Under the pieces are notes generated by a model. The model was not told where the DNA came from. It made no database searches and worked only from the letters and a program-made list of their open reading frames with translations. 64,000 bases of DNA from Clostridia bacterium (GTDB lineage Bacteria > Bacillota > Clostridia > Christensenellales > CAG-138): NCBI GenBank assembly GCA_017523925.1, contig JAFWVQ010000034.1, forward strand, positions 1-64,000. Direction: 5' to 3'. This document shows, in pieces, positions 1 through 64,000 of the stretch. The translations under genes were made by a program, and so were the position numbers. Each line of letters begins with the position of its first letter. Within the stretch, counting starts at the first letter, position 1.

Positions 1-487
1 GAGCGGCGTTGCCTGCGCTGCGAACGAGCTGAGCGCCCTTGCCGGGGAGAAGCTCGATGCAGTGGATCATGGTGCCGACGGGGATGTTCCTGAGAGGAAG
101 CGCGTTGCCGACCTTGATATCGGCGGTCTCGCCGGAGACGATCGTTTCGTCTACCTTGAGGCCGTAGGGAGCGATGATGTAGCGCTTTTCGCCGTCCGCA
201 TAGTGCAGAAGAGCGATGTTCGCGGTGCGGTTGGGATCGTATTCGATCGTGGCGACCTTAGCGGGGATGTTGTCCTTATTGCGCTTGAAGTCGATGATGC
301 GGTACTGACGCTTTGCGCCGCCGCCGCGGTGACGAACGGTGATCCTGCCGTGATGGTTGCGGCCCGCCTTGCTGGTGAGGCTCTCCATCAGGGAGCGCTC
401 GGGGGTCTTGCAGGTGATCTCCTCGTAGGTGGAGACCGTCATGAAGCGCTGACCCGGAGTGATGGGCTTGATCTTTCTGATTGCCAT
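1..487 (-). CDS. rplB: 50S ribosomal protein L2 (N-terminal part, cut by window edge)
   Basis: This is the amino-terminal 162 codons of ribosomal protein L2, a primary 23S rRNA binding protein needed for subunit association and the peptidyl transferase centre. The reading begins [12 protein letters not shown] and contains the conserved [19 protein letters not shown]-type region (here [20 protein letters not shown]) and the RRIIDFKR-type stretch (YRIIDFKR). The CAT at 485-487 is preceded on the coding strand by an AGGAGG site. It is the last gene of the S10 operon visible here, 17 nt after rplW; the carboxyl end lies left of the window. Confidence 0.97.
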
Positions 488-504
488 GGTGTGTCTCCTC
501 CTGC

Positions 505-798
505 TTACTGGATGTTGTCGAAGGCTTCGATGGTCTTGGAGTCCTTCGTAAGCGTGATGTACGCCTTCTTGGTGGAGGGGCGGCGGCCGGAGTGGAGGCC
601 CTGCCTCTTGAGCTTGCCGAGACGGTTGACGGTGTTGACTCTTTCAACCTTGACGCCTTCGAAGATGGTCTCGATGGCCTGCTTGATCTCGGTCTTGCCC
701 GCCTTCTTCGCAACGATGAAGACGTAGGTCTTCTCGGCGATGGCTTCATAGCTCTTCTCGGTGAGAACGGGCTTGATGATGATGTCGTAAGCGTTCAT
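505..798 (-). CDS. rplW: 50S ribosomal protein L23
   Basis: A 97-residue protein of normal L23 length. It shows the family start ([16 protein letters not shown]), the central [18 protein letters not shown] region and the terminal KKAYITL segment. L23 sits at the exit tunnel and is the docking point for trigger factor and SRP. Its start codon overlaps the rplD stop by one base (TAATG at 796-800), which implies translational coupling. Order rpsJ-rplC-rplD-rplW-rplB is the standard S10 order. Confidence 0.97.
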
Positions 799-1418
799 TA
801 TGCGTATACCTCCTCGACCTTTTCAACTGCGTCGCGGGTGGCGATGACCGCATCGTACTTGAGCACTTCGTAGGTGTTCAGGGTGCCGACGGTGGTGGTC
901 TGAATGCCGGGGATATTATTGGAAGCGCGAAGCACGGTCTCGTCCACAGCGGGAGTGATGATGAGCGCGCTGCTGATCTTGAGGCTCTCGAGAACCTTGA
1001 CCATTTCCTTGGTCTTGGGAGCGCTCAGCTTGAGGGAGTCGAGAACGATGAACTTCTCGGAAGCGACCTTCGCGGAGAGGGCGGACTTGAGAGCAACCCT
1101 CTTGAGCTTCTTGTTGAGGCTCAGGCGATAATCGCGGGGCTTGGGAGCGAACACAACGCCGCCGTGAGTCCACTGCGGGGAGCGGGTGGAACCCTGACGG
1201 GCGCGGCCGGTGCCCTTCTGCCTCCAGGGCTTCTTGCCGCCGCCGGAAACTTCCGCGCGGGTTTTGGCGCTCTGAGTGCCCTGGCGCTGATTTGCGAGGT
1301 ACGCGGTAACGTATGCGTGCATCGCGGGAACGTTGACTTCCTGACCGAAGATGGTCTCGGAAAGCTCCATGGTGCCGACCTTGCTGCCGGACATATTGTA
1401 AATAGCTACGTTAGGCAT
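798..1418 (-). CDS. rplD: 50S ribosomal protein L4
   Basis: A 206-residue protein with the L4 hallmarks: the LSETIFGQEVN opening, the extended loop RQGTQSAKTRAEVSGGGKKPWRQKGTGRARQGS (internal-loop residues lining the exit tunnel), and WTHGGVVFAPKPRDY. In some bacteria L4 also represses its own operon by binding the S10 leader, which matters here because rpsJ has a long structured leader. It lies 12 nt downstream of rplC and shares one base with rplW. The start ATG at 1416-1418 is preceded by an AAGGAGGAT site. Confidence 0.97.
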   Translation of the reverse strand: MPNVAIYNMSGSKVGTMELSETIFGQEVNVPAMHAYVTAYLANQRQGTQSAKTRAEVSGGGKKPWRQKGTGRARQGSTRSPQWTHGGVVFAPKPRDYRLSLNKKLKRVALKSALSAKVASEKFIVLDSLKLSAPKTKEMVKVLESLKISSALIITPAVDETVLRASNNIPGIQTTTVGTLNTYEVLKYDAVIATRDAVEKVEEVYA

Positions 1419-1430
1419 GGTTGATCCTCC

Positions 1431-2057
1431 TTACTTAACAGTGCTGCGGACGAGCACGAGGCCGCCCTTGGCTCCGGGGATCGCGCCCTTGATGAGCAGC
1501 AGGTTGCGCTCTGCGTCGGCACGGACGATCTCGAGGTTCTGAACCGTTACACGCTCATGGCCCATGTGGCCGGGGAGGTGCTTGGTCTTGAAAACTTCGC
1601 CGGGATAGGTGCAGGCGCCCATGGAGCCCGCAACGCGGTAGGAATGCGAACCGTGGGTTTTGCGGCCCCTGGCCTGATTCCAGCGCTTGATCGCGCCCGC
1701 GAAGCCCTTACCCTTGCTGGTGCCGGTCACGTCTACGTGATCGCCCTTAGCGAAGGTGTCCGCCTTGATAACGGTGCCAACGGTGTAGCTTGCAGCATTG
1801 TCAAGCTTGAATTCCTTGACGTAACGGTGGGCTTCAACGCCCGCCTTCTTGAGATGACCGAGCTGAGGCTTGGTGATGAGCTTTTCGCGAACGGGCGCGA
1901 ACGCCATCTGAACCGCTTCATAGCCGTCGTGCTCAACGGTCTTAACCTGAGTAACGGGGCAGGGACCTGCCAGAACCACCGTTACGGGAGTCATCGTGCC
2001 GTCCTCATTGAAAACCTGAGTCATGCCGATCTTCTTGCCCAGAATTGCCTGTTTCAT
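1431..2057 (-). CDS. rplC: 50S ribosomal protein L3
   Basis: A 208-residue L3 beginning [16 protein letters not shown], the invariant family start, with the conserved [15 protein letters not shown] and [14 protein letters not shown] blocks. The open frame extends 14 codons upstream, but the ATG at 2055-2057 matches the family start and has a GGAGGTAGAGAC site just before it, so I chose it. L3 nucleates 23S rRNA folding near the peptidyl transferase centre. It follows rpsJ by 16 nt in the same transcription unit. Confidence 0.97.
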
Positions 2058-2073
2058 GTCTCTACCTCCGAAA

Positions 2074-2382
2074 TCACAGCTTGATCTCGATATCGACACC
2101 GGCGGGCAGATCGAGCTTCATCAGCGCGTCAACGGTCTTTGCCGAGGGCTGGAGAATATCGATAAGGCGCTTATGGGTGCGCATCTCAAACTGTTCTCTT
2201 GAATCCTTGTACTTGTGGGGTGCGCGAAGGATGGTTACGATCTCCTTCTCCGTCGGAAGCGGGATGGGGCCGGAAACTCTTGCGCCGGTCCTGCGTGCTG
2301 TTTCGACGATCTTCTCTGCGCTCTGGTCGATGAGGTTGTGCTCATAGGCCTTGAGCTTGATCCTGATACGAGTGTTTGCCAT
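2074..2382 (-). CDS. rpsJ: 30S ribosomal protein S10
   Basis: A 102-residue S10 with the typical start [19 protein letters not shown] and the [39 protein letters not shown] core. S10 is a small-subunit head protein and also NusE, a partner of NusB in antitermination. It is the first gene of the operon, with an AAAGGAG site 6-7 nt before the ATG. The leader between promoter and start is unusually long (described separately). Confidence 0.97.
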
Positions 2383-2724
2383 TTTTTTGCTCCTTTAAAA
2401 TATTTCGTGCGGTTATCGCCGCACACGAGCTTGAGCAGTACACCCATCCGCGCGTTTTCAACCTAAAAACGAACGGCGGAGCTCCTGCTCCACCTTGACT
2501 GCGCCGCAATTTCGGCGGAGTAACTTTGCCGAATCTGCGTTATCAAGGGCGCTCGGTCGAGCCGAGCTTCTCCTGCGTGAATTACCCGGATTGGCGACCG
2601 GCAACCTCTCGCAGGGAGATGAGCCGGGGCTGATAAGACCCCGTTCAGAGGTTCGCGGCATTTGTCAGCATGACGGGCGGAGATTAAGCCTGCGCAAGGC
2701 ATAATACGCCCCTAAAGCGCGAAC
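2383..2724 (-). promoter_or_regulatory. Long structured 5' leader of the S10 operon
   Basis: About 340 nt separate the predicted transcription start (near 2724) from rpsJ. Reading the minus strand, several strong hairpins are visible: GGTGGAGC/GCTCCGCC with an AGGA loop (about 2469-2488), CGCCG/CGGCG around 2500-2516, CTCGG/CCGAG near 2550-2565, and GCCTTGCGCAGGC near 2690-2702. No T-box motif and no convincing protein-coding frame is present. A ribosomal-protein autoregulatory leader is the likely role by analogy with S10 leaders elsewhere; the ligand is not visible from sequence. Confidence 0.6.
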
Positions 2725-2730
2725 GCTCCT

Positions 2731-2759
2731 ATTATAAAGCAGCCGCAGCGCCGTGTCAA
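2731..2759 (-). promoter_or_regulatory. S10 operon promoter (sigma-A type)
   Basis: On the minus strand the -35 TTGACA (2754-2759) and -10 TATAAT (2731-2736) are both perfect and separated by exactly 17 bp. This fits a very strong housekeeping promoter for ribosomal protein genes. Confidence 0.9.
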
Positions 2760-2809
2760 GCAAATTTCTCAATGTTTTCAAATATATTTCGCGTTTTCGC
2801 GCATTTCGC

Positions 2810-2838
2810 TTGTAATTTATATTATTTTCGTGTATAAT
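2810..2838 (+). promoter_or_regulatory. Promoter of the AT-rich alarmone-synthetase island
   Basis: TTGTAA (2810-2815), a 17 bp spacer and TATAAT (2833-2838) face right, divergent from the S10 promoter. An inverted repeat CATACA-CTTGT-TGTATG (2876-2892) lies about 40 nt downstream in the leader and could be an operator or RNA hairpin; that role is inferred. Confidence 0.7.
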
Positions 2839-2928
2839 AACTGAGTTGACCTTGGCAAGATTGCTGAGGATAGTCCATACACTTGTTGTATGAGAATACA
2901 GAAGTACGAAAGGAAGGGAATATAGTAA

Positions 2929-3126
2929 TTGAAAAGAATCAATGAGTCAAAAGCAGCAGAAGCCTTTGTTGAAAAATTGAAGGCGGGGGTATATCCTATA
3001 GAACGGGCAAAGAATACTGGTGTGGATTACTGTGCAGAGAAGGAAGCGCGAGATACTGCGGCGGTGCGTGAATTCACAAAAAGCAAGCTATTTGCAACAT
3101 TAAACAACATTAAAAATGAATCGTGA
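2929..3126 (+). CDS. Small unknown protein, first gene of AT-rich island
   Basis: A 65-residue frame starting at TTG (2929) about 10-12 nt after an AGGAAGGG site. It is charged and helical in character (many K, E, A) with a single cysteine and no recognisable domain. It is followed 13 nt later by the next frame, and base composition is clearly more AT-rich than the flanking chromosome, so the three genes look acquired together. Possible roles as an antitoxin or regulator of the downstream RelA/SpoT protein are inference only. Confidence 0.6.
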   Translation: MKRINESKAAEAFVEKLKAGVYPIERAKNTGVDYCAEKEARDTAAVREFTKSKLFATLNNIKNES

Positions 3127-3139
3127 TGGGGGAACTAAA

Positions 3140-3655
3140 ATGGATTCAAAAGAAAATGCGCATATAGTATACCTTTTGAGTAAGTATAACTTTAAGACGA
3201 GGTTCGAAAGTCTACTTATTCAAATGCAGGATCTATTGGATGCATTAGGGATTTTGGATAAAGTAACAATTAATACCGATTTACTTGGACAAGCGGTACT
3301 GAACTATTTTGAGGATATTGATCGTCTAAAAAGTTTTGGTGGTATTGACCGCACAAATGAAGATAAAATTTATGGCTATGAGGCTTTTTGGCTTCTAAGG
3401 GACAAGCCTATTCAATTTCTGAGTAATGATATTCCATATGAGCATCTTTATATCAACGAAAGAGTTGTTACTCTTATTCTCATTGCTAAGGTCTTGAAAG
3501 AAGCAAACATTCATCCAGATAGCGGAAATGATCGGTTATTGCCGTTCATTAAGCTTGTTTACTATAATTTTAAGTATAGAGTCTATACCCCGCAGTCAAT
3601 AGAACTCATGATTACTGCTTTTTTTTGCGCATGTAGGTTTAATCACAGCAATTAA
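3140..3655 (+). CDS. Unknown protein preceding a RelA/SpoT-domain gene
   Basis: A 171-residue protein with no signal peptide or membrane segment. I chose the ATG at 3140 because GGGGGA lies 7 nt upstream; an in-frame ATG at 3116 has no such site. It looks predominantly helical (for example RFESLLIQMQDLLDALG and the ERVVTLILIAKVLKEA segment). I do not recognise a family. It sits between the small first gene and the RelA/SpoT gene, all on one strand with short gaps, so a functional link such as antitoxin or partner is plausible but unproven. Confidence 0.75.
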   Translation: MDSKENAHIVYLLSKYNFKTRFESLLIQMQDLLDALGILDKVTINTDLLGQAVLNYFEDIDRLKSFGGIDRTNEDKIYGYEAFWLLRDKPIQFLSNDIPYEHLYINERVVTLILIAKVLKEANIHPDSGNDRLLPFIKLVYYNFKYRVYTPQSIELMITAFFCACRFNHSN

Positions 3656-3709
3656 AAATCTAATGGCTGATCGTGGTACTCGATAACTAATTTGTTTCGG
3701 AGGGATCTG

Positions 3710-4594
3710 ATGGATAATGTTGAAATGACATTTGAAGAAATTAAAGCAAATCAGGGTGATTTTCTGAGGAAGTACGCGGTTTTTGACCTTTTTGAGTCTT
3801 GTGGAATAAAATGGAACGATTTGATTGAAATTGGTGACGACTACGAGCAAAAATGCTATGGTGAAGGTCGCGAGAATAAGCAGTATCGAGGCGAGTATTT
3901 TGATATTATTCAGCGACATATAACGAAAATTGCATCGTTTGATAATGTGCATTCTTATCGTTTTAGGATTAAAAAAACAGCGAGTCTATTAGCTAAAATA
4001 ATTCGTAAAGCTGCTGAACGCCAGGAGTGCTATGACGCAAACAACTATTACAAAAAAATAACAGATTTATTAGGCTTGAGGATTCTATATGTTTTTAAAG
4101 ATGACTATTTGTCTGTGCATGAGCAAATTATGTCTGAGTATTCTAGCCAACTATCGGAGAATATTGTTATAAAACTGAAAAAAGGCGATGATAAGGAAAT
4201 GTACAGTCAGCTGGTAAATAAGCACAGCAATGTTAGTGTGGATGAGAACAAAATGTATCGTTCTATTCATTATACGATCTATGCCGATAAAAATAATATT
4301 GATAAGAATCCGAAAGTGGAAATTCAAACTCGAACAATTTTTGAAGAAGGTTGGAGCGAGATTAACCATAAACTTATTTACAAACGTGGCGTTTTAGATC
4401 ATGAGATCAATAGGATTTCCGATGTTCTTAGTTCAATGGTCGGTGCATGTGATACGATTGGCTCATTAATGCTGAAAATTAATGACTTAGAAAAATCACA
4501 TGGCGAGCGCGTTAGTACTACTGGTGATAATACAGTAACTGAAAATGATGATAATGTTGTAAAATTATTACGCGATTTTCTGTTAAGCCCATGA
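3710..4594 (+). CDS. RelA/SpoT-domain (p)ppGpp synthetase-like protein
   Basis: A 294-residue cytosolic protein carrying an alarmone synthetase domain without the HD hydrolase or the TGS/ACT regulatory domains of long RelA/SpoT proteins. Visible family signatures: YRFRIKK (83-89, substrate-binding basic helix), DLLGLRI (119-125), YRSIHY (183-188), and VEIQTRTIFEEGWSEINHK (203-221) including the catalytic-type Glu204 and His220. These residues suggest an active pyrophosphokinase transferring pyrophosphate from ATP to GTP/GDP, or a toxic variant (toxSAS) using other acceptors. The ATG at 3710 follows GGAGGG by 5 nt; the earlier TTG start is less likely. The AT-rich island location supports horizontal acquisition. 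Confidence 0.88.
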   Translation: MDNVEMTFEEIKANQGDFLRKYAVFDLFESCGIKWNDLIEIGDDYEQKCYGEGRENKQYRGEYFDIIQRHITKIASFDNVHSYRFRIKKTASLLAKIIRKAAERQECYDANNYYKKITDLLGLRILYVFKDDYLSVHEQIMSEYSSQLSENIVIKLKKGDDKEMYSQLVNKHSNVSVDENKMYRSIHYTIYADKNNIDKNPKVEIQTRTIFEEGWSEINHKLIYKRGVLDHEINRISDVLSSMVGACDTIGSLMLKINDLEKSHGERVSTTGDNTVTENDDNVVKLLRDFLLSP

Positions 4595-4993
4595 ATTGAA
4601 TCTCCGTTTGGTGGCTGTCCCATAGGTTGATAACAAACGAGACCGCTCGACGAACTAAAATCAAAATGAGGTCGATCATGGGCGTAAGCCCAGTCTCTCA
4701 AAACACCTCTCTCCCACTTCCCACCGTTTCAGCCAACGAGGTCGTGATTGCACAGCTTTTGCTCTTCTTGCCGCTAAAACCGTGCCGTCCATCGCCTTGA
4801 AAAGCGGAAGTGGACTTACCACCGGCTTACCTATGTGCTGAGCTTTTCCACTTACCGATGTGCTGAACCGCACCTTTCAACCTCAACTATTCACTATTCG
4901 CCATTCACTCTTCATTATTCAATCAACCGCTCCCCTTCCCCATCCGTTATATATATGTAAACCAACCCCACACCACACCGATAGGAGTTTATT
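4595..4993. other. Intergenic stretch with degraded sequence and repeat tail
   Basis: No convincing gene here. A minus-strand frame at 4676-4873 lacks a ribosome binding site and has no family signature, so I do not call it. At about 4875-4922 lies an ACTATTC-type tail (CTCAACTATTCACTATTC...) belonging to the dispersed repeat seen elsewhere in the window, here without its hairpin. The GC content returns to the chromosomal level, marking the right edge of the AT-rich island. Confidence 0.5.
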
Positions 4994-5641
4994 ATGATCT
5001 TAACCAAAGGCGAGGCGCTGCGGCGCGGTATACTTATCCTATTCTTGGCGATAGTGCTGATCGGCATTGTCTTCGGCATAGGCTTCGGCACGTATATGTG
5101 CGTTATGAATTCCTGCTACAAGCATTCGACTCCGTTTGAAGATTTTGAATCCTACGACGAAGTCAAAAGCGTGTTCTCGCGCAACAAGAAAGTGCTTTTC
5201 CCCGATTTCTCCGCGCTCGAGCTCGACGAAAGCACTACGGATTATGAGGTCACCTACGCATCGTACTTTCGCAGAAAGCCCCTTCGTTACGTCGTGATCG
5301 GAAACAGCACGATCGCCGGCGAAACCATTCGATTTATCTTGAGCTGCGAGACTCCCGAGTACGAAAAAACTTGGGGCACCCGGCTTTCACGTGCCCAATA
5401 CGATCAGGACAGAGTTTACAACTACCACGAGCTGCAGCTTGACACAAAGTCCTACAGCGAGGATGTTTTTTTCCGTGTCGATGGATATCTCTATGGCCTT
5501 GAAGCGCAGTACCTCCACGCTCCTGCCGATTCGGGCAAACCACCGATCGACAATAATGCGCTCATCGCGCTCAAGGACGAGGTTCACGAGATCATGCTCG
5601 ATTACATGAACGCCCTCTTCGAGGAGGTCAAGGCAAAGTGA
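4994..5641 (+). CDS. Unknown membrane-anchored protein
   Basis: A 215-residue protein with a basic N-terminus and one strong hydrophobic segment (residues about 13-35) followed by an extracytoplasmic domain. The ATG follows ATAGGAG by 8 nt. The remainder is soluble and acidic, without a motif I recognise; two cysteines close to the membrane (MCVMNSCY) stand out. It is followed by a similarly built gene (5737-6420), suggesting a pair of related function, but sequence similarity between them is not evident by eye. Confidence 0.8.
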   Translation: MILTKGEALRRGILILFLAIVLIGIVFGIGFGTYMCVMNSCYKHSTPFEDFESYDEVKSVFSRNKKVLFPDFSALELDESTTDYEVTYASYFRRKPLRYVVIGNSTIAGETIRFILSCETPEYEKTWGTRLSRAQYDQDRVYNYHELQLDTKSYSEDVFFRVDGYLYGLEAQYLHAPADSGKPPIDNNALIALKDEVHEIMLDYMNALFEEVKAK

Positions 5642-5736
5642 TGCCGCTTTGCGGAGATCTTTAGCCAAAGAAACAGAGCAATTACTTTGATGCTTCGGCA
5701 GCGCCAATGTGCAGAGCCCGTCATAAGGAGGTTTTA

Positions 5737-6420
5737 ATGAGCAAGAGGATCCGATCCGGAAAAAGCCCTATCAAAAAGCTCCTGATAGGCGTTCTTGTTC
5801 TTCTCAGCGCAGCCGTTCTGTTTTTTGGGATCGGGTTGCTCACGCTGCCGCGCTTAGATCCAAACCGCACCTATAAAGGCCGCGAGTATTGTTTTATCGG
5901 CGGGAGATACGGGACCTCGCTCGACCATCTTGCGGCGAAGACCGATAAAGCGGTCGCAAGATTCAGCGACGCCGTTATCTATACGCTAAAGGATGATCCG
6001 GACGAATTCTATCTCAGTCCGAGACTCTTCTTGGCGCATCTGCCATACAATGCGCTGGGGCGGCGGGATATGATGCAGCTGCCATCGGAAGAAAACGTGG
6101 ATCATATCGAAGTCGGAGTATCAAACGGGGAGGATATTGCTTGGAGCACGCCTGATCCCTCCGTGCAGCACGCTTTGCTCGAGGCATACGGTAAAAGCAC
6201 GATCCGGCCCGAAGAATATGAAGGCTTAAACTTGGAGGCGGTAAAGGAGCGCTGGCGGAAAGAGGACGGGTGTGAAGTGCTTGAAGTCAGGCTATGGTTC
6301 AAAAAGCCGAATACGCTGTACTATGAACTATTGGTCATCAAGCGCGGCAGTGAATACTTCCTGCTTCTTGAGGACGGTTCGACCTTGATCGAGCTTGACG
6401 GCGATTTGATGAAGCAATAA
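5737..6420 (+). CDS. Unknown membrane-anchored protein
   Basis: A 227-residue protein with a positively charged N-terminus (MSKRIRSGKSPIKK) and one membrane segment (about residues 15-37), then a soluble extracytoplasmic region. The start at 5737 is fixed by AAGGAGG 5 nt upstream; the open frame extends 10 codons further with no better site. No family is recognised. It lies 95 nt after the previous membrane-anchored unknown gene and precedes a separately promoted peptidase. Confidence 0.8.
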   Translation: MSKRIRSGKSPIKKLLIGVLVLLSAAVLFFGIGLLTLPRLDPNRTYKGREYCFIGGRYGTSLDHLAAKTDKAVARFSDAVIYTLKDDPDEFYLSPRLFLAHLPYNALGRRDMMQLPSEENVDHIEVGVSNGEDIAWSTPDPSVQHALLEAYGKSTIRPEEYEGLNLEAVKERWRKEDGCEVLEVRLWFKKPNTLYYELLVIKRGSEYFLLLEDGSTLIELDGDLMKQ

Positions 6421-6562
6421 AGACTGCATAACCAAACGGGGTGCAGTTCAGAGCCGCGCTCCTTTTCTTTTTTTCGCGAATTTGGTATAATACAGCTGAA
6501 AACGGAAAGCTTTTTCCGAACGTTTACCGATATTTACCGAAACAAAACAAGGGGGAAGCAAA

Positions 6563-7630
6563 ATGAACAAGAAGCTTTTATACGATTTTCTGGACACCGT
6601 TTCCGTCAGCGGCTGCGAGGAGGCCAATCAGCGCATCGCGCTCGACTACGCCAAGGATTTCGCCGAAAAGCAGCTTACGGATGCAGTTGGCAACGCCGTT
6701 TCGATAGTCAATCCGCAGTCGGACTGCCGCGTTCTTCTCTGTGGGCATATCGACGAGATCGGTTTCCGCGTTACCCATATCACGGGCGACGGGCTGATCC
6801 GCGTTCAGCGTGCGGGCGGCGTTAAGGCGGGGCTGTACGTCGGTTCGCCTATGCAGATAATCCATGAACGCACGGAAAACGGTCAGGTCATCCGCGAAAA
6901 GGTTGCGGGCGTTGGCATTATCACCGAGAGCCTGCTTAAAAAGGACAAGGTGGATGCTTCCGACCTTATGATCGACATCGGCGCGAACACCCGCGAGGAG
7001 GCCGAGGCGGTGGTTTCCATCGGCGATCCCGTTTGTGCGGACTGCGGCAGGCGCGAGCTTCTGAACGGCCGCATCTCTTCAAGGGCTTTGGACGATAAGA
7101 CCGGCGCGTTCGTTATCCTCGAGGCGGCGAGAAGATCCGCCGAAAAGGGCGCAAAATGCGGCATCTACGCCAATACGAGCGTTGGCGAGGAAACCTCGGG
7201 GCGCGGCGCATTTTTTGCGGGAAGCAATATCGAGCCGACCTGCGCAATAATCGTGGACGTTACCTGGGCGAGCGACAGTCCCGAGCGCGGCGCGGAGGAT
7301 TCGGGCGATATAAAGCTCGGCGGCGGCCCCGTGCTCTGCCGCAGCGGCATGGTCAATAAGAATATGAACGCGCTTTTGGAGCAGGTCGCTAAGGAAAAGG
7401 GCATCTCTCTTCAGTACGAGGTCGCGGGCGCGCGCACCTATACGGACGGCGACACCGTGCTCGAGACAGGGAGGGGCGTGCCGATAGCGCTTGTGAGCAT
7501 ACCGCTTCGCTATATGCATTCCTCGGTGGAGATCGCCGATTGGCACGACCTTGAGGGCTGCATCGAGCTTATCGCGGAGTTTCTTATGAGGATCGACGCG
7601 GGGTTCGACTTCAGGCCGATCGCGCCGTGA
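6563..7630 (+). CDS. M42 family metallopeptidase (glutamyl aminopeptidase/TET-like)
   Basis: A 355-residue cytosolic aminopeptidase of the M42 family, which forms dodecameric two-metal enzymes that trim peptides. Seen motifs: GHIDEIGF (61-68, metal-binding His62 and Asp64), ALDDKTG (bridging Asp near 178), SVGEETSGRGA (catalytic and metal Glu pair near 212), DVTWASDSP, and RYMHSSVE near the C-terminus with the last metal His. Length is normal for M42. The ATG follows GGGGGA; a TATAAT at 6486-6491 with a weak -35 may be its promoter. Substrate specificity cannot be judged. Confidence 0.93.
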   Translation: MNKKLLYDFLDTVSVSGCEEANQRIALDYAKDFAEKQLTDAVGNAVSIVNPQSDCRVLLCGHIDEIGFRVTHITGDGLIRVQRAGGVKAGLYVGSPMQIIHERTENGQVIREKVAGVGIITESLLKKDKVDASDLMIDIGANTREEAEAVVSIGDPVCADCGRRELLNGRISSRALDDKTGAFVILEAARRSAEKGAKCGIYANTSVGEETSGRGAFFAGSNIEPTCAIIVDVTWASDSPERGAEDSGDIKLGGGPVLCRSGMVNKNMNALLEQVAKEKGISLQYEVAGARTYTDGDTVLETGRGVPIALVSIPLRYMHSSVEIADWHDLEGCIELIAEFLMRIDAGFDFRPIAP

Positions 7631-7711
7631 CGCAGCGGCGCCGGGATCGATCCCGGTTATGAAGGCGGCTCCGATTTGATAACGATAACAGTTTTATAAG
7701 CCTTTATTGTC

Positions 7712-7749
7712 TTGCCCCGGCGGCCCATGCCCCGGGGTAATTTGTTTGC
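7712..7749 (+). terminator. Probable terminator downstream of the M42 peptidase
   Basis: TTGCCCCGG (7712-7720) pairs with CCGGGGTAA (7732-7740) and is followed by TTTGTTTGC. The region 7750-7940 is pyrimidine-rich, contains a degraded ACTATTC-like stretch (about 7857-7920) and no gene. Confidence 0.55.
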
Positions 7750-7941
7750 ACCGGCCTGCACTCCTGTTTTTTACGCCCTCCCCTTCCCGCTGAGATCACT
7801 CTCTCATGCCCTCCGGGGTCATGCTCTGCTGCCCGCCGGGATCCCCACCGCAGCCATTCGCCGTTCACCTTCGTCAACTATTCAGTCCTCACTATCCACC
7901 CCTCATCATTCCCCATTTCCCGCCAAATTTCTCTCCCCTCG

Positions 7942-7970
7942 TTCGACCCTCATCCCGCATGAGCTATGCT
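7942..7970 (+). promoter_or_regulatory. Candidate spoIIG promoter with a Spo0A-box-like -35
   Basis: TTCGAC (7942-7947) and TATGCT (7965-7970) are 17 bp apart, 66 nt before spoIIGA. TTCGACC differs from the 0A box TTCGACA (TGTCGAA on the other strand) in one base. In known spore formers spoIIG is driven by sigma-A with Spo0A bound at the -35 region, so the overlap is suggestive; it is an inference from one short motif. Confidence 0.4.
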
Positions 7971-8036
7971 AACATATCCGCATAGGGAGTTCGGCGCGGC
8001 GGCGTGAACGCAAAACGACCGAAGGAGCGGTGACGG

Positions 8037-8867
8037 ATGTATATTGAGCTGTTTTTACTCGACAACCTCCTTATGAACCTCATCATCCTGCGCCTTGCTT
8101 CGGCGATGCTCTCCGCTCGGGCGGGCATGATTCGTACCACCCTGTTCGCCCTTGCGGGCGCTGTCGTCGCCGCGCTCGGCGCAGGCGGCGTGACGCTGCT
8201 CCTCTCCCCCTTCGCCAAGCTCATTCTGACCGCGCTGATGTCCCTCGCGCTGCCCGCGCACGGGTCAAAGCGGCGCCTGCTCGCGTTTTTTGCAGCATTC
8301 GTTTCTGCGGCGGCGGTCGGCGGCGCGGTGATGCTGATCTCGCTTCTTCTAGGCGGCGAACTGCGCTTCGGGGCGGTGTATTCGGGGCTTTCCCTGCGAA
8401 CGGCGCTAATTGGCGGCACGCTTGCTGCGTTTCTTCCGAACCTAATTCGAAGGATCCTCGCCCGACGGATAGAAAACAGTCAAACCGTGTGTTTGAATAT
8501 CCTTTTGAAAACGGGCGAAAAAATCGAGTGCGCCGCGCTTATCGACAGCGGGAACCTGCTATATGAGCCCGTTTCCGCGCTGCCCGTGATCGTTCTCAGT
8601 GCAAAAAAGTATCAAGCGGCGGCGAAGCGTGCGGATATCCCAATACCCGCACGAACGGCGGGAGGCGGGTGTACGCTGTATGCGCTGAAGCCAAGGCTCA
8701 TTTTGGTGAACGGCGCTGCGGCGGATGCGCTGATCGCCTTTTCGGAGGCGAGAACGGCGCTTGTGCCGCTTTCGCTCGTTCATGGCGGCAATATTGGTTT
8801 AAAACATACAGGGAGGAAAGAAAAATATGCTGAAACTGCTTCGCAAATTGATAGCAAGGCTGTATAA
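8037..8867 (+). CDS. spoIIGA: Sigma-E processing peptidase SpoIIGA
   Basis: A 276-residue membrane aspartic protease that converts pro-sigma-E to active sigma-E in the mother cell. The N-terminal half (about 1-135) is strongly hydrophobic with several membrane segments, starting [18 protein letters not shown] as in the family. The C-terminal cytosolic domain has [12 protein letters not shown] (167-178) with active-site Asp170 in the retropepsin-like DSGN motif. The start has GGAGCGG 6 nt upstream. Its last 41 nt overlap the start of sigE, indicating tight coupling of protease and substrate. Sequence similarity is otherwise low, as is normal for SpoIIGA. Confidence 0.9.
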
Positions 8868-9534
8868 ACGCCTCGGCATTGAGCCGGAGGTGAACTACAT
8901 GGGCGGCAGCGAGTCCCTTCCCCCGCCGCTTTCAAAGGAGGAGGAGCTCGACTGCTCGCTGCGCGCGGAAAACGGGGACGAGGCGGCGCGGAAGACGCTG
9001 ATCGAGCATAATCTGCGGCTGGTGGTCTACATCGCCAAAAAGTTTGACAATACTGGCGTTTCGATAGAGGATCTGATCTCGATCGGCACGATCGGGCTTA
9101 TAAAGGCGGTGAACACCTTCCGCGCGGATAGGAATATCAAGCTGGCGACCTACGCAAGCCGCTGCATCGAGAATGAAATTTTGATGTATCTTCGCAAAAC
9201 GGGGCGGCAGAAGCTCGAGGTGAGCCTGGATGAGCCTTTGAACGTGGATTGGGACGGCAACGAGCTTCTGCTTTCGGACGTGCTCGGCACGGACGGGAGC
9301 GAGGTGGAAAAGGGGCTTGAGCAGAGCGTGGACCGCGAACTCCTGCACGCCGCGCTCAAGAAGCTTTCGGCGCGGGAGAAGCGAATAGTGGAGCTGCGCT
9401 TCGGGCTGAACGGCGAGAGCGAGTACACGCAGAAGCAGGTCGCGGATATGCTCGGCATCTCGCAGAGCTATATCTCGCGCCTTGAAAAGCGGATAATGCG
9501 CTCGCTGTACGACGAGATAACCGCCATGCAGTAG
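8827..9534 (+). CDS. sigE: RNA polymerase sporulation sigma factor SigE
   Basis: A 235-residue sigma-70 family factor. It begins with a 25-30 residue basic, amphipathic pro-sequence ([17 protein letters not shown]) typical of pro-sigma-E. Region 2 is clear ([46 protein letters not shown]) and region 4 ends the protein ([15 protein letters not shown]). It would direct early mother-cell sporulation genes after cleavage by SpoIIGA. GGAGG lies 10 nt before the ATG, inside the spoIIGA reading frame. The sigG gene that often follows in other spore formers is absent; a terminator and a convergent operon come next. Confidence 0.95.
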
Positions 9535-9657
9535 CTGCTGCGGATGGCCTTGGGAAAACGCTGCGGATCGAGCCGAGTTTTTCCGCTCGCCATGGAAGCT
9601 GAGCTGCTTCAGCCTCCGTTCAAACAAGTAGCAGCGAATGACGCAAAAAACAGTCGA

Positions 9658-9684
9658 GGATGAGAGCCAAACGCGGTCTCATCC
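9658..9684 (+). terminator. Probable terminator of spoIIGA-sigE
   Basis: GGATGAGA (9658-9665) pairs perfectly with TCTCATCC (9677-9684), followed by CCGTTGTTTC. The T stretch is imperfect, so this is a moderate call. Confidence 0.5.
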
Positions 9685-9766
9685 CCGTTGTTTCAAATGA
9701 ACGCATCATATTCTGCAGGCGGCTTTATCCGCCATGTATTCCACATGCCGCATCGGCTTTTAGCGC

Positions 9767-10972
9767 TTAGAAGAAATCATATCTGGATCCGTCGAATCCC
9801 GATCCTTCAAAAAGAACCAGCACGTAATCGGGCGCGATCTGCTTGATATAGTCCTCCATATTCAGCTTTTCGCCAACAAGATACTCATAGTCGCGAACAT
9901 CGCAAGCGTGCAGCTCGCTCGTTTGCAGCGCAAGAAACGGTGCAACAACACAGGCCATCGAATCGCGGATCAGCAGGATCTTCTTGCCGTTTGGGTTCAG
10001 ATTGTTTCTCATAATCTGAAGTCGGAAATCGCCGCCGCTGTACGTTGCATATGCGTTTATATCGTAATAATTCTTTTTCAGATTATCAAGATAGAGCACG
10101 GTTTCTTCAAACTTCCCGTTCCTGACGCTCTCCTTGAACGGCTGTTCCTCCGTCATATCGGTATCGAACTTCGGGGTAATGAGTTCAAAATCATCCGCGC
10201 CTTCGGGAGTAAAGTATGTTCCCACCTTCTTGCCGTACGAACCGAGAAACCAATCGGAATAGGTCTTCGTGTTGTAATTCTCCATATCGGTGTATTCCCT
10301 GTTGAATTCAAATCCGTAAAGCTTTTCAAGTTCGCGGCATATAACGCCCGCAGCATCAAAGCCCATTCTTGCCGTCCAATGATGGTCGGTTTTATAGTAG
10401 CAATTCCCCGCTCCTTTATCCGAGCGTTCAATAATGCTCCCAAAGTCAAGGACCGGAATTGCGGAGCGTTCCAGTTCCGATACAAACGCAGCACAGTTCT
10501 GGTTAGAACAGTCCGAAACATTCTCCGGCAGCTTTTCAAAGCCGGTCTTAGTAGGCACGATGCAGAACAAAAAATCGGCGCCGTTTGCTTCGGCTGCGCT
10601 TTTCAGTTCAGCCACCTTGCCTGCGGAATTGCTCAAGCTCTGACTGTCAATTGCATTTTGAGTAACGACCAGGCTGCCATCATCCGTTCTTATGATGTTG
10701 CCGTCATCCTTCAAAGCGATCCTTGTGCCGAGCAGCCTGTCCTTTATCGAGTTGATATCCATCAGACCCCCGTGATAACTCAATCTCTTTTGCGTAACGC
10801 TATCCACCTGCGAGTTGACGGTGAGCGCCTGCGAAAAATCGCCACTCCTCAGCGCGCTCAGAGTGTTCAATACGGTCTTCCCAAGCCCTTTGATAAGCCC
10901 CAAACCGAAGCCCGCGGCAATAAACACAGCCGCAAAGACGAAAAGAATGCTGTTCTTGTTGAACTTTTTCAT
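9767..10972 (-). CDS. AlgX/DHHW-type SGNH-like protein, partner of MBOAT O-acyltransferase
   Basis: A 401-residue protein with an N-terminal membrane anchor (about 9-30) and a large extracytoplasmic domain containing YYKTDHHWT, the DHHW signature of AlgX/AlgJ/DltD-like acetyl transfer proteins, and LLIRDSMA (a GDS-like nucleophile block). Such proteins complete O-acetylation of surface polysaccharide using acetyl groups moved across the membrane by an MBOAT partner. The partner is encoded 10 nt upstream on the same strand. I chose ATG 10972 (GAGG 8 nt upstream) over an in-frame GTG at 10981. The polymer substrate is unknown. Confidence 0.87.
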   Translation of the reverse strand: MKKFNKNSILFVFAAVFIAAGFGLGLIKGLGKTVLNTLSALRSGDFSQALTVNSQVDSVTQKRLSYHGGLMDINSIKDRLLGTRIALKDDGNIIRTDDGSLVVTQNAIDSQSLSNSAGKVAELKSAAEANGADFLFCIVPTKTGFEKLPENVSDCSNQNCAAFVSELERSAIPVLDFGSIIERSDKGAGNCYYKTDHHWTARMGFDAAGVICRELEKLYGFEFNREYTDMENYNTKTYSDWFLGSYGKKVGTYFTPEGADDFELITPKFDTDMTEEQPFKESVRNGKFEETVLYLDNLKKNYYDINAYATYSGGDFRLQIMRNNLNPNGKKILLIRDSMACVVAPFLALQTSELHACDVRDYEYLVGEKLNMEDYIKQIAPDYVLVLFEGSGFDGSRYDFF

Positions 10973-10982
10973 ACGCTGCACC

Positions 10983-12401
10983 TCAGAAGTTAAAGTAGAT
11001 AAACGGATTATACGAGCTGCTTACAAGGCTTGCGACCGAAAGCACAAAAAGGATGATCAGCCCTATCGCCTTAACATAGCCCATTGCGCTGCTGTTCTTT
11101 GTTTTCTCCGAAATAAGCTTGAATATCGGAGATGATGCCACGATGCCGACGAGCAGAACGATCAGATTCTGCTTGAACCAGCCGGCAAAGAGCCCGTCTG
11201 AAAATGCGTTGCCGTTAATTCCGAACATCGTTTTGAGGTAAATAAACGCATCGTTGATGGATTCGGCTCTGAAAATCACCCAGCCGATCACAACAAAGAA
11301 CATGGCATACAGCCACAGGAAAACGTTTAAAACCTTTCCGCTCTTCTTATGCAGCTCCGTCTGCTTTTCGATAACCAGAAGCACGAAATACATAAGTCCC
11401 CAAACGATGAACGTGAAATTCGCGCCATGCCAGATACCTGTGAGCAGCCACACCACGAAAAGATTGATGATGTTTCTGAGCTTGCCGCAGCGGCTGCCTC
11501 CGAGCGGGATGTAAACGTAATCGCGGAACCATGTTCCGAGCGACATATGCCATCTGCGCCAGAACTCGGTAATGGATCTTGAAATATAAGGATAATCGAA
11601 GTTTTCAAGGAAGTGGAAGCCGAACATACGGCCAAGACCTATCGCCATATCGCTGTAGCCGCTGAAATCGAAGAAGATCTGCAGCGTATAGGCTATCGCG
11701 CCGAGCCAGCCGAAAAGCACGGAGATCCCCGTTCCGGCCTTGAGCGTGTCGAACGCCTGATCCGCAACGATGGCAAAGCTGTTTGCAAGCAGCACTTTTT
11801 TTGACAGGCCCACAACAAAGCGCGCAAAGCCGTCGAAGAAATCTTCGAGCGTTTCCTTGCGGTTCTTGATCTGATCTGCGATCGTTTCATAACGAACGAT
11901 CGGGCCGGCGATAAGCTGGGGGAAGAATGAAATGTATAAGCCTACGTAGAGGATATTGGTCTGCACCTCTCCTTTTTGACGGTAAACGTCGATAACGTAG
12001 CTCATAGCCTGGAACGTGAAAAAGCTTATTCCGATGGGCAGAGCTATGTTCGGAACGGGAAGTGCGAGCCCAAAAGCGCTGTTTATTACGTTTCCCGTGA
12101 AGGTCAGATACTTGAATACGAAGAGCAAGCCGAGATTGAACGCAACGTCTAAAACGATAATAAGCCTTGACACTGCTTTATTCTCGCGTTTTTTGCTTAT
12201 CAAAAGCCCGAGCAGCCAGTTTACGATGATCGAAGCGATCATCACAAGCACAAACTTCGGCTCTCCCCAAGCGTAAAAGAAGAGGCTTGCGAAAAGAAGA
12301 AATACATTCTGGAGCGGACGGCTTTTTCTGAATACGATAAAGTTAAATGCCAGAACTATCGGCAAAAACAAATATAGAAAAGTTGTGCTTGAAAAAAGCA
12401 T
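10983..12401 (-). CDS. MBOAT family O-acyltransferase (AlgI/DltB-like)
   Basis: A 472-residue polytopic membrane protein. It carries the AlgI-type sequence WRRWHMSLGTWFRDYVYIPLGG and the membrane-embedded histidine block GIWHGANFTFIVWG, both hallmarks of MBOAT acyltransferases. It likely passes acetyl groups from the cytosol to the DHHW protein encoded directly downstream, for O-acetylation of an exported glycan or teichoic acid. The ATG follows CGGAGGT closely and there is a full promoter 40 nt upstream. The two-gene unit lacks polysaccharide biosynthesis genes nearby. Confidence 0.93.
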   Translation of the reverse strand: MLFSSTTFLYLFLPIVLAFNFIVFRKSRPLQNVFLLFASLFFYAWGEPKFVLVMIASIIVNWLLGLLISKKRENKAVSRLIIVLDVAFNLGLLFVFKYLTFTGNVINSAFGLALPVPNIALPIGISFFTFQAMSYVIDVYRQKGEVQTNILYVGLYISFFPQLIAGPIVRYETIADQIKNRKETLEDFFDGFARFVVGLSKKVLLANSFAIVADQAFDTLKAGTGISVLFGWLGAIAYTLQIFFDFSGYSDMAIGLGRMFGFHFLENFDYPYISRSITEFWRRWHMSLGTWFRDYVYIPLGGSRCGKLRNIINLFVVWLLTGIWHGANFTFIVWGLMYFVLLVIEKQTELHKKSGKVLNVFLWLYAMFFVVIGWVIFRAESINDAFIYLKTMFGINGNAFSDGLFAGWFKQNLIVLLVGIVASSPIFKLISEKTKNSSAMGYVKAIGLIILFVLSVASLVSSSYNPFIYFNF

Positions 12402-12439
12402 CTTCGACCTCCGCGCTTATGATTTTTCACCATTATAGA

Positions 12440-12468
12440 ATTATAACCGTTCTTAAGAGAATAGTCAA
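12440..12468 (-). promoter_or_regulatory. Promoter of the MBOAT-DHHW operon
   Basis: On the minus strand TTGACT (12463-12468) and TATAAT (12440-12445) are separated by 17 bp. It is divergent from the padR promoter, with about 50 bp between the two -35 boxes. Confidence 0.8.
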
Positions 12469-12519
12469 TGCTTAGCGAACAGCCGCGCATGAAAGCACAT
12501 AATTTTTTCAAAATACCCC

Positions 12520-12550
12520 TTGACACGTCATACTATGCGTGGTATAGTAT
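12520..12550 (+). promoter_or_regulatory. padR operon promoter with overlapping palindromic operator
   Basis: TTGACA (12520-12525) and TATAGT (12543-12548) are 17 bp apart. A perfect inverted repeat ATACTAT (12530-12536) / ATAGTAT (12544-12550) with a 7 nt centre covers the spacer and the -10 box. PadR proteins commonly repress their own operons from such dyads, so this is the probable autoregulatory site. Confidence 0.75.
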
Positions 12551-12570
12551 AGCGCGAAAGGGGGTATTGC

Positions 12571-12891
12571 ATGGATATTCAATTAAAGCGCGGCCTGCTC
12601 GATGTTTGCGTGCTCGCTGCGATCAAGGACGAGCCCTCCTACGGCTACAAGATCATCAAGGACGTTAAGCCGTATCAGGAGATATCCGAATCGACGCTCT
12701 ATCCGATACTCAAGCGTCTTGAGGGCGCAAAGCTTCTGACGGTCCGAAGCGCGGAGCACAACGGCAGGCTCCGAAAGTATTACAGCATCACGCCCGTTGG
12801 ACATGAAAGGCTGGAGCTTTTCAAACGGGAATGGCAGGAAATGAAGGCGATCTACGATTTCGTTACAAGGGAGGATAATTCAAATGACTAA
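12571..12891 (+). CDS. PadR family transcriptional regulator
   Basis: A 106-residue winged-helix regulator. Family signatures include LLDVCVLAAIKDEPSYGYKIIKD, ISESTLYPILKRLEGAKLL and RKYYSITPVGHERL. It is a PadR-s1 type protein (single wHTH plus a C-terminal dimerisation helix). It has GGGGG 6 nt before the ATG. It overlaps the next gene by 8 nt, and the padR-DUF1700-DUF4097 order is a widespread Bacillota cassette linked to envelope stress. The palindrome over its own promoter supports autorepression. Confidence 0.93.
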   Translation: MDIQLKRGLLDVCVLAAIKDEPSYGYKIIKDVKPYQEISESTLYPILKRLEGAKLLTVRSAEHNGRLRKYYSITPVGHERLELFKREWQEMKAIYDFVTREDNSND

Positions 12892-13972
12892 GATCGAATT
12901 TTTGGAGCGGCTTGAAGCCAAGCTTCGCGGAATAAACGTTGTGGACCGCGTTCGCTCGCTCGACTATTTTTCCGAGATGATCGATGACTGCATCGAAAAC
13001 GGCATGAGCGAGGATGAGGCGGTCGCCTCCCTCGGCGGCGTTGACGAGATCGCGCAGAGGATCACCGAGGAAGCGCCCGGATCCCCGCTTCGCGCTGAAA
13101 AGCCCACGGTCGGCGGCGTAAGGGAAGGAAGCTCCGCACCCGTTGACAGCGAGTTTTCCTCCATCCGCATCCGCGTTCGCGAGAGCGACGTGAATATTCT
13201 GCGTTCCGAGGATGGCGAGAGCCGCGTGAACTGCGTGGATCATGAGCGCGTTTATCACCGCGTTTTCACCGAGAACGGCGTGCTGAATATTGAAGCGGTG
13301 GACGAGCGGCGGTGGTTCGAGCGGTTGAAGACGTTCAACAAGAGCCTAAAGGTGGATATCTACCTGCCCGAAGCGGACTTCGATTCGCTTGATATCGAGT
13401 CCATGAGCGGCGATATCGAGGTGGCCGGCGGCTTTTCCTTTACAAGCGCACGCGCCAAGACCCTGAGCGGCAATATTGAATTCTTCGCACCGATTCGCAG
13501 CGAGCTGGAGCTTTCGAGCACGAGCGGCGATGTTCACTCCGCGGGTCAAAGCGAGCTTGACAGTCTGAACGTGCGCTCCGTCAGCGGCGACGTTAAGCTG
13601 CGCGGCTTCGTTTGCGCCATTCTTGCGGAGGCGATCAGCACGAGCGGCGATCTCGAAGCAAGCGATATCACCTGCGAGAACGGCAGGTTCAAGAGCGTCA
13701 GCGGCGATGCAAAGCTCAAAAGCATCGTCTGTGCAGGCACTCTTGAGATCGAATCCACCAGCGGCGACGTGCGCTTTGAAGGCTGCGAAGGCGCAAGTGT
13801 TGCGCTCTCATCCATCAGCGGCGATATCAAGGGCAGCTTGATGAGCGGCAAGCATTTCACCGCCAAAAGCCTGAGCGGCAGCATCCGCCTTCCCAAGAAC
13901 AACCCCGAGCATAACGGCGAGTGCTTCGCAAAGACAGTCAGCGGCAGCATAAATTTAAGCATCTGCCGATAA
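12884..13972 (+). CDS. DUF1700 (HAAS)-DUF4097 fusion protein
   Basis: A 362-residue protein. Residues about 1-70 form a DUF1700/HAAS helical domain (EFLERLEAKL, YFSEMIDDCIENGMSEDEAVASLGGVDEIAQ). The rest is a DUF4097 beta-helix built from about ten ~20-residue repeats marked SGD or SGN (SGDIEV, SGNIEF, SGDVHS, SGDVKL, SGDLEA, SGDAKL, SGDVRF, SGDIKG, SGSIRL, SGSINL). No signal peptide or membrane segment is evident. It starts inside padR, so the two are translationally coupled. DUF4097 proteins are associated with cell-envelope damage sensing in Bacillota; the exact role here is unknown. Confidence 0.85.
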   Translation: MTKIEFLERLEAKLRGINVVDRVRSLDYFSEMIDDCIENGMSEDEAVASLGGVDEIAQRITEEAPGSPLRAEKPTVGGVREGSSAPVDSEFSSIRIRVRESDVNILRSEDGESRVNCVDHERVYHRVFTENGVLNIEAVDERRWFERLKTFNKSLKVDIYLPEADFDSLDIESMSGDIEVAGGFSFTSARAKTLSGNIEFFAPIRSELELSSTSGDVHSAGQSELDSLNVRSVSGDVKLRGFVCAILAEAISTSGDLEASDITCENGRFKSVSGDAKLKSIVCAGTLEIESTSGDVRFEGCEGASVALSSISGDIKGSLMSGKHFTAKSLSGSIRLPKNNPEHNGECFAKTVSGSINLSICR

Positions 13973-13982
13973 AGGAAAAGAG

Positions 13983-14573
13983 ATGAACAAAAGAGAATTT
14001 TTAAATGCGCTGAAATCGAGGCTTTCGGGGCTTCCCGAAGATGATGCGAGGCATTGGCTCGATTACTATGCGGAGATGATCGACGACCGCGTGGAGGACG
14101 GCATGAGCGAGGAGGCTGCGGTGGCGGACCTCGGCGGACTCGATGCCGTGGTGGCCTCCATACTTACCGAAACTCCGATAACCAAGCTCGTTGGCGCGAA
14201 GCTTGAGAAAAAGCGCGCGCTCAAGGGCTGGCACATCGCGCTGATCGCGATCGGCTCCCCCATCTGGCTGGCGCTGCTTATCGCGCTGCTCGCCGTTATC
14301 TTCGCAGTATTCGTCACGCTTTTCTCGCTGATAATCTCGGCGTTTTCAATAGTCGCCTCCTTCATCGGAACGGCCATCGGCTGCATGGCAAGCGCATTCA
14401 CGCAGAGCAGCCTTGCGCACGGTTTGACGTTTTTCGGCGTGGGTCTCGTTTTTGCGGGGCTGAGCGTGCTTGCATGCGTTGCCGCAATCGCTTTTTCGAA
14501 GTGGGTCGTAAAGCTTATAAAGGCATTCGTGCTGTTCATCAAGGCGCGTATCGCCGGAAAGGAAAGGGTTTAA
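13983..14573 (+). CDS. DUF1700 family membrane protein
   Basis: A 196-residue protein. Residues 1-65 repeat the HAAS helical domain seen in the gene before (REFLNALKSRLSGLPEDDARHWLDYYAEMIDDRVEDGMSEEAAVADLGG pattern), and the remainder (about 80-185) is hydrophobic with three or four membrane segments. AAAGGA precedes the ATG. It lies 10 nt after the DUF1700-DUF4097 gene and 4 nt before the next. It is probably the membrane component of the padR-controlled envelope module. Confidence 0.87.
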   Translation: MNKREFLNALKSRLSGLPEDDARHWLDYYAEMIDDRVEDGMSEEAAVADLGGLDAVVASILTETPITKLVGAKLEKKRALKGWHIALIAIGSPIWLALLIALLAVIFAVFVTLFSLIISAFSIVASFIGTAIGCMASAFTQSSLAHGLTFFGVGLVFAGLSVLACVAAIAFSKWVVKLIKAFVLFIKARIAGKERV

Positions 14574-14577
14574 TGAT

Positions 14578-15489
14578 ATGAATAAAGGATTGAAGATCGC
14601 ACTCATCGCCGCCGCATGCATCATCGTTGTCGGTCTTGTGATCGGCGTTGTGGGCTTCGCCCTCGGCGGGGATGCATTTTTCAAAAACGAGGAGCTCACC
14701 GAGAGGGAGATCGTTATAGAAGGCGACTTTTCGGATATCTATATCGACTGCGAGCGCAGCGCCGTGGTCATACTGCCCTCCGAGGACGGCGTTTGCCGCA
14801 TCATTGCGGCGGAGAGCGAAAAAAGCAGGATCTCGGCGGAAGCCGTGAACGGCAGGCTCGAGATCAAGCAGAGCAAGCATCCCAAGTGGAGCATTAACTT
14901 TTTCAACTTCGATTTTTCGGTTTTCAAGCCGTACAGGCTGGATATCTACCTGCCTGCGAACGAGTATGGCGAGCTGATCGCGAGCAACGTCAGCGGCGGC
15001 ATCAGAGTTTCCGAGGGCTTTTCCTTCAATAACGCGAGGCTCGACACCGTCAGCGGCGGCATCAAGTTCCATTCCTCGGTGCGCTCCTCCGCTTCGTTTG
15101 AATCCACCTCCGGCGGGATCGAGGCAAGCGGCTTTGAATGCGAGCTTTTGAAGGCGGACTGCACCAGCGGCGGCATCAGGCTTTCCAGCATCTCCTGCGC
15201 GGCGGCGGATATAGAATGCACCAGCGGCGGCGTTACTCTGACGCGCGTCATCGCGAGCGGCAGGCTGGAGGTGGACACCGTTTCCGGCGGCATCACCTTT
15301 GAAAACTGCGACGGCGGCGAGATCCGCGCAGAGACCGTTTCCGGCCCCATCAAGGGCAGCCTGCTTTCGCCGAAGGTGTTCAAAACGGACACCGTTTCGG
15401 GCAGGATCAGCGTTCCCGCGGACGGCGAAGGCGGCTTCTGCGAGCTTGAGACCACGAGCGGCAGGATCGAGATCACCATCGCGGAATAG
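14578..15489 (+). CDS. DUF4097 family membrane-anchored beta-helix protein
   Basis: A 303-residue protein with an N-terminal membrane segment (about 7-30, GLKIALIAAACIIVVGLVIG) and an extracytoplasmic DUF4097 beta-helix. Its repeats use SGG rather than SGD (SGGIRV, SGGIKF, SGGIEA, SGGIRL, SGGVTL, SGGITF, SGPIKG, SGRISV, SGRIEI). Together with the cytosolic SGD-type paralogue in the same operon it could form an inside/outside pair. It is the last gene of the operon, followed by a strong hairpin. Confidence 0.87.
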   Translation: MNKGLKIALIAAACIIVVGLVIGVVGFALGGDAFFKNEELTEREIVIEGDFSDIYIDCERSAVVILPSEDGVCRIIAAESEKSRISAEAVNGRLEIKQSKHPKWSINFFNFDFSVFKPYRLDIYLPANEYGELIASNVSGGIRVSEGFSFNNARLDTVSGGIKFHSSVRSSASFESTSGGIEASGFECELLKADCTSGGIRLSSISCAAADIECTSGGVTLTRVIASGRLEVDTVSGGITFENCDGGEIRAETVSGPIKGSLLSPKVFKTDTVSGRISVPADGEGGFCELETTSGRIEITIAE

Positions 15490-15601
15490 CCGCGAGCCTT
15501 ATCGTGATGCGATACTGCGATAATGCTGTAATGCTTCAATGCTGTATAGCGGCTTTGCGGTGATACGAAAACACGAAAGCCGAATTACACCGAAATACGA
15601 A

Positions 15602-15630
15602 CGCCGACCCGTGCTCTGCACGGGTCGGCG
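15602..15630. terminator. Bidirectional hairpin between padR operon and first dockerin gene
   Basis: CGCCGACCCGTGC (15602-15614) pairs perfectly with GCACGGGTCGGCG (15618-15630) around a TCT loop. CTTTATGTT follows on the plus strand. It sits between converging genes. The GCCGACC stem core recurs in other terminators of the window. Confidence 0.7.
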
Positions 15631-15667
15631 CTTTATGTTAGTTACTTACTGCGCTTGCTTGGCGCGC

Positions 15668-18600
15668 TTACTCCTGCTCGACCGGGAACGCTTCGATCGT
15701 GCCCATCGCCTTTCTCATGATGAGCAGCGCGTCCGCAAGATCGACGGTGCCGTCGCCGTTGACGTCGCAGCTTGCAAGGTTTGCCTCATCGACCTCCTCA
15801 AGCCCGATCAGGTAGCGCATGAGCAGCAGCGCGTCCTCAACGGTGGTCTCGCCGTCGCCGTTCGCATCGCCCCAGAGGATGGGCGCTTCAACGGTGAAGC
15901 GGATGGATTCGACGTAGACGCAGTTCTCATCGGTATCGACGAACGTGGACAGGATCAGCTCGGTGCCGTCGTTCAGCGTGGCGGTCACGCTCTCGGCGAA
16001 CTTATAGCCATCGGCCGCATCGATCCTGATCTCAACGAAGTACTCGCCTTCGGCGTTGTCAAACGCGCTGCCTGCGCCGAGCTCGGTGGGCTCATCGCCG
16101 TCAAGATACCAGATCACGTAGTGGATGCCGTAGGGTGCGCCCTCGGGGACCACGACCTCGAAATCGGGGTTTACGCCCCACTCGGGGATATCGAGCTCGG
16201 TGATCTCGATGGCGTCTATGATCTCGCGCTCAACGGTGAATTCGATCGACCAGATATAGGCGCCTTCGGCAGATGCGGCGGAGTATTCGGGATCAACGAA
16301 GTTCTCCTCGCCGTTGATGAGCATTACGAGCGATTCGGAGAACTCACAGCCCTCGTTCGGTACGAGCTCGACGTAGATGCTGTACGTGGTTTCATCATTG
16401 TCGAACACGGCCGTGGGATCCATCGCGCCAATCTCGTTGTTGTCGTACCATTCGACCAGCTCGATGGTGTAGTTCGCGCCATCGGGAACGGTCACGCCAT
16501 AGAACGGAGCTGCGCCCCATGCGGGCTCGATGAAACCTTCAACGTTGACCTCGTCGATCAAGACGACCTCCGGCTCAACGGTGAAGTTGCCCCAAACGAT
16601 GCCAAGCGCGGCATTTTCGTTAAACGGCACAGCGTCGATCACGTACTCATCGGAGCCGTTGACAAGCACCGCGGGAACTTCGGCGAACTCATATCCTTCG
16701 TTTGCATAGAGATAGATTATCGCATAGTATTCGGCATCGGCGTTATCGAAGAGCGCGCCCTCCGCCATCAGCTCGTCATCGCAGTACCACTCAACGAGGC
16801 TGACGGTGTACGGATCATCGGAGTTTGCGGGCTCCGCCTCGCAGTCGGGCGCTTCACCGAATACGGGCTCGGTCATACCGATAACGTTGATATCCTCGAT
16901 GAGCTCGTTGCCGCCTTCATTCGCATAGCCCCAGACCTCGAACTGATCCACGCGCAGCCAGTTCATATCGGTGCAGTTGAAGTGACGGAGAGCTATATAG
17001 ACCTCCTGGCCCGCGTATCCATCGAGATTTGCGGAGTACTGAACGTAGTCCGCCTCTGCAACGGTTTCCTCGATAAGAACGCTCATATCGGCGATCTCGT
17101 TCGTGGTTCCGATAAGCACCTCGAAATGCTCCGCGCAGTAGGATGAGCCGAGACCCGCAGCATAGAAGGTGAGCTCATTGTCGTAGTCGAGAAGCTGAAT
17201 GGGACCGATTATCGCGTAGTTGTCCGGCGTGAGCGCGGTATTGCGCCATGAAGCGGATGCAAGAATACCGCTGCCCTCATAAGCCGGGAAGCTCGCGTTG
17301 TTGTTGATCCACTGCCAGTAAATGCCGTCTTCATCAGCATCGATCAGGGTCCACTCCTCAAACTCCGCCTCGGTTTCGAAGTAGTAGCCCGCGATCAGGC
17401 CCTCGGGAGCCGGGGTGGGCTCGGGGGTGGGAGTGGGTTCGGGAGTGGGAGTGGGATCGGGTTCGGGAACGGGCTCGCCCTCCTCGGTGCCGACGAATAC
17501 GAACATATCCACGTTTACCATAAACATATCGGAGCAGTCGAAGTGACGTATCGCAAGGCTGACTTCCTCGCCAACGTACTCCTCAAGGCTGTACGAATGC
17601 TGCTCGTAAACACCGGATGTGAGGGTGAACTCATCAATGAGCTCGTAGTTTTCAACTTCATTTCCGCTGCCGATGTAAATTCCGATATGCTCGGAGGGAT
17701 AGCTGGGATCCTGCGCGGCTATATAGAAGCTGAAGTAGGCTTCCGCGTCAACTACCTTCTGAGAGGGAGAGATAGCCCAGTTATCGGGATAAAGCACAGC
17801 GCCTGAGTTGTTGTCATAGGATGCCGAGGTCAGGCAGCCAACGCCCTCATAGGCGAATTGCTCAGAATCCCTTCTCATCCAGTTGAAGCCGTCGCCGTCC
17901 GAGTCGATCAGGCACCATTCCTCAACGTCCGCATCGGTCTCGAAGTGGTAGCCCACGAAATATTCGGGAGTGGGAGTGGGAGCTTCGGTTTCCTCAAGCT
18001 TTACATTATCCACCTTGAAATAGTCGCCCGTGCCGTTGGTGGAGCTGTCCTTGGTGAAGGTGAACTCGATCGTGTGCTCGCCGGGCTCAAGGGGCGTTTC
18101 TGCCACATAGTTCTGCCAGGGCTGGTTCTCCTCGCCCTTGGAGAAGATCTCTGTGCCGTCGAGCTTGAAGGAGCACGTATCCCAGCTCGTGCCTTCGCCC
18201 CATGCCATATAGTCGAAGGAGAGCAGATAGTAGCCCTCAAGGGTGAAGGTAGCGGTCACGGTGGAGCTCGTGCTGTGAACGCCCTTATTGCCGCTCATGG
18301 CGTATACCCTATCCGCCTCGTCGGTCATAACGATCCAAGGGTAGTCGCCGGTGCTCTCGAAGTGGATGGTAAGCGCGGTATCCTCTGCGTTCATCGCGTC
18401 GTCGAGGTAATTCGCGGGAACCTCGGTGGGAGCGGGAGTGGGGGTGATGCTTGAAGCATCGGCAAGCTTTACGTTATCCACCTTGAAGTAGTCGCCCGTG
18501 CCGTTGTCGGTGCCGTCCTTCGTGAAGGTGAACTCGATCGTATGCTCGCCTGCCTCAAGGGGCGTTTCTACCACGTAGTTCTGCCAGGGCTGGTTCTCCG

Positions 18601-19594
18601 CGCCCTTGGTGAAGATCACGGTGCCGTCGAGCTTGAAGATGCACTTATCCCATGCGGTGCTCGTGCCTTCGCCCCATGCCATATAGTCGAAGGAAAGCTG
18701 ATAGGTGCCGTCAAGGGTGAAGGTCGCGGTCACTGTGGAGCTTGAGTTGTGAACGCCCTTATTGCCGCTCATGGCGTACACCCTGTCCGCCTCGTCGGTC
18801 ATAACGATCCAGGGGTAGGTGCCGGTGCTTGTGAAATTGATCTTGACATCGGTGTCCTCGGCGTTCAGCGCGTCGGCATAATAGCTCGAGGGGACCTCGG
18901 TGGGCGCGGGAGTCGGGGTGACGGGAACGCCCTCGGGATCGGCGACTATCTCAACGTCGTCGATATAGATATAATACTTGTCGTAGCAGTTATGGTTTAC
19001 AAATGCGATATAGACCGTTTTGCCGAGATACTCGGAGATGTCGTATTCCTTCTGCTCAAAGCCGGTGCCGCCCTCGGTGGTGTCCGCCTGAAGCACGGCC
19101 ATCTGCTCGGGATCGGCCGCTTCGCCGATATAGAGCGCCCAGGTTTCGGGGTATGAGGTTCCTTGCTGGGCGATCCAGAACTTCAGCGCCGCCATACCGG
19201 TTGCGGGAAGCTCGATCGCGGGTGTCAGCGCCCAGTTGTCCACGTTGTGGGAACTGGGCTTATAGGAGCTGGACATAAGCGAATAATCGCCGCTGTGCTT
19301 TTTAGTCGTGCTCTGCGCCCAGTTCGTTCCGTTGCCGTCCAGATCGAAGAAGGTCCAGCCTTCCTCAGCGGGATCGGTCTCAAAGCCGAATGAATAGAGG
19401 GTGGATTCCTCCCGATAGCTTGGCTTTTCGGGGGCCTTATTCTCGCCGGGGGCCTTGACGCCCTCGGTGGGCTTTTCTATCGTTTGGGTGCGGCCGGTGG
19501 GAAGCGCCTTCTGCGCTGCTTCCGCCATCGCGCCCATCGGCAGCATGGAAAGTACCAGTACCGCCGCAACGATGAGACTCAAAAGCTTCTTCAT
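15668..19594 (-). CDS. Secreted dockerin protein with gingipain-type adhesin modules
   Basis: A 1308-residue secreted protein. Approximate order: signal peptide (1-24); cleaved-adhesin/choice-of-anchor-J module (66-220); two YPW modules (240-370, 385-510; each with TYPWIV or DYPWIV, NKGVH, MAWGEG, GEHTIEF); two more adhesin modules (520-690, 725-880; DNWAISP, YVGEEVSLAIRHFDCSD); three WG Ig-like modules (about 890-1220; EPAWGAAPFYGVTVP); type I dockerin (about 1228-1300) with loops DANGDGETTVED and DVNGDGTVDLAD; tail AFPVEQE. Modules are joined by TPTP linkers. The start at 19594 follows AGGAGG; an 18-codon upstream extension is rejected. No catalytic domain is visible, so adhesion or scaffolding through a cohesin is inferred. 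Confidence 0.9.
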   Translation of the reverse strand: MKKLLSLIVAAVLVLSMLPMGAMAEAAQKALPTGRTQTIEKPTEGVKAPGENKAPEKPSYREESTLYSFGFETDPAEEGWTFFDLDGNGTNWAQSTTKKHSGDYSLMSSSYKPSSHNVDNWALTPAIELPATGMAALKFWIAQQGTSYPETWALYIGEAADPEQMAVLQADTTEGGTGFEQKEYDISEYLGKTVYIAFVNHNCYDKYYIYIDDVEIVADPEGVPVTPTPAPTEVPSSYYADALNAEDTDVKINFTSTGTYPWIVMTDEADRVYAMSGNKGVHNSSSTVTATFTLDGTYQLSFDYMAWGEGTSTAWDKCIFKLDGTVIFTKGAENQPWQNYVVETPLEAGEHTIEFTFTKDGTDNGTGDYFKVDNVKLADASSITPTPAPTEVPANYLDDAMNAEDTALTIHFESTGDYPWIVMTDEADRVYAMSGNKGVHSTSSTVTATFTLEGYYLLSFDYMAWGEGTSWDTCSFKLDGTEIFSKGEENQPWQNYVAETPLEPGEHTIEFTFTKDSSTNGTGDYFKVDNVKLEETEAPTPTPEYFVGYHFETDADVEEWCLIDSDGDGFNWMRRDSEQFAYEGVGCLTSASYDNNSGAVLYPDNWAISPSQKVVDAEAYFSFYIAAQDPSYPSEHIGIYIGSGNEVENYELIDEFTLTSGVYEQHSYSLEEYVGEEVSLAIRHFDCSDMFMVNVDMFVFVGTEEGEPVPEPDPTPTPEPTPTPEPTPAPEGLIAGYYFETEAEFEEWTLIDADEDGIYWQWINNNASFPAYEGSGILASASWRNTALTPDNYAIIGPIQLLDYDNELTFYAAGLGSSYCAEHFEVLIGTTNEIADMSVLIEETVAEADYVQYSANLDGYAGQEVYIALRHFNCTDMNWLRVDQFEVWGYANEGGNELIEDINVIGMTEPVFGEAPDCEAEPANSDDPYTVSLVEWYCDDELMAEGALFDNADAEYYAIIYLYANEGYEFAEVPAVLVNGSDEYVIDAVPFNENAALGIVWGNFTVEPEVVLIDEVNVEGFIEPAWGAAPFYGVTVPDGANYTIELVEWYDNNEIGAMDPTAVFDNDETTYSIYVELVPNEGCEFSESLVMLINGEENFVDPEYSAASAEGAYIWSIEFTVEREIIDAIEITELDIPEWGVNPDFEVVVPEGAPYGIHYVIWYLDGDEPTELGAGSAFDNAEGEYFVEIRIDAADGYKFAESVTATLNDGTELILSTFVDTDENCVYVESIRFTVEAPILWGDANGDGETTVEDALLLMRYLIGLEEVDEANLASCDVNGDGTVDLADALLIMRKAMGTIEAFPVEQE

Positions 19595-19656
19595 TTCGTT
19601 TTCCTCCTGTTTGAAAATTCTATTGCGCATACCTATAGCATACTGCAATTAATTAT

Positions 19657-19685
19657 ATTATATCATCATTTGTATACACTTGCAA
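19657..19685 (-). promoter_or_regulatory. Promoter of first dockerin gene
   Basis: Minus-strand TTGCAA (19680-19685), 17 bp, then TGATATAAT with -10 at 19657-19662. It has the same arrangement, including an extended -10 TGA, as the other dockerin genes. Confidence 0.75.
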
Positions 19686-19762
19686 GTCGAATATTCGATG
19701 CTCCTCAATATATTTCCGTTTTCCGCCTGCTGCTCCTCGCCCCCTGCACTCCCAAAAACGCT

Positions 19763-19790
19763 GCGCCGCCCGCATTTTTGCGGGCGGCGC
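19763..19790 (-). terminator. Terminator of second dockerin gene
   Basis: Perfect 11 bp stem GCGCCGCCCGC/GCGGGCGGCGC with a six-base loop, followed on the minus strand by AGCGTTTTTGG. Confidence 0.8.
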
Positions 19791-19820
19791 AAGCATTATC
19801 TATTCGGTTATTGAATCGAA

Positions 19821-22800
19821 TCAATCCATCTCAACGGGGAAAGCTTCGATCGTGCCCATCGCCTTACGCATGATCAGCAGTGCGTCCATAAGGTCGACGG
19901 TGCCATCGCCGTTGACGTCGCAGCATGCGAGATTCTCCTCATCAACGGTATCGATTTCGATCAGGTAGCGCATCAGAAGCAGCGCGTCCGCGGTGGTAAC
20001 TTCGCCGTCGCCGTCCGCGTCGCCCCAAAGAACGGGCGGAGCCTCAACGGTGAAGCTCTCAACGTAGAGCTCGGCAACCTCGATCTCGGATAAGCAGTAG
20101 GTCTCGAGATAATCTCCGTTGCCGTTGACCGAATAGGTCAGCTCCTCGGCGAACTTGAAGCCGTCGTTGGGAATGAACGCCACCTGCATGAAGTAAACGG
20201 CGTCCTCATTATCGAACAGCTCGCCCTCCTCCATCTCGTAGATGCCGTTATCGAAGTAGTACAGCCAAACGACCCTGTCGATGGTGTAGTTTGCGCCCTC
20301 GGGAACGGTCACGCCATAGAACGGAGCTTCGCCCCAGGCGGGCTCGATGAAGCCTTCAACGTTGACCTCCGTGATGATCTCGCGCTCAACGGTGAATTCG
20401 ATCGACCAGATGTAGACGCCCTCGGAATACCAGGTGGTGTATTCGGGATCAACGAAGGTCTCCTCGCCGTTTATGAGCACAACCGGCATTTCGACGAACT
20501 CATAGCCCTCGTTCGGAACGATGTAGATGTATGCGCTGTAGGTGGTCTCCTCGTTGTCGAACACGGCATCGGGATCCATCGCGTTGAGCTCATTGTTGTC
20601 GTACCACTCGACCAGCTCGATGGTGTAGTTTGCGCCCTCGGGAACGGTCACGCCATAGAACGGAGCTGCGCCCCATGCGGGCTCTATGAAGCCTTCAACG
20701 TTGACCTCGTCGATGAGCTCGGGGCCTTCGTCATACTCACCCCAGAACTCGACCTGATCGATCCAAATCTCGTACATATCGTAGCAATGATCATGGAACG
20801 CAATATAGATCGTTTCACCCGCGTATTCGGAGAGATCGAACTCATACAGAGTCCAAGCGTCGTTGCTGCCGGTGCTCGGTGAAATATCTGCCTCAATCAG
20901 CGTCATCGAGCCTACATCATCGGAGGTGCCGATATAAAGATCGAATGCCTCGGGGTAGGACGGATTTGCTTGAGTCGCATAGAAGCTCATCCTTGCGGCG
21001 TTTTCGGGAACCGCAAAGGAGGGAGCGATCGCCCAGTTGTCCGCCTGGAAGGAGCCAACGTAGTCCACGAAGGAGTAGGAGAGAATGAAGCCGCTGCCCT
21101 CATGCGCATACTGAGTGTAATCGTAATTGCCGGGGTTGACGGAGGAATGTACCCAGTTTGTGTCTTCGGTGCCGATGAAGTTCCAGCCCTCGAGCTCTTC
21201 TTCGCTCTCGAAGTAGTAGCCCACGATCAGGTCTTCGGGAACCGGAGTGGGTACGGGAGTTTCGGTGGTCTCGGGAGTTTCGGTGGGTACGGGGGTGGGA
21301 GTGGCATCGGGATCATAATCCTCAATGGTGAGATTGACTTGATCGTTGCTGCCGCCGAAGGTCACGGTGAAGGTGTAGACCTTTTTTGCTTCAAACACAT
21401 AGTCGTTGTAACGGCCGGGGATGCCGCCGGTCTCCGATGCGATCCAGATACGGTCGCCCGGAGTGGGGTTGGTGATGCACCAGTCGTATGTGCCGGCGGG
21501 AACGTTTACTGACAGGCTCCCGACAACGATAATGTTCTGAGTGTTCATCATACCGTCCGCAGTTGCGGGGATCTTATACTCAAACTCATCGTAGACGCCT
21601 GCCGGCGCATCGCCGCTTGTGGTGAGAGGGCCGGACGAGGGGATCAGGCTGCCATACGCGGTCGCATCTGCGTCAAGAAGCATCTGATAGCCGCTGCCAT
21701 CGCCCCAAACATCCTGAGGAACGGACAGAATGATCACCGCTTCGTCATCTGCGGGGGGCTGCATCTCGGGAGTCGGTGTGGGCTCGGGTGTCGGGGTGGG
21801 CGGTTCGGGAGTGGGAACGGACTCGCCCTCATCCACGCCGAAGAACTCGACCCGGTCGAGCAGAACGTAGTACTGATCGTTGCAGTTGAAATGGCGAACG
21901 GCGATGCTGATCTCCTCGCCCTCATGATCGCCAAGGTTGTATAAATACTGCCGATACTCATATCCCGTAAGGGTGAATTCATCGATCAGCTCATATGCGC
22001 TTAAATTGTTGCCGCTTCCAACGTAGATACCGATATGCTCTTTATAATAGCTGGTATTGGGTCGAGCGCCGATATACATCGAAACTGTGGAAGATGAGGA
22101 CAGCACCTTAACGGCGGGAGAGATCGCCCAGTTATTGGGAGTTATCGCTCCGCCTTCATAGGAAGCGGAGTAGATAAGACCGGAGCCCTCATAGGCGGGA
22201 TAATTCGCATCCGCTTCTCTCCAGCTCCAGTTTTTGCCGTCGCCGTCGTTATCCACAAACAGCCAATCATCGGCTTCCTCCTGAGACTCGAAGTAGTAAC
22301 CTACCATATCATCCGGAAGGGGTGTGGGTTCGGGAGTTGGCGTAATGTCCGCCGCAGCCAAAAGCTTGACTTCGTCGATCGCGAAGAAGTCACCTGTGGG
22401 ATCTACGCTGCTGTCCTTCGAGTAGCTGAACTCGATGGTGTGCTCGCCCGCAAAGAGAGGATCGGATACGGTATAATTCGTCCAATCGTTCTGCTCCGCA
22501 CCCTTTACAAATACCTGAGTGCCGTCGAGCGTGAAGACGCACTTATCCCAAGGGGTGCTTGAGCCCTCGCCCCAAGCCTTATAGTCGAATGAGAGGATAC
22601 AGGCTTCATCGATAGTAAAGCTCGCGGTAACGGTGGAAGAGCTGCCGGCTACGCCCGCGTTGCCGCTTTGGCCGTAGCTGCGCTCGTCCATCTCCACGAC
22701 CCACGGATAAGTACCCTCGCTAGTAAAAGTGAGCTGGATGCATGAATCCTCAGCATTCAGCGCGGTCGAAAGGGGATCATCCCGATAAACGGGTTTGCCG

Positions 22801-22949
22801 GGAGCTTTAATACCCTCTGTGGGCTTCATGATCGTTTCGGTGCGCGCCGCGGGAGCTGCCTTCTGCACTTCCGCCGCTATCGCGCCCATCGGCAGCATGG
22901 ACAGAACCAAGACCGCCGCAATGATGAGACTCAAAAGCTTCTTTCTCAT
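19821..22949 (-). CDS. Secreted dockerin protein with adhesin, DUF2436 and YPW modules
   Basis: A 1042-residue secreted protein: signal peptide (1-25); YPW module (about 62-200; TYPWVV, NAGV, KAWGEG); cleaved-adhesin module (about 215-375; FVDNDGDGKNW, NNWAISP, ISIAVRHFNCND); Pro-rich linker; DUF2436-like module (about 400-550; DVWGDGSGYQMLLDAD, SVNVPAGTYDW); second adhesin module (about 575-735; IYIAFHDHCYD); three WG Ig-like modules (about 740-970); dockerin with loops DADGDGEVTTAD and DVNGDGTVDLMD; tail AFPVEMD. AGGAGG lies about 8 nt before the ATG. The adhesin plus DUF2436 combination is that of Porphyromonas gingipains/HagA; the dockerin points to display by a cohesin. Confidence 0.9.
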   Translation of the reverse strand: MRKKLLSLIIAAVLVLSMLPMGAIAAEVQKAAPAARTETIMKPTEGIKAPGKPVYRDDPLSTALNAEDSCIQLTFTSEGTYPWVVEMDERSYGQSGNAGVAGSSSTVTASFTIDEACILSFDYKAWGEGSSTPWDKCVFTLDGTQVFVKGAEQNDWTNYTVSDPLFAGEHTIEFSYSKDSSVDPTGDFFAIDEVKLLAAADITPTPEPTPLPDDMVGYYFESQEEADDWLFVDNDGDGKNWSWREADANYPAYEGSGLIYSASYEGGAITPNNWAISPAVKVLSSSSTVSMYIGARPNTSYYKEHIGIYVGSGNNLSAYELIDEFTLTGYEYRQYLYNLGDHEGEEISIAVRHFNCNDQYYVLLDRVEFFGVDEGESVPTPEPPTPTPEPTPTPEMQPPADDEAVIILSVPQDVWGDGSGYQMLLDADATAYGSLIPSSGPLTTSGDAPAGVYDEFEYKIPATADGMMNTQNIIVVGSLSVNVPAGTYDWCITNPTPGDRIWIASETGGIPGRYNDYVFEAKKVYTFTVTFGGSNDQVNLTIEDYDPDATPTPVPTETPETTETPVPTPVPEDLIVGYYFESEEELEGWNFIGTEDTNWVHSSVNPGNYDYTQYAHEGSGFILSYSFVDYVGSFQADNWAIAPSFAVPENAARMSFYATQANPSYPEAFDLYIGTSDDVGSMTLIEADISPSTGSNDAWTLYEFDLSEYAGETIYIAFHDHCYDMYEIWIDQVEFWGEYDEGPELIDEVNVEGFIEPAWGAAPFYGVTVPEGANYTIELVEWYDNNELNAMDPDAVFDNEETTYSAYIYIVPNEGYEFVEMPVVLINGEETFVDPEYTTWYSEGVYIWSIEFTVEREIITEVNVEGFIEPAWGEAPFYGVTVPEGANYTIDRVVWLYYFDNGIYEMEEGELFDNEDAVYFMQVAFIPNDGFKFAEELTYSVNGNGDYLETYCLSEIEVAELYVESFTVEAPPVLWGDADGDGEVTTADALLLMRYLIEIDTVDEENLACCDVNGDGTVDLMDALLIMRKAMGTIEAFPVEMD

Positions 22950-23005
22950 AGTAGTTTCCTCCTGTTAAGATCAATTCGCATATATCTTCGATATGCGGCA
23001 ACTAT

Positions 23006-23034
23006 ATTATATCACATCGCGTATATATTTGCAA
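23006..23034 (-). promoter_or_regulatory. Promoter of second dockerin gene
   Basis: Minus-strand TTGCAA (23029-23034), 17 bp spacer, extended -10 TGATATAAT with the hexamer at 23006-23011. Confidence 0.75.
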
Positions 23035-23144
23035 GCATAATTTGCAAATTTTGCAACATAATATTTCAACATTTGAATAAACAGCGCAGCTACGGCATTT
23101 TTAACGTGCTCTCCCGCCCTCCGTCATGCGTTAAACTAAACCAA

Positions 23145-23176
23145 GCCCGCCGACCTGCTTTCGCAGACCGGCGGGC
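23145..23176 (-). terminator. Terminator of third dockerin gene
   Basis: GCCCGCCGACCTGC (23145-23158) pairs with GCAGACCGGCGGGC (23163-23176) with one mismatch and a TTTC loop; TTGGTTTAGTTT follows on the minus strand. Confidence 0.7.
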
Positions 23177-23211
23177 AATTACCTTATTAAACTGGGTTCA
23201 GGCGCAAAGCC

Positions 23212-24858
23212 TCATTCCTCCACGGGGAAGCTGTCTATCGTGCCCATGGCCTTGCGCATGATCAGCAGCGCGTCCACAAGGTCGATCTCGCCGTCGCCGT
23301 TGACGTCGCAAAGCTCGAGGTTCTCCTGCTCAATGCTCTCAAGCGCGATCAGGTGGCGCATCAGCAGCAGCGCGTCCGCATTCGTGAGCTCGCCGTCGCC
23401 GTCCGCATCGCCCCAAAGGATCTCGGGTGCGGGCTCTTCAACGAAGAACTCCACGGTCTCAACATGGAAGCTGCCGTCCTCGTCGCAATAGCAGGCCTCG
23501 GCGTTCACGGCGTCGGTACCGCCGTTTATCAGCACCTCGACGTCCTCGGGGAAGATGTAGCCTGCCTCAGGCGTTACGGTGAACACCGCGAAATAGCCCT
23601 TGGCCGCATCGTCAAACACCGCGCCGTCTTCAAGCACGCCCTGCTCGGTATCCGAGCTCCAGTTCCAGCCGACCACCTCAACGCTGTAATGCGCGTCATC
23701 GGGGACGGTGACCTCGAGATCGGGGCTTTCGCCCCATGCGGGGAGCTCAAGATCGTTTAACTCGATCTGATCGATGCCCTGATAGTATTCGCCGTAGACC
23801 TCGAACTGATCTATCGCAAGGTAATACTTATTATCGCTGTTGAAATGGCGAACCGCGAAATAGACCTCCTCGTTTGCGTATTCATCCAGATCGGCGGTGT
23901 ACTCGGTGTAGGCATAGTTAGTCACGGTCGCTGGGATGAGCTCGGTCATGCTCTCGATATCGCGGCTTGCGCCGATATAAACCGCGAAGGTCTCATCGGG
24001 GGTCACGTTGCCGAGGCCGCGCGCATAGAAGCTGAGCTCGTTGCTGTGGTCGCGGAGGAGCACGGGGCCGACGATCGCCCAGTTGTCGGGGGTGCGGTTT
24101 GTTGAAGCGGAGCTCAAAAAGCGCGAACCCTCGAAGGAGAAGCCCGCGGTGGAGTACCAGCCCCAGCCTGCGCCGTCGCCGTCCGAATCAACGTAGGTCC
24201 AGCCGTCGAGCGAGGGGCTCTGCTCGAAGCAGCTTCCGAAGATGAGCGTATCGGGGATCTCCATTACCTCAACGTCGTCGATGTAGAACTTGAAGATGTT
24301 GGTGGTGCCGTTATGGCGGAAGGCGATGAACACGGTCTGTCCGGCGTAGGCGTTCAGATCCACGTTCATGGTGTGCCAGGAGCTCGAAGCGATGGTGATC
24401 TGCTCGGTCACGGGCTCCATGGCGGTGATATCGTCCGTGGTGCCGACGTAAACGGTGAACTTCTCGGGGTAGCTGTTGTTTGCGTTGCGCATCCAGAATT
24501 TGAGCAAGACCTCTCCCTCGGGAAGCTCGATCGCGGGCGTGATCGCCCAGTTGTCAGGCGTGAGCGCGGTGCCGGAATGGTGGGATTCGCTCATAAGGCT
24601 GTTTGCGCCGCTATGATACGAAAGGTCGGATTTTTCCCAGTTGTAGCCGTCGCCGTCGGAATCGACGAGCTGCCAGCCATCGGCCACGGGATCGGTCTCA
24701 AAATCCCAGAGATAGAGGGAGTTTCTGCCGCGCACCGATGCGTCGGCGGGGGCTTTTTCAAGCTGCTCGCCCGAAGCGGGAGCGGCAAGCGCGCCGAGCG
24801 GCAGCACGGCTATTGCCAGCAGCGCGGCGATGATGAGGCTGAGGATCTTCTTTTTCAC
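23212..24858 (-). CDS. Secreted dockerin protein with two gingipain-type adhesin modules
   Basis: A 548-residue secreted protein, the simplest of the set: signal peptide (about 1-26); cleaved-adhesin module 1 (about 45-200; LVDSDGDGYNW, DNWAITP, VFIAFRHNG, IDDVEV); module 2 (about 205-360; YVDSDGDGAGW, DNWAIVGP, VYFAVRHFNSDN); one WG Ig-like module (about 365-470; PAWGESPDLEVTVP); dockerin with loops DADGDGELTNAD and DVNGDGEIDLVD; tail SFPVEE. The start is a GTG at 24858 preceded by AGGAGA; the longer frame from 24876 would place the ribosome binding site inside the gene. Function beyond adhesion is not visible. Confidence 0.9.
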   Translation of the reverse strand: MKKKILSLIIAALLAIAVLPLGALAAPASGEQLEKAPADASVRGRNSLYLWDFETDPVADGWQLVDSDGDGYNWEKSDLSYHSGANSLMSESHHSGTALTPDNWAITPAIELPEGEVLLKFWMRNANNSYPEKFTVYVGTTDDITAMEPVTEQITIASSSWHTMNVDLNAYAGQTVFIAFRHNGTTNIFKFYIDDVEVMEIPDTLIFGSCFEQSPSLDGWTYVDSDGDGAGWGWYSTAGFSFEGSRFLSSASTNRTPDNWAIVGPVLLRDHSNELSFYARGLGNVTPDETFAVYIGASRDIESMTELIPATVTNYAYTEYTADLDEYANEEVYFAVRHFNSDNKYYLAIDQFEVYGEYYQGIDQIELNDLELPAWGESPDLEVTVPDDAHYSVEVVGWNWSSDTEQGVLEDGAVFDDAAKGYFAVFTVTPEAGYIFPEDVEVLINGGTDAVNAEACYCDEDGSFHVETVEFFVEEPAPEILWGDADGDGELTNADALLLMRHLIALESIEQENLELCDVNGDGEIDLVDALLIMRKAMGTIDSFPVEE

Positions 24859-24908
24859 AGTGTTTCTCTCCTGCATATATTATTTGCGCTTTTATCCTTG
24901 CGAGGTGC

Positions 24909-24945
24909 GCTCTGATATTATATCAGAGCTTGTATATCTTTTCAA
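24909..24945 (-). promoter_or_regulatory. Promoter of third dockerin gene with perfect palindrome over the -10
   Basis: Minus-strand TTGAAA (24940-24945), 17 bp, TATAAT (24917-24922). The -10 lies in a perfect palindrome GCTCTGATAT-T-ATATCAGAGC (24909-24929), 10 bp per arm with a single central base. This is long enough to be a repressor operator, a role not seen at the sister promoters. Confidence 0.7.
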
Positions 24946-25372
24946 GCATAAATCAAAGATCTCGGCGCGTTTTTTTGCGGCGCTCCTGCATACTTGCATA
25001 TTCGCGGTGAATCCCGCGTGGACCTCCTTTTCGAGCCTCAAGATGCGGTGTGGGCTTGCCGGCGCGGCCCTTACCGTTTCTATGCGTCGGCTCCGGGGCG
25101 TTTCAGGCGCAGCGCGGACGTGCTGGAGCCCCGCTTAAATATCACACAAATAATATTTGCGGCCTTTTTTCGACGCTCCACTACATATGGTGCATTATGC
25201 CACCTTTGCATACAAATCCGCAAAAAATGCCCCCTTCCCCGCACTTGCGAATCGGCGGTTTTTTTGGTATGATAAGAATCCGGCATAAACTATCGGGCGC
25301 CCTCATCGCCCTTATCATACGATATCGCACCGCTTTTTCACGGGCCGGCCAAAGCAGGAACAGGAGGCCGTT
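24946..25372 (+). promoter_or_regulatory. dnaA upstream region and promoter
   Basis: No gene is seen in this ~430 bp stretch. The dnaA promoter is TTGCGA (25245-25250), 17 bp, TATGAT (25268-25273). TATGATAAG (25268-25276) is repeated in inverted form as CTTATCATA (25311-25319), flanking the expected transcription start. I find no cluster of TTATCCACA DnaA boxes, so an origin here is not supported. Confidence 0.6.
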
Positions 25373-26689
25373 TTGCTTTCGATCGCAGTATGGCCATCGG
25401 CTATGGAGCTTATCAAGCTTCAGATGACCGATGCAAGCTACCAAAACTGGATAGTACCCATTGAACCCAAGCGCGTTGAGGACGGCGCGCTGGTGTTCGT
25501 TGTGCCAACGAGCGTTCACCGCGACACGCTCACCCGCTTCTACGGAAAGCTCGTTAACGACAGCATCTCCGCCGCTGCGGGCGAGGCGGCGACCGCACGG
25601 TACGTAACGGTCCAGGAGGAGGCGGACCGCGAGGCGCAGCTTCTCAAGAAGCCCCGCGCGACCTGCCCCTCGCTCAGCCCGAAGTACACCTTCGACACCT
25701 TCGTTCGCGGCGAGTCAAACAGCTTTGCCTACGCCGCCGCGCTCGCCGTTGCCCAAAACCCGTCGCTTGCGTACAATCCGCTGTTCATCTACGGCGGGGT
25801 CGGTCTTGGCAAGACCCATCTCATGCACGCGATCGGGCATTATATCCAGGAGGAGCACCCGAGCTTCAAGATACTCTATACCACGAGCGAAAACTTTACC
25901 AACGACCTCGTGCTCTCCATCGAAAAGAAGAACCGCTCCCCGCTGCATGAAAAATACCGCAGCCTCGACGTGCTTTTGATCGATGATATCCAGTTTATCG
26001 GCGGCAGGGAAGCAACGGAGCTTGAATTTTTCAACGTGTTCAACGAGCTGCACTCCGCCGGAAAGCAGATAATCATAACCACGGATAAGCCGCCCAAGGA
26101 GGTGCCGGTGCTTGAAGAAAGGCTCCGCAGCCGCTTCAGCTGGGGTCTTCCGGTGGACATCAAGCCCCCCGACTATGAAACGCGCCTCGCCATCCTCCGC
26201 AGAAAGGCGACCGAGGACGGCATCATGATAACCGACGAGGTGCTTGCGCTGATCGCCGAGCGCGTGAACTCCAACATCCGCGAGCTCGAAGGCTGCCTGA
26301 ACAGAGCCGTTGCCTACGCGAAGCTTATCAACAAGCCCCTCTCCCCGAGCGTTGTGGAGGGCATCCTGACTGACTATCTCTCCGGCAGCGAAACGCGCAG
26401 CATCTCGGGCGAGCTGATAAAGCGCATAGTGAGCGATTTCTTCGGCGTTTCCACCGCCGAGCTCGAATCCTCCAGGCGCGACCGCAAATACGCCTATCCG
26501 CGCCAGATCGCGATGTATCTCACTCGAACGCTGATCGACAGCTCCTATCAGGAGATCGGCATGATGTACGGCGGACGGCATTACTCCACCGTTATGCACG
26601 GCTGCGAGCAGATCGACCAGCAGCTTCAGACGGAAGCGGAGCTTAAAAAGACCGTGGACGATCTTATCGCGAGGATCAAGAACGGCTGA
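25373..26689 (+). CDS. dnaA: Chromosomal replication initiator protein DnaA
   Basis: A 438-residue DnaA, starting at TTG with AGGAGG 5 nt upstream. Domain I is short (1-60; YQNWIVPI), domain III has Walker A GGVGLGKTH (141-149), Walker B VLLIDDIQF and sensor RLRSRFSWGL, and domain IV ends the protein with YPRQIAMYLTRTL, SYQEIGMMYGGRHYSTVMHG (the DnaA box recognition helix region). DnaA opens the replication origin with ATP. Unusually, dnaN does not follow; a zinc-ribbon gene does, and recF-gyrB-gyrA lie on the opposite strand a few kb away. Confidence 0.97.
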   Translation: MLSIAVWPSAMELIKLQMTDASYQNWIVPIEPKRVEDGALVFVVPTSVHRDTLTRFYGKLVNDSISAAAGEAATARYVTVQEEADREAQLLKKPRATCPSLSPKYTFDTFVRGESNSFAYAAALAVAQNPSLAYNPLFIYGGVGLGKTHLMHAIGHYIQEEHPSFKILYTTSENFTNDLVLSIEKKNRSPLHEKYRSLDVLLIDDIQFIGGREATELEFFNVFNELHSAGKQIIITTDKPPKEVPVLEERLRSRFSWGLPVDIKPPDYETRLAILRRKATEDGIMITDEVLALIAERVNSNIRELEGCLNRAVAYAKLINKPLSPSVVEGILTDYLSGSETRSISGELIKRIVSDFFGVSTAELESSRRDRKYAYPRQIAMYLTRTLIDSSYQEIGMMYGGRHYSTVMHGCEQIDQQLQTEAELKKTVDDLIARIKNG

Positions 26690-26741
26690 GAAGTGCGGCA
26701 TACAACAGGCAAATACCCCATACAGTAGCAGGAATACATAT

Positions 26742-26775
26742 GAAGAAGGACGAGGCGCGCGCTTCGTCTTTCTTC
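26742..26775 (+). terminator. Hairpin downstream of dnaA
   Basis: GAAGAAGGACGAGGC (26742-26756) pairs over 15 positions (two G-T wobbles) with GCTTCGTCTTTCTTC (26761-26775) around a GCGC loop. No clean T-run follows, so termination may be factor-dependent or the hairpin may stabilise the mRNA end. Confidence 0.5.
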
Positions 26776-26870
26776 GCATTCGCGCCCCATGAGCGTGCGA
26801 ACGGTTCAAATGAAAAAGCGCCGAACTGAAAAACGGAAAAACGAGAAAAATAGGAAAAACGGAAAAAGCC

Positions 26871-26899
26871 TTGACCTTTCCCGCGGCAGAGGGTAAAAT
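26871..26899 (+). promoter_or_regulatory. Promoter of zinc-ribbon gene
   Basis: TTGACC (26871-26876), 17 bp, TAAAAT (26894-26899). Just upstream (26829-26868) an A-rich run with several GGAAAAAC iterations could act as an UP element. Confidence 0.7.
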
Positions 26900-26974
26900 A
26901 TACACGATGGCATCCGCCGCCGGGAGCTTCCGCGCCCTGCCGCCGAGCCCGAACCCGATCAAGGAGGAACCGAT

Positions 26975-27541
26975 ATGAACGAAAAGCACTGTCCTTACTG
27001 CGGCACGAGCGTGAACGAAGGCGACACCTTCTGCACCGAGTGCGGCAAGGTCATAACCGCCGCTCAGACCGCCGCCAACACGCAGGCGGCGCAGAACGCA
27101 CAGGCGGCGCAAAACGCGCAGTATGCGCAGAACGCACAGGCGGCGCAAAACACGCCGTTCCCGCAGAACGCTCCGAGCGCGCCAAACCCGCCCTACCCGC
27201 CGCAGTTCGATCGCGGAGCGCAGCCCCCGCAGGCTCAGTATGCCGCCCCGGTGAACGTAAACTATGCTCCGAGCTATGCCCCGCAGCTCACGGCGGATAT
27301 GCTTCCGCCGCAGTTCAGGCCGCTCAGCCCCTGGGCGTATTTCGGCTACTCCCTGCTCTTCAGCATCCCCATCGTTGGTCTGGTGTTTTTGATCGTTTTC
27401 TCCTTCTCAAACGCGAATATCAACCGCCGCAACTTTGCCCGCAGCTTTTTCTGCTTCCTGCTGATCGCCGTGATCGTATTTCTGACTCTCCTGCTGCTCG
27501 GCGTTATCAGCCGCGGCGTATCCTCGTATAGGTATTATTGA
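26975..27541 (+). CDS. Zinc-ribbon membrane protein with QAAQNA repeats
   Basis: A 188-residue protein. The N-terminus is a double-CxxC zinc ribbon (CPYCGTSV, CTECGKV; residues 6-27). A Gln/Ala/Asn/Pro-rich low-complexity region (about 33-110) follows, containing four tandem 18 bp units encoding QAAQNA-like hexapeptides (27082-27152). Two membrane segments are visible (about 125-150 and 158-182). AAGGAGG precedes the ATG. Proteins of this zinc-ribbon plus membrane type are common in Bacillota with no defined role. The low-complexity spacer could vary in length by slippage. Confidence 0.85.
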   Translation: MNEKHCPYCGTSVNEGDTFCTECGKVITAAQTAANTQAAQNAQAAQNAQYAQNAQAAQNTPFPQNAPSAPNPPYPPQFDRGAQPPQAQYAAPVNVNYAPSYAPQLTADMLPPQFRPLSPWAYFGYSLLFSIPIVGLVFLIVFSFSNANINRRNFARSFFCFLLIAVIVFLTLLLLGVISRGVSSYRYY

Positions 27542-27625
27542 AGCGCCGAGAGACAACCGGGCGTTAAGAGCCGCGACGATGCTTTAAAGCCATTTTACAG
27601 TTGATTCAATACGGGTAACATAAAT

Positions 27626-27653
27626 AAAAAAACGGCCCTCAAGCCGTTTTTTT
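27626..27653. terminator. Bidirectional terminator
   Basis: AAAAAAACGGC (27626-27636) and GCCGTTTTTTT (27643-27653) form an 11 bp stem with CCTCAA loop, giving T-runs in both directions between two convergent genes. Confidence 0.9.
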
Positions 27654-27972
27654 ATTTTGTATTAAGTCTTTTTATCATTGCCCTTACAAGCTCGAGATCG
27701 TCATTTGAAAGGTTTGAGAGCATTTGGCTTATCGGCTCAAGCTGCTTTTCGCTGCGCTCGCCAAAGAGCAGATAATCAGCGGATACATCGAGCGCGAGGC
27801 AGATATTGACGAGGTTTTCGGGGCGCACCGCCTTCTTTCCAAGCTCTATGCTCGAGATCGATTGGATGCTGAGCTCCACCGCCTCGGCAAGCTCCTTTTG
27901 CGTCATATTCAGCTCTCTGCGCCGCTCGTATATGCGGCTGCCAAGTTCAAAAAGCAGGTTGTTTTTACTCAA
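27652..27972 (-). CDS. XRE family helix-turn-helix regulator
   Basis: A 106-109 residue DNA-binding protein with a Cro/C1-type HTH in the first ~70 residues (LGSRIYERRRELNMTQKELAEAVELSIQSISSIELGKKAVRPENLVNICLALDV pattern) and a short helical tail. Start choice is unusual: the GAGGTGAT site overlaps the ATG at 27978 but is correctly spaced (8 nt) from the TTG at 27972, so I use the TTG; the ATG is the alternative. Three GTTGTTT/AAACAA-type half sites lie just upstream and are candidate operators. It probably regulates itself and the divergent zinc-ribbon gene. Confidence 0.85.
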   Translation of the reverse strand: MSKNNLLFELGSRIYERRRELNMTQKELAEAVELSIQSISSIELGKKAVRPENLVNICLALDVSADYLLFGERSEKQLEPISQMLSNLSNDDLELVRAMIKRLNTK

Positions 27973-27997
27973 AGCCATCACCTCTTGAATTATTATA

Positions 27998-28067
27998 GTT
28001 GTTTTTAGCGCCTGTTAAACAACCATGGTATTGTTTACTTGACAATTTTAAATTATGATTGTATAAT
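27998..28067 (+). promoter_or_regulatory. Divergent promoter region with repeated half-sites
   Basis: GTTGTTT (27998-28004), AAACAAC (28017-28023) and TTGTTT (28031-28036) form two overlapping inverted pairs. A rightward promoter TTGACA (28039-28044), 17 bp, TATAAT (28062-28067) follows directly; a leftward TATAAT for the XRE gene lies near 27990-27995. Binding of the XRE protein here is inferred. Confidence 0.6.
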
Positions 28068-28188
28068 TTATGTATCACGCGGCATCTATTTGACAGGCAA
28101 CATGAAAACTCGGCATTTGTCGCAGCAGCAAGCTCGACTAGAGTGTTTAAAAAAGCTGTATCATAAAAAAGAACGGAGGATTTTTAGT

Positions 28189-29181
28189 ATGAAATGTAAG
28201 AATTGCGGTGTGGAGATTGGCGCTGGCGTAAAAGTCTGCGAATTCTGCGGCTCTCAAATCTCTGCCGACATGCAAAAGGAGCAAGAGCAGCTCAACAAAC
28301 AGGGCTGTCCAAAGTGCGGCAGCACTAATATCACATTCAATCGAGAAAAGCAAGCCGAGATCAAAGACAAAAAAGGAACTTCGGTTGTGCGCAAAACCGT
28401 TGGCGTTTGCAAGGATTGCGGCTGCACATGGCATGCCGATGCAGGAGCTTCGAGCAAGAAGTCGAAAACTTGGTTGTGGGTGTTGGGGTGGATCTTTATT
28501 TTTCCTGTTCCACTCACGATATTGCTACTGCGAAATAAGAATATGAAGCCCATTTTGAAATACGGCATCATATGTTTGGCTTGGTTTACCTTCCTTCTGT
28601 TCGCGCTTGTCGGCGGTTCAAACAATGATGCAGATGGGGCGAATAAGCCTTTGAATAGGAGCAATCCTCAGAATGCGGAAACGACTACAAGCGGCCCGAC
28701 CGCGACACCGACGCAAGCACCACCCCCCACAGCACTCGTTACGCCCAATTCAAAGCCCACGCCGTCCCCCACGCCGCTCCCTACGCCCACGCCGGAGCCT
28801 GAACCGACTCCGACTCCGCTTCCAACGCCCGGGCAGAAGCGCAGCTTCAAAGTCGGTATATCGCGGCAACGCACGGATAACAACGGAACGCAGATCGGCA
28901 GTAATTGGTCTTATTACTATGAGCTGAACGAAAAAGAACTGAAAAACGGTTCGACCTGTTCGATATCCGCATGGGATACAATTACCCTATATGCAAAGCA
29001 TGCCGAGAATGACGGGAACCCCGATGTTAGCGAAAAAGCCATAAGTTATACCGTTACAGAAAACGATATCACAAACGGCTTCACCATCGAAATGAATCTT
29101 TCGGTTAATGAAAACGGTGGGCGTTACAGTGGGTTGTCTGCTGATTTTACAGTTAAGTTTAAGTTCACGCCGCAAGGCTAA
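28189..29181 (+). CDS. Zinc-ribbon membrane protein with Pro/Thr-rich stalk
   Basis: A 330-residue protein. It has two zinc-binding modules: CKNCGVEI/CEFCGSQI (residues 3-24) and CPKCGST/CKDCGC (about 40-80). Two hydrophobic segments follow (about 93-112 and 123-142), then a TPTPTP-rich stalk (about 160-225) and a C-terminal extracellular domain of about 100 residues with no recognised family (starts RSFKVGISRQRTDNNG). The ATG at 28189 has GGAGG 9 nt upstream; the longer open frame from 28039 would overlap the promoter. The role is unknown. Confidence 0.85.
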   Translation: MKCKNCGVEIGAGVKVCEFCGSQISADMQKEQEQLNKQGCPKCGSTNITFNREKQAEIKDKKGTSVVRKTVGVCKDCGCTWHADAGASSKKSKTWLWVLGWIFIFPVPLTILLLRNKNMKPILKYGIICLAWFTFLLFALVGGSNNDADGANKPLNRSNPQNAETTTSGPTATPTQAPPPTALVTPNSKPTPSPTPLPTPTPEPEPTPTPLPTPGQKRSFKVGISRQRTDNNGTQIGSNWSYYYELNEKELKNGSTCSISAWDTITLYAKHAENDGNPDVSEKAISYTVTENDITNGFTIEMNLSVNENGGRYSGLSADFTVKFKFTPQG

Positions 29182-29185
29182 ATCA

Positions 29186-29216
29186 AAACCACCGGTTGTT
29201 CATAAGCCGGTGGTTT
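29186..29216. terminator. Bidirectional terminator between zinc-ribbon gene and gyrA
   Basis: AAACCACCGG (29186-29195) pairs perfectly with CCGGTGGTTT (29207-29216), with T-rich sequence on both outer sides (TTATTG; TTTGATTT on the minus strand). Confidence 0.85.
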
Positions 29217-29240
29217 ATTGATACAATTCTATTTATCTTC

Positions 29241-31859
29241 TTACTCCTCGCCGTTTTCCTCGCCTGCGTCGGTTTCCGCGCCTTCGGGAGCGTCAAGGGG
29301 TGCGTTCTGTGCGCCTTCGGTGATATCGGCGGTTTCGCCGTTCTCAGCGTTCACAGTGTTCTCCGCATTCTCGCCGGGCTCGTCATCGTTATGCGGCGCG
29401 AGCGCAACGCTTGCAACGCGGTGGTCGCCGTCTATGCGCATAAGGCGAACGCCCTGAGTGTTTCGTGAGATGACCGAGAGGGTGGATAGGGGGGTTCTTA
29501 TCACTATGCCGTCGTCGCGGATAAGCATAAGATCCTCGTTGCCGTCCGCCACCTTGAGGCAAACGAGCTTTCCGGTCTTTTCGGTTATGTTCATGGCGAT
29601 TATGCCCTTGCCCGCGCGTCCTTGGCTGCGGTAGGCTTCCTCGTCGGTACGCTTGCCCATGCCGTTTTCGGTGATGGCAACCACGTACTGACCGCTCTTG
29701 ACCTTGCTCATATCCACGACCGCGTCGCCGTCAAGCAGCTTGATCGCGCGAACGCCCGCTGCGGCTCTGCCCATCGCGCGAACATCCGATTCGCTGAAGC
29801 GGATCGACTTGCCCTCGCGGGTGCCGATGATGAATTCGTCCTCGCCGGTGGAGCGCTCAACGCTGATAAGCTCGTCGCCCTCCTTGAGGCCCTGCGCGAT
29901 TATGCCGCCCTTGCGGATATTGGCGAAATCGGAAAGCGGAGTCTTTTTAATGATGCCGTTGCGCGTGCAGAGAACGAGATAGCCCTCGTCCGTCTCCTTG
30001 CCGATCGGGAACGCGGCGGTAACGTGCTCGCCCGTCTGAAGCTGCAAGAGGTTGACTATCGGCGTTCCCTTCGCCGTTCTTCCCGCCTCGGGTATGGAGT
30101 AGCACTTGATGCGGAACGCCCTGCCCTTGTTGGTGAAGAACATTATGTAGGAATGCGTGGAGGTAACGAAGATATCCTCAAGGAAGTCCTCATCCCTCGT
30201 TGCGCCAGCGCTCACGCCCACGCCGCCGCGCTTCTGGGTGCGGTAGGTGGCTTCGGCGATGCGCTTGATATAGCCGTGATGCGTGCAGGTAACGACCATA
30301 TCCTCCTCCTGGATGATATCGTCCATATCGATATCCTCGATGACCTGCGTGATCTCGGTACGCCTATCGTCCGCAAACCTGCGGCGGATATCGAGCACCT
30401 CCTCGCGGATAACGCCGAGCAGCTTGCCCTCGTCCGCAAGGATGCCCTCAAGGTATTCGATGGTGACTTTCAGCTCGTTGTACTCAGCCTCGAGCTTTTC
30501 CCTCTCAAGTCCGGTGAGGCGCTGCAAACGCATATCCAGGATCGCCTGCGCCTGCTTTTCGGAGAAGCCGAAGCGCGCCATGAGGCGTTCCTTTGCCTCG
30601 GGGCCGTTGGCGCTGGATTTGATGATCGCGATGACCTCGTCGATATTGTCCAGCGCGATGATGAGACCTTCCAAGATGTGGATGCGCTCTCTCGCCTTGT
30701 CCAGATCGTACTGGGTGCGCCTTGTGACGACTTCCTTCTGATGCTGGAGGTAGTAGTAGAGCATCTCGCGCAGGTTCAGAACCTTCGGCTCGCCGTCCAC
30801 AAGCGCGATCATGATAACGCCGAAGGTGTCCTGAAGCTGGGTGTGCTTATAGAGGTTGTTCAGAACGACGTTTGCGTTCACGTCCTTCTTGAGCTCGATA
30901 ACTATGCGCATGCCCGCGCGGGAGCTCTCGTCGCGAAGGTCGCTGATGCCCTCGACCTTTTTCTCATGCACGAGCTCGGCGATCTTCTCAACGAGCTTGG
31001 CCTTGTTGACCTGGTAGGGGATCTCGGTAACGATGATGCGGGAGCGGTCGGCCTTGTACTGCTCGATCTCCGATTTGGCGCGAACGAGGATGCGGCCCCT
31101 GCCGGTGAAATAGGCGTGGCGGATGCCAACATCGCCCATAATAACGCCGCCGGTGGGGAAATCGGGGCCGGGGATATAGTTCATCAGCTCGTCGATCGTG
31201 ATATCGGGATTGTCGATCATCGCAACGAAAGCGTCGATCGTTTCGCCGAGGTTATGCGGCGGGATATTTGTCGCCATGCCAACGGCGATACCGTTCGAGC
31301 CGTTCACGAGCAGGTTCGGATACCTTGCGGGGAGCACCGAGGGCTGCATCAAGGTTTCATCGAAGTTCGGATAGAAATCGACGGTGTTTTTATCGAGGTC
31401 GGAGAGCATTTCAAGAGTCAGCTTGCTCATCCTCGCCTCGGTGTACCTCATCGCCGCTGCGGGGTCGCCGTCGATCGAGCCGAAGTTACCGTGACCTTCA
31501 ACGAGCGGATAGCGCGTGGAGAAGGGCTGCGCAAGGCGCACGGTCGCATCGTAGACCGCCGTATCGCCGTGCGGATGGTATTTGCCCAGAACGTCGCCAA
31601 CAAGGCGCGCGCATTTGCGGAAGGGCTTGTCGGGCTGCATGGAGAGCTCGTCCATAGCGTAGAGTATGCGCCTGTGGACGGGCTTGAGGCCGTCGCGCAC
31701 GTCGGGCAGAGCGCGGCTGATGATGACCGCCATCGCATAGGAGATGAAGCTCTTCTTCATCTCGCCAACGAGGTTTATCGGCAGTATTCTTCCGCCCTCT
31801 ATATCGGTCGGCAGCTCGTTCGTGCCGAGCATTTCATAATTTTTCTTTTTCTCGTCCAT
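29241..31859 (-). CDS. gyrA: DNA gyrase subunit A
   Basis: An 872-residue GyrA. Seen: the N-terminal [30 protein letters not shown] block, the active-site tyrosine region in [10 protein letters not shown], the [11 protein letters not shown] segment, and the C-terminal beta-pinwheel including the GyrA box QRRGGVGV-like [11 protein letters not shown]. It nicks and rejoins DNA to introduce negative supercoils. The last ~45 residues form an acidic Glu/Asn/Asp tail. The Thr in HGDT occurs naturally in Clostridia and is not by itself evidence of quinolone resistance. It follows gyrB by 21 nt. Confidence 0.97.
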
Positions 31860-31880
31860 TTATAAAAACCTCAGAGTAGT

Positions 31881-33905
<2,025 letters not shown>

Positions 33906-33960
33906 TTATCGAAAAAACGAATTAACGTTGAATTTTCACTGAAACGGCGAATAGTTTTCG

Positions 33961-34019
33961 GAAATCCCGAAGGGATTTCATCCATAACTATTCACTATTC
34001 ACTATTCATTATTCACTAA
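33961..34019. repeat. Dispersed hairpin + ACTATTC repeat at the recF 3' end
   Basis: GAAATCCC (33961-33968) and GGGATTTC (33972-33979) form a stem with GAA loop, followed by about five ACTATTC/ATTATTC iterations to 34019. On the minus strand these iterations encode the final Ser-Glu and the stop codon of recF. Related copies lie at 38229, 39748 and 57769, with a tail-only copy near 4875. Confidence 0.85.
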
Positions 34020-35124
34020 ACTTCGTCAGGTTTCCGCCCGCGCATTCAAACACGGTCATGTTCGGCACCTCGCTGAGCCCGTCCGCGCTCGTTGCGGTGA
34101 GGAAGCATTGGCAATCGAACGCGGAGGAGAGAAGCTCTCTCTGCCTGCCGTGGTCGAGCTCGCTCAAAACGTCGTCCAAAAGCAGCACGGGCGCTTCGCC
34201 CTTCTCTTCGCGCATCAGCGCAAGCTCACTTAGCTTCATGCTCAGCGCGGCCGTTCGCTGCTGCCCCTGTGAGCCGTACACGCGCACGTCGTTGCCGTCG
34301 AGCATTATGCCAACGTCGTCCCTATGCGGGCCTCTGGTGGTATAGCCCTTGCGGATATCCTCGTTTCTTGAGCGGGCAAGCGCATTGTTCAGCTCGGTGC
34401 GGACGTCCGATCGACCGTCCTCCTCAAAGGCGACGTTCGGCTTATAGAAGGTGAAAAGCTCCTCTTTTCCGCCGGTGATCCTGCGGTTTATATCCCGCGC
34501 AAGGGTCGAAAGTTCATCCATAAACTCGCGGCGAACCAGCATTATGTCGCCCCCAAGCTCGGTGAGCCTGTCATCCCACATATCGAGCTGGATGGGATCG
34601 GGCTGCACCCCCATGTCGAGCGCATTCTTGAGCAGGGCGCCGCGCTGCTTTAAGGCGGCGTTGTACTGCTGAAGCTTATAGAAGAATGCGGGGCGAAGCT
34701 GGCAAAGCTCCATATCCATGAAGCGCCGCCGCTCCTCGGGTGAATCCTTGACAAGCGAAAGATCCTCCGGGGAGAAGAGCACCGCGTTCAAAACGCCCAT
34801 CAGCTCGCCCATGCGCCGTATCGGCTCGCCGTCGATCAGGATCTGCCTGCCGGCGTTTCGCGCGAATTTGAATTCGATCTTCCTTCGGCTGCCTCGGCTT
34901 ATAACGTCCAGCCCTACGTAGGCGCCGCTTGCGCTCATGTTGATAAGCTCGTTATCCTTCCTCGTTCGGAAGCTTCTTCCGATGGCGCAAAGGTAGATCG
35001 CCTCGAGGATATTCGTTTTCCCCGCGGCATTTTCGCCGATGATGACGTTTAGCTTTTCCGTCGGTTCGAAACGAAGCCGATCGTAGCTTCGGTATGAATG
35101 CAGACGTATCGAGGTGACGAGCAT
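34009..35124 (-). CDS. recF: DNA replication and repair protein RecF
   Basis: A 371-residue SMC-like ATPase that helps load RecA at gaps. Seen: start MLVTSIRLHSYRSY, Walker A GENAAGKTN, the FSPEDLSLVKDSPEERRRFMD block, the signature GSQGQQRTAALS and Walker B VLLLDDVLSELD. I chose ATG 35124 (GGAGG directly upstream and the family start) and reject an 88-codon upstream extension. The C-terminal SE and stop lie in the dispersed repeat. It precedes gyrB on the same strand. Confidence 0.95.
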   Translation of the reverse strand: MLVTSIRLHSYRSYDRLRFEPTEKLNVIIGENAAGKTNILEAIYLCAIGRSFRTRKDNELINMSASGAYVGLDVISRGSRRKIEFKFARNAGRQILIDGEPIRRMGELMGVLNAVLFSPEDLSLVKDSPEERRRFMDMELCQLRPAFFYKLQQYNAALKQRGALLKNALDMGVQPDPIQLDMWDDRLTELGGDIMLVRREFMDELSTLARDINRRITGGKEELFTFYKPNVAFEEDGRSDVRTELNNALARSRNEDIRKGYTTRGPHRDDVGIMLDGNDVRVYGSQGQQRTAALSMKLSELALMREEKGEAPVLLLDDVLSELDHGRQRELLSSAFDCQCFLTATSADGLSEVPNMTVFECAGGNLTKFSE

Positions 35125-35545
35125 TTTGCCTCCGATCGCCCGGAAAAACGAGCGCATAATAAACTGATTTATTATACCATAAGCAGAGCAAAAATGCAAT
35201 AGTGCTTTTTTATTATAGGAAGAAAGGTTCGAAAAACGGCGATGTAGCTGATGTTTGCCGAGCGAGCGCAAAGCCAACGCTTTTCGGGCATGCGGTACGC
35301 CGGCGAAGTCACGCCCTGTATCGGGCGGATCTTGCCGTTTTCCGCTTTCAAGCTCTTTCCGAAAATCGCCGCCAAGGCGAGCCGTCATTCAAAGCATACA
35401 CCCTTAACGACCCGCACGTCTTTCAAAAAAGTCAAATCCGGTTTGAAGATGCAAAACAACGTGAATAAGCGAAAATAAAATTACACAGCGCCATGCCTAT
35501 GGCGGCATGGCGCATTTGAAACTGCTTTATTCAGAAAACGGCGTA
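35125..35545 (-). promoter_or_regulatory. recF promoter and terminator of the upstream peptidase
   Basis: No gene is seen in this 421 bp. The recF promoter is TTGCAT (35194-35199), 17 bp, TATAAT (35171-35176) on the minus strand. The M29 peptidase ends in a hairpin GCGCCATGCC (35488-35497) / GGCATGGCGC (35504-35513), followed on the minus strand by TGTAATTTTATTTTC. Confidence 0.75.
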
Positions 35546-36769
35546 TCAGAACGCCCACTTGCCCTTTCTGAAAACGGGAACGGTCTTTCCGTCGCGGGTG
35601 ATCGCGTCGATATCGAGGCCTTCGTAGCCGATCATGAAGTCAACGTGCTCCATCGAGTCGTTGATGCCCATGTTCTGGCATTCTTCAAGCGTTTTGTTCT
35701 CGTAGCCGTCGATGCAGTCCGCAAAGCCCATGCCGAGCGCAAGATGGCAGGCGGCGTTTTCATCGAACAGCGTGTTGTAGAAGAGGATGCCGGATTCATA
35801 GATCGGGGAGTTCACGGGAACGAGCGCGCATTCGCCGAGGTATGCGGCGCCCTCGTCCATAGCGATCATCTGCTCCAAAAGCGCCTGGTTCTTCTCGGCC
35901 TTCACCTCTACCGCCTTGCCGTTTTCAAAGCGAACGGAGAAGTTCTCGATCAGCTCGCCGTTGTAGGAGAGCGGCATGGTGGAGTAAACGATGCCCTCCG
36001 CCTTGCCGCGCATCGGGGAGGTGTAGCACTCCTCAGTGGGGATGTTTGCATTGAACTCGATGCCCTGAAGGCTCTTTTCGCCGCAGGCCTTGAACATGCC
36101 CTCGGGAATCATGCCAACGCGCAGATCGGTGCCGTTGTCGCCCTTATAGTGAAGCTCCGCGATGCCGAGAGAATTGAGATAATCGCAGCGAGAATGCAGA
36201 TCCTTGTTATGCGCCTGCCATGCCGCCACGGGATCGTCCGTAACGCGGGAGGTGGCGAGGATCGCTTCCCAAAGCTTCTCGATGGCCTTGCCCTTGGGGA
36301 GGCCGGGGAAAACCTTCTTTGCCCACGCGGCGCCCGGAACGGCGGCGATGCACCACTGATCCTTATTCTTCTTGGCGTCGATATAGGGCTTCATGATTGG
36401 CCAGCTCTTCTGCTGCGCCTTGGCGATCTTTTTCTGGTTGATGCCCTTGAGACCGTCCGGATCGTCGGAATCGATATAGATGCAGCAGGGCAGCGTGTCC
36501 ACGTAGTGCTGAAGCCTCGCCTTTTCCCACTCCTCGACCTTTGCGAGCGTTGTAACGCTCTGATGGCGAACATGGAGCTTATCAAGCGGCTGATGGTCGA
36601 ACTCGACCTTGACCTTACGAGCGCCAGCCTTATAGCATTCGTCCACAAGCAGCTCGATGAACTTGGGCTGATCGAGACCGCAGCGAACAATAACGTCCTG
36701 CCCCTTTTGGATGTTTACGCCAACGCGGGCGATCAGGCGCGCATAGCTGCGAAGTACGGTTTGTTTCAT
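35546..36769 (-). CDS. M29 family aminopeptidase (AmpS/PepS-like)
   Basis: A 407-residue cytosolic metallo-aminopeptidase. M29 signatures are present: ANIPTEECYTSP (metal Glu), GIVYSTMPLSYNG, DEGAAYLGECALVPVNSPI, FYNTLFDENAACHLALG and EHVDFMIG, which supply the two-metal site of the family. It releases N-terminal residues from peptides. Length matches AmpS/AmpT. It has its own terminator, a modest AAGGAGAT site, and is separated from recF, so it probably forms a single-gene unit. Confidence 0.94.
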   Translation of the reverse strand: MKQTVLRSYARLIARVGVNIQKGQDVIVRCGLDQPKFIELLVDECYKAGARKVKVEFDHQPLDKLHVRHQSVTTLAKVEEWEKARLQHYVDTLPCCIYIDSDDPDGLKGINQKKIAKAQQKSWPIMKPYIDAKKNKDQWCIAAVPGAAWAKKVFPGLPKGKAIEKLWEAILATSRVTDDPVAAWQAHNKDLHSRCDYLNSLGIAELHYKGDNGTDLRVGMIPEGMFKACGEKSLQGIEFNANIPTEECYTSPMRGKAEGIVYSTMPLSYNGELIENFSVRFENGKAVEVKAEKNQALLEQMIAMDEGAAYLGECALVPVNSPIYESGILFYNTLFDENAACHLALGMGFADCIDGYENKTLEECQNMGINDSMEHVDFMIGYEGLDIDAITRDGKTVPVFRKGKWAF

Positions 36770-37005
36770 TGGTAAAGTATCTCCTTCGTGAAAAATGGTT
36801 GCGATCGGGTCGTCCGCAGTGCGGTCAGCCGGAGACTTTTCCCTCCGCCGGGCCGTCGTTTATGCCACAGCGCCCCCAACAAAATATTTTACAGAATTAT
36901 TTTCGCCGCGTCAATACGTTTTTTCGCCGAAAAGCATTAAATTTACGCATTTTTTCCGTTTTCGGCCCGTTAACGCGGGGCTTCGGCGGCCTGCGCCCGC
37001 TCCGC

Positions 37006-38124
37006 TCACAGCTCGGGGTAGGTTTCGATGATATGCGCCGTCCACGCATCGAGCGCGCTTTGATAGTCCGTTCCGAACGCTTCATCGAAGCTCGCCTGCC
37101 CGAAGCAGAAGCGGCTGAGCGCTTCAAAGCCGTACTTTCCGTCGAGCCAGCCGATGAACGAAGCGGCCATCACAAGGCTAAGATCCTGATCGCCGGAATT
37201 GACCTTGTCGGCATATTTGCGCGTATAGTAGCTGCTCGTGAAGAAGCTGACGGGCTTGCTTATCATAGGGCTGCTCCAGCCGTCGAGCCCAAGCTCGAAG
37301 CAGGCGCGGGAGATGACGTCGTACAGAATGCGCATCGATTCGGGGGTCTTGGCATTATCGTCATAGCCCGCTTTGACCGCAGCATCGTAGTAGGGCTCCT
37401 CCGGCGTTATCAACGGGGTGAACTGCAGCATCTCGCCGTAGGGGCAGATGCAGGTGCCGAGGTATTCAGCAAAGCCCATTTGCTCCCAGCCAACGGAATC
37501 GCTGTTTATAAGCGAGCTTATGTAAAGCCGCTCGCGCTCCATGAAAACGCTTGAAAGGGAAAGCTTGAGCTCCTTTACATACAGACCGTCGCCGCCTCCC
37601 AAATAAACGCGAGCGTCCTCCACCCACCAGCCGAACTGCGAATGTCCGAAATCAATTTTCGCGGGCAGCGCCGCGATCTCCGCGGGATAGACCGAAGGAG
37701 CGTTCGAGGAAAGATAATCGCGGATAAAGCCAAGGCTTTTATCGGTTCTGTCGATCATATCCTTGAGCTCTATATCGGTGATTTCGCCGGTGTACACGGT
37801 GGGAACGAACAGATCCGCGTTCATGGTGAAGTCGTCGTCCTCAACCCAAAGGCTTGTGGCATTCCACGCCTCTGCCGGTATATCAAGCTCGGAGTAGCCG
37901 GATGTGCCGCTGATATAAAGGATTTTGTAATCGGATGCATAAGTAAAGTAAAGCGGTCTCGGCGTGGGAGCTTCGGTGGGTGCTTCCGTGGGAGCTTCGG
38001 TCGGCGCCTCGGTCGGAGCCGCTGTCGGCTCATTCGGTATGATCGGCACTATGGGCGTTACCGTGCAGCCGAGAAGCAGAAATGCAAGCAGCAGAGATAT
38101 TGACGATAAAACAAGCTTTTTCAC
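37006..38124 (-). CDS. Lipoprotein of a duplicated pair, gluzincin-like fold without HExxH
   Basis: A 372-residue lipoprotein with a lipobox ending LLLGC (Cys20), a short (TEAP)n stalk and a globular domain. The late region SVGWEQMGFAEYLG resembles the WLxEGxAEYL helix of gluzincin metallopeptidases, and the C-terminus YGFEALSRFCFGQASFDEAFGTDYQSALDAW resembles the tail of such enzymes, but no HExxH motif is found. It may be a catalytically dead peptidase relative. The start is GTG at 38124 behind GAGGTGA. It is clearly paralogous to the gene at 38518-39627; the two share most of the stalk and C-terminal third. Confidence 0.85.
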   Translation of the reverse strand: MKKLVLSSISLLLAFLLLGCTVTPIVPIIPNEPTAAPTEAPTEAPTEAPTEAPTPRPLYFTYASDYKILYISGTSGYSELDIPAEAWNATSLWVEDDDFTMNADLFVPTVYTGEITDIELKDMIDRTDKSLGFIRDYLSSNAPSVYPAEIAALPAKIDFGHSQFGWWVEDARVYLGGGDGLYVKELKLSLSSVFMERERLYISSLINSDSVGWEQMGFAEYLGTCICPYGEMLQFTPLITPEEPYYDAAVKAGYDDNAKTPESMRILYDVISRACFELGLDGWSSPMISKPVSFFTSSYYTRKYADKVNSGDQDLSLVMAASFIGWLDGKYGFEALSRFCFGQASFDEAFGTDYQSALDAWTAHIIETYPEL

Positions 38125-38228
38125 AAGTCACCTCGTATGTTTTAAGTTGATGGACCGCAACATTATATTAACATAATTCGTATAGTTTAAGCAAGCCTTG
38201 CGGCGCATCTCACCTAATTGATTCAATA

Positions 38229-38280
38229 GAAATTCCGCAGTAATTTCAACCTCAACTATTCACTATTCAATATTCACTGT
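38229..38280. repeat. Dispersed hairpin + ACTATTC repeat (copy 2)
   Basis: A weaker stem GAAATT...AATTTC (38229-38247) is followed by CTCAACTATTCACTATTC iterations to 38280. On the minus strand it provides the TGA that ends the acetyltransferase fragment. Confidence 0.8.
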
Positions 38281-38500
38281 TTTTCTATCGCCATAAAGAA
38301 GCAGCGATGCGTTTTGCCCCTGTATTCAAGCGTTTCTTCTTCCTCGGCGGGCTTCATCCCGCATTCTTCCATTACGCGGCGGCTGGCGGCGTTTTCCTCG
38401 AAATACCCCGACTTGAGATAGGTATAGCCCATCTCAAAAAGCGCATCTATCGCCGAAAAGAGCGCCTCGCTCGCATAGCCTCTGTTCCAATGCTCCGCTC
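38274..38500 (-). pseudogene. Truncated GNAT acetyltransferase C-terminus (duplication remnant)
   Basis: About 75 codons match the C-terminal end of the fusion protein at 39814-41127 (EHWNRGYASEALFSAI, FEENAASRRVMEECGMK, MAIEKQ-stop), with a few substitutions. The N-terminal acetyl-CoA binding part is missing and the 5' end runs into the 3' end of the lipoprotein gene at 38518. This is the left unit of a tandem duplication; an ATG at 38585 lies inside the lipoprotein gene out of frame and has no ribosome site, so the fragment is probably not translated usefully. Confidence 0.85.
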
Positions 38501-38517
38501 CGATCTCACTCCCGCAC

Positions 38518-39627
38518 TCAAAGCTCGGGATAGATCTCCATGATATGCGCCTTCCACGTAGTGAACGCGGTTTGATAGTCCGCATTGAACGCTTCGTCGA
38601 AGCTCGTCTGCCCGAAACAGAAGCGGCTCAGCGCGTCAAAGCCGTATTCCTTATCGAGCCACGCAACGAACGACACCGCCATACTCATGCTCATATCGTC
38701 GTCGCCGGAATTCGCCTGATCCTCGGGCTTTCTTGAGTAGCCGTAGCCCTCGAATGCTTTAACGCTCCTGCTCTCGCTCGCGCTGCCCCAGCCCGTGAGC
38801 CCGTATTCAAGGCAGCAGCGGGATACGGCGTCAAGATACATGCTCAGTCTTTTTGCGCCGGAGGGCTCGCTTTCGATGCCCGCTTCAATGAGGGCCCTCG
38901 CATAAGGAGAACCCTGATCCTCCGAAATCTCGAGCAGATTGCCGAGCTCCGAATACGGATCGAGGCTTGCGCCGACGTAATTGGCGAATCCGAGCTGCTC
39001 CCAGCCCGCCGAATCGCTGTTTATAAGCGCAAGAATATAATAGAACTCGCGATCCGTAAGAAGGCTGTTTGCCGCAAGACATAAGCCGCGGTGGTAGAGC
39101 CCGTTGCCGCGCCCGATGCAAACGCGCTCATCCTCGATCCACCAGCCCCTCTGCGATTTTCCGCACTGCAAAAAGATATGTTTCTTTGCGATCTGCTCGG
39201 GATAAACGGCAGGGGCATGCGTTGAAAGATAATCGCGAATAAACGCAAAGCTTTTATCGATTGAATCTATAAAGTCGGTATAGGTTATTTCCGTAACCGC
39301 GCCATACGCCTCGGCATAATGATAGAGCGAAGCTTCGAGGGTGAAGTCATCATCCTCAACGATAAGCTTATCGGCATTCGCCGCCTCCTCGGGCAGGAGC
39401 AAATTCGTGTAGTTCGAGCTGCCGCTTATATAAAGCGTTCTCGAAGAGGCGTCATATTCAGCGCTGAGCGGCCTCGGCGTGGGCACGGGGGTCGGCGCTT
39501 CCGTGGGCGCCTCGGTCGGCGTCGCTGTCGGCTCGTTCGGTATGATCGGCACTATGGGCGTTACCGTGCAGCCGAGAAACAGGAATGCAAGCAGCGCGGA
39601 TATCGATGTTAAAACAAGTTTTTTCAT
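38518..39627 (-). CDS. Lipoprotein of a duplicated pair, gluzincin-like fold without HExxH
   Basis: A 369-residue lipoprotein, paralogue of the gene at 37006-38124: same start (MKKLVLTSISALLAFLFLGC), same stalk opening TVTPIVPIIPNEPTA, then a diverged central part and a well-conserved end (YGFDALSRFCFGQTSFDEAF). The WEQLGFANYVG segment is the counterpart of the EGxAEYL-like helix but lacks its Glu, and HExxH is again absent. ATG 39627 follows GAGGTGA. It most likely sits on the outer face of the membrane. Ligand or substrate is unknown. Confidence 0.85.
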   Translation of the reverse strand: MKKLVLTSISALLAFLFLGCTVTPIVPIIPNEPTATPTEAPTEAPTPVPTPRPLSAEYDASSRTLYISGSSNYTNLLLPEEAANADKLIVEDDDFTLEASLYHYAEAYGAVTEITYTDFIDSIDKSFAFIRDYLSTHAPAVYPEQIAKKHIFLQCGKSQRGWWIEDERVCIGRGNGLYHRGLCLAANSLLTDREFYYILALINSDSAGWEQLGFANYVGASLDPYSELGNLLEISEDQGSPYARALIEAGIESEPSGAKRLSMYLDAVSRCCLEYGLTGWGSASESRSVKAFEGYGYSRKPEDQANSGDDDMSMSMAVSFVAWLDKEYGFDALSRFCFGQTSFDEAFNADYQTAFTTWKAHIMEIYPEL

Positions 39628-39747
39628 AAGTCACCTCGTATGTGTTATGCCGATGGACGGCAGTATTATATTACCACGATTCGTACTGTTCGGAGTCTTT
39701 TACCGAAGCTTATTGCAAACTTGAAGCTTATTGCAAATTTATTTGTG

Positions 39748-39818
39748 GAAATTCCGAAGGAATTTCAACCTCAACTATTCACTATTCATCATTCACTATT
39801 CACTATTCATTATTCACT
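39748..39818. repeat. Dispersed hairpin + ACTATTC repeat (copy 3)
   Basis: GAAATTCC (39748-39755), GAA loop, GGAATTTC (39759-39766), then CAACCTCAACTATTCACTATTC and five further iterations to 39818. Its end supplies the TGA stop of the NTase-GNAT gene. It is the longest copy in the window. Confidence 0.88.
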
Positions 39819-41127
39819 GTTTTTCTATCGCCATAAAGAGGCAGTGATGCATCCTGCCCTTATATTCAAGCTCCTCCTCATGATCGATGCGCTTCATTCC
39901 GCATTTTTCCATAACGCGGCGGCTTGCGGCGTTTTCCTCGAAATGCCCCGCCTTGAGATAGGTATAGCCCATCTCAAAAAGCGCAGCTATCGCCGAAAAG
40001 AGCGCCTCGCTCGCATAGCCTCTGTTCCAATGCTCCGTGCCGATGAAATAGCCCAGCTCCGCGCGCGTGCCGTCAAGCTCGCAGTCGTTTATAAAGCCGA
40101 TGATCTCACCGTTTTTCAGTGCGATGCCGTAAACGAAGCGGCTCGCGTTTTCGGTGAATTCGCGCATATGCTCAAAGAAGGCGTGTGCAAGCGCCTCGGT
40201 CTCGAGCTCGGGTATCATATAGGTGGAATTCACCCGCGCATCCTTCGCCATTCGGATGAAGCTTTCCCTGTCGCGCTCCTCGAGCGGGCGCAGGATGAGC
40301 CTTTCGGTTTCGATAACGGCGGGCTTGTTTTTGATAATTTTTCTTTCGCGCTCGGAGCGGTTTTCAAGCTCCCTTTCGAGCGCATCGGCATAGCTCTGAA
40401 CCGTGCCGCCGAGCGAAGCAAGCCAAGCCTTCACCCTCTCATCATCCTTATAAGCAAGCGGGTTTTTGCGTATCCCAAGCGTTTTTTCAAGCGGAGCCGC
40501 GTCATCGAAAACGCAGTTTTCAAGCGCCCATTCGCCCGCCTGCGTTTTTGCAATCACATCGCCCGTTTTAAGAGTGTAGATGCACCGCGAAATATCCAGA
40601 AGCCAGCCGCAGGAATAGAGCCTTTCATCGGTCACGTGCGCATATTCGCGGATGCCCTCGTAGTGCCGCCGCACCGCCGAAGCAAGCTCCGCATAATCGG
40701 GAAGCGTGAAAAGGCTTCTGTCCGCGCTCCCGAAAACGCATTTGCCGTATTTTGCAAGCTCATACCGCGCGAATGGGTCTATTTCGCAGTTATCGGTTAT
40801 CCGCTGACCGCTCGTTCCCCAGTACACGAGGCGCTTATACTCGCCGCATCTATACTCCCCGATATTGACGATAACGCCCTCGAAAAGGCGGTAATACGGG
40901 TTCTCCGGCTCCCTTTCCTTCAGCTCCTGCCGAAGCATGAGCAGGTTTTGCGCCGCTTCCTCCGTTATCTCGCCGTTTGAAAAGGCGATGAAGTCGATGT
41001 CGCTCCAGCCGAGGCGAAAATCGCCCATCGTGACGCTGCCGTAGAGCCAAAGGCTGTGCAGCCCGCCGCCGAGCCGCGAAGCGATCTCGGCCGCCATTAT
41101 TTTGACAGAGGGATCCATATCAAGCAC
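39814..41127 (-). CDS. Nucleotidyltransferase-GNAT acetyltransferase fusion
   Basis: A 437-residue two-domain protein. Residues about 1-260 resemble aminoglycoside-type nucleotidyltransferases: LYGSVTMGDFRLGWSDIDF gives the GS (30-31) and DxD (43, 45) catalytic motif, and a DUF4111-like helical domain follows. Residues about 268-437 are a RimJ/RimL-type GNAT acetyltransferase (ETERLILRPLEERDRESFIR, ELGYFIGTEHWNRGYASEAL). Either half could modify an antibiotic or a cellular metabolite. The start is a GTG at 41127 about 10 nt after GGGAGG. A promoter-like TTGTAT-17-TATATT lies around 41160-41190. The C-terminal part is duplicated at 38274-38500. Confidence 0.88.
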   Translation of the reverse strand: MLDMDPSVKIMAAEIASRLGGGLHSLWLYGSVTMGDFRLGWSDIDFIAFSNGEITEEAAQNLLMLRQELKEREPENPYYRLFEGVIVNIGEYRCGEYKRLVYWGTSGQRITDNCEIDPFARYELAKYGKCVFGSADRSLFTLPDYAELASAVRRHYEGIREYAHVTDERLYSCGWLLDISRCIYTLKTGDVIAKTQAGEWALENCVFDDAAPLEKTLGIRKNPLAYKDDERVKAWLASLGGTVQSYADALERELENRSERERKIIKNKPAVIETERLILRPLEERDRESFIRMAKDARVNSTYMIPELETEALAHAFFEHMREFTENASRFVYGIALKNGEIIGFINDCELDGTRAELGYFIGTEHWNRGYASEALFSAIAALFEMGYTYLKAGHFEENAASRRVMEKCGMKRIDHEEELEYKGRMHHCLFMAIEKQ

Positions 41128-41334
41128 CGTTCCCGTGCCTCCCGTTTATATTCTTCGAGGTATAATATAGCAGAAAACGGCGGCATATACAATGGGCGGC
41201 TCAAATTATGCGCCGCTGCTTTGCGATTTTTGCGCCGTTTCAATGCTTTTTTCGGCTTTCAGCCTTGCTCGCACGGCGCAGGAGCCCGCCGCCCTTGCCC
41301 CGGCTTTTTCGCGCCATGCCCGCTTGCTTTGATA

Positions 41335-41363
41335 TTGCGAACGGCGGCATAATTTGATATAAT
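41335..41363 (+). promoter_or_regulatory. Promoter of the cohesin gene
   Basis: TTGCGA (41335-41340), 17 bp, extended -10 TTGATATAAT (hexamer 41358-41363). The leader to the start codon is about 165 nt. The rest of 41128-41533 holds no gene. Confidence 0.75.
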
Positions 41364-41533
41364 ACGATCGTCTAAATCCGCATACGGCAGAGGCGCGCTC
41401 AAGCCGCATCTTGAGAGCGGCGGCCCCGTCGGCACCGTGCTTTTGCGGGCGGCTTCGCGCCGGCCCGTCCGAGCGCGGAAACCGAAGCCGAACAGCGCGC
41501 GTTATGTAAACAGCAACCCCTTTGGAGGAGTCC

Positions 41534-42679
41534 ATGAAACGAATATTTGCTCTGATACTTTCCCTCGCGTTCGCCGCGGCGTGCATCGCCATGCCCGTTT
41601 CGGCCGCAAGCACCGCAAAAAGCGGCAGCCACGCCGTTTTCAGCGTGCCGGAGGTTTTGGTTCGTCCCGGCGGCACGGTGGACATCCCGCTTTCGATAAG
41701 CGGCAATTACGAGGCGCACGGGCTCACGATCTGGCTCGTTTTCGACAACGATGCGCTGCAGCTCGACGGCTACGCCAACGGCGGCGTTTTGAGCGACGTT
41801 TCCGCGCACGGCGGCACCTTCATCTACGGCGTGAAGGTGGAGAACGGCAAAAACAGCGTCCGCCTCGGCATAATGATGCCGACCGAGCCCTTCAGCGCGC
41901 AGGGCGTGCTGTTCACCACAAGGCTGACGGTCAAGCCCGGCGTTGCCGCAGGCACAGTGCTCGACCTCGAGATCCACCTTCGTCCGAAGGATTTCATCTA
42001 TATGCCGATCGGCGACCATAACGGAACGCCCATCCCCTTCACGCTTTCGCCCGGCAAGCTAACCGTTTCAAACTATGCGCCCACGCCGACTCCCGGCGTT
42101 ACCCCCACGAGCGCACCCGTCACCCCCACTCCCACGCCTATACCGACCTCCACTCCCGTCACGCCCACCGCGCCGCCCTCGAGCGCACCGGCAACGCCCA
42201 CTCCGCGCCCCTCGAGCGCACCCGCAACGCCTACCCCGAGACCCGGCAGCACGGCCGCACCCGCAACGCCGACCCCGAGACCCGGCACCACGGCCGCGCC
42301 CGCAACGCCCACGCCGCCGCCCACGCCCGGCACGGATGCACGCAGCACCGCGCAGCCCGATACGAGCGAATCGCCCGATCCCTTCGCACGCTTCAGCGCC
42401 TCGCCCTTCCCGACGGCGGGCGTATCCCCCACCCCGGGCGGCCCCACCGCGGACCCGTTCGCACGCTTCTCCCAATCCCCCGCTCCGGCGGAAACGGACT
42501 ACGCCCCGCAAACGCCCGCTCCATTTGACACCATACCGCCCACCGGCTACGAGCAGCTTCCCGAGCTGCCCGCCCGAAAGCTTCCCGTCGGCCTCATCGC
42601 CGCGGTGGGCGCAGGCGCGACCGCGCTCGGCGCGGGGCTGGTAATCCTCCTCGTCAAGCGCCGCCGCGACGACGAGTGA
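41534..42679 (+). CDS. Membrane-anchored cohesin-domain surface protein
   Basis: A 381-residue exported protein: signal peptide (1-25, cleavage near VSA-AS); a cohesin-like beta domain (about 34-180) with VPEVLVRPGGTVDIPLSISGN, IWLVFDNDALQLDG, LFTTRLTVKPGVAAGTVLDLEI, matching the cohesin strand pattern; a 160-residue Pro/Thr/Ala linker rich in ATPTPRP units (182-345); and a C-terminal hydrophobic helix ending KRRRDDE. It has KLPVG before the helix but no true LPxTG, so I favour a membrane tail over sortase attachment. It would hold dockerin proteins at the cell surface, like a single-cohesin anchor (OlpA-type). The start has GGAGG 5 nt upstream. It is followed 80 nt later by a dockerin protease. 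Confidence 0.85.
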   Translation: MKRIFALILSLAFAAACIAMPVSAASTAKSGSHAVFSVPEVLVRPGGTVDIPLSISGNYEAHGLTIWLVFDNDALQLDGYANGGVLSDVSAHGGTFIYGVKVENGKNSVRLGIMMPTEPFSAQGVLFTTRLTVKPGVAAGTVLDLEIHLRPKDFIYMPIGDHNGTPIPFTLSPGKLTVSNYAPTPTPGVTPTSAPVTPTPTPIPTSTPVTPTAPPSSAPATPTPRPSSAPATPTPRPGSTAAPATPTPRPGTTAAPATPTPPPTPGTDARSTAQPDTSESPDPFARFSASPFPTAGVSPTPGGPTADPFARFSQSPAPAETDYAPQTPAPFDTIPPTGYEQLPELPARKLPVGLIAAVGAGATALGAGLVILLVKRRRDDE

Positions 42680-42759
42680 CGCGGAGCATCCATTCCGTAT
42701 TACGAGCGGCGGGAGCCGATCCCGCCGTTTGGAATAAAATAAAAATCGGAGGAAAAAAC

Positions 42760-45369
42760 ATGAACTTCAAAAAGCTTCTTTCCCTGCTGATCGCGGCGGC
42801 GCTGCTGCTTGCGATCGTACCCATGGGCTTCTCCGTTTCGGCCGAGGCCGAGGAAAGCCGTGAGGCGCGCATCGAAAAGCTCATCAGCTTTTCCGAGCGT
42901 CTGCACGAGATGGAAAAGCGCAGCGCACCCGAGGTCAACAGGGCCAAGGCGCTGGACGATCCCTTTGCAAATGCGCGCATCATCGTCAAGAGCGCGAAGG
43001 CGCTTGATTACACCGGCTCGATCGACCACGTGAACGGCTATAACGACTGGCATATCATCCAGTACGCCAGCCCCGAGGCCGCCGAAAAGGCCGCAAACGA
43101 ATACAAAAAGCTGGATCACGTTCAGTACGCCGCTCCCGATGCCGTAATGAGCATCACGCAGGAGCCGCACGTGGACTCCTTCCTCTCCTGGGGCTACGGT
43201 CCGAACTACGTCGGCGCATTCAACTACAACGAGTGGCTGCTTGAGGACGGAACGACCGTGGACGAGCTTCCCGAGATCAGGGTTGGCATCATCGACACCG
43301 GCATCGCCGCGAACCATCCCTTCCTCGCGGGCCGCGTTCTGAACATCGGCTATGACTTTGCAAACGGCGACTCCAACCCCGACGACGACCATTACCACGG
43401 CTCCCACGTTGCCGGCACCGTTGTGGACGGCACCCTGCCCAACGTCAAGGTCATCGGCATCAAGGTCATGGACTCCGGCGGATACGGCAACACCAGCGAC
43501 ATCGTGAACGGCTTTGCGTATGCGCATGAGAACGGCTTCCAGGTTGCAAACGCGAGCCTTCGCGGCCCCAGAAACGACGAAAGCTTCGCCCTGTATTCCG
43601 ACGTTATAAACGCGGGCTTCGACGCAGGCACCGTTTACTGCGTTGCATCCGGCAACGACGGCGGCAATGCGATGAACTTCGTTCCCGGCTCGGTCGACCG
43701 CGCGTTCACCGTTGCTTCGCACGGCCGCGGCAAGGCTATGTCCTATTTCTCCAACACCGGCGTCTGCGTTGACATCACCGCGCCCGGCGAGGACATCAAC
43801 AGCTGCGTTCCCGGCGGCGGCTACAACACCCTCAGCGGCACCAGCATGGCGACCCCGCACGTTGCGGCGGCCTGCGCCATGCTCAAGAGCTATTATCCCG
43901 ACCTTGAGTCGGACAACGTGGTTTCCGTTATCAAGGCCGCATCCGTGGACGAGGGTCTTTCGGGCGGCGGCGACGGTCTGCTCTGCGTTACCGACCTGCT
44001 CAAGTACGACGTTTACCTCAACGGCGAGGACACCAATCTGCACTTCACCTCCCCCGGCAATTACCCCTGGATCGTTGAGGGCGGCTCCGTTTACAGCGGC
44101 AACGCGGGCGTGAACAATTCCACCTCCGTGCTCGAGAGCAGGGTCAGGCTCGGCGCCTATCAGCGCATCAGCTTCTCCTACAAGGTATCCTCTCAGCAGA
44201 ACAGCGACATTTTCCGCTTCAAGGTAAACGGCCAGACCGTTTTTGAAACGAGCGGCAGCCTTGATTGGCAGGATGAGTCCTTCGTTATCCCCGACAGCGG
44301 AGTAACTACGCTCACCTGGGAGTTCGTGAAGGACGCTTCGGGCGCGGCGGGCTCCGACAAGGCATGGCTTAGGAACGTGGTTCTTGAAAAGACCGTCAGC
44401 ACCGTTATCAACGACCCCAACTTCGACGATCCGTTCGAATTCATGGACGGCGGCAGCTATCCCTGGATCGTTGACGGCGATGCGGCCAAGAGCGGCAACG
44501 CAGGCGTCAACTCCTCCGTTTCCGAGGTCAGCACGAGCCGCCAGCTCATCGAGGGCATCGCCGTGGCGTTCAACTACAAGACCTCCTGCGGCGCGGGCGA
44601 CAAGCTCGAGTTCCTCGTGAACGGCACCCCCGTTCTGACCGTTACTTCCACCACCGATTGGACCGCGTTTGAATACGAGATCCCCGCGACCGGCGACTAC
44701 ACCTTAACCCTGCGCTACACCAAGGACGGCTCCGGCTCCGTTGGCAGCGACTGCGCGTGGGTCAAGGACTTCAAGCTCTTCTACAGCCTCGCCGGCGCTC
44801 TGAACATTCCCGGCGGCAATCTCACCTTCACCTCCAACGGCACCTATCCCTGGGAGGTTGAGAACGGCTATGCAAAGAGCGGCAACAAGGGCGTTTCGAG
44901 CAGCGAATCCACGCTCATGACCTCCGTTTATATGCGCGAGGGCGACGAGCTCTCCTTCCGCGCAAAGGTCGACAGCGAATCCAACTACGACAAATACACC
45001 TTCACCGTGAACGGCACCAAGCAGTTTGAGCGCTCCGGCTATGTGGATTGGTTCACCTACACCTTCGTTGCTCCGCAGGACGGCAACTACAACTTCGTTT
45101 GGAAATATACCAAGGATTACAGCGTGAACACCGGCGCGGACACGGCGTATCTTGACGATGTTTGCCTCACCTCCGAGTCCGGCATGATGGGCGACAGCAA
45201 CAACAACGGCACCGTTGAGGTTGCGGACGCGCTGCTTGCGATGCGCTTCTCGATGGGTCTCATCGGTGAAAACGACCTCAGCGTGCATAATGCCGATATG
45301 GACGAAAACGGCACCATCTCCATCGGCGATGCGGTGGTCATCCTGCGCACCGCGCTCGGTCTGATGTAA
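42760..45369 (+). CDS. Secreted subtilisin-like protease with YPW modules and dockerin
   Basis: An 869-residue secreted S8 protease: signal peptide (about 1-28); I9-like propeptide (about 65-130); catalytic domain with Asp179 (GIIDTGI), His213 (YHGSHVAGT), Asn299 (ASGNDG) and Ser362 (LSGTSMATPH), so all catalytic residues are intact; three YPW modules (about 420-805; NYPWIV, SYPWIV, TYPWEV); C-terminal dockerin with loops DSNNNGTVEVAD and DMDENGTISIGD. It lacks the FP-x-E tail of the non-protease dockerin proteins. The ATG at 42760 follows CGGAGG; an earlier frame start overlaps the cohesin gene and is rejected. Adjacent cohesin suggests cell-surface docking. Confidence 0.93.
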   Translation: MNFKKLLSLLIAAALLLAIVPMGFSVSAEAEESREARIEKLISFSERLHEMEKRSAPEVNRAKALDDPFANARIIVKSAKALDYTGSIDHVNGYNDWHIIQYASPEAAEKAANEYKKLDHVQYAAPDAVMSITQEPHVDSFLSWGYGPNYVGAFNYNEWLLEDGTTVDELPEIRVGIIDTGIAANHPFLAGRVLNIGYDFANGDSNPDDDHYHGSHVAGTVVDGTLPNVKVIGIKVMDSGGYGNTSDIVNGFAYAHENGFQVANASLRGPRNDESFALYSDVINAGFDAGTVYCVASGNDGGNAMNFVPGSVDRAFTVASHGRGKAMSYFSNTGVCVDITAPGEDINSCVPGGGYNTLSGTSMATPHVAAACAMLKSYYPDLESDNVVSVIKAASVDEGLSGGGDGLLCVTDLLKYDVYLNGEDTNLHFTSPGNYPWIVEGGSVYSGNAGVNNSTSVLESRVRLGAYQRISFSYKVSSQQNSDIFRFKVNGQTVFETSGSLDWQDESFVIPDSGVTTLTWEFVKDASGAAGSDKAWLRNVVLEKTVSTVINDPNFDDPFEFMDGGSYPWIVDGDAAKSGNAGVNSSVSEVSTSRQLIEGIAVAFNYKTSCGAGDKLEFLVNGTPVLTVTSTTDWTAFEYEIPATGDYTLTLRYTKDGSGSVGSDCAWVKDFKLFYSLAGALNIPGGNLTFTSNGTYPWEVENGYAKSGNKGVSSSESTLMTSVYMREGDELSFRAKVDSESNYDKYTFTVNGTKQFERSGYVDWFTYTFVAPQDGNYNFVWKYTKDYSVNTGADTAYLDDVCLTSESGMMGDSNNNGTVEVADALLAMRFSMGLIGENDLSVHNADMDENGTISIGDAVVILRTALGLM

Positions 45370-45419
45370 GGCGAGCTCGGCTGCGATCTTCCGCGGCCGC
45401 CCCTTCCGCCATCGGGCTC

Positions 45420-45487
45420 CTCTGCCCTCAGACCCTTATACCCTCAGACCCTTAGACCCTTTAGACCCCTATACCCTTAGGCCCTTA
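45420..45487. repeat. Degenerate CCCTTAGA tandem repeat with G-quadruplex potential
   Basis: Between the two protease genes, seven CCCT-containing units (CCCTCAGA, CCCTTATA, CCCTTAGA and variants) recur about every 8-10 bp. The minus strand therefore reads GGG-N5-GGG many times, enough to fold a G-quadruplex. Confidence 0.75.
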
Positions 45488-45497
45488 AACCGGCATA

Positions 45498-45538
45498 CGC
45501 GGGGAAACCGGTGCTTCGGTTTCTCCGCGATGTTTTTT
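45498..45538 (+). terminator. Terminator of the first dockerin protease
   Basis: CGCGGGGAAACCG pairs with CGGTTTCTCCGCG (one mismatch) between 45498 and 45529 and is followed by TGTTTTTT. Confidence 0.85.
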
Positions 45539-45604
45539 GCGTTTTCCACGATTTGTTGTAATATTATAATAAAGGACCCGAAATTACTGAAAAGGAGTGC
45601 AGAA

Positions 45605-48544
45605 ATGAACAAAATGCTCAAAAGATCGCTCTCGGTGCTCGTTGCCCTCGCGATGCTGCTTTCATCGTTTGGCTTCATCCCAAGCGGGAATGCGCGCCAT
45701 GAGGACGGCGGGCAGGTCGAGATCGCGGAGGAAAATGCGCCGCGCATCGAAAGGGCGCAGGATGATATCGTGAATATCATCGTTAAGCTCGAGGATGTGC
45801 CGGCTCTCGCCGTTTCGGGCGAAAACGCTCTTCGCGCAAGCGCGCGTGAGGCGCTTAAAAGCAAGCAGACCGCGCTTGTAAGCGAGATCGGCGCGCGCTT
45901 TATGCACGGCGAGCTTAAAACGCTTTACCGCTATACGGACACCTTCAACGGCTTCGCTTTTTCGGGCGAATACCGCCTTATCGACGAGATCAAGAAGCTT
46001 TCCGGCGTTGCCGACTGCTATGAAAGCTGGAGCTACGCGCTTCCCGAGATGCCCAAGGGCGAAAATGAGCATGAGAAGCTCGGCACCTCCGTCGGCTTCA
46101 TCAATGCGGACGATATGTGGGCTCTGGGCTACACCGGACAGGGCAAGACCGTTGCCGTTATCGACACGGGCATAACCGGGGATCATCCCGCGTTCACCGC
46201 CGCGCCCGATAGCCCGCATTTCACGGTCTCTTCGCTTCAGAGCCTGCTCGACTCCGAGGAGCTGCTCGCCGAGCAGAAGTTTTCCGGAACTCTCACCGCG
46301 CAGGAGCTCTATTACAGCGCGAAGATCCCCTTTGCCTTCAACTATTATCTCGGCAATACCGACGCTTCCCACAATACCGCCTATAACGACCACGGAACGC
46401 ACGTAAGCTCCATCGCGGCCGGAAACAGCGAGCTTTGCCGCGGCGTTGCGTACAACGCGCAGATAATCGCGATGCAGGTCTTCCGCGGGATCGACGCGGA
46501 TTGGGTGGATATCCTTGCAGCGCTCGAGGACTGCGCGCATCTGCACGTGGACGTGCTGAATATGAGCCTCGGCGCGGACTGCGGCTTCTCGCATGATGAC
46601 GATATGCAGCAGGTCATCGACCTTTTGAGCGCAAGCGGCGTGAACTGCGCCGTTGCCTCGGGCAACAGCGGCACGAGCGGTGCGGGCAATATCTTCAACG
46701 GCACCACGCCCGTTTTCAACGTTGACAACGGCACCACGAACACGCCCGGCACGCTCTCGGCTTCGCTCAGCGTTGCCGCAAGCTACAACGAGGCGGGCGG
46801 CTCCCCCACCACCTATTCGAGCTGGGGCCCCACGCCCGATCTTCGCATAAAGCCCGAGATAATGGCGCCCGGCGATTCCATCTACGCCGCGACCGACCCC
46901 GAGATCGGCGGCAGCGATTACGGCGTTAAGAGCGGCACGAGCATGGCGACCCCGCATATCGCCGGCGGAATGCTGCTTTTAAAGCAGTACGTGGATGCGA
47001 ATTTCCCGAATCTCGATGCAGTCGGCAAGATGCAGATGATAGATTCGCTTCTTATGAGCACCGCAGTTCCCGCGACGAACGGCGGCAAGCCCTACAGCCC
47101 CCGTCAGCAGGGCGCGGGTCAGGCCGATCTCACCGCCGCGATCTCAACGAAGGTCTATATCGACGTTCCCTCCTGCGTTCGCCCGAAGATAGAGCTCGGC
47201 GACGACGACGAAAAGAGCGGCGTGTTCAGCTTCGACTTCGAGCTTGTTAACTTCGGCTCCTCCGCCAAGACATACACCGTTCGCTCCAGCGTGCTGACCG
47301 AGGAAACGAGCTTCTGGCTTATAAACAACAGGCTTCAAACCATCATGAACCACGCGAGCGAGGACATCACGAGCTTCGTGAACGTGACCGCGCCTTCGAG
47401 CGTCACGGTTCCCGCGAACGGCAGAACGAGCGTCAGCGTTACGATCGATCTTGCGGGCTACAAGCAGCAGCTCGACTCCACCTTCCCGGTCGGCATCTAT
47501 ATCGACGGCTTCATAATGCTGGACGGCGAGGTCGACCTCTCCGTTCCGTTCCTCGGCTTCTACGGCGATTGGGAGTACGCCTCGGTTTTCGACCGCACCT
47601 GCTATTACGACCGTTACCTCGGTATGCCCGAATGGACGGCGCAGTGGGGCAGCAACCGCGCAGGCTCGTACATCGGCTATGAATCCGTCAACTTCGGCGT
47701 GAACCCCTTCGGCGCGACCACGAACTTCCTGCTCGACCGCGCCTCGATCAGCCCGAACGGGGACGGCAGGATGGACGCGATCAGCCTTGTTCACGTCTAC
47801 ATGCTTCGCAACGTCGAGACCTTCCGCTACGAGGTGGAGAACGCCGCGACCGGTGAAAACTACTACACCAAGGAGATCCCCTACGTCACCAAGGCGGTCA
47901 AAAACACCTTCGTGAGCTTCTATCAGCCCGTCGGCGCGGAGGAATACACGCAGATGGATCCCTTCTACGGCGACGGCCTTGCGGACGGGACCACCGTTAC
48001 GCTTCGCATGACGGGCATCATGCAGAGCTATGATGAATTCGACCCCGCCGCGAACGAGAACGCGATCTGGGAGATCCCCGTAACGATCGACCGCACCGCA
48101 CCGCATATCGTAAGTTCGAGCCTTGAAAACGGCGCGCTCTCGCTCCGCGTTACGGATGAGCATTATGCGGCCTACGTCGGCATCTACTCCGACTCTGCCT
48201 GCACGCAGCTCATCGCCGAGCGCGTGATCGAGGAGGATTCGCGCGGCGCCGAGACGGAGCTTAGCTTCAGCGTTGGAAACTCCGCCACGGTTTACGTCAA
48301 GCTCGGCGATTACGCCGCGAATACCGCCGTTATCCGCATCGACGAGGGCAGCGCGCTCGTTCCGGGCGACGCCGATCTGAACGGCAGCGTTTCGGTTGCG
48401 GACGCGGTACTCGCGCTGCGCCACGCGATGGGGCTGAGCGCCCTCACCGGACAGGGCTTTGCCAACGCCGATATGGACGGCAGCGGCACCGTCACCACGG
48501 CCGATGCGATCGTGATACTGCGCATGGCTATGGGGCTGGCGTAA
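45605..48544 (+). CDS. Secreted lactocepin/C5a-peptidase-like S8 protease with dockerin
   Basis: A 979-residue secreted subtilase: signal peptide (about 1-30); I9-like propeptide region (about 50-140); catalytic domain with VAVIDTGI (Asp), NDHGTHVSS (His), ASGNSG (Asn) and KSGTSMATPH (Ser); a long insertion between Asn and Ser typical of lactocepin-type enzymes; Fn3-like beta domains (about 520-860; TVPANGRTSVSVTIDL, SISPNGDGRMDA); dockerin with loops DADLNGSVSVAD and DMDGSGTVTTAD, ending without the FP-x-E tail. The ATG at 45605 follows AAAGGAG by 7 nt. It probably digests host or dietary protein at the surface while docked to a cohesin. Confidence 0.93.
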   Translation: MNKMLKRSLSVLVALAMLLSSFGFIPSGNARHEDGGQVEIAEENAPRIERAQDDIVNIIVKLEDVPALAVSGENALRASAREALKSKQTALVSEIGARFMHGELKTLYRYTDTFNGFAFSGEYRLIDEIKKLSGVADCYESWSYALPEMPKGENEHEKLGTSVGFINADDMWALGYTGQGKTVAVIDTGITGDHPAFTAAPDSPHFTVSSLQSLLDSEELLAEQKFSGTLTAQELYYSAKIPFAFNYYLGNTDASHNTAYNDHGTHVSSIAAGNSELCRGVAYNAQIIAMQVFRGIDADWVDILAALEDCAHLHVDVLNMSLGADCGFSHDDDMQQVIDLLSASGVNCAVASGNSGTSGAGNIFNGTTPVFNVDNGTTNTPGTLSASLSVAASYNEAGGSPTTYSSWGPTPDLRIKPEIMAPGDSIYAATDPEIGGSDYGVKSGTSMATPHIAGGMLLLKQYVDANFPNLDAVGKMQMIDSLLMSTAVPATNGGKPYSPRQQGAGQADLTAAISTKVYIDVPSCVRPKIELGDDDEKSGVFSFDFELVNFGSSAKTYTVRSSVLTEETSFWLINNRLQTIMNHASEDITSFVNVTAPSSVTVPANGRTSVSVTIDLAGYKQQLDSTFPVGIYIDGFIMLDGEVDLSVPFLGFYGDWEYASVFDRTCYYDRYLGMPEWTAQWGSNRAGSYIGYESVNFGVNPFGATTNFLLDRASISPNGDGRMDAISLVHVYMLRNVETFRYEVENAATGENYYTKEIPYVTKAVKNTFVSFYQPVGAEEYTQMDPFYGDGLADGTTVTLRMTGIMQSYDEFDPAANENAIWEIPVTIDRTAPHIVSSSLENGALSLRVTDEHYAAYVGIYSDSACTQLIAERVIEEDSRGAETELSFSVGNSATVYVKLGDYAANTAVIRIDEGSALVPGDADLNGSVSVADAVLALRHAMGLSALTGQGFANADMDGSGTVTTADAIVILRMAMGLA

Positions 48545-48612
48545 GTGAATGAAGCCGCTTCGCTAATGATGCAAAATGATGCCGCCTTCGGCCAACGAAG
48601 GAATTGATGTGG

Positions 48613-48640
48613 AAATGCCGCTTTCGGGCGGCATTTTCGC
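48613..48640 (+). terminator. Terminator of the second dockerin protease
   Basis: AAATGCCGC (48613-48621) pairs perfectly with GCGGCATTT (48628-48636) and is followed by TCGCTTTC. Confidence 0.75.
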
Positions 48641-48802
48641 TTTCTCCCGTTTTCACATTCGTTTTTTTCACACAGGCTTTTCCCCGCTTTGCCATTTTTG
48701 CTTCTTGAAATGCGGCGGCGCATGCACTATAATAGAATATACCAAGCAAGTTTGATTCGGCGGCGCACAGCGTTCCGTTTTTACAGCATAGGAGGAAGCA
48801 GC

Positions 48803-51274
48803 ATGCAAAACGAAAAAACCATCCGCATCTTTATCGGCTCATCGATCACCGACCTTGAGCTTGAAAGAATGAAGCTCATGAGCTTTATTCAGGGCCTGAA
48901 CAACAAGTACCATGAGCGCGGCATCTTTATCGAGGGCTATATCTGCGAGGAAACGCCGAATAATATGCGCTTGGGAGGCTCACAGGTCATGCACAACGAC
49001 TATATAAGCGGCAGCGCGGATGCGACCATCTTCATGTTCTTCCACAAGGCTGGCGAATTCACCATGAAGGAGCTCGAGCTTGCGCGGCAGGCGTTCCTTG
49101 AAAAGGGCAAGCCGAACGTATATGTCTTTTTCAAGGCGGTGGACGGCGCACCCGATATCAACGAAGATATCCAAAGGGCGGTCAGCCTGGTTTTCGATGA
49201 TTACGGCCATTACTATAAGATGTTCGACGACGTGGACACCGTGAAGCTGGAGCTTCTGCAGTTCCTGATGGATAAGCTCAATGGCAAAGGTGAGCTTGTT
49301 ATCAAGGACGGCGCGGTGTATATGAACGGCGAGCTTATTAAGGATATCTCAGCCGCGAATATCTTTGCTTATCAGAATAATCCGAATCTTAAATCGCTCA
49401 AGGAGCAGATCGAGGAGCTTGAAGGCCTACTGCACGAGGCAAACGAGGAGGGCGACGACGGCACGGCGCTCAGGCTCTCGAAGAAGCTGGACGAGCTGAA
49501 AAAGCAGTATGCCGAGCTTGAAGCGGATATCCTCGACACGCTGATATTCTTCTTCGAGCAGAATAAGAAGGGCGGCAAGGCGGACAAGGTGCTTGCCAAG
49601 GCGCTGCGGTATCTCGAGCTCGGCAAGATCGAGATGGCGAAGGCGCTTATCCCTCAGGAGGAGCTGGACAGGATGGCGGAGTCCATCAAGAAGCGCCGCG
49701 CATTGATGGAAGCGCAGCTCCGCGATGAGGAGGAAACGCTGCTTTCGCGCACAAGGGCGAGGATAAAGACCCTTAAGCTCGATCTTGACAACCCGAACCG
49801 CTTCTCCGAGATCGAGCATGCCTATGAAAGCGCATATGAAGCGGCGAAAAGCATCAAGGACTATGACTTTATCTATGATTATGCGGATTTTCTGTATGAT
49901 CAGAAGAACTACCCCAAGGCGATAGGGATCGCCGAAGAGCTTAAGTATATCTATGATGCTCCGAAGCTGAAGGGCGAGATAACCGACTTCGAACGCGGCC
50001 GCCTGCTGAATCTGCTGGGTTTGCTGTACGATGATAACAAGAATCTTCAGAATGTCGAGGCGTTGTTGTTTGAATCGCTTGCGCTTCGGCAGAGCATTTT
50101 CAAGTCTGATTCGACGCCGGATAATGAAGCAAATTTGGCAACGACCTGCAACAACCTCGGCAGTTTCTATGCGAAAAACGACAGGCCGCAGGAGGCGGAG
50201 AAGCTGTTTCTTGAAGCGCTTGGGATAAATAGGCGCCTTGCCGAAACAGTAAGCCGCGAAAGATATGAGCCGGATGTGGCGGGTACCTGCAACAACCTCG
50301 GCAATTCATATAGCCAGCTCGGCAGACCGCAGGAGGCGGAGAAGCTGTATCTTGAAGCGCTTGAGATAAGCAGGCGCTTAGCTTCGACCATAAGCCGCGA
50401 GGCGTATGAACCGGATGTGGCGATGACCTATGTTTGCCTCGGCAATTTATATAGCCAGTTCGGCAGACCGCAGGAGGCGGAGAAGCTGTATCTTGAAGCG
50501 TTTGGGATCTATAAGCGCTTAGCTTCGACCGTAAGCCGCGAAAGATATGAGCCGGATGTAGCGATGACCTGCAACAACCTCGGCCTTTTCTATTCGAAAA
50601 ACGGCAGACCACAGGAAGCGGAGAAGCTGCTTCTTGAAGCGTTGGAGATAAGCAGGCGCCTTGCCGAGACCGTAAGCCGTGAGGCGTATGAACCGGATGT
50701 GGCGGACACATGCAACAACCTCGGCAATCTCTATAAGAATAACGGCAAACCGCAGGAGGCGGGGAAGCTGTATCTTGAAGCGTTTGGGATCTATAAGCGC
50801 TTAGCTTCGACCGTAAGCCGCGAAAGATATGAGCCGAATGTGGCGGGCGCATGCAACAACCTCGGCATTTTCTATGCGCAAAACGGCAGACCGCAGGAGG
50901 CGGAGAAGCTGTATCTTGAAGCGTTGGAGATAAGAAGGCGCTTAGCTTCGACCGTAAGCCTCGAGGCGTATGAGCCGGATGTGGCGACGACCTGCAACAA
51001 CCTCGGCAATTTCTACAAGGATAACGGCAGACCGCAGGAGGCGGAGAAGCTGTATCTTGAAGCGCTTGAGATAAGAAAGCGCTTAGCCGAGACCGTAAGC
51101 CGCGAAAGATATGAGCCGGATGTGGCAATGACGCTGTTCAATATGGGCATATTCTATAAAGCCGAAGGCGATGCCGAAAAGAGTGAGGCCTGCTTCGCCG
51201 AAGCCAAGTCCATCGCCGAGCGCTACAAGGATGTGGCCCCGATCTGCCGACAGATCTATGATAGGCTTTCATAA
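48803..51274 (+). CDS. DUF4062-like (TIR-related) N-terminus fused to long TPR array
   Basis: An 823-residue cytosolic protein. Residues about 5-115 (IRIFIGSSITDLELERMKL ... ADATIFMFFHK ... ELELARQAF ... NVYVFFK) resemble DUF4062, a Rossmann-like domain related to TIR/SEFIR that is often fused to NTPase or repeat domains. A charged coiled-coil (about 195-245) and helical region follow, then from residue 449 seven nearly identical 47-residue TPR units (CNNLGxFY, RPQEAEKLYLEALEI, YEPDVA) and a partial eighth. The ATG at 48803 follows AGGAGG; the longer frame is rejected. It may be a sensor or signalling scaffold; a defence role is possible but unproven. Confidence 0.85.
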   Translation: MQNEKTIRIFIGSSITDLELERMKLMSFIQGLNNKYHERGIFIEGYICEETPNNMRLGGSQVMHNDYISGSADATIFMFFHKAGEFTMKELELARQAFLEKGKPNVYVFFKAVDGAPDINEDIQRAVSLVFDDYGHYYKMFDDVDTVKLELLQFLMDKLNGKGELVIKDGAVYMNGELIKDISAANIFAYQNNPNLKSLKEQIEELEGLLHEANEEGDDGTALRLSKKLDELKKQYAELEADILDTLIFFFEQNKKGGKADKVLAKALRYLELGKIEMAKALIPQEELDRMAESIKKRRALMEAQLRDEEETLLSRTRARIKTLKLDLDNPNRFSEIEHAYESAYEAAKSIKDYDFIYDYADFLYDQKNYPKAIGIAEELKYIYDAPKLKGEITDFERGRLLNLLGLLYDDNKNLQNVEALLFESLALRQSIFKSDSTPDNEANLATTCNNLGSFYAKNDRPQEAEKLFLEALGINRRLAETVSRERYEPDVAGTCNNLGNSYSQLGRPQEAEKLYLEALEISRRLASTISREAYEPDVAMTYVCLGNLYSQFGRPQEAEKLYLEAFGIYKRLASTVSRERYEPDVAMTCNNLGLFYSKNGRPQEAEKLLLEALEISRRLAETVSREAYEPDVADTCNNLGNLYKNNGKPQEAGKLYLEAFGIYKRLASTVSRERYEPNVAGACNNLGIFYAQNGRPQEAEKLYLEALEIRRRLASTVSLEAYEPDVATTCNNLGNFYKDNGRPQEAEKLYLEALEIRKRLAETVSRERYEPDVAMTLFNMGIFYKAEGDAEKSEACFAEAKSIAERYKDVAPICRQIYDRLS
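50147..51133 (+). repeat. Seven in-frame 141 bp tandem repeats (TPR units)
   Basis: TGCAACAACCTCGGC-type starts occur at 50147, 50288, 50429, 50570, 50711, 50852 and 50993, each exactly 141 bp apart (47 codons). Units differ by few bases, showing recent expansion or gene conversion. Confidence 0.95.
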
Positions 51275-51347
51275 CGCAACCTCTGCCGCATTTATTGCGT
51301 TTTCATGCTTTACGGCGGAGCGCCCCCTCCCTCGATACTTTTTGCGG

Positions 51348-51375
51348 TTGACTTATCCTCTAAAATTGATATAAT
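51348..51375 (+). promoter_or_regulatory. Promoter of DUF2232-rplI operon
   Basis: TTGACT (51348-51353), 16 bp, extended -10 TTGATATAAT (hexamer 51370-51375). The start site would fall near 51382, which argues against translation from the ATG there. Confidence 0.75.
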
Positions 51376-51465
51376 AAGTAGATGTGGAGGTTTCGCCTTT
51401 CGCGGCGCGCCGGGCGTTTCGGCGCTTTGCCGCGGGAAGAGCGGGCTCCGCACAGGGTCAACGCT

Positions 51466-52677
51466 ATGGAAAAAACCGCTTCTTTTAAAAAATTCATATT
51501 CGCACTGCTTTTCGGACTCGCCGGCGCGTTTGCCGGGGCGTATTCCGTGCTTCTTCTCCCCCTGGCCGCAGCGGTCACGGTGTATTCGGGCGTGCGCTGG
51601 GGCAGGATCTATGCCGCAGTGCCGTTCCTTTTCACGCTTGTCGCGATCTTCTTCTCGCGGCTTGGCGACGATTTCGCGCTGTACTCGCTCTGCTGCGCCT
51701 TCACGGTGTTCACGCTGTTCACCTACACGGCGTTCACGCTGCGCCTGCCCTATCGCTTGACCGCATTGGTGCTCGCCGCCGTCGCGCTGCTCGCGCTGTA
51801 CGCCGCGCTGGCGCTCCCCTCCGTGCTTGCGGGCAAGGCGCCGTATGACGGAGTGATCGAGAGCCTGCGCACGATGGACGCATACTATCGCTCGGCCGGC
51901 TACGTTATAGAGGATATCGCGGAGCTGCGCGATTCGATACCGAACCTGTTTTACGGAATGCTGATCCTCACGGCGGAGGCGGCTGCCTTCGCCACGGTGA
52001 CGCTTTCATACAAGTTTCTCAAGAGCACCGGGGCTGTTCGCCCCATGGCGCGCTTCCGCGAATGGCAGCTTCCCCAGAGCCTCAAGCTCGGCCTGCCCGT
52101 ATTTGCCGCCGCCGTCGCCATAATGTATGCGGTGGGCTCGGCCGCCGCGCCCGTGCTGCTCTATACGCTGCTTTACGCGCTGCTTCCGCTGCTTGCAGCG
52201 GGCGGCATCGCCACTGCGCTGTACCTTGCGCTGCGCGAACGCGACCGTTTCTCGCTGCCCATAGCGCTGTTCGTGGCGTTTATGACCGTTATGTCGCCCT
52301 ATTTCATGGCGGTCCTCGGCACGGTGGATCTTTACGCCGGCATCAGGCGCAGGATGATCCGCACCGACCGGCTCATCCGCGAGGCGTTTGAAAAGGCGAA
52401 CAGGGAGAAGAGCAGCACCGTTACCGTGGACTTCGGCGACGGCAACGGCCCGCAGATTATCGCGCGCAGAAGGGACGACGCTTTCTTCGACCACGTGCTC
52501 AAGGACGAGGAGGGCGAAGACGCGGCTGACAGCAGCGGCGAAAAAGCCGATGACGCCGAAAAAACCGACAACGGCGATAATGGCGATAACAACGACAACA
52601 GCGATACAAACGAGCCCGACGGCGCCGCCGAAGGGACGACGAAAACGAACGAAAACTCAACAGGAGGCGAAGACTGA
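51466..52677 (+). CDS. DUF2232 (YybS-like) membrane protein
   Basis: A 403-residue polytopic membrane protein with about eight hydrophobic segments (residues about 10-300) and a long acidic, Asp/Asn/Glu-rich cytosolic tail (about 340-403). Position directly before rplI, with stop and start codons touching (TGAATG), matches the yybS-type locus of Bacillota. The family may take part in membrane transport or spore/vegetative envelope functions; no defined activity. The ATG at 51466 is preferred because the upstream ATG at 51382 coincides with the predicted transcript start. The gdpP gene usual between yybS and rplI is missing. Confidence 0.82.
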   Translation: MEKTASFKKFIFALLFGLAGAFAGAYSVLLLPLAAAVTVYSGVRWGRIYAAVPFLFTLVAIFFSRLGDDFALYSLCCAFTVFTLFTYTAFTLRLPYRLTALVLAAVALLALYAALALPSVLAGKAPYDGVIESLRTMDAYYRSAGYVIEDIAELRDSIPNLFYGMLILTAEAAAFATVTLSYKFLKSTGAVRPMARFREWQLPQSLKLGLPVFAAAVAIMYAVGSAAAPVLLYTLLYALLPLLAAGGIATALYLALRERDRFSLPIALFVAFMTVMSPYFMAVLGTVDLYAGIRRRMIRTDRLIREAFEKANREKSSTVTVDFGDGNGPQIIARRRDDAFFDHVLKDEEGEDAADSSGEKADDAEKTDNGDNGDNNDNSDTNEPDGAAEGTTKTNENSTGGED

Positions 52678-53130
52678 ATGAAGGTACTTCTCAAGCAGGA
52701 CGTGCACGGCTGCGGCAAGGCGGGCGATATTGCTTCCGTCAGCGACGGCTATGCCAAGAATTTTCTCATTCCCAAGGGGCTTGCGGTGCCCGCCGATTCG
52801 GACACCATAAACGCCGTGAACATCAAAAAATCCGCCCAGAAGCATCGCCGCGAGGTGCAGAGGCAGAACGCCAAGGCGCTTGCAGCCGATATGAGCAGGC
52901 TTTCCGTGAAGGTTTACGCCAAATGCGGCGAAAACGGCAGGCTCTTCGGCGCGATAACCGGCAAGGAGATCGCCGCCGCGCTCAAGGAGCAGTACGATAT
53001 CGAGGTGGACAAAAAGCGCATCAGCCTCGACGAGCCCATCAAGGCGATCGGCATTTACACCGTGAGCGCGCATATGTTTGAGCAAACGAACGCCACCTTC
53101 AAGGTGGAGGTGCTCCCGCTCGAAGAATAA
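52678..53130 (+). CDS. rplI: 50S ribosomal protein L9
   Basis: A 150-residue L9 with the N-terminal RNA-binding domain (MKVLLKQDVHGCGKAGDIASVSDGYAKNFLIPKGLA pattern), the long central helix and the C-terminal domain (GRLFGAITGKEIAAALKEQY). It binds 23S rRNA near the L1 stalk and suppresses slippage. Its ribosome site AGGAGG lies within the end of the preceding gene. The next gene, dnaB, is 202 nt away across a C-rich spacer without a gene. Confidence 0.96.
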   Translation: MKVLLKQDVHGCGKAGDIASVSDGYAKNFLIPKGLAVPADSDTINAVNIKKSAQKHRREVQRQNAKALAADMSRLSVKVYAKCGENGRLFGAITGKEIAAALKEQYDIEVDKKRISLDEPIKAIGIYTVSAHMFEQTNATFKVEVLPLEE

Positions 53131-53332
53131 GCGCTTGCGCTGCCCCGCCCCTTCTCGGCTTTTTGAACCTTCCCCCTGCTCTCCCGCGCCTTCCCGCGCG
53201 GCATATTTCCCGCGCTCGCGCTTCTTATGCGTAATGCACGCGCCTTTTATGCGCCGCGGCTTTGAGCGCGCCGAAGGTTTTACTCCACTCTACTCCACCC
53301 CCCACCCATCGGTCATTCGTTAAATTAAAACT

Positions 53333-54682
53333 ATGGAAGAGAATTTAAACCGCATACCGCACAGCCTGGAGGCTGAACGATCCGTGCTCGGAAGCGTCAT
53401 CGGCCCTGCCGGGCAATCCTCGGCGGCGGACAAGGCGCTTGAAGCGCTTACGGCGGAGGATTTCCATTCCGCCGCGCACAGGGATATCTTTTCCGCTATG
53501 AAAAAGCTCTACGACAGCGGAAAGAGCATCGACCTCACCACCCTGACCGACGTGCTCGAGCGCGACGGCAAGCTTGAAGCCGTCGGCGGCAACAGCTACC
53601 TCGTGGATCTTGCGATCGCCCCGCCGAGCGTTTCGAATATCGAGCATTACGTTGAGATAGTTACGGCGCATTCCGTTCGCAGGAAGCTGATGGCAACCGG
53701 CAATATGATCGCGCGCGAGGCCGTTGAGAGCAGCAAGGATCCCAAGCAGATCCTCGACGACGCCGAGCGGCAGATTTACAATATCGCCATGCGCAAGACC
53801 GCCGAGCATATCCCCTCCATCGGCGAGGTGTATGCGGACGTGTATAAGCAGATCGGCGAACTGATGCAGCTCAAGGGCAGGCGCACCGGCATCCCCACCG
53901 GGCTTGCCGATCTGGACGAGCTTACGAGCGGGCTTCAGCGCGGCGACCTGATCATCGTTGCGGGCCGCCCCTCGGCAGGTAAATCGGCGTTTGCCTTCGG
54001 CATTGCCGCGCATGCCGCGATCCGCGAGAATGCGAACGTGCTGATATTCAGCCTTGAGATGCCGCGCGAGCAGATCGTGATGCGCATCATGTCCAGCGAA
54101 GCGGGCATAAACATGCATAAGCTGCGCACGGGCGAGCTTGAGGCGGACGAGATCTTCCGCATCGCGGATCAGTTCAACACCGTTGGCGAAGCGAACATGC
54201 TCATAGACGACTCTCCCCTTGCGACCGTGGCCGAGATCCGCTCGAAATGCCGCAGGGTGCAGGCGCAGCAGGGGCTGGATATCGTGATAATCGACTATCT
54301 TCAGCTTATGCAGTCCGCCTCAAGGCGCGATTCGAGGGTCCTGGAGGTGGCAGAGATGACGCGCGGCCTGAAGATGATCGCCAGGGAGCTGAACGTGGCG
54401 ATAATCCTGCTTTCCCAGCTCTCGCGCGAGCCCGATAAGCGCAAGGATCATATGCCGCTTATGAGCGACCTTCGCGAATCCGGCTCCATCGAGCAGGATG
54501 CGGACGTTATAATGATGCTCTACCGCCCCGCGACCTATCTCGAAACGCAGGAGGCGATGGAAGGGGACAACACCTCGTATATCAACGTTGCAAAGCACCG
54601 AAACGGCGCAACCGCGAGTATCAAGGTGATGTGGGTGCCGGAGATAGCAAGATACACCAACTACGCGGGCGATCCCGAATAA
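53333..54682 (+). CDS. dnaB: Replicative DNA helicase
   Basis: A 449-residue DnaB-type (B. subtilis DnaC) hexameric helicase. The N-terminal domain starts RIPHSLEAERSVLGSVI; the RecA-like domain has Walker A GRPSAGKSAF, DIVIIDYLQLM (Walker B), LSQLSREPDKR and DLRESGSIEQDADVIMMLYR. It unwinds DNA ahead of the fork. No Shine-Dalgarno site is visible before the ATG at 53333; the preceding sequence is GTTAAATTAAAACT, so initiation may be leaderless or weak. The rplI-dnaB order is the usual Bacillota order. Confidence 0.96.
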   Translation: MEENLNRIPHSLEAERSVLGSVIGPAGQSSAADKALEALTAEDFHSAAHRDIFSAMKKLYDSGKSIDLTTLTDVLERDGKLEAVGGNSYLVDLAIAPPSVSNIEHYVEIVTAHSVRRKLMATGNMIAREAVESSKDPKQILDDAERQIYNIAMRKTAEHIPSIGEVYADVYKQIGELMQLKGRRTGIPTGLADLDELTSGLQRGDLIIVAGRPSAGKSAFAFGIAAHAAIRENANVLIFSLEMPREQIVMRIMSSEAGINMHKLRTGELEADEIFRIADQFNTVGEANMLIDDSPLATVAEIRSKCRRVQAQQGLDIVIIDYLQLMQSASRRDSRVLEVAEMTRGLKMIARELNVAIILLSQLSREPDKRKDHMPLMSDLRESGSIEQDADVIMMLYRPATYLETQEAMEGDNTSYINVAKHRNGATASIKVMWVPEIARYTNYAGDPE

Positions 54683-54742
54683 GCTTTGCTTTCGGCTTTT
54701 CCGATCGCAGATCGGCATTTGAATATTGCTTACATAAAAAAA

Positions 54743-54785
54743 CGCCGACCCGCGCTTCTTGACGGGTCGGCGACGTGTTTCTTTA
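54743..54785 (+). terminator. Terminator of dnaB
   Basis: CGCCGACCCG (54743-54752) pairs perfectly with CGGGTCGGCG (54763-54772) and is followed by ACGTGTTTCTTTAT. Confidence 0.8.
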
Positions 54786-54896
54786 TCGGTTTGCCCGGGC
54801 TTTGCTCGCAGCTTGTACTCGGCGGCGTTTACACGAACGGTATCATTTCCTGCGCCCGCTTTGCCCGTTTTTTCCCGCTTCGCAACGGCGAACGGC

Positions 54897-54925
54897 TTGA
54901 AACTTTCGAAGCGATATGCTATAAT
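54897..54925 (+). promoter_or_regulatory. ribU promoter
   Basis: TTGAAA (54897-54902), 17 bp, TATAAT (54920-54925), placing the transcript start at the 5' edge of the FMN riboswitch. Confidence 0.85.
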
Positions 54926-54931
54926 CAACTT

Positions 54932-55075
54932 ACTTCGGGGCAGGGTGTAAATCCCTACCGGCGGTCACAGTCCGCGAACGGGCCGAGCTTTCGGTCCGCC
55001 GATCCGGTGGAATTCCGGAACCGACGGTGAGCGCGTTCCTCTTTCGGTGCGCGTAAGTCCGGATGGAAGAAGGAG
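54932..55075 (+). ncRNA. FMN riboswitch (RFN element)
   Basis: The conserved RFN blocks appear in order: ACTTCGGGGCAGGGTGTAAA, TCCCTACCGGCGGT, AGTCCGCGA, GATCCGGTGGAATTCCGG, CCGACGGTGA, and AAGTCCGGATGGAAGAAGGA. These build the six-helix junction that binds FMN. A terminator 40 nt downstream and a ribU gene after that indicate transcriptional attenuation by FMN. Confidence 0.96.
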
Positions 55076-55113
55076 AATAAATATTTATATTTGTTTTATC
55101 TTGTCCTGTGTTA

Positions 55114-55146
55114 CCCGAAGGCTTATCGCTTTCGGGAATTTTTTAT
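55114..55146 (+). terminator. Riboswitch-controlled terminator before ribU
   Basis: CCCGAAGGC (from 55114) pairs with GCTTTCGGG (to about 55136) and is followed by AATTTTTTATT, a classical intrinsic terminator that would stop transcription when FMN is bound. Confidence 0.85.
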
Positions 55147-55158
55147 TCGGAGGTTAAA

Positions 55159-55914
55159 ATGAACTTTCTAAAAGACCTGCTGCTGGCCGCTCAAAACGGC
55201 AGCTTCATCCTCGTTGCCGCCATCGTGACGGCGGCGGTCATCCTTATCGCGCTTCTGTTTCAGCGCCTTGTATTCAAGGGCCGCATTCAAAACGTGGACT
55301 GCACGCGCCGCATCACCTACACGGCGATGTTTTCAAGCATCGCGGGCGTGCTGATGCTGCTTGAGCTGCCGCTCTTCTTCGCGCCGGGCTTCTATAAGCT
55401 GGACCTTTCCGAGCTGCCCGTGATGATCTGCGCCTTCTTCCTCGGGCCGCTCTACGGCGTTATCGCGGAATTCCTCAAGGTCATCATCCATCTTTTGCTC
55501 AAAGGCACCTCGACCGCGTTCGTTGGCGATTTTGCGAACTTCATCATCGGCTGCACCTTCATTCTGCCCGCAAGCATCATCTATCATTATAAGCCCAGCC
55601 GCAAGAGCGCGCTGATCGGCCTTATCACCGGAACGCTCTGCATGACCGTTTTCGGAAGCGCCTTCAACGGCCTCTACCTCATCCCCAAGTTTGCCATGCT
55701 CTTCTTCCCCGACCGGGAATACAAGGCCGCCATCGATATCATCGTGGGCATGGGCAAAGCGGTGAATAAGAATATCACGAGCGTTAGTTCGCTGGTAATG
55801 TGGGCGGTCGTGCCGTTCAACCTCGTTAAGGGCATCATCGTTTCGCTGATCACCTTCTTCATCTACAAGCCCATCTCCAAGGCGCTGAAGATCGAACGGC
55901 ATAAAAAAGCATGA
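55159..55914 (+). CDS. ribU: Riboflavin ECF transporter S component RibU
   Basis: A 251-residue integral membrane protein with about six hydrophobic segments. The family features are present: RRITYTAMFSSIAGVLMLLE, the substrate-side LDLSELPVMICAFFLGPLYGVIAEFLK and GDFANFIIGCTF. It binds riboflavin and works with a shared energising module (EcfA/A'/T) encoded elsewhere. The ATG at 55159 follows CGGAGG by 7 nt. Control by the FMN riboswitch upstream is strong support for the substrate. Confidence 0.95.
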   Translation: MNFLKDLLLAAQNGSFILVAAIVTAAVILIALLFQRLVFKGRIQNVDCTRRITYTAMFSSIAGVLMLLELPLFFAPGFYKLDLSELPVMICAFFLGPLYGVIAEFLKVIIHLLLKGTSTAFVGDFANFIIGCTFILPASIIYHYKPSRKSALIGLITGTLCMTVFGSAFNGLYLIPKFAMLFFPDREYKAAIDIIVGMGKAVNKNITSVSSLVMWAVVPFNLVKGIIVSLITFFIYKPISKALKIERHKKA

Positions 55915-55930
55915 TCGGCTCAAGCTTGCG

Positions 55931-55962
55931 CCGCCTTCCCTCAGCGGGAGGGCGGATTTTCT
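55931..55962 (+). terminator. Terminator of ribU
   Basis: CCGCCTTCCC (55931-55940) pairs with GGGAGGGCGG (55946-55955, one wobble), followed by ATTTTCTTTT. Confidence 0.85.
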
Positions 55963-55989
55963 TTTCGGCGCGATCGCCCCAACTAAACA

Positions 55990-56013
55990 GGCCCCCGCAT
56001 TCGAGCGGGAGCC
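55990..56013 (-). terminator. Terminator of the sixth dockerin gene
   Basis: GGCCCCCGC/GCGGGAGCC with a six-base ATTCGA loop (one mismatch), followed on the minus strand by TGTTTAGTT. Confidence 0.65.
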
Positions 56014-56036
56014 TAAATAGCAATAGCCTTGTTTTA

Positions 56037-57614
56037 TCAATTCTCGATGGGGAAGCTGTCGATGAGGCCCATCGCCTTGCGGAGGATGAGCAGAGCGTCG
56101 ATGATGGTGGCTTCGCCGTCACCGTCGACCTCGGCCTGTGCAAGCTCCGCATCGTTGAGCTCGATAAGACCCATCGCATAGCGCAGCGCCATGAGCGCAT
56201 CCGCGGTATCCACGCTGCCGTTGTTGTTCACGTCGCCGATAACGTCGCTCGGCTCGACATCGGCCTCGGGGACCTGAACGTTGTCGATCATGAAGCAGTC
56301 GCCGGGCTTATCGACGGAGCCGTCCTTATGATAGGTCCAGGTTAGGGTATGCTCGCCCGCCGCGAGGGGCTCGGAGGTGAAGAGCTCCCACTCCTCGTTC
56401 TGATAAGCGCCCCAGTAGCCGACGCGCTCACCGTCGATCGCGAATTCGCAGTAATCCCAATAAGTGCTGGTGCCCTCGCCCCATGCTTTGAACTCGAAGG
56501 AAACGACCGCGCCTTCTTCAACGTTCACGGTGGCGGAAAGCACGGAGTTGCTGTTGCTGACGCCCGCGTTGGAGCTCTTAGCGTACAGCCTGCCGTCCTC
56601 ATCTTCAACGCCGACCCAGGGATAGTCGCCCTCGGTCTCGAAGTGGATGTTTCCGCCCTCAACATTCAGCGCAAGGTCGAGATCGATGGGCTCGGTAACG
56701 AAGAAGTCCACGGTCGCAAACACAATCTCGTCCGCCTCGATGGAGATGGGTCCGACATAGGCAGCGTTGCCGTTTACGGTAACGCGCGTATCCTCCGCGA
56801 AGGTGTAGCCCTCGTTCGCGGCGATAACGAAGAACATGAAGTAGCCGTACTGCTCATTGTCGAAAATGTCGCCTTCTTCGAGCATAGCGCCGTCAAGATC
56901 CATTTCCCAGTTCCAGTCGGTGTAGGTGAGCGTGTAGTTCGCGCTCGCGGGAACGGTCACATCGTAGGAGGGAGCTGCACCCCAAACGGGCTCAACGAAA
57001 TTGCTGATGGAAACATTACTGATAACGCTCGGATCGGCCATGCCTTCGATGATCTCGATGTCGATACCGTCCTGGGTGCCGTAAATCGCGGGGGAGAAGA
57101 TGTAGGTATAGCCCGCTTCAAAGGTGTAGTCGTCCGCACGGCCCGGAACGGTGCCGTTATCGGAAGCGATCCAGATGGTGCCGCTGACGGGCTCGGGATT
57201 GGTTATCATGTAGTCGTAGGTGCCGGCGGGAACGGTGATCATAACGGTGTTTTCAACAACGATATGCTGCGCGTTCGCGGAGCAGTCCGCATCCTCGGGG
57301 ATGCTGTACTCAAAGTCCGCATAGCTCGTTCCGTTGTACGGGCCGGTGGCGGAGATGATATCGCCGTATGCGGTAGCATCCGCATCGAGCAGCATCTGAT
57401 AGCCGGTGCCGTCGCCCCAGATATCCTCGGGAACGTTCAGAACTACGGTCGCCTCGTTATCGGCGGGCTGAATGAGCTTTTCCGTTGCCGGAGAGGATTT
57501 CTCGGTTGCCGGAGAGGACTTTGCTTCGTTCCTTGCCTGAGCGAGGCCCGCAGCGGGAAGCATGCTGAGCGCTAAAACGGCAGCAACGATGATGCTGATG
57601 AGTTTCTTGGTCAT
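56037..57614 (-). CDS. Secreted dockerin protein with DUF2436 and YPW modules
   Basis: A 525-residue secreted protein: signal peptide (1-25); short repeat SSPATEKSSPATEK; DUF2436-like module (about 52-195; DIWGDGTGYQMLLDAD, ITVPAGTYDYMITNP, IWIASDNG); WG Ig-like module (about 200-310; EPVWGAAPSYDVTVP); YPW module (about 318-445; DYPWVGV, NAGVSNS, KAWGEG, GEHTLTW); dockerin with loops DVNNNGSVDTAD and EVDGDGEATIID; tail SFPIEN. DUF2436 otherwise occurs between adhesin modules of gingipains, here without them. The second dockerin loop starts with Glu instead of Asp, which could weaken calcium binding. GGAGG is 7 nt before the ATG. Confidence 0.9.
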   Translation of the reverse strand: MTKKLISIIVAAVLALSMLPAAGLAQARNEAKSSPATEKSSPATEKLIQPADNEATVVLNVPEDIWGDGTGYQMLLDADATAYGDIISATGPYNGTSYADFEYSIPEDADCSANAQHIVVENTVMITVPAGTYDYMITNPEPVSGTIWIASDNGTVPGRADDYTFEAGYTYIFSPAIYGTQDGIDIEIIEGMADPSVISNVSISNFVEPVWGAAPSYDVTVPASANYTLTYTDWNWEMDLDGAMLEEGDIFDNEQYGYFMFFVIAANEGYTFAEDTRVTVNGNAAYVGPISIEADEIVFATVDFFVTEPIDLDLALNVEGGNIHFETEGDYPWVGVEDEDGRLYAKSSNAGVSNSNSVLSATVNVEEGAVVSFEFKAWGEGTSTYWDYCEFAIDGERVGYWGAYQNEEWELFTSEPLAAGEHTLTWTYHKDGSVDKPGDCFMIDNVQVPEADVEPSDVIGDVNNNGSVDTADALMALRYAMGLIELNDAELAQAEVDGDGEATIIDALLILRKAMGLIDSFPIEN

Positions 57615-57663
57615 ATTGGTTCCTCCAAATAATGTTTTCGGCGCAGTTTATGTGCGCTTTTAT

Positions 57664-57692
57664 ATTATATCAGCTCATGCTTCGTAATTCAA
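57664..57692 (-). promoter_or_regulatory. Promoter of the sixth dockerin gene
   Basis: Minus-strand TTGAAT (57687-57692), 17 bp, extended -10 CTGATATAAT (hexamer 57664-57669), the pattern shared by the dockerin genes. Confidence 0.75.
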
Positions 57693-57768
57693 GCAGAAAA
57701 AGAAGGAGCTGTCCTCCCGTGCACCGAAAAACAGATTTATTCTCCCCCTTGCAAGGCATAAAAAAGCA

Positions 57769-57825
57769 GAAATTCCCTCGGAATTTCCACCTCAACTATT
57801 CACTATTCACTATTCACTGTTCACT
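57769..57825. repeat. Dispersed hairpin + ACTATTC repeat (copy 4)
   Basis: GAAATTCC (57769-57776), CTC loop, GGAATTTC (57780-57787), then CACCTCAACTATTCACTATTC iterations to about 57825. It lies between a promoter and a terminator rather than at a stop codon. Confidence 0.88.
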
Positions 57826-57834
57826 AAAAGCACC

Positions 57835-57864
57835 CCCGCCGACCTGCTCACGCAGGTCGGCGGG
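57835..57864 (-). terminator. Terminator of the seventh dockerin gene
   Basis: CCCGCCGACCTGC (57835-57847) pairs perfectly with GCAGGTCGGCGGG (57852-57864); GGTGCTTTTAG follows on the minus strand. Confidence 0.8.
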
Positions 57865-57886
57865 AAAAACTAACCATTGTAAATAA

Positions 57887-60800
57887 TTATGCTTCCTCTG
57901 CGGGGAAGGTCTCGATCAGCCCCATCGCATGACGGAGGATGAGGAGGGGATCCGCAACGGTGACTTCACCCTCGCCGGTGACGTCGGCCTGTGCAAGCTG
58001 ATCTTCATTCAGCTCGATGAGACCCATCACGTAGCGAAGTGCCATCAGTGCGTCCGCAGTGGTGACTTCGCCATCCAGATCCACGTCGCCGATTATGCCG
58101 GTCGGGGGAAGCTCGCCCTCGGTGATCTCCACGTTATCAACCATGAAGCAGTCGCCGGGCTTGCTTACGCTGCTGTCCTTATGGAACTTCCAGGTGAGGG
58201 TGTGCTCGCCTGCGGTCATGGGCTCGGAGGTGAAGAGCTCCCACTCCTCGTTCTGATAAGCGCCCCAGTAGCCGACGCGCTGGCCGTCGATCGCGAATTC
58301 GCAGTAATCCCAGAAGGTGCCGGTGCCTTCGCCCCAAGCCTGGAACTCGAAGGAAACAACGTCGCCCGCGTTCGCGGTGATGGTGGTGGTGAGGATGGAT
58401 TCGCTGGAGTTCACGCCTGCGTTGCCGCTCATGGCGTAGAGCCTTCCGCTCTCCTCATCGTTGACAACGATCCAGGGATAATCGCCTTCGCTCTCGAAGT
58501 GGAGCTCGCCGCCTTCAACATTGAGCGCCTCGTCAAGGGAGGGCGCGGGAGCGGGCTCTTCAACCACGAACTCGGTGCTCTCCATGTGGAAGAGCTCGGG
58601 GAAGGAGTAGCAGAAGATCGGAAGACCAACGAGGTCGCTGCCGCCGTTGATGATCATGGTGGTGTCGGAAACGGCGCCGAACTCATAGCCCTCCTCGGGC
58701 TCGAACTCGAATACCACGTAGTAGGTGCCGGGGGTGATTACGTAGTCGCCGTCGATGATCGCCTTGCCCATGGTGTGCCACTCGACCTTGGTCAGGGTGT
58801 AATGCGCATCCTCGGGAACGGTAACGTCCATATCGGGGGTGCCGCCGAGAACGGGCGCGTCAAGGCCGATGATCTCAACGGTGTCGATAACGATGGGATC
58901 GGTGGGCTCGGAGCCGCCGCCGCTTACCTCGATATCATCGATAAGAGCGATGAACATATCGGTGCAGTTGTAGTGGCGGAACGCAACGTTGATGGTCTGA
59001 CCGGCATAAGCGGAGAGATCAATGGTGAACTGCTGATAGGCGGTGGGGGTCATCTGACCGAAGAGCTCGTCGCTCCAGGTCTCGCCGCCGTCGGTGGACA
59101 CGTAAACACCAACGTAGTCATCGGTGTAGCTGGGATCCTGAGCTTGCATCCAGAAGCTGATGAAGCTGCCGTTGAACTCGGGGGTGACCATCCAGTTGTC
59201 GGGGGTGAGCGCCATGTCGGTATCGTTGTCAAAGGACTCGGATGCCGCAACGCCATCGCCGCTGTGGGCGGTTAAGTTGGCCGAACCGGTGTTCACATGC
59301 CAATACCAGTTGTAGCCGTCGCCATCCTGATCGAGGAAGGTGAAGCCCTGTTCCACGGGATCGGTCTCGAAGTCCCAAATGGTGGCGTTGGGATCGTGAT
59401 ACATAGCCCTGATGGTGGTGTCGGCGTAAACCGCAGCGCCATCGTAATCCCAACCGGTGAATTCGAAGCCTGCATGCTCGGGAGCGGTGGGGAAGGTGCT
59501 CTCGTCGAGAACGGTGCCGGCCTCAACGGTCTGAGTGCCGAGAACGGTGCTGTAAAGACCGTCAACGAAGGTAACGGTCACGTCGGGCATCTCGATGGGA
59601 TCGATGGGGAGATCGTTCTTGATGTAGAGGGAAGTAACCTCCGCACCGCCGGGGCCGATATCGCCAAGCAGCTCGGCGGAAGCGGTCTGGGGATCAACAA
59701 CGTAGAGGCCGTGGCTGCTCGCGCTGTCGATCTGCGCCCAGTAGATCTTTTCGGTCTCAAAGTCGTAGGTCATTGACTGAACGTAGTTCACAGAGAGGCC
59801 GGTGGAGCCGATCAAAGTGGTCGAACCGTTGGTGAGATCGAGCGCCATGAGATTGCCCCCGCTGGTCATGGTGTAGGCATTGCCCTCCTGATCGATGGCA
59901 AGAATAAAGAGGACGTTTTCATTGTCTATGGGTGCCACAACGGTGGGAACGCCGGTTGCCAGATCAACGGTAACGATCTCGCGGTTGGTGCTCAGACCGT
60001 ACATGGTCTGGTTCGCATGGTTGTACGCCATACCGATGACACCGCCCACGCTGTCCGCATTGGTGCCGGTGAAGCTGACGGAGTAGGTCTCGGGATCCAT
60101 AATGTAGAAATTATTGCCGCCGCCTTCATTGTAGATGTAGCCGTAGACGCTGCCGCCCGCGAATGCGCCTGCCCAAGCATCGCCTTCCATTGCGCCGAGA
60201 ACGGCGGCGACGGAAGGATCGTAATCGGCGAAGCCGATCCAGTTGCCCTCAAGACCGGAGGAAGCCATGTCATAGGTCGCAAAGCCCTCGAGGTTGACGG
60301 TGGGAAGCGCCTCGGTTACGGTAACGGTGGCGGTGCCGGAAACGGTGGGGACCGCAGCACTGGTAACGGTGATGGTGGTGGTGCCTTCGGCAACGCCGGT
60401 CACAACGCCGTTTGCATCAACGGTCGCGATGGAAGTATCGGCGATGGAGAAGGTAACGCTCTTGTCGTAAGCCGAAGCGGGAAGAACCTCGTAGGAAACG
60501 GTAGCCCTGCGGCCTTCGGGAACGCTTACGGGATCAACGTTGATGGACTCAGCCGCAGCGGGCTGGCCAACGTAAACGTTATCTACCGCGAAATAGTCGC
60601 CGGTGGGGTTGACGCTGCTGTCCTTGGTGTAGGACCAGGTCAGGGTATGTTCGCCGGGGGTGAGCTCGGTTGTGAAAGCTTCCCACTCCACGTTGGCATA
60701 AGCGCCCTTGCTCAAAACAACGCTGCCGTCGATGGCGAATTCGCACTTATCCCAGTAGGTGTTGGAGCCTTCGCCCCATGCCTTGAAATCGAACTGGACG

Positions 60801-61117
60801 ATATCGCCTTCGACCGCGGTCGCGGTGGTGCTGACGGCGGAAGTGGAGCTGCTGACGCCCGCGTTGCTGCTCTTTGCAGCATCGCCGTCAACTACCCAGG
60901 GGTAGGTGCCCTCGGAAACGAACACGAGCTCGCCTCCGGGAACGTTCAGCGCCTCGTTGAGGTCCGCCGCATCGCGGGTGGATTCACGGGGCATCAGGGA
61001 AGCGGTCGTATTGGGCCGCTCTGCGCCGCGATTTCCATCGCTTGCGAATGCCGCTGCGGGAATGATGCTGAGAACCATCATTACCGCAACGAAGATGCTG
61101 ATAAGCTTCTTAGTCAT
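57887..61117 (-). CDS. Large secreted dockerin protein with YPW, Big2, propeller-like and adhesin modules
   Basis: A 1076-residue secreted protein. Approximate order: signal peptide (1-25); YPW module (55-190; TYPWVV, KAWGEG); Big_2 Ig-like domain (about 195-275; SVPEGRRATVSYEVLP, VATVDANGVVTGVAEGTTTI-type text); a ~220-residue region with repeated short strands suggesting a beta-propeller (about 285-505); InlB-like repeat (about 510-575; AGFEFTGWDYDG); cleaved-adhesin module (about 578-735; FLDQDGDGYNWYW, INVAFRHYNCTD); WG Ig-like module (about 745-855); YPW module (about 870-1000); dockerin with loops DVDLDGEVTTAD and DVTGEGEVTVAD; tail TFPAEEA. No enzyme motif is seen. Its last third is nearly identical to the neighbouring 61402-63037 gene. 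Confidence 0.88.
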   Translation of the reverse strand: MTKKLISIFVAVMMVLSIIPAAAFASDGNRGAERPNTTASLMPRESTRDAADLNEALNVPGGELVFVSEGTYPWVVDGDAAKSSNAGVSSSTSAVSTTATAVEGDIVQFDFKAWGEGSNTYWDKCEFAIDGSVVLSKGAYANVEWEAFTTELTPGEHTLTWSYTKDSSVNPTGDYFAVDNVYVGQPAAAESINVDPVSVPEGRRATVSYEVLPASAYDKSVTFSIADTSIATVDANGVVTGVAEGTTTITVTSAAVPTVSGTATVTVTEALPTVNLEGFATYDMASSGLEGNWIGFADYDPSVAAVLGAMEGDAWAGAFAGGSVYGYIYNEGGGNNFYIMDPETYSVSFTGTNADSVGGVIGMAYNHANQTMYGLSTNREIVTVDLATGVPTVVAPIDNENVLFILAIDQEGNAYTMTSGGNLMALDLTNGSTTLIGSTGLSVNYVQSMTYDFETEKIYWAQIDSASSHGLYVVDPQTASAELLGDIGPGGAEVTSLYIKNDLPIDPIEMPDVTVTFVDGLYSTVLGTQTVEAGTVLDESTFPTAPEHAGFEFTGWDYDGAAVYADTTIRAMYHDPNATIWDFETDPVEQGFTFLDQDGDGYNWYWHVNTGSANLTAHSGDGVAASESFDNDTDMALTPDNWMVTPEFNGSFISFWMQAQDPSYTDDYVGVYVSTDGGETWSDELFGQMTPTAYQQFTIDLSAYAGQTINVAFRHYNCTDMFIALIDDIEVSGGGSEPTDPIVIDTVEIIGLDAPVLGGTPDMDVTVPEDAHYTLTKVEWHTMGKAIIDGDYVITPGTYYVVFEFEPEEGYEFGAVSDTTMIINGGSDLVGLPIFCYSFPELFHMESTEFVVEEPAPAPSLDEALNVEGGELHFESEGDYPWIVVNDEESGRLYAMSGNAGVNSSESILTTTITANAGDVVSFEFQAWGEGTGTFWDYCEFAIDGQRVGYWGAYQNEEWELFTSEPMTAGEHTLTWKFHKDSSVSKPGDCFMVDNVEITEGELPPTGIIGDVDLDGEVTTADALMALRYVMGLIELNEDQLAQADVTGEGEVTVADPLLILRHAMGLIETFPAEEA

Positions 61118-61169
61118 GTTTCTTCCTCCAAAAAATTTTATTGTGGACGCAGCTATGCGCCTCGTTTAT

Positions 61170-61198
61170 ATTATATCAGTTTCCGACATGGGTTTCAA
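61170..61198 (-). promoter_or_regulatory. Promoter of the seventh dockerin gene
   Basis: Minus-strand TTGAAA (61193-61198), 17 bp, extended -10 CTGATATAAT (hexamer 61170-61175). Confidence 0.75.
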
Positions 61199-61319
61199 GT
61201 CATATTTTGAACATTATTTCTTTGGCGGCATGATTCGATATATTATTCCGCGTGCGCTTTTGCCGCTTTCCCCCGCCCCATCGTGCGTTTTTTACGGAAA
61301 ACGCCCCAAACGAAAAGCC

Positions 61320-61347
61320 GCCGACCCCCGCTTGAGCGAAGGTCGGC
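61320..61347 (-). terminator. Terminator of the eighth dockerin gene
   Basis: GCCGACC (61320-61326) and GGTCGGC (61341-61347) flank an inner CGCT/AGCG stem; GGCTTTTCG follows on the minus strand. Confidence 0.6.
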
Positions 61348-61401
61348 AAGGCCTGTTATTCAATCAAGTTGAAATTGAATTTGAGTTAAAGTGCGGGATC
61401 G

Positions 61402-63037
61402 TTATCGGTTCTCTGCGGGGAAGCCGTCGATAAGCCCCATCGCATAGCGGAGAATGAGCAGCGAATCGATGATGCTGATCTCGCCGTCGCCGGTGACGTC
61501 GGCCTGTGCAAGCTGATCTTCGGTCAATTCAGCAACGCCCATCATGTACCTGAGCCCCAGAAGCGCATCGGCGGTGGTGACTTCGCCGTCCAGGTCGATG
61601 TCGCCGAGGATGTCGGTCGGGGGAAGCTCGCCCTCGGTGATCTCCACGTTATCCACCGTGAAGAAGTCGCCGGTGGCGTTCACGCTGCTGTCCTTATGGA
61701 ACTTCCAGGTGAGGGTGTGCTCGCCTGCGGTGAGGGGCTCGGAGGTGAAGAGCTCCCAATCGTTCTGATAGGCGCCCCAATAGCAGACGCGCTGTCCGTC
61801 GATCGCGAATTCGCAGTAATCCCAGAAGGTGCCGGTGCCTTCGCCCCATGCCTTGTACTCGAAGGAAACGACGTCGCCCGCGTTCGCGGTGATGGTGGTG
61901 GTGAGGATGGATTCGCTGGAGTTCACGCCCGCGTTGCCGCTCTGAGCGTAGATCCTGTCGTCTTCCACAACAACGAACCAGGGATACTCGCCCTCGCTCT
62001 CGAAGTGGAGCTCGCCGCCCTCTACGTTCAGTGCCTCGTCAAGGGTGGGCATGGGAGCGGGCTCGGTCACGTAGAGGCCGATGGTGTAGAAGATCACCTG
62101 ATCGGAATAGAGGTAGGTGAAGTCTCCGTCAACAAGGGTCTGCTCGCCGTTGATGGTGATGACCACGTCCTCGGCGAACTCATACCCCTCGTTGGGATAA
62201 ATTTCGAAGCGCATGGTGTATTCGTAATCCTCGTGATCGAAGATATCGGTATCGGTAAGCTCGCCGAAGTCGTCCTCGGACCACCAGTACCAGATCGCGC
62301 TCGAAATGGTGTAGTTCGCGCCCTCGGGAACGGTGGCGCCGAAGAAGGGATTCGCGCCCCATACGGGCTCAACGAAGCCCTCGACCTCGATCGCGTCGAT
62401 GATATTGGGCTCGGTGGGATCGGTGGGGTCGGCGGGGTCGGAACTTTCGCCCGCAAGCACCTCAACGTCGTCGATGAAGAATCTCCACTGATCGGTGCAG
62501 TTGTAGTGACGGAAGGCGATATAAACGCTCTGCCCCGCATAGGCGGAAAGGTCTGCACTCTCAATGCTCCAGTTCTCATTGGAGGGGCTGGTGAGATCGT
62601 CGGTAACGGGCTGCATTTCCTCAAAACTATCCGTGGTGCCGACGTAGATGCGGTAGGTCTCGGGGTAGCTCGAGGAATAGGTCCTTACCGCATAGGAGAG
62701 GGTGATGCCGCCCTCGGGAAGCGCGATCGCGGGGGTGATCGCCCAGTTATCGGGGGGTGCGCGCGCCGCCGTCGTAGGAAGCGGAGGCTATCATATAGCT
62801 GCCGCTGTGTGCTGAAACTGCGGAGGAACGGTTCCATGTCAGGCCGTCGCCGTCCGCATCGATGAACTGCCAGCCGTCCTCAAGAGGATCGGTCTCAAAG
62901 TCCCAGATCACGACGCTTGTCTGATCCTTTGTTTCGGCGGCCGCAGCCCTGTTTTCCGCATCGGCGAATGCCGCTGCAGGGATAAGAGCCATGACCATGA
63001 GCGCAGAAACGATGATGCTGATGATCTTCTTAAACAT
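61402..63037 (-). pseudogene. Dockerin protein gene interrupted by a poly-G frameshift
   Basis: Two frames together encode a ~545-residue secreted protein: signal peptide from ATG 63037 (GGGAGG upstream), a cleaved-adhesin module (FIDADGDGLTWN ... DNWAITP ... VYIAFRHYNCTD), a WG Ig-like module (EPVWGANPFFGATVP), a YPW module, and a dockerin with loops DIDLDGEVTTAD and DVTGDGEISIID, tail GFPAENR. The first frame stops near 62745 at TP-R-stop; removing one base from the G6 run at 62752-62757 restores TPDNWAI, the motif found in all sister modules. It is either a sequencing/assembly indel, a real mutation, or slippage-based phase variation. The -10 box is also poorer than in the sisters. Confidence 0.85.
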
Positions 63038-63287
63038 AGGTTTTTCCTCCCGTAATGATTCGTTATTGCCGCGCAGGTCTTCCCTGCTCGACACCTATAT
63101 TTTGCAGACCTTATATATTTTTGCAAGTGCAAATTCGACTTTGTCGATATTTTTCTTTTTCACTTAATATATGCCGGGTTCGGCAACGCGTGATCCGCGC
63201 AGATGCGCGGCATGCGGGCATTCGTTTCGCTTAGCCTCGCTCTGCGCACATACGGTCGTTCAACGCGCCGTTGTAATGCTTTTTCGT

Positions 63288-64000
63288 TTACAGCCTCAGC
63301 GCGTCCTCAGGAAGCTCGGCGATAAGGTCGATCAACTCGAGAATCTCATTGCGCAATTCGCCCTTTATCACCGCTTTGAAATAGCAAAATATCGGCCACT
63401 GTACGACAAACACGATCCATGCGTACAGCGCGGCGGCACGCCTTTCCGCTTCGCTCGCTTCGTAATGCGCAAACATATGCGCCATGCTTTCGCGGAAGCC
63501 CTTCACCGCATGATCGAGCCTTGTTTTTGCACCGATCGGTTCTTTTTCGCTCTCTTCATAATCGGGCGAGGCCAAATTTGCAAGTTGATTTACGATAACC
63601 TCGGTTCCAGCAAGGTTGAAATCGATAAAGCCCGCGAAATGCCCGTCCCGAACAAGCAGGTTCGAGAAATTCTCGTCCCCTTGGAAAACGCAGCGCGGAA
63701 GGGCTTTATAGACCGCTTTCAGCTCAGTTCGAACGGCTTCATGCCTTTTTATAAGCTTATCAACAAGCGCGTTTTCGTTTCCACTTTGAAGAATCTCGAT
63801 CAGCTTATTGAAATTCTGCTGCTTTTCGTCGATCCCCTCCGGCATATCGAAGGGCGAGAGGTCGAAAAGGCTGTACATGCCGAAGGTTTCGGACAGGTCG
63901 ATGTTTTTATACTTATTGGCGAACGCGGCAACGCTCGAGCGCACCTCGCCGCATAGCGCCGCTTCCGCTTCGGGCTCAAGCTGCAAATCCGAAGCCAGCG
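63288..64000 (-). CDS. APH-family phosphotransferase (C-terminal part, cut by window edge)
   Basis: At least 237 codons of an aminoglycoside-phosphotransferase/choline-kinase-like protein, open to the right edge. The catalytic loop FQGDENFSNLLV with Asp and Asn and the metal-binding GFIDFNLAG (DFG-like Asp) are intact. The C-terminal helical lobe (WIVFVVQWPIFCYF) is typical. The N-terminal ATP-binding lobe is outside the window, so the start is unknown. The phosphate acceptor could be an antibiotic, a sugar or an amine; the sequence does not decide. It lies downstream of nothing visible and is separated by ~250 nt from the frameshifted dockerin gene. Confidence 0.85.
   Translation of the reverse strand, partial: LASDLQLEPEAEAALCGEVRSSVAAFANKYKNIDLSETFGMYSLFDLSPFDMPEGIDEKQQNFNKLIEILQSGNENALVDKLIKRHEAVRTELKAVYKALPRCVFQGDENFSNLLVRDGHFAGFIDFNLAGTEVIVNQLANLASPDYEESEKEPIGAKTRLDHAVKGFRESMAHMFAHYEASEAERRAAALYAWIVFVVQWPIFCYFKAVIKGELRNEILELIDLIAELPEDALRL

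Follow-up and report, generated by a model that had tools for sequence, protein, structure and literature searches.

AncA, a probable membrane-anchored single-cohesin protein encoded before a subtilase-dockerin gene in an uncultured gut lineage of Clostridia

The window, that is, the whole stretch of 64,000 nucleotides of Clostridia bacterium DNA analyzed in this study, carries at 41534-42679 on the plus strand an open reading frame of 381 amino acids (ATG at 41534, stop codon at 42677-42679, GGAGG just 5' of the ATG), the product of which is named AncA here. AncA begins with a signal peptide as read from the sequence (residues 1-25, MKRIFALILSLAFAAACIAMPVSAA; 41534-41608), suggesting that it is exported, and this is followed by a cohesin at residues ~31-185 (41624-42088), a low-complexity Pro/Thr/Ala/Ser linker, also read from the sequence, at residues ~183-350 (42080-42580), which is rich in ATPTPRP and of a kind conserved among the orthologues found in three other species, and, at the C-terminus, a hydrophobic helix followed by a basic tail (LPVGLIAAVGAGATALGAGLVILLVKRRRDDE; 42581-42676). 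A Pfam scan indicated exactly one match of PF00963, at residues 36-141, scoring 24.7 bits where the cut-off is 24.1 (27.1 bits in the scan of the whole genome), no SLH match and no other family at E <= 1, so that AncA contains no dockerin or catalytic domain. The plan given in the preliminary description, consisting of one cohesin, an ATPTPRP linker and a C-terminal helix ending in KRRRDDE, was thus seen in the translation and by Pfam. On the minus strand, 39814-41127 encodes an AadA_C-like nucleotidyltransferase and a GNAT acetyltransferase as one fusion protein, the GNAT part recurs in truncated form at 38274-38585, and two lipoprotein-like genes that are paralogues, each with a PTEAPTEAP linker, lie at 37006-38124 and 38518-39627, the first copy of which was scanned and matched no Pfam family. 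In a related genome (G005), the nucleotidyltransferase and the acetyltransferase are encoded separately, close to this locus.

AncA is followed on the plus strand by two subtilase genes. The first (42763-45369), starting 83 nt after the AncA stop codon, encodes an S8 subtilase (PF00082) with the D-H-S motifs present and a C-terminal dockerin, and the second (45605-48544), located 2.9 kb downstream, encodes a subtilase (PF00082) with fn3_5 and a C-terminal dockerin. The dockerin scores in the whole proteins were 16.8 and 22.1 bits, respectively, at a cut-off of 22.9, and those in the genome scan were 23.0 and 25.5 bits. A profile of the neighbour dockerins and their relatives matched solved dockerins, among them that of ScaB (4uyp, E 4e-12), and a model of the neighbour dockerin (pLDDT 92.6) found dockerins at structural ranks 1-32. 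The earlier designation of the two neighbours as dockerin proteases was thereby confirmed by profile and model. At 48689-51274 on the plus strand, there is a gene for an 861-amino-acid protein with many kinesin-light-chain-type TPRs, the N-terminal region of which had no Pfam match and reads like a DUF4062-type domain.

AncA was found in four genomes representing four species (those of the window, G005, G007 and G008), and it directly precedes the subtilase-dockerin gene in all four, with a gap of 72-83 nt. The second protease gene adjoins the first in the window and G005 only, its place being taken by another gene in G007 and lost to the contig end in G008. The subtilase is also encoded in five further genomes of the genus (49-58% identity), where no cohesin match adjoins it, and the anchor was also absent from the flanks of the protease gene in five more distant records. 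The pairing is thus more recent than the protease around which it formed. Among named records, this protease comes from metagenome-assembled genomes (MAGs), several of them from goat and sheep guts, which are labeled as Clostridia, Clostridiales, Bacillota or Christensenellaceae.

With respect to transcription, a consensus scan indicated a promoter-like site (TTGCGA-17-TATAAT with TG before the -10 element, 10/12 matches) at 41335-41363 on the plus strand, about 170 nt before the AncA ATG, with shuffles yielding 1.4 sites over the whole region. The region between AncA and the first protease gene (42680-42762) contained no promoter-like or terminator-like site in the sequence scan, and it was predicted to form a strong stem-loop with no T-run after it. 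The fold (42677-42765) had a z of -3.2 in the window, -2.6 in G007, -2.4 in G008 and -0.9 in G005, beating shuffles in three of the four species. AncA and the first subtilase-dockerin gene are probably one transcription unit. After the first protease gene, there is a terminator-like hairpin of 14 pairs followed by a T-run (45498-45529, plus strand), which has by far the longest stem among the terminator-like sites of the region, the number of which was not above that in shuffles, and a second promoter-like site (45543-45570, plus strand; 10/12 matches) precedes the second protease gene, which appears to have its own promoter. Hence, the linkage of cargo and anchor previously proposed for both proteases holds for the first, which adjoins AncA in four species in seemingly one transcription unit, but is not supported for the second, with its own promoter-like site and its adjacency limited to the window and G005. 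No Rfam family was matched in the region. Selective RNA stabilization is known for cellulosome operons (reviewed in PMC11557425), and that it could act at the stem-loop between AncA and the protease gene is speculation.

The genome of the window contains 21 cohesin and 84 dockerin matches, and AncA belongs to a cohesin-dockerin system far larger than the preliminary description could show. The cohesins are carried by a protein with 11 of them (C58), one with two (C26), one with three and two Cleaved_Adhesin domains (C29), one with two and List_Bact-type repeats, which is cut by the contig end (C19; L079:3-1787), a protein of 1500 amino acids in which lysozyme and amidase domains and List_Bact repeats precede a Coh-Doc-Coh-Doc arrangement (C34; L076:1873-6375), the cohesins of which form a long branch apart from all other cohesins of the genome, and two single-cohesin anchors, namely AncA (C17) and another (C21). 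Another protein (C60; L091:115-627) begins at a contig edge, shares the repeat of C19 and carries a dockerin; C19 and C60 are possibly halves of one adaptor scaffoldin (cohesin-List_Bact-dockerin) split by assembly. The gene of the C21 anchor (L080:12951-15206) is directly followed by a dockerin redoxin-like gene, and a similar pair of anchor and dockerin genes is present in the genome G006 (L088:9614-11639). Dockerin and cohesin matches were found in each of the ten further genomes of the genus that were analyzed, and similar cohesin-dockerin systems recur across the genus.

The cargo was surveyed by Pfam (E <= 1e-3) in 83 dockerin proteins of this MAG, which is 95% complete. The domains recognized were LRR_4 (13 proteins), Cleaved_Adhesin (13), subtilase (8), Redoxin or AhpC-TSA (7) and DUF2436 (4), together with VWA, FMN-binding, CHAP, CAP, CotH, ricin-lectin or amidase/lysozyme domains in a few, and the dockerin was the sole domain in many. 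No glycoside hydrolase domain was recognized in any of the 83 at this threshold, and the genome-wide search, which covered GH9 and GH5, yielded no match to either. Thus, a multi-cohesin scaffoldin and dockerin proteins, as required for a cellulosome, are present (the 11-cohesin C58 and the 84 dockerins), and the Pfam survey found neither the dockerin-bearing plant-cell-wall glycoside hydrolases of a cellulosome nor the dockerin-bearing mucin glycoside hydrolases of a mucinolysome. A description of such a glycoside-hydrolase-free dockerin system of protease, LRR and redoxin proteins was not found in the literature searched, most subscription papers lying outside it. Within the window, large dockerin proteins were also observed in clusters, at 15668-24876 and 56037-62616 on the minus strand; they contain Cleaved_Adhesin (choice-of-anchor J) domains, and one has DUF2436 as well.

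As a whole, these data are best explained, with good confidence, by AncA being a membrane-anchored monovalent cohesin display protein in a cellulosome-like system. An alternative that we regard as unlikely is that AncA, as an anchoring scaffoldin, binds not enzymes but an adaptor scaffoldin by its dockerin, as ScaE or SdbA do. The adaptor-like C34 with its Coh-Doc-Coh-Doc arrangement and the possible reconstruction of a cohesin-List_Bact-dockerin protein from C19 and C60 would suit such a role, but the large scaffoldins lack a dockerin and are equipped with xPPTG wall signals of their own, and the gene that AncA adjoins in all four species is that of an enzyme.

The C-terminus of AncA is ARKLPVGLIAAVGAGATALGAGLVILLVKRRRDDE. 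The translation confirmed that KLPVG is present and LPxTG absent, as had been described. PF00746 scored 13.6 bits on AncA, below its cut-off of 20, and LPXTG_anchor had no match in AncA, whereas it had one in a scaffoldin. At their C-termini, the scaffoldins C58, C26 and C29 have TPPTG or APPTG, a helix and a basic tail, and, judging from these signals, sortase probably attaches them to the wall; neither AncA nor the C21 protein has such an ending. Because AncA lacks the signal with which the scaffoldins end, its C-terminal helix probably retains it in the membrane, without attachment by sortase. Three sortase genes are present in the genome, as the preliminary description suggested checking, but the LPVG signal it had in mind is rejected as a conserved feature, since the AncA orthologues do not keep it. 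It is, therefore, distinctly unlikely that sortase links AncA covalently to the wall by way of an unusual signal, such as KLPVG or an upstream IPPTG: the three sortases, the xPPTG signals of its sister scaffoldins and the IPPTG situated ~20 residues before the helix could be taken in favor of it, but none of the four orthologues has an xPxTG adjoining the helix, the IPPTG is replaced by VPPSA in G005 and missing in G007 and G008, and the Pfam profiles distinguish AncA from the scaffoldin as described above. AncA, accordingly, lacks the LPxTG-like signal directly before the helix that characterizes sortase-anchored scaffoldins of the ScaE/cSca5 type, and by sequence and hydropathy it has the combination of at least one cohesin and a C-terminal transmembrane helix by which non-SLH anchoring scaffoldins are defined (PMC11557425).

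The display reading was also considered in the light of the variation of the cohesin between the sister species G007 and G008. Comparing their anchor genes (L150:3389-4690 in G007 and L149:4615-5925 in G008), we found DNA identities of 97-100% over some 330 bases before the cohesin, 93-100% in most of the linker, with lower blocks, and 39-69% across the cohesin alone, over about 540 bases. The two cohesins are 43% identical as proteins, the range for the other 14 orthologous cohesin pairs being 82-100%. The protease gene exhibited milder mosaic stretches (68-88%), and its dockerin is nearly identical between the two. Hence, it looks as if the anchor cohesin, and among the compared cohesin pairs this one only, has been replaced between the two species, although a chimeric assembly in one MAG may be the source of the difference. 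A donor of the G008 cohesin was sought in 103 genomes of the family without finding a close relative, the best matches being the three other anchors at 42-45%. The G008 cohesin groups with those three in the tree (97/91 support), and all four anchor alleles, that of G008 included, keep AHGLxxWL and RLGxxMP. Across 77 cohesins of the genus, these two segments rank with the best conserved and, by analogy with type I cohesins, would lie on dockerin-facing strands. The confinement of the replacement to the cohesin might indicate that this domain is mainly a variable surface domain selected by phage or host, with dockerin binding being secondary or lost; the retention of the motif strands in all four alleles and the clustering of the G008 allele with the others make this improbable.

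That the AncA domain functions as a dockerin-binding cohesin is in keeping with its fold. A PDB profile search using the AncA cohesin and its three orthologues matched six distinct sequences, all of them cohesin chains, with 6kg8 as the best (E 3e-7). An AlphaFold2 model of middling confidence (pLDDT 65, pTM 0.60, four-sequence alignment; residues 124-155 weak) found cohesins at ranks 1-40 by Foldseek and in the first 32 rows by VIA, with Z from 11.5 down to 8.8, including the OlpA cohesin 3ul4 (Z 10.7) and the ScaE structure 2zf9 (Z 10.3). The profiles and the model thus indicate that the domain is a genuine cohesin of jelly-roll fold, in agreement with the preliminary description, and another Ig-like fold (pilin, CARDB) can be dismissed as extremely improbable, for a pilin, the first non-cohesin in the VIA list, does reach Z about 8.8, but every PDB profile match is a cohesin and cohesins fill the top of both structural lists. 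Furthermore, the complexes 3ul4 and 4uyp were among the best matches for both the cohesin and the dockerin, and the best VIA match of the AncA cohesin was chain A of 4uyp, of which chain B was the best dockerin match. This matching of both modeled partners to one solved complex is suggestive of cohesin-dockerin pairing, without being proof of it.

A private recognition between AncA and the neighbouring proteases was also considered. The presumed recognition letters at dockerin positions 10-11 are VA/IG and VA/TA in the two neighbours, and no special pairing is visible, because these letters are shared with the general pool of dockerins in the genome. The divergence of the cohesin between G007 and G008 with a near-identical dockerin also argues, at the sequence level, against a finely tuned private pair. 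Since the neighbour dockerins resemble the pool and the protease occurs elsewhere without the anchor, the idea that AncA specifically serves the neighbouring proteases is not supported.

Taken together, AncA would be exported via its signal peptide and stay in the membrane by its C-terminal helix, with the linker carrying the cohesin through the cell wall, where the cohesin could bind one dockerin-bearing protein at a time via the usual calcium-dependent interface, as the fold and conserved motifs suggest. The first subtilase-dockerin, with the gene of which AncA is probably co-transcribed, would be its likeliest, not its sole, partner, and, judging from the motifs shared among the cohesins and the likeness of the dockerin sequences, AncA may have access to the whole dockerin pool. 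The scaffoldins with 11, three and two cohesins, ending in xPPTG, are probably attached to the wall by sortase and AncA would reside in the membrane, and therefore membrane and wall display may exist side by side. More tentatively, and with somewhat less than even confidence, the ruminant-gut genus may possess a surface 'proteolysome' without glycan hydrolysis, consisting of subtilases, redoxins, LRR and adhesin-like proteins, with a membrane anchor of exchangeable cohesin; if so, the membrane-held proteins could be rewired between strains by swapping ~0.5 kb. If AncA displays proteases and redox proteins, the cohesin-dockerin principle would be used for surface protein breakdown in an uncultured gut lineage. 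Cellulosome-like assemblies are usually recognized by dockerin-bearing glycoside hydrolases, and an AncA-type system would be missed by a published genome screen because at least one dockerin-glycoside hydrolase fusion was demanded (PMC11557425). The replaced cohesin could also serve as a natural experiment on specificity, in which near-identical strains have the same neighbouring dockerin and two cohesins.

Among known systems, OlpA of Acetivibrio (Clostridium) thermocellus is held by S-layer-homology (SLH) modules. AncA resembles it in having one type-I-like cohesin at the surface, taken to bind enzyme dockerins directly, and in that the OlpA cohesin is among its best structural matches. The OlpA-type plan previously proposed for AncA therefore stands as to one cohesin, a linker and an anchor, but not as to the mode of attachment, which in AncA is a C-terminal membrane helix without SLH. 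OrfX of Ruminiclostridium cellulolyticum is similar to AncA in being a membrane-bound protein with one cohesin, but OrfX is a lipoprotein, whereas AncA has a C-terminal helix and its signal peptide has no recognizable lipobox. ScaE of Ruminococcus flavefaciens is, like AncA, a monovalent anchoring cohesin protein, and differs by its type III cohesin and sortase attachment (PMC4081043). The mucinolysome of Limousia, with 3-6 scaffoldins (up to 12 cohesins), the sortase-type anchor cSca5 and dockerin peptidases, is also a gut cohesin-dockerin system outside plant fibre, but its cargo is built on mucin glycoside hydrolases (PMC12997984), whereas no glycoside hydrolase domain was recognized by Pfam among the dockerin proteins of the AncA genome. 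The same domain plan as in AncA is found in single-cohesin proteins with a C-terminal transmembrane helix from Lachnoclostridium sp. MSJ-17, H. luporum and C. cibarium, and MSJ-17, which has as many as 39 dockerin proteins, is likewise presumed to be non-cellulolytic (PMC11557425). The largest scaffoldin of MSJ-17 has two cohesins, whereas the genome with AncA has an 11-cohesin and other sortase-type scaffoldins, and AncA, unlike these three anchors, is linked to a protease gene. The single-cohesin plan with a C-terminal helix is already known in other Clostridia, and what is unusual in AncA is its setting without recognized glycoside hydrolase cargo, together with the apparent replacement of its cohesin between sister species.
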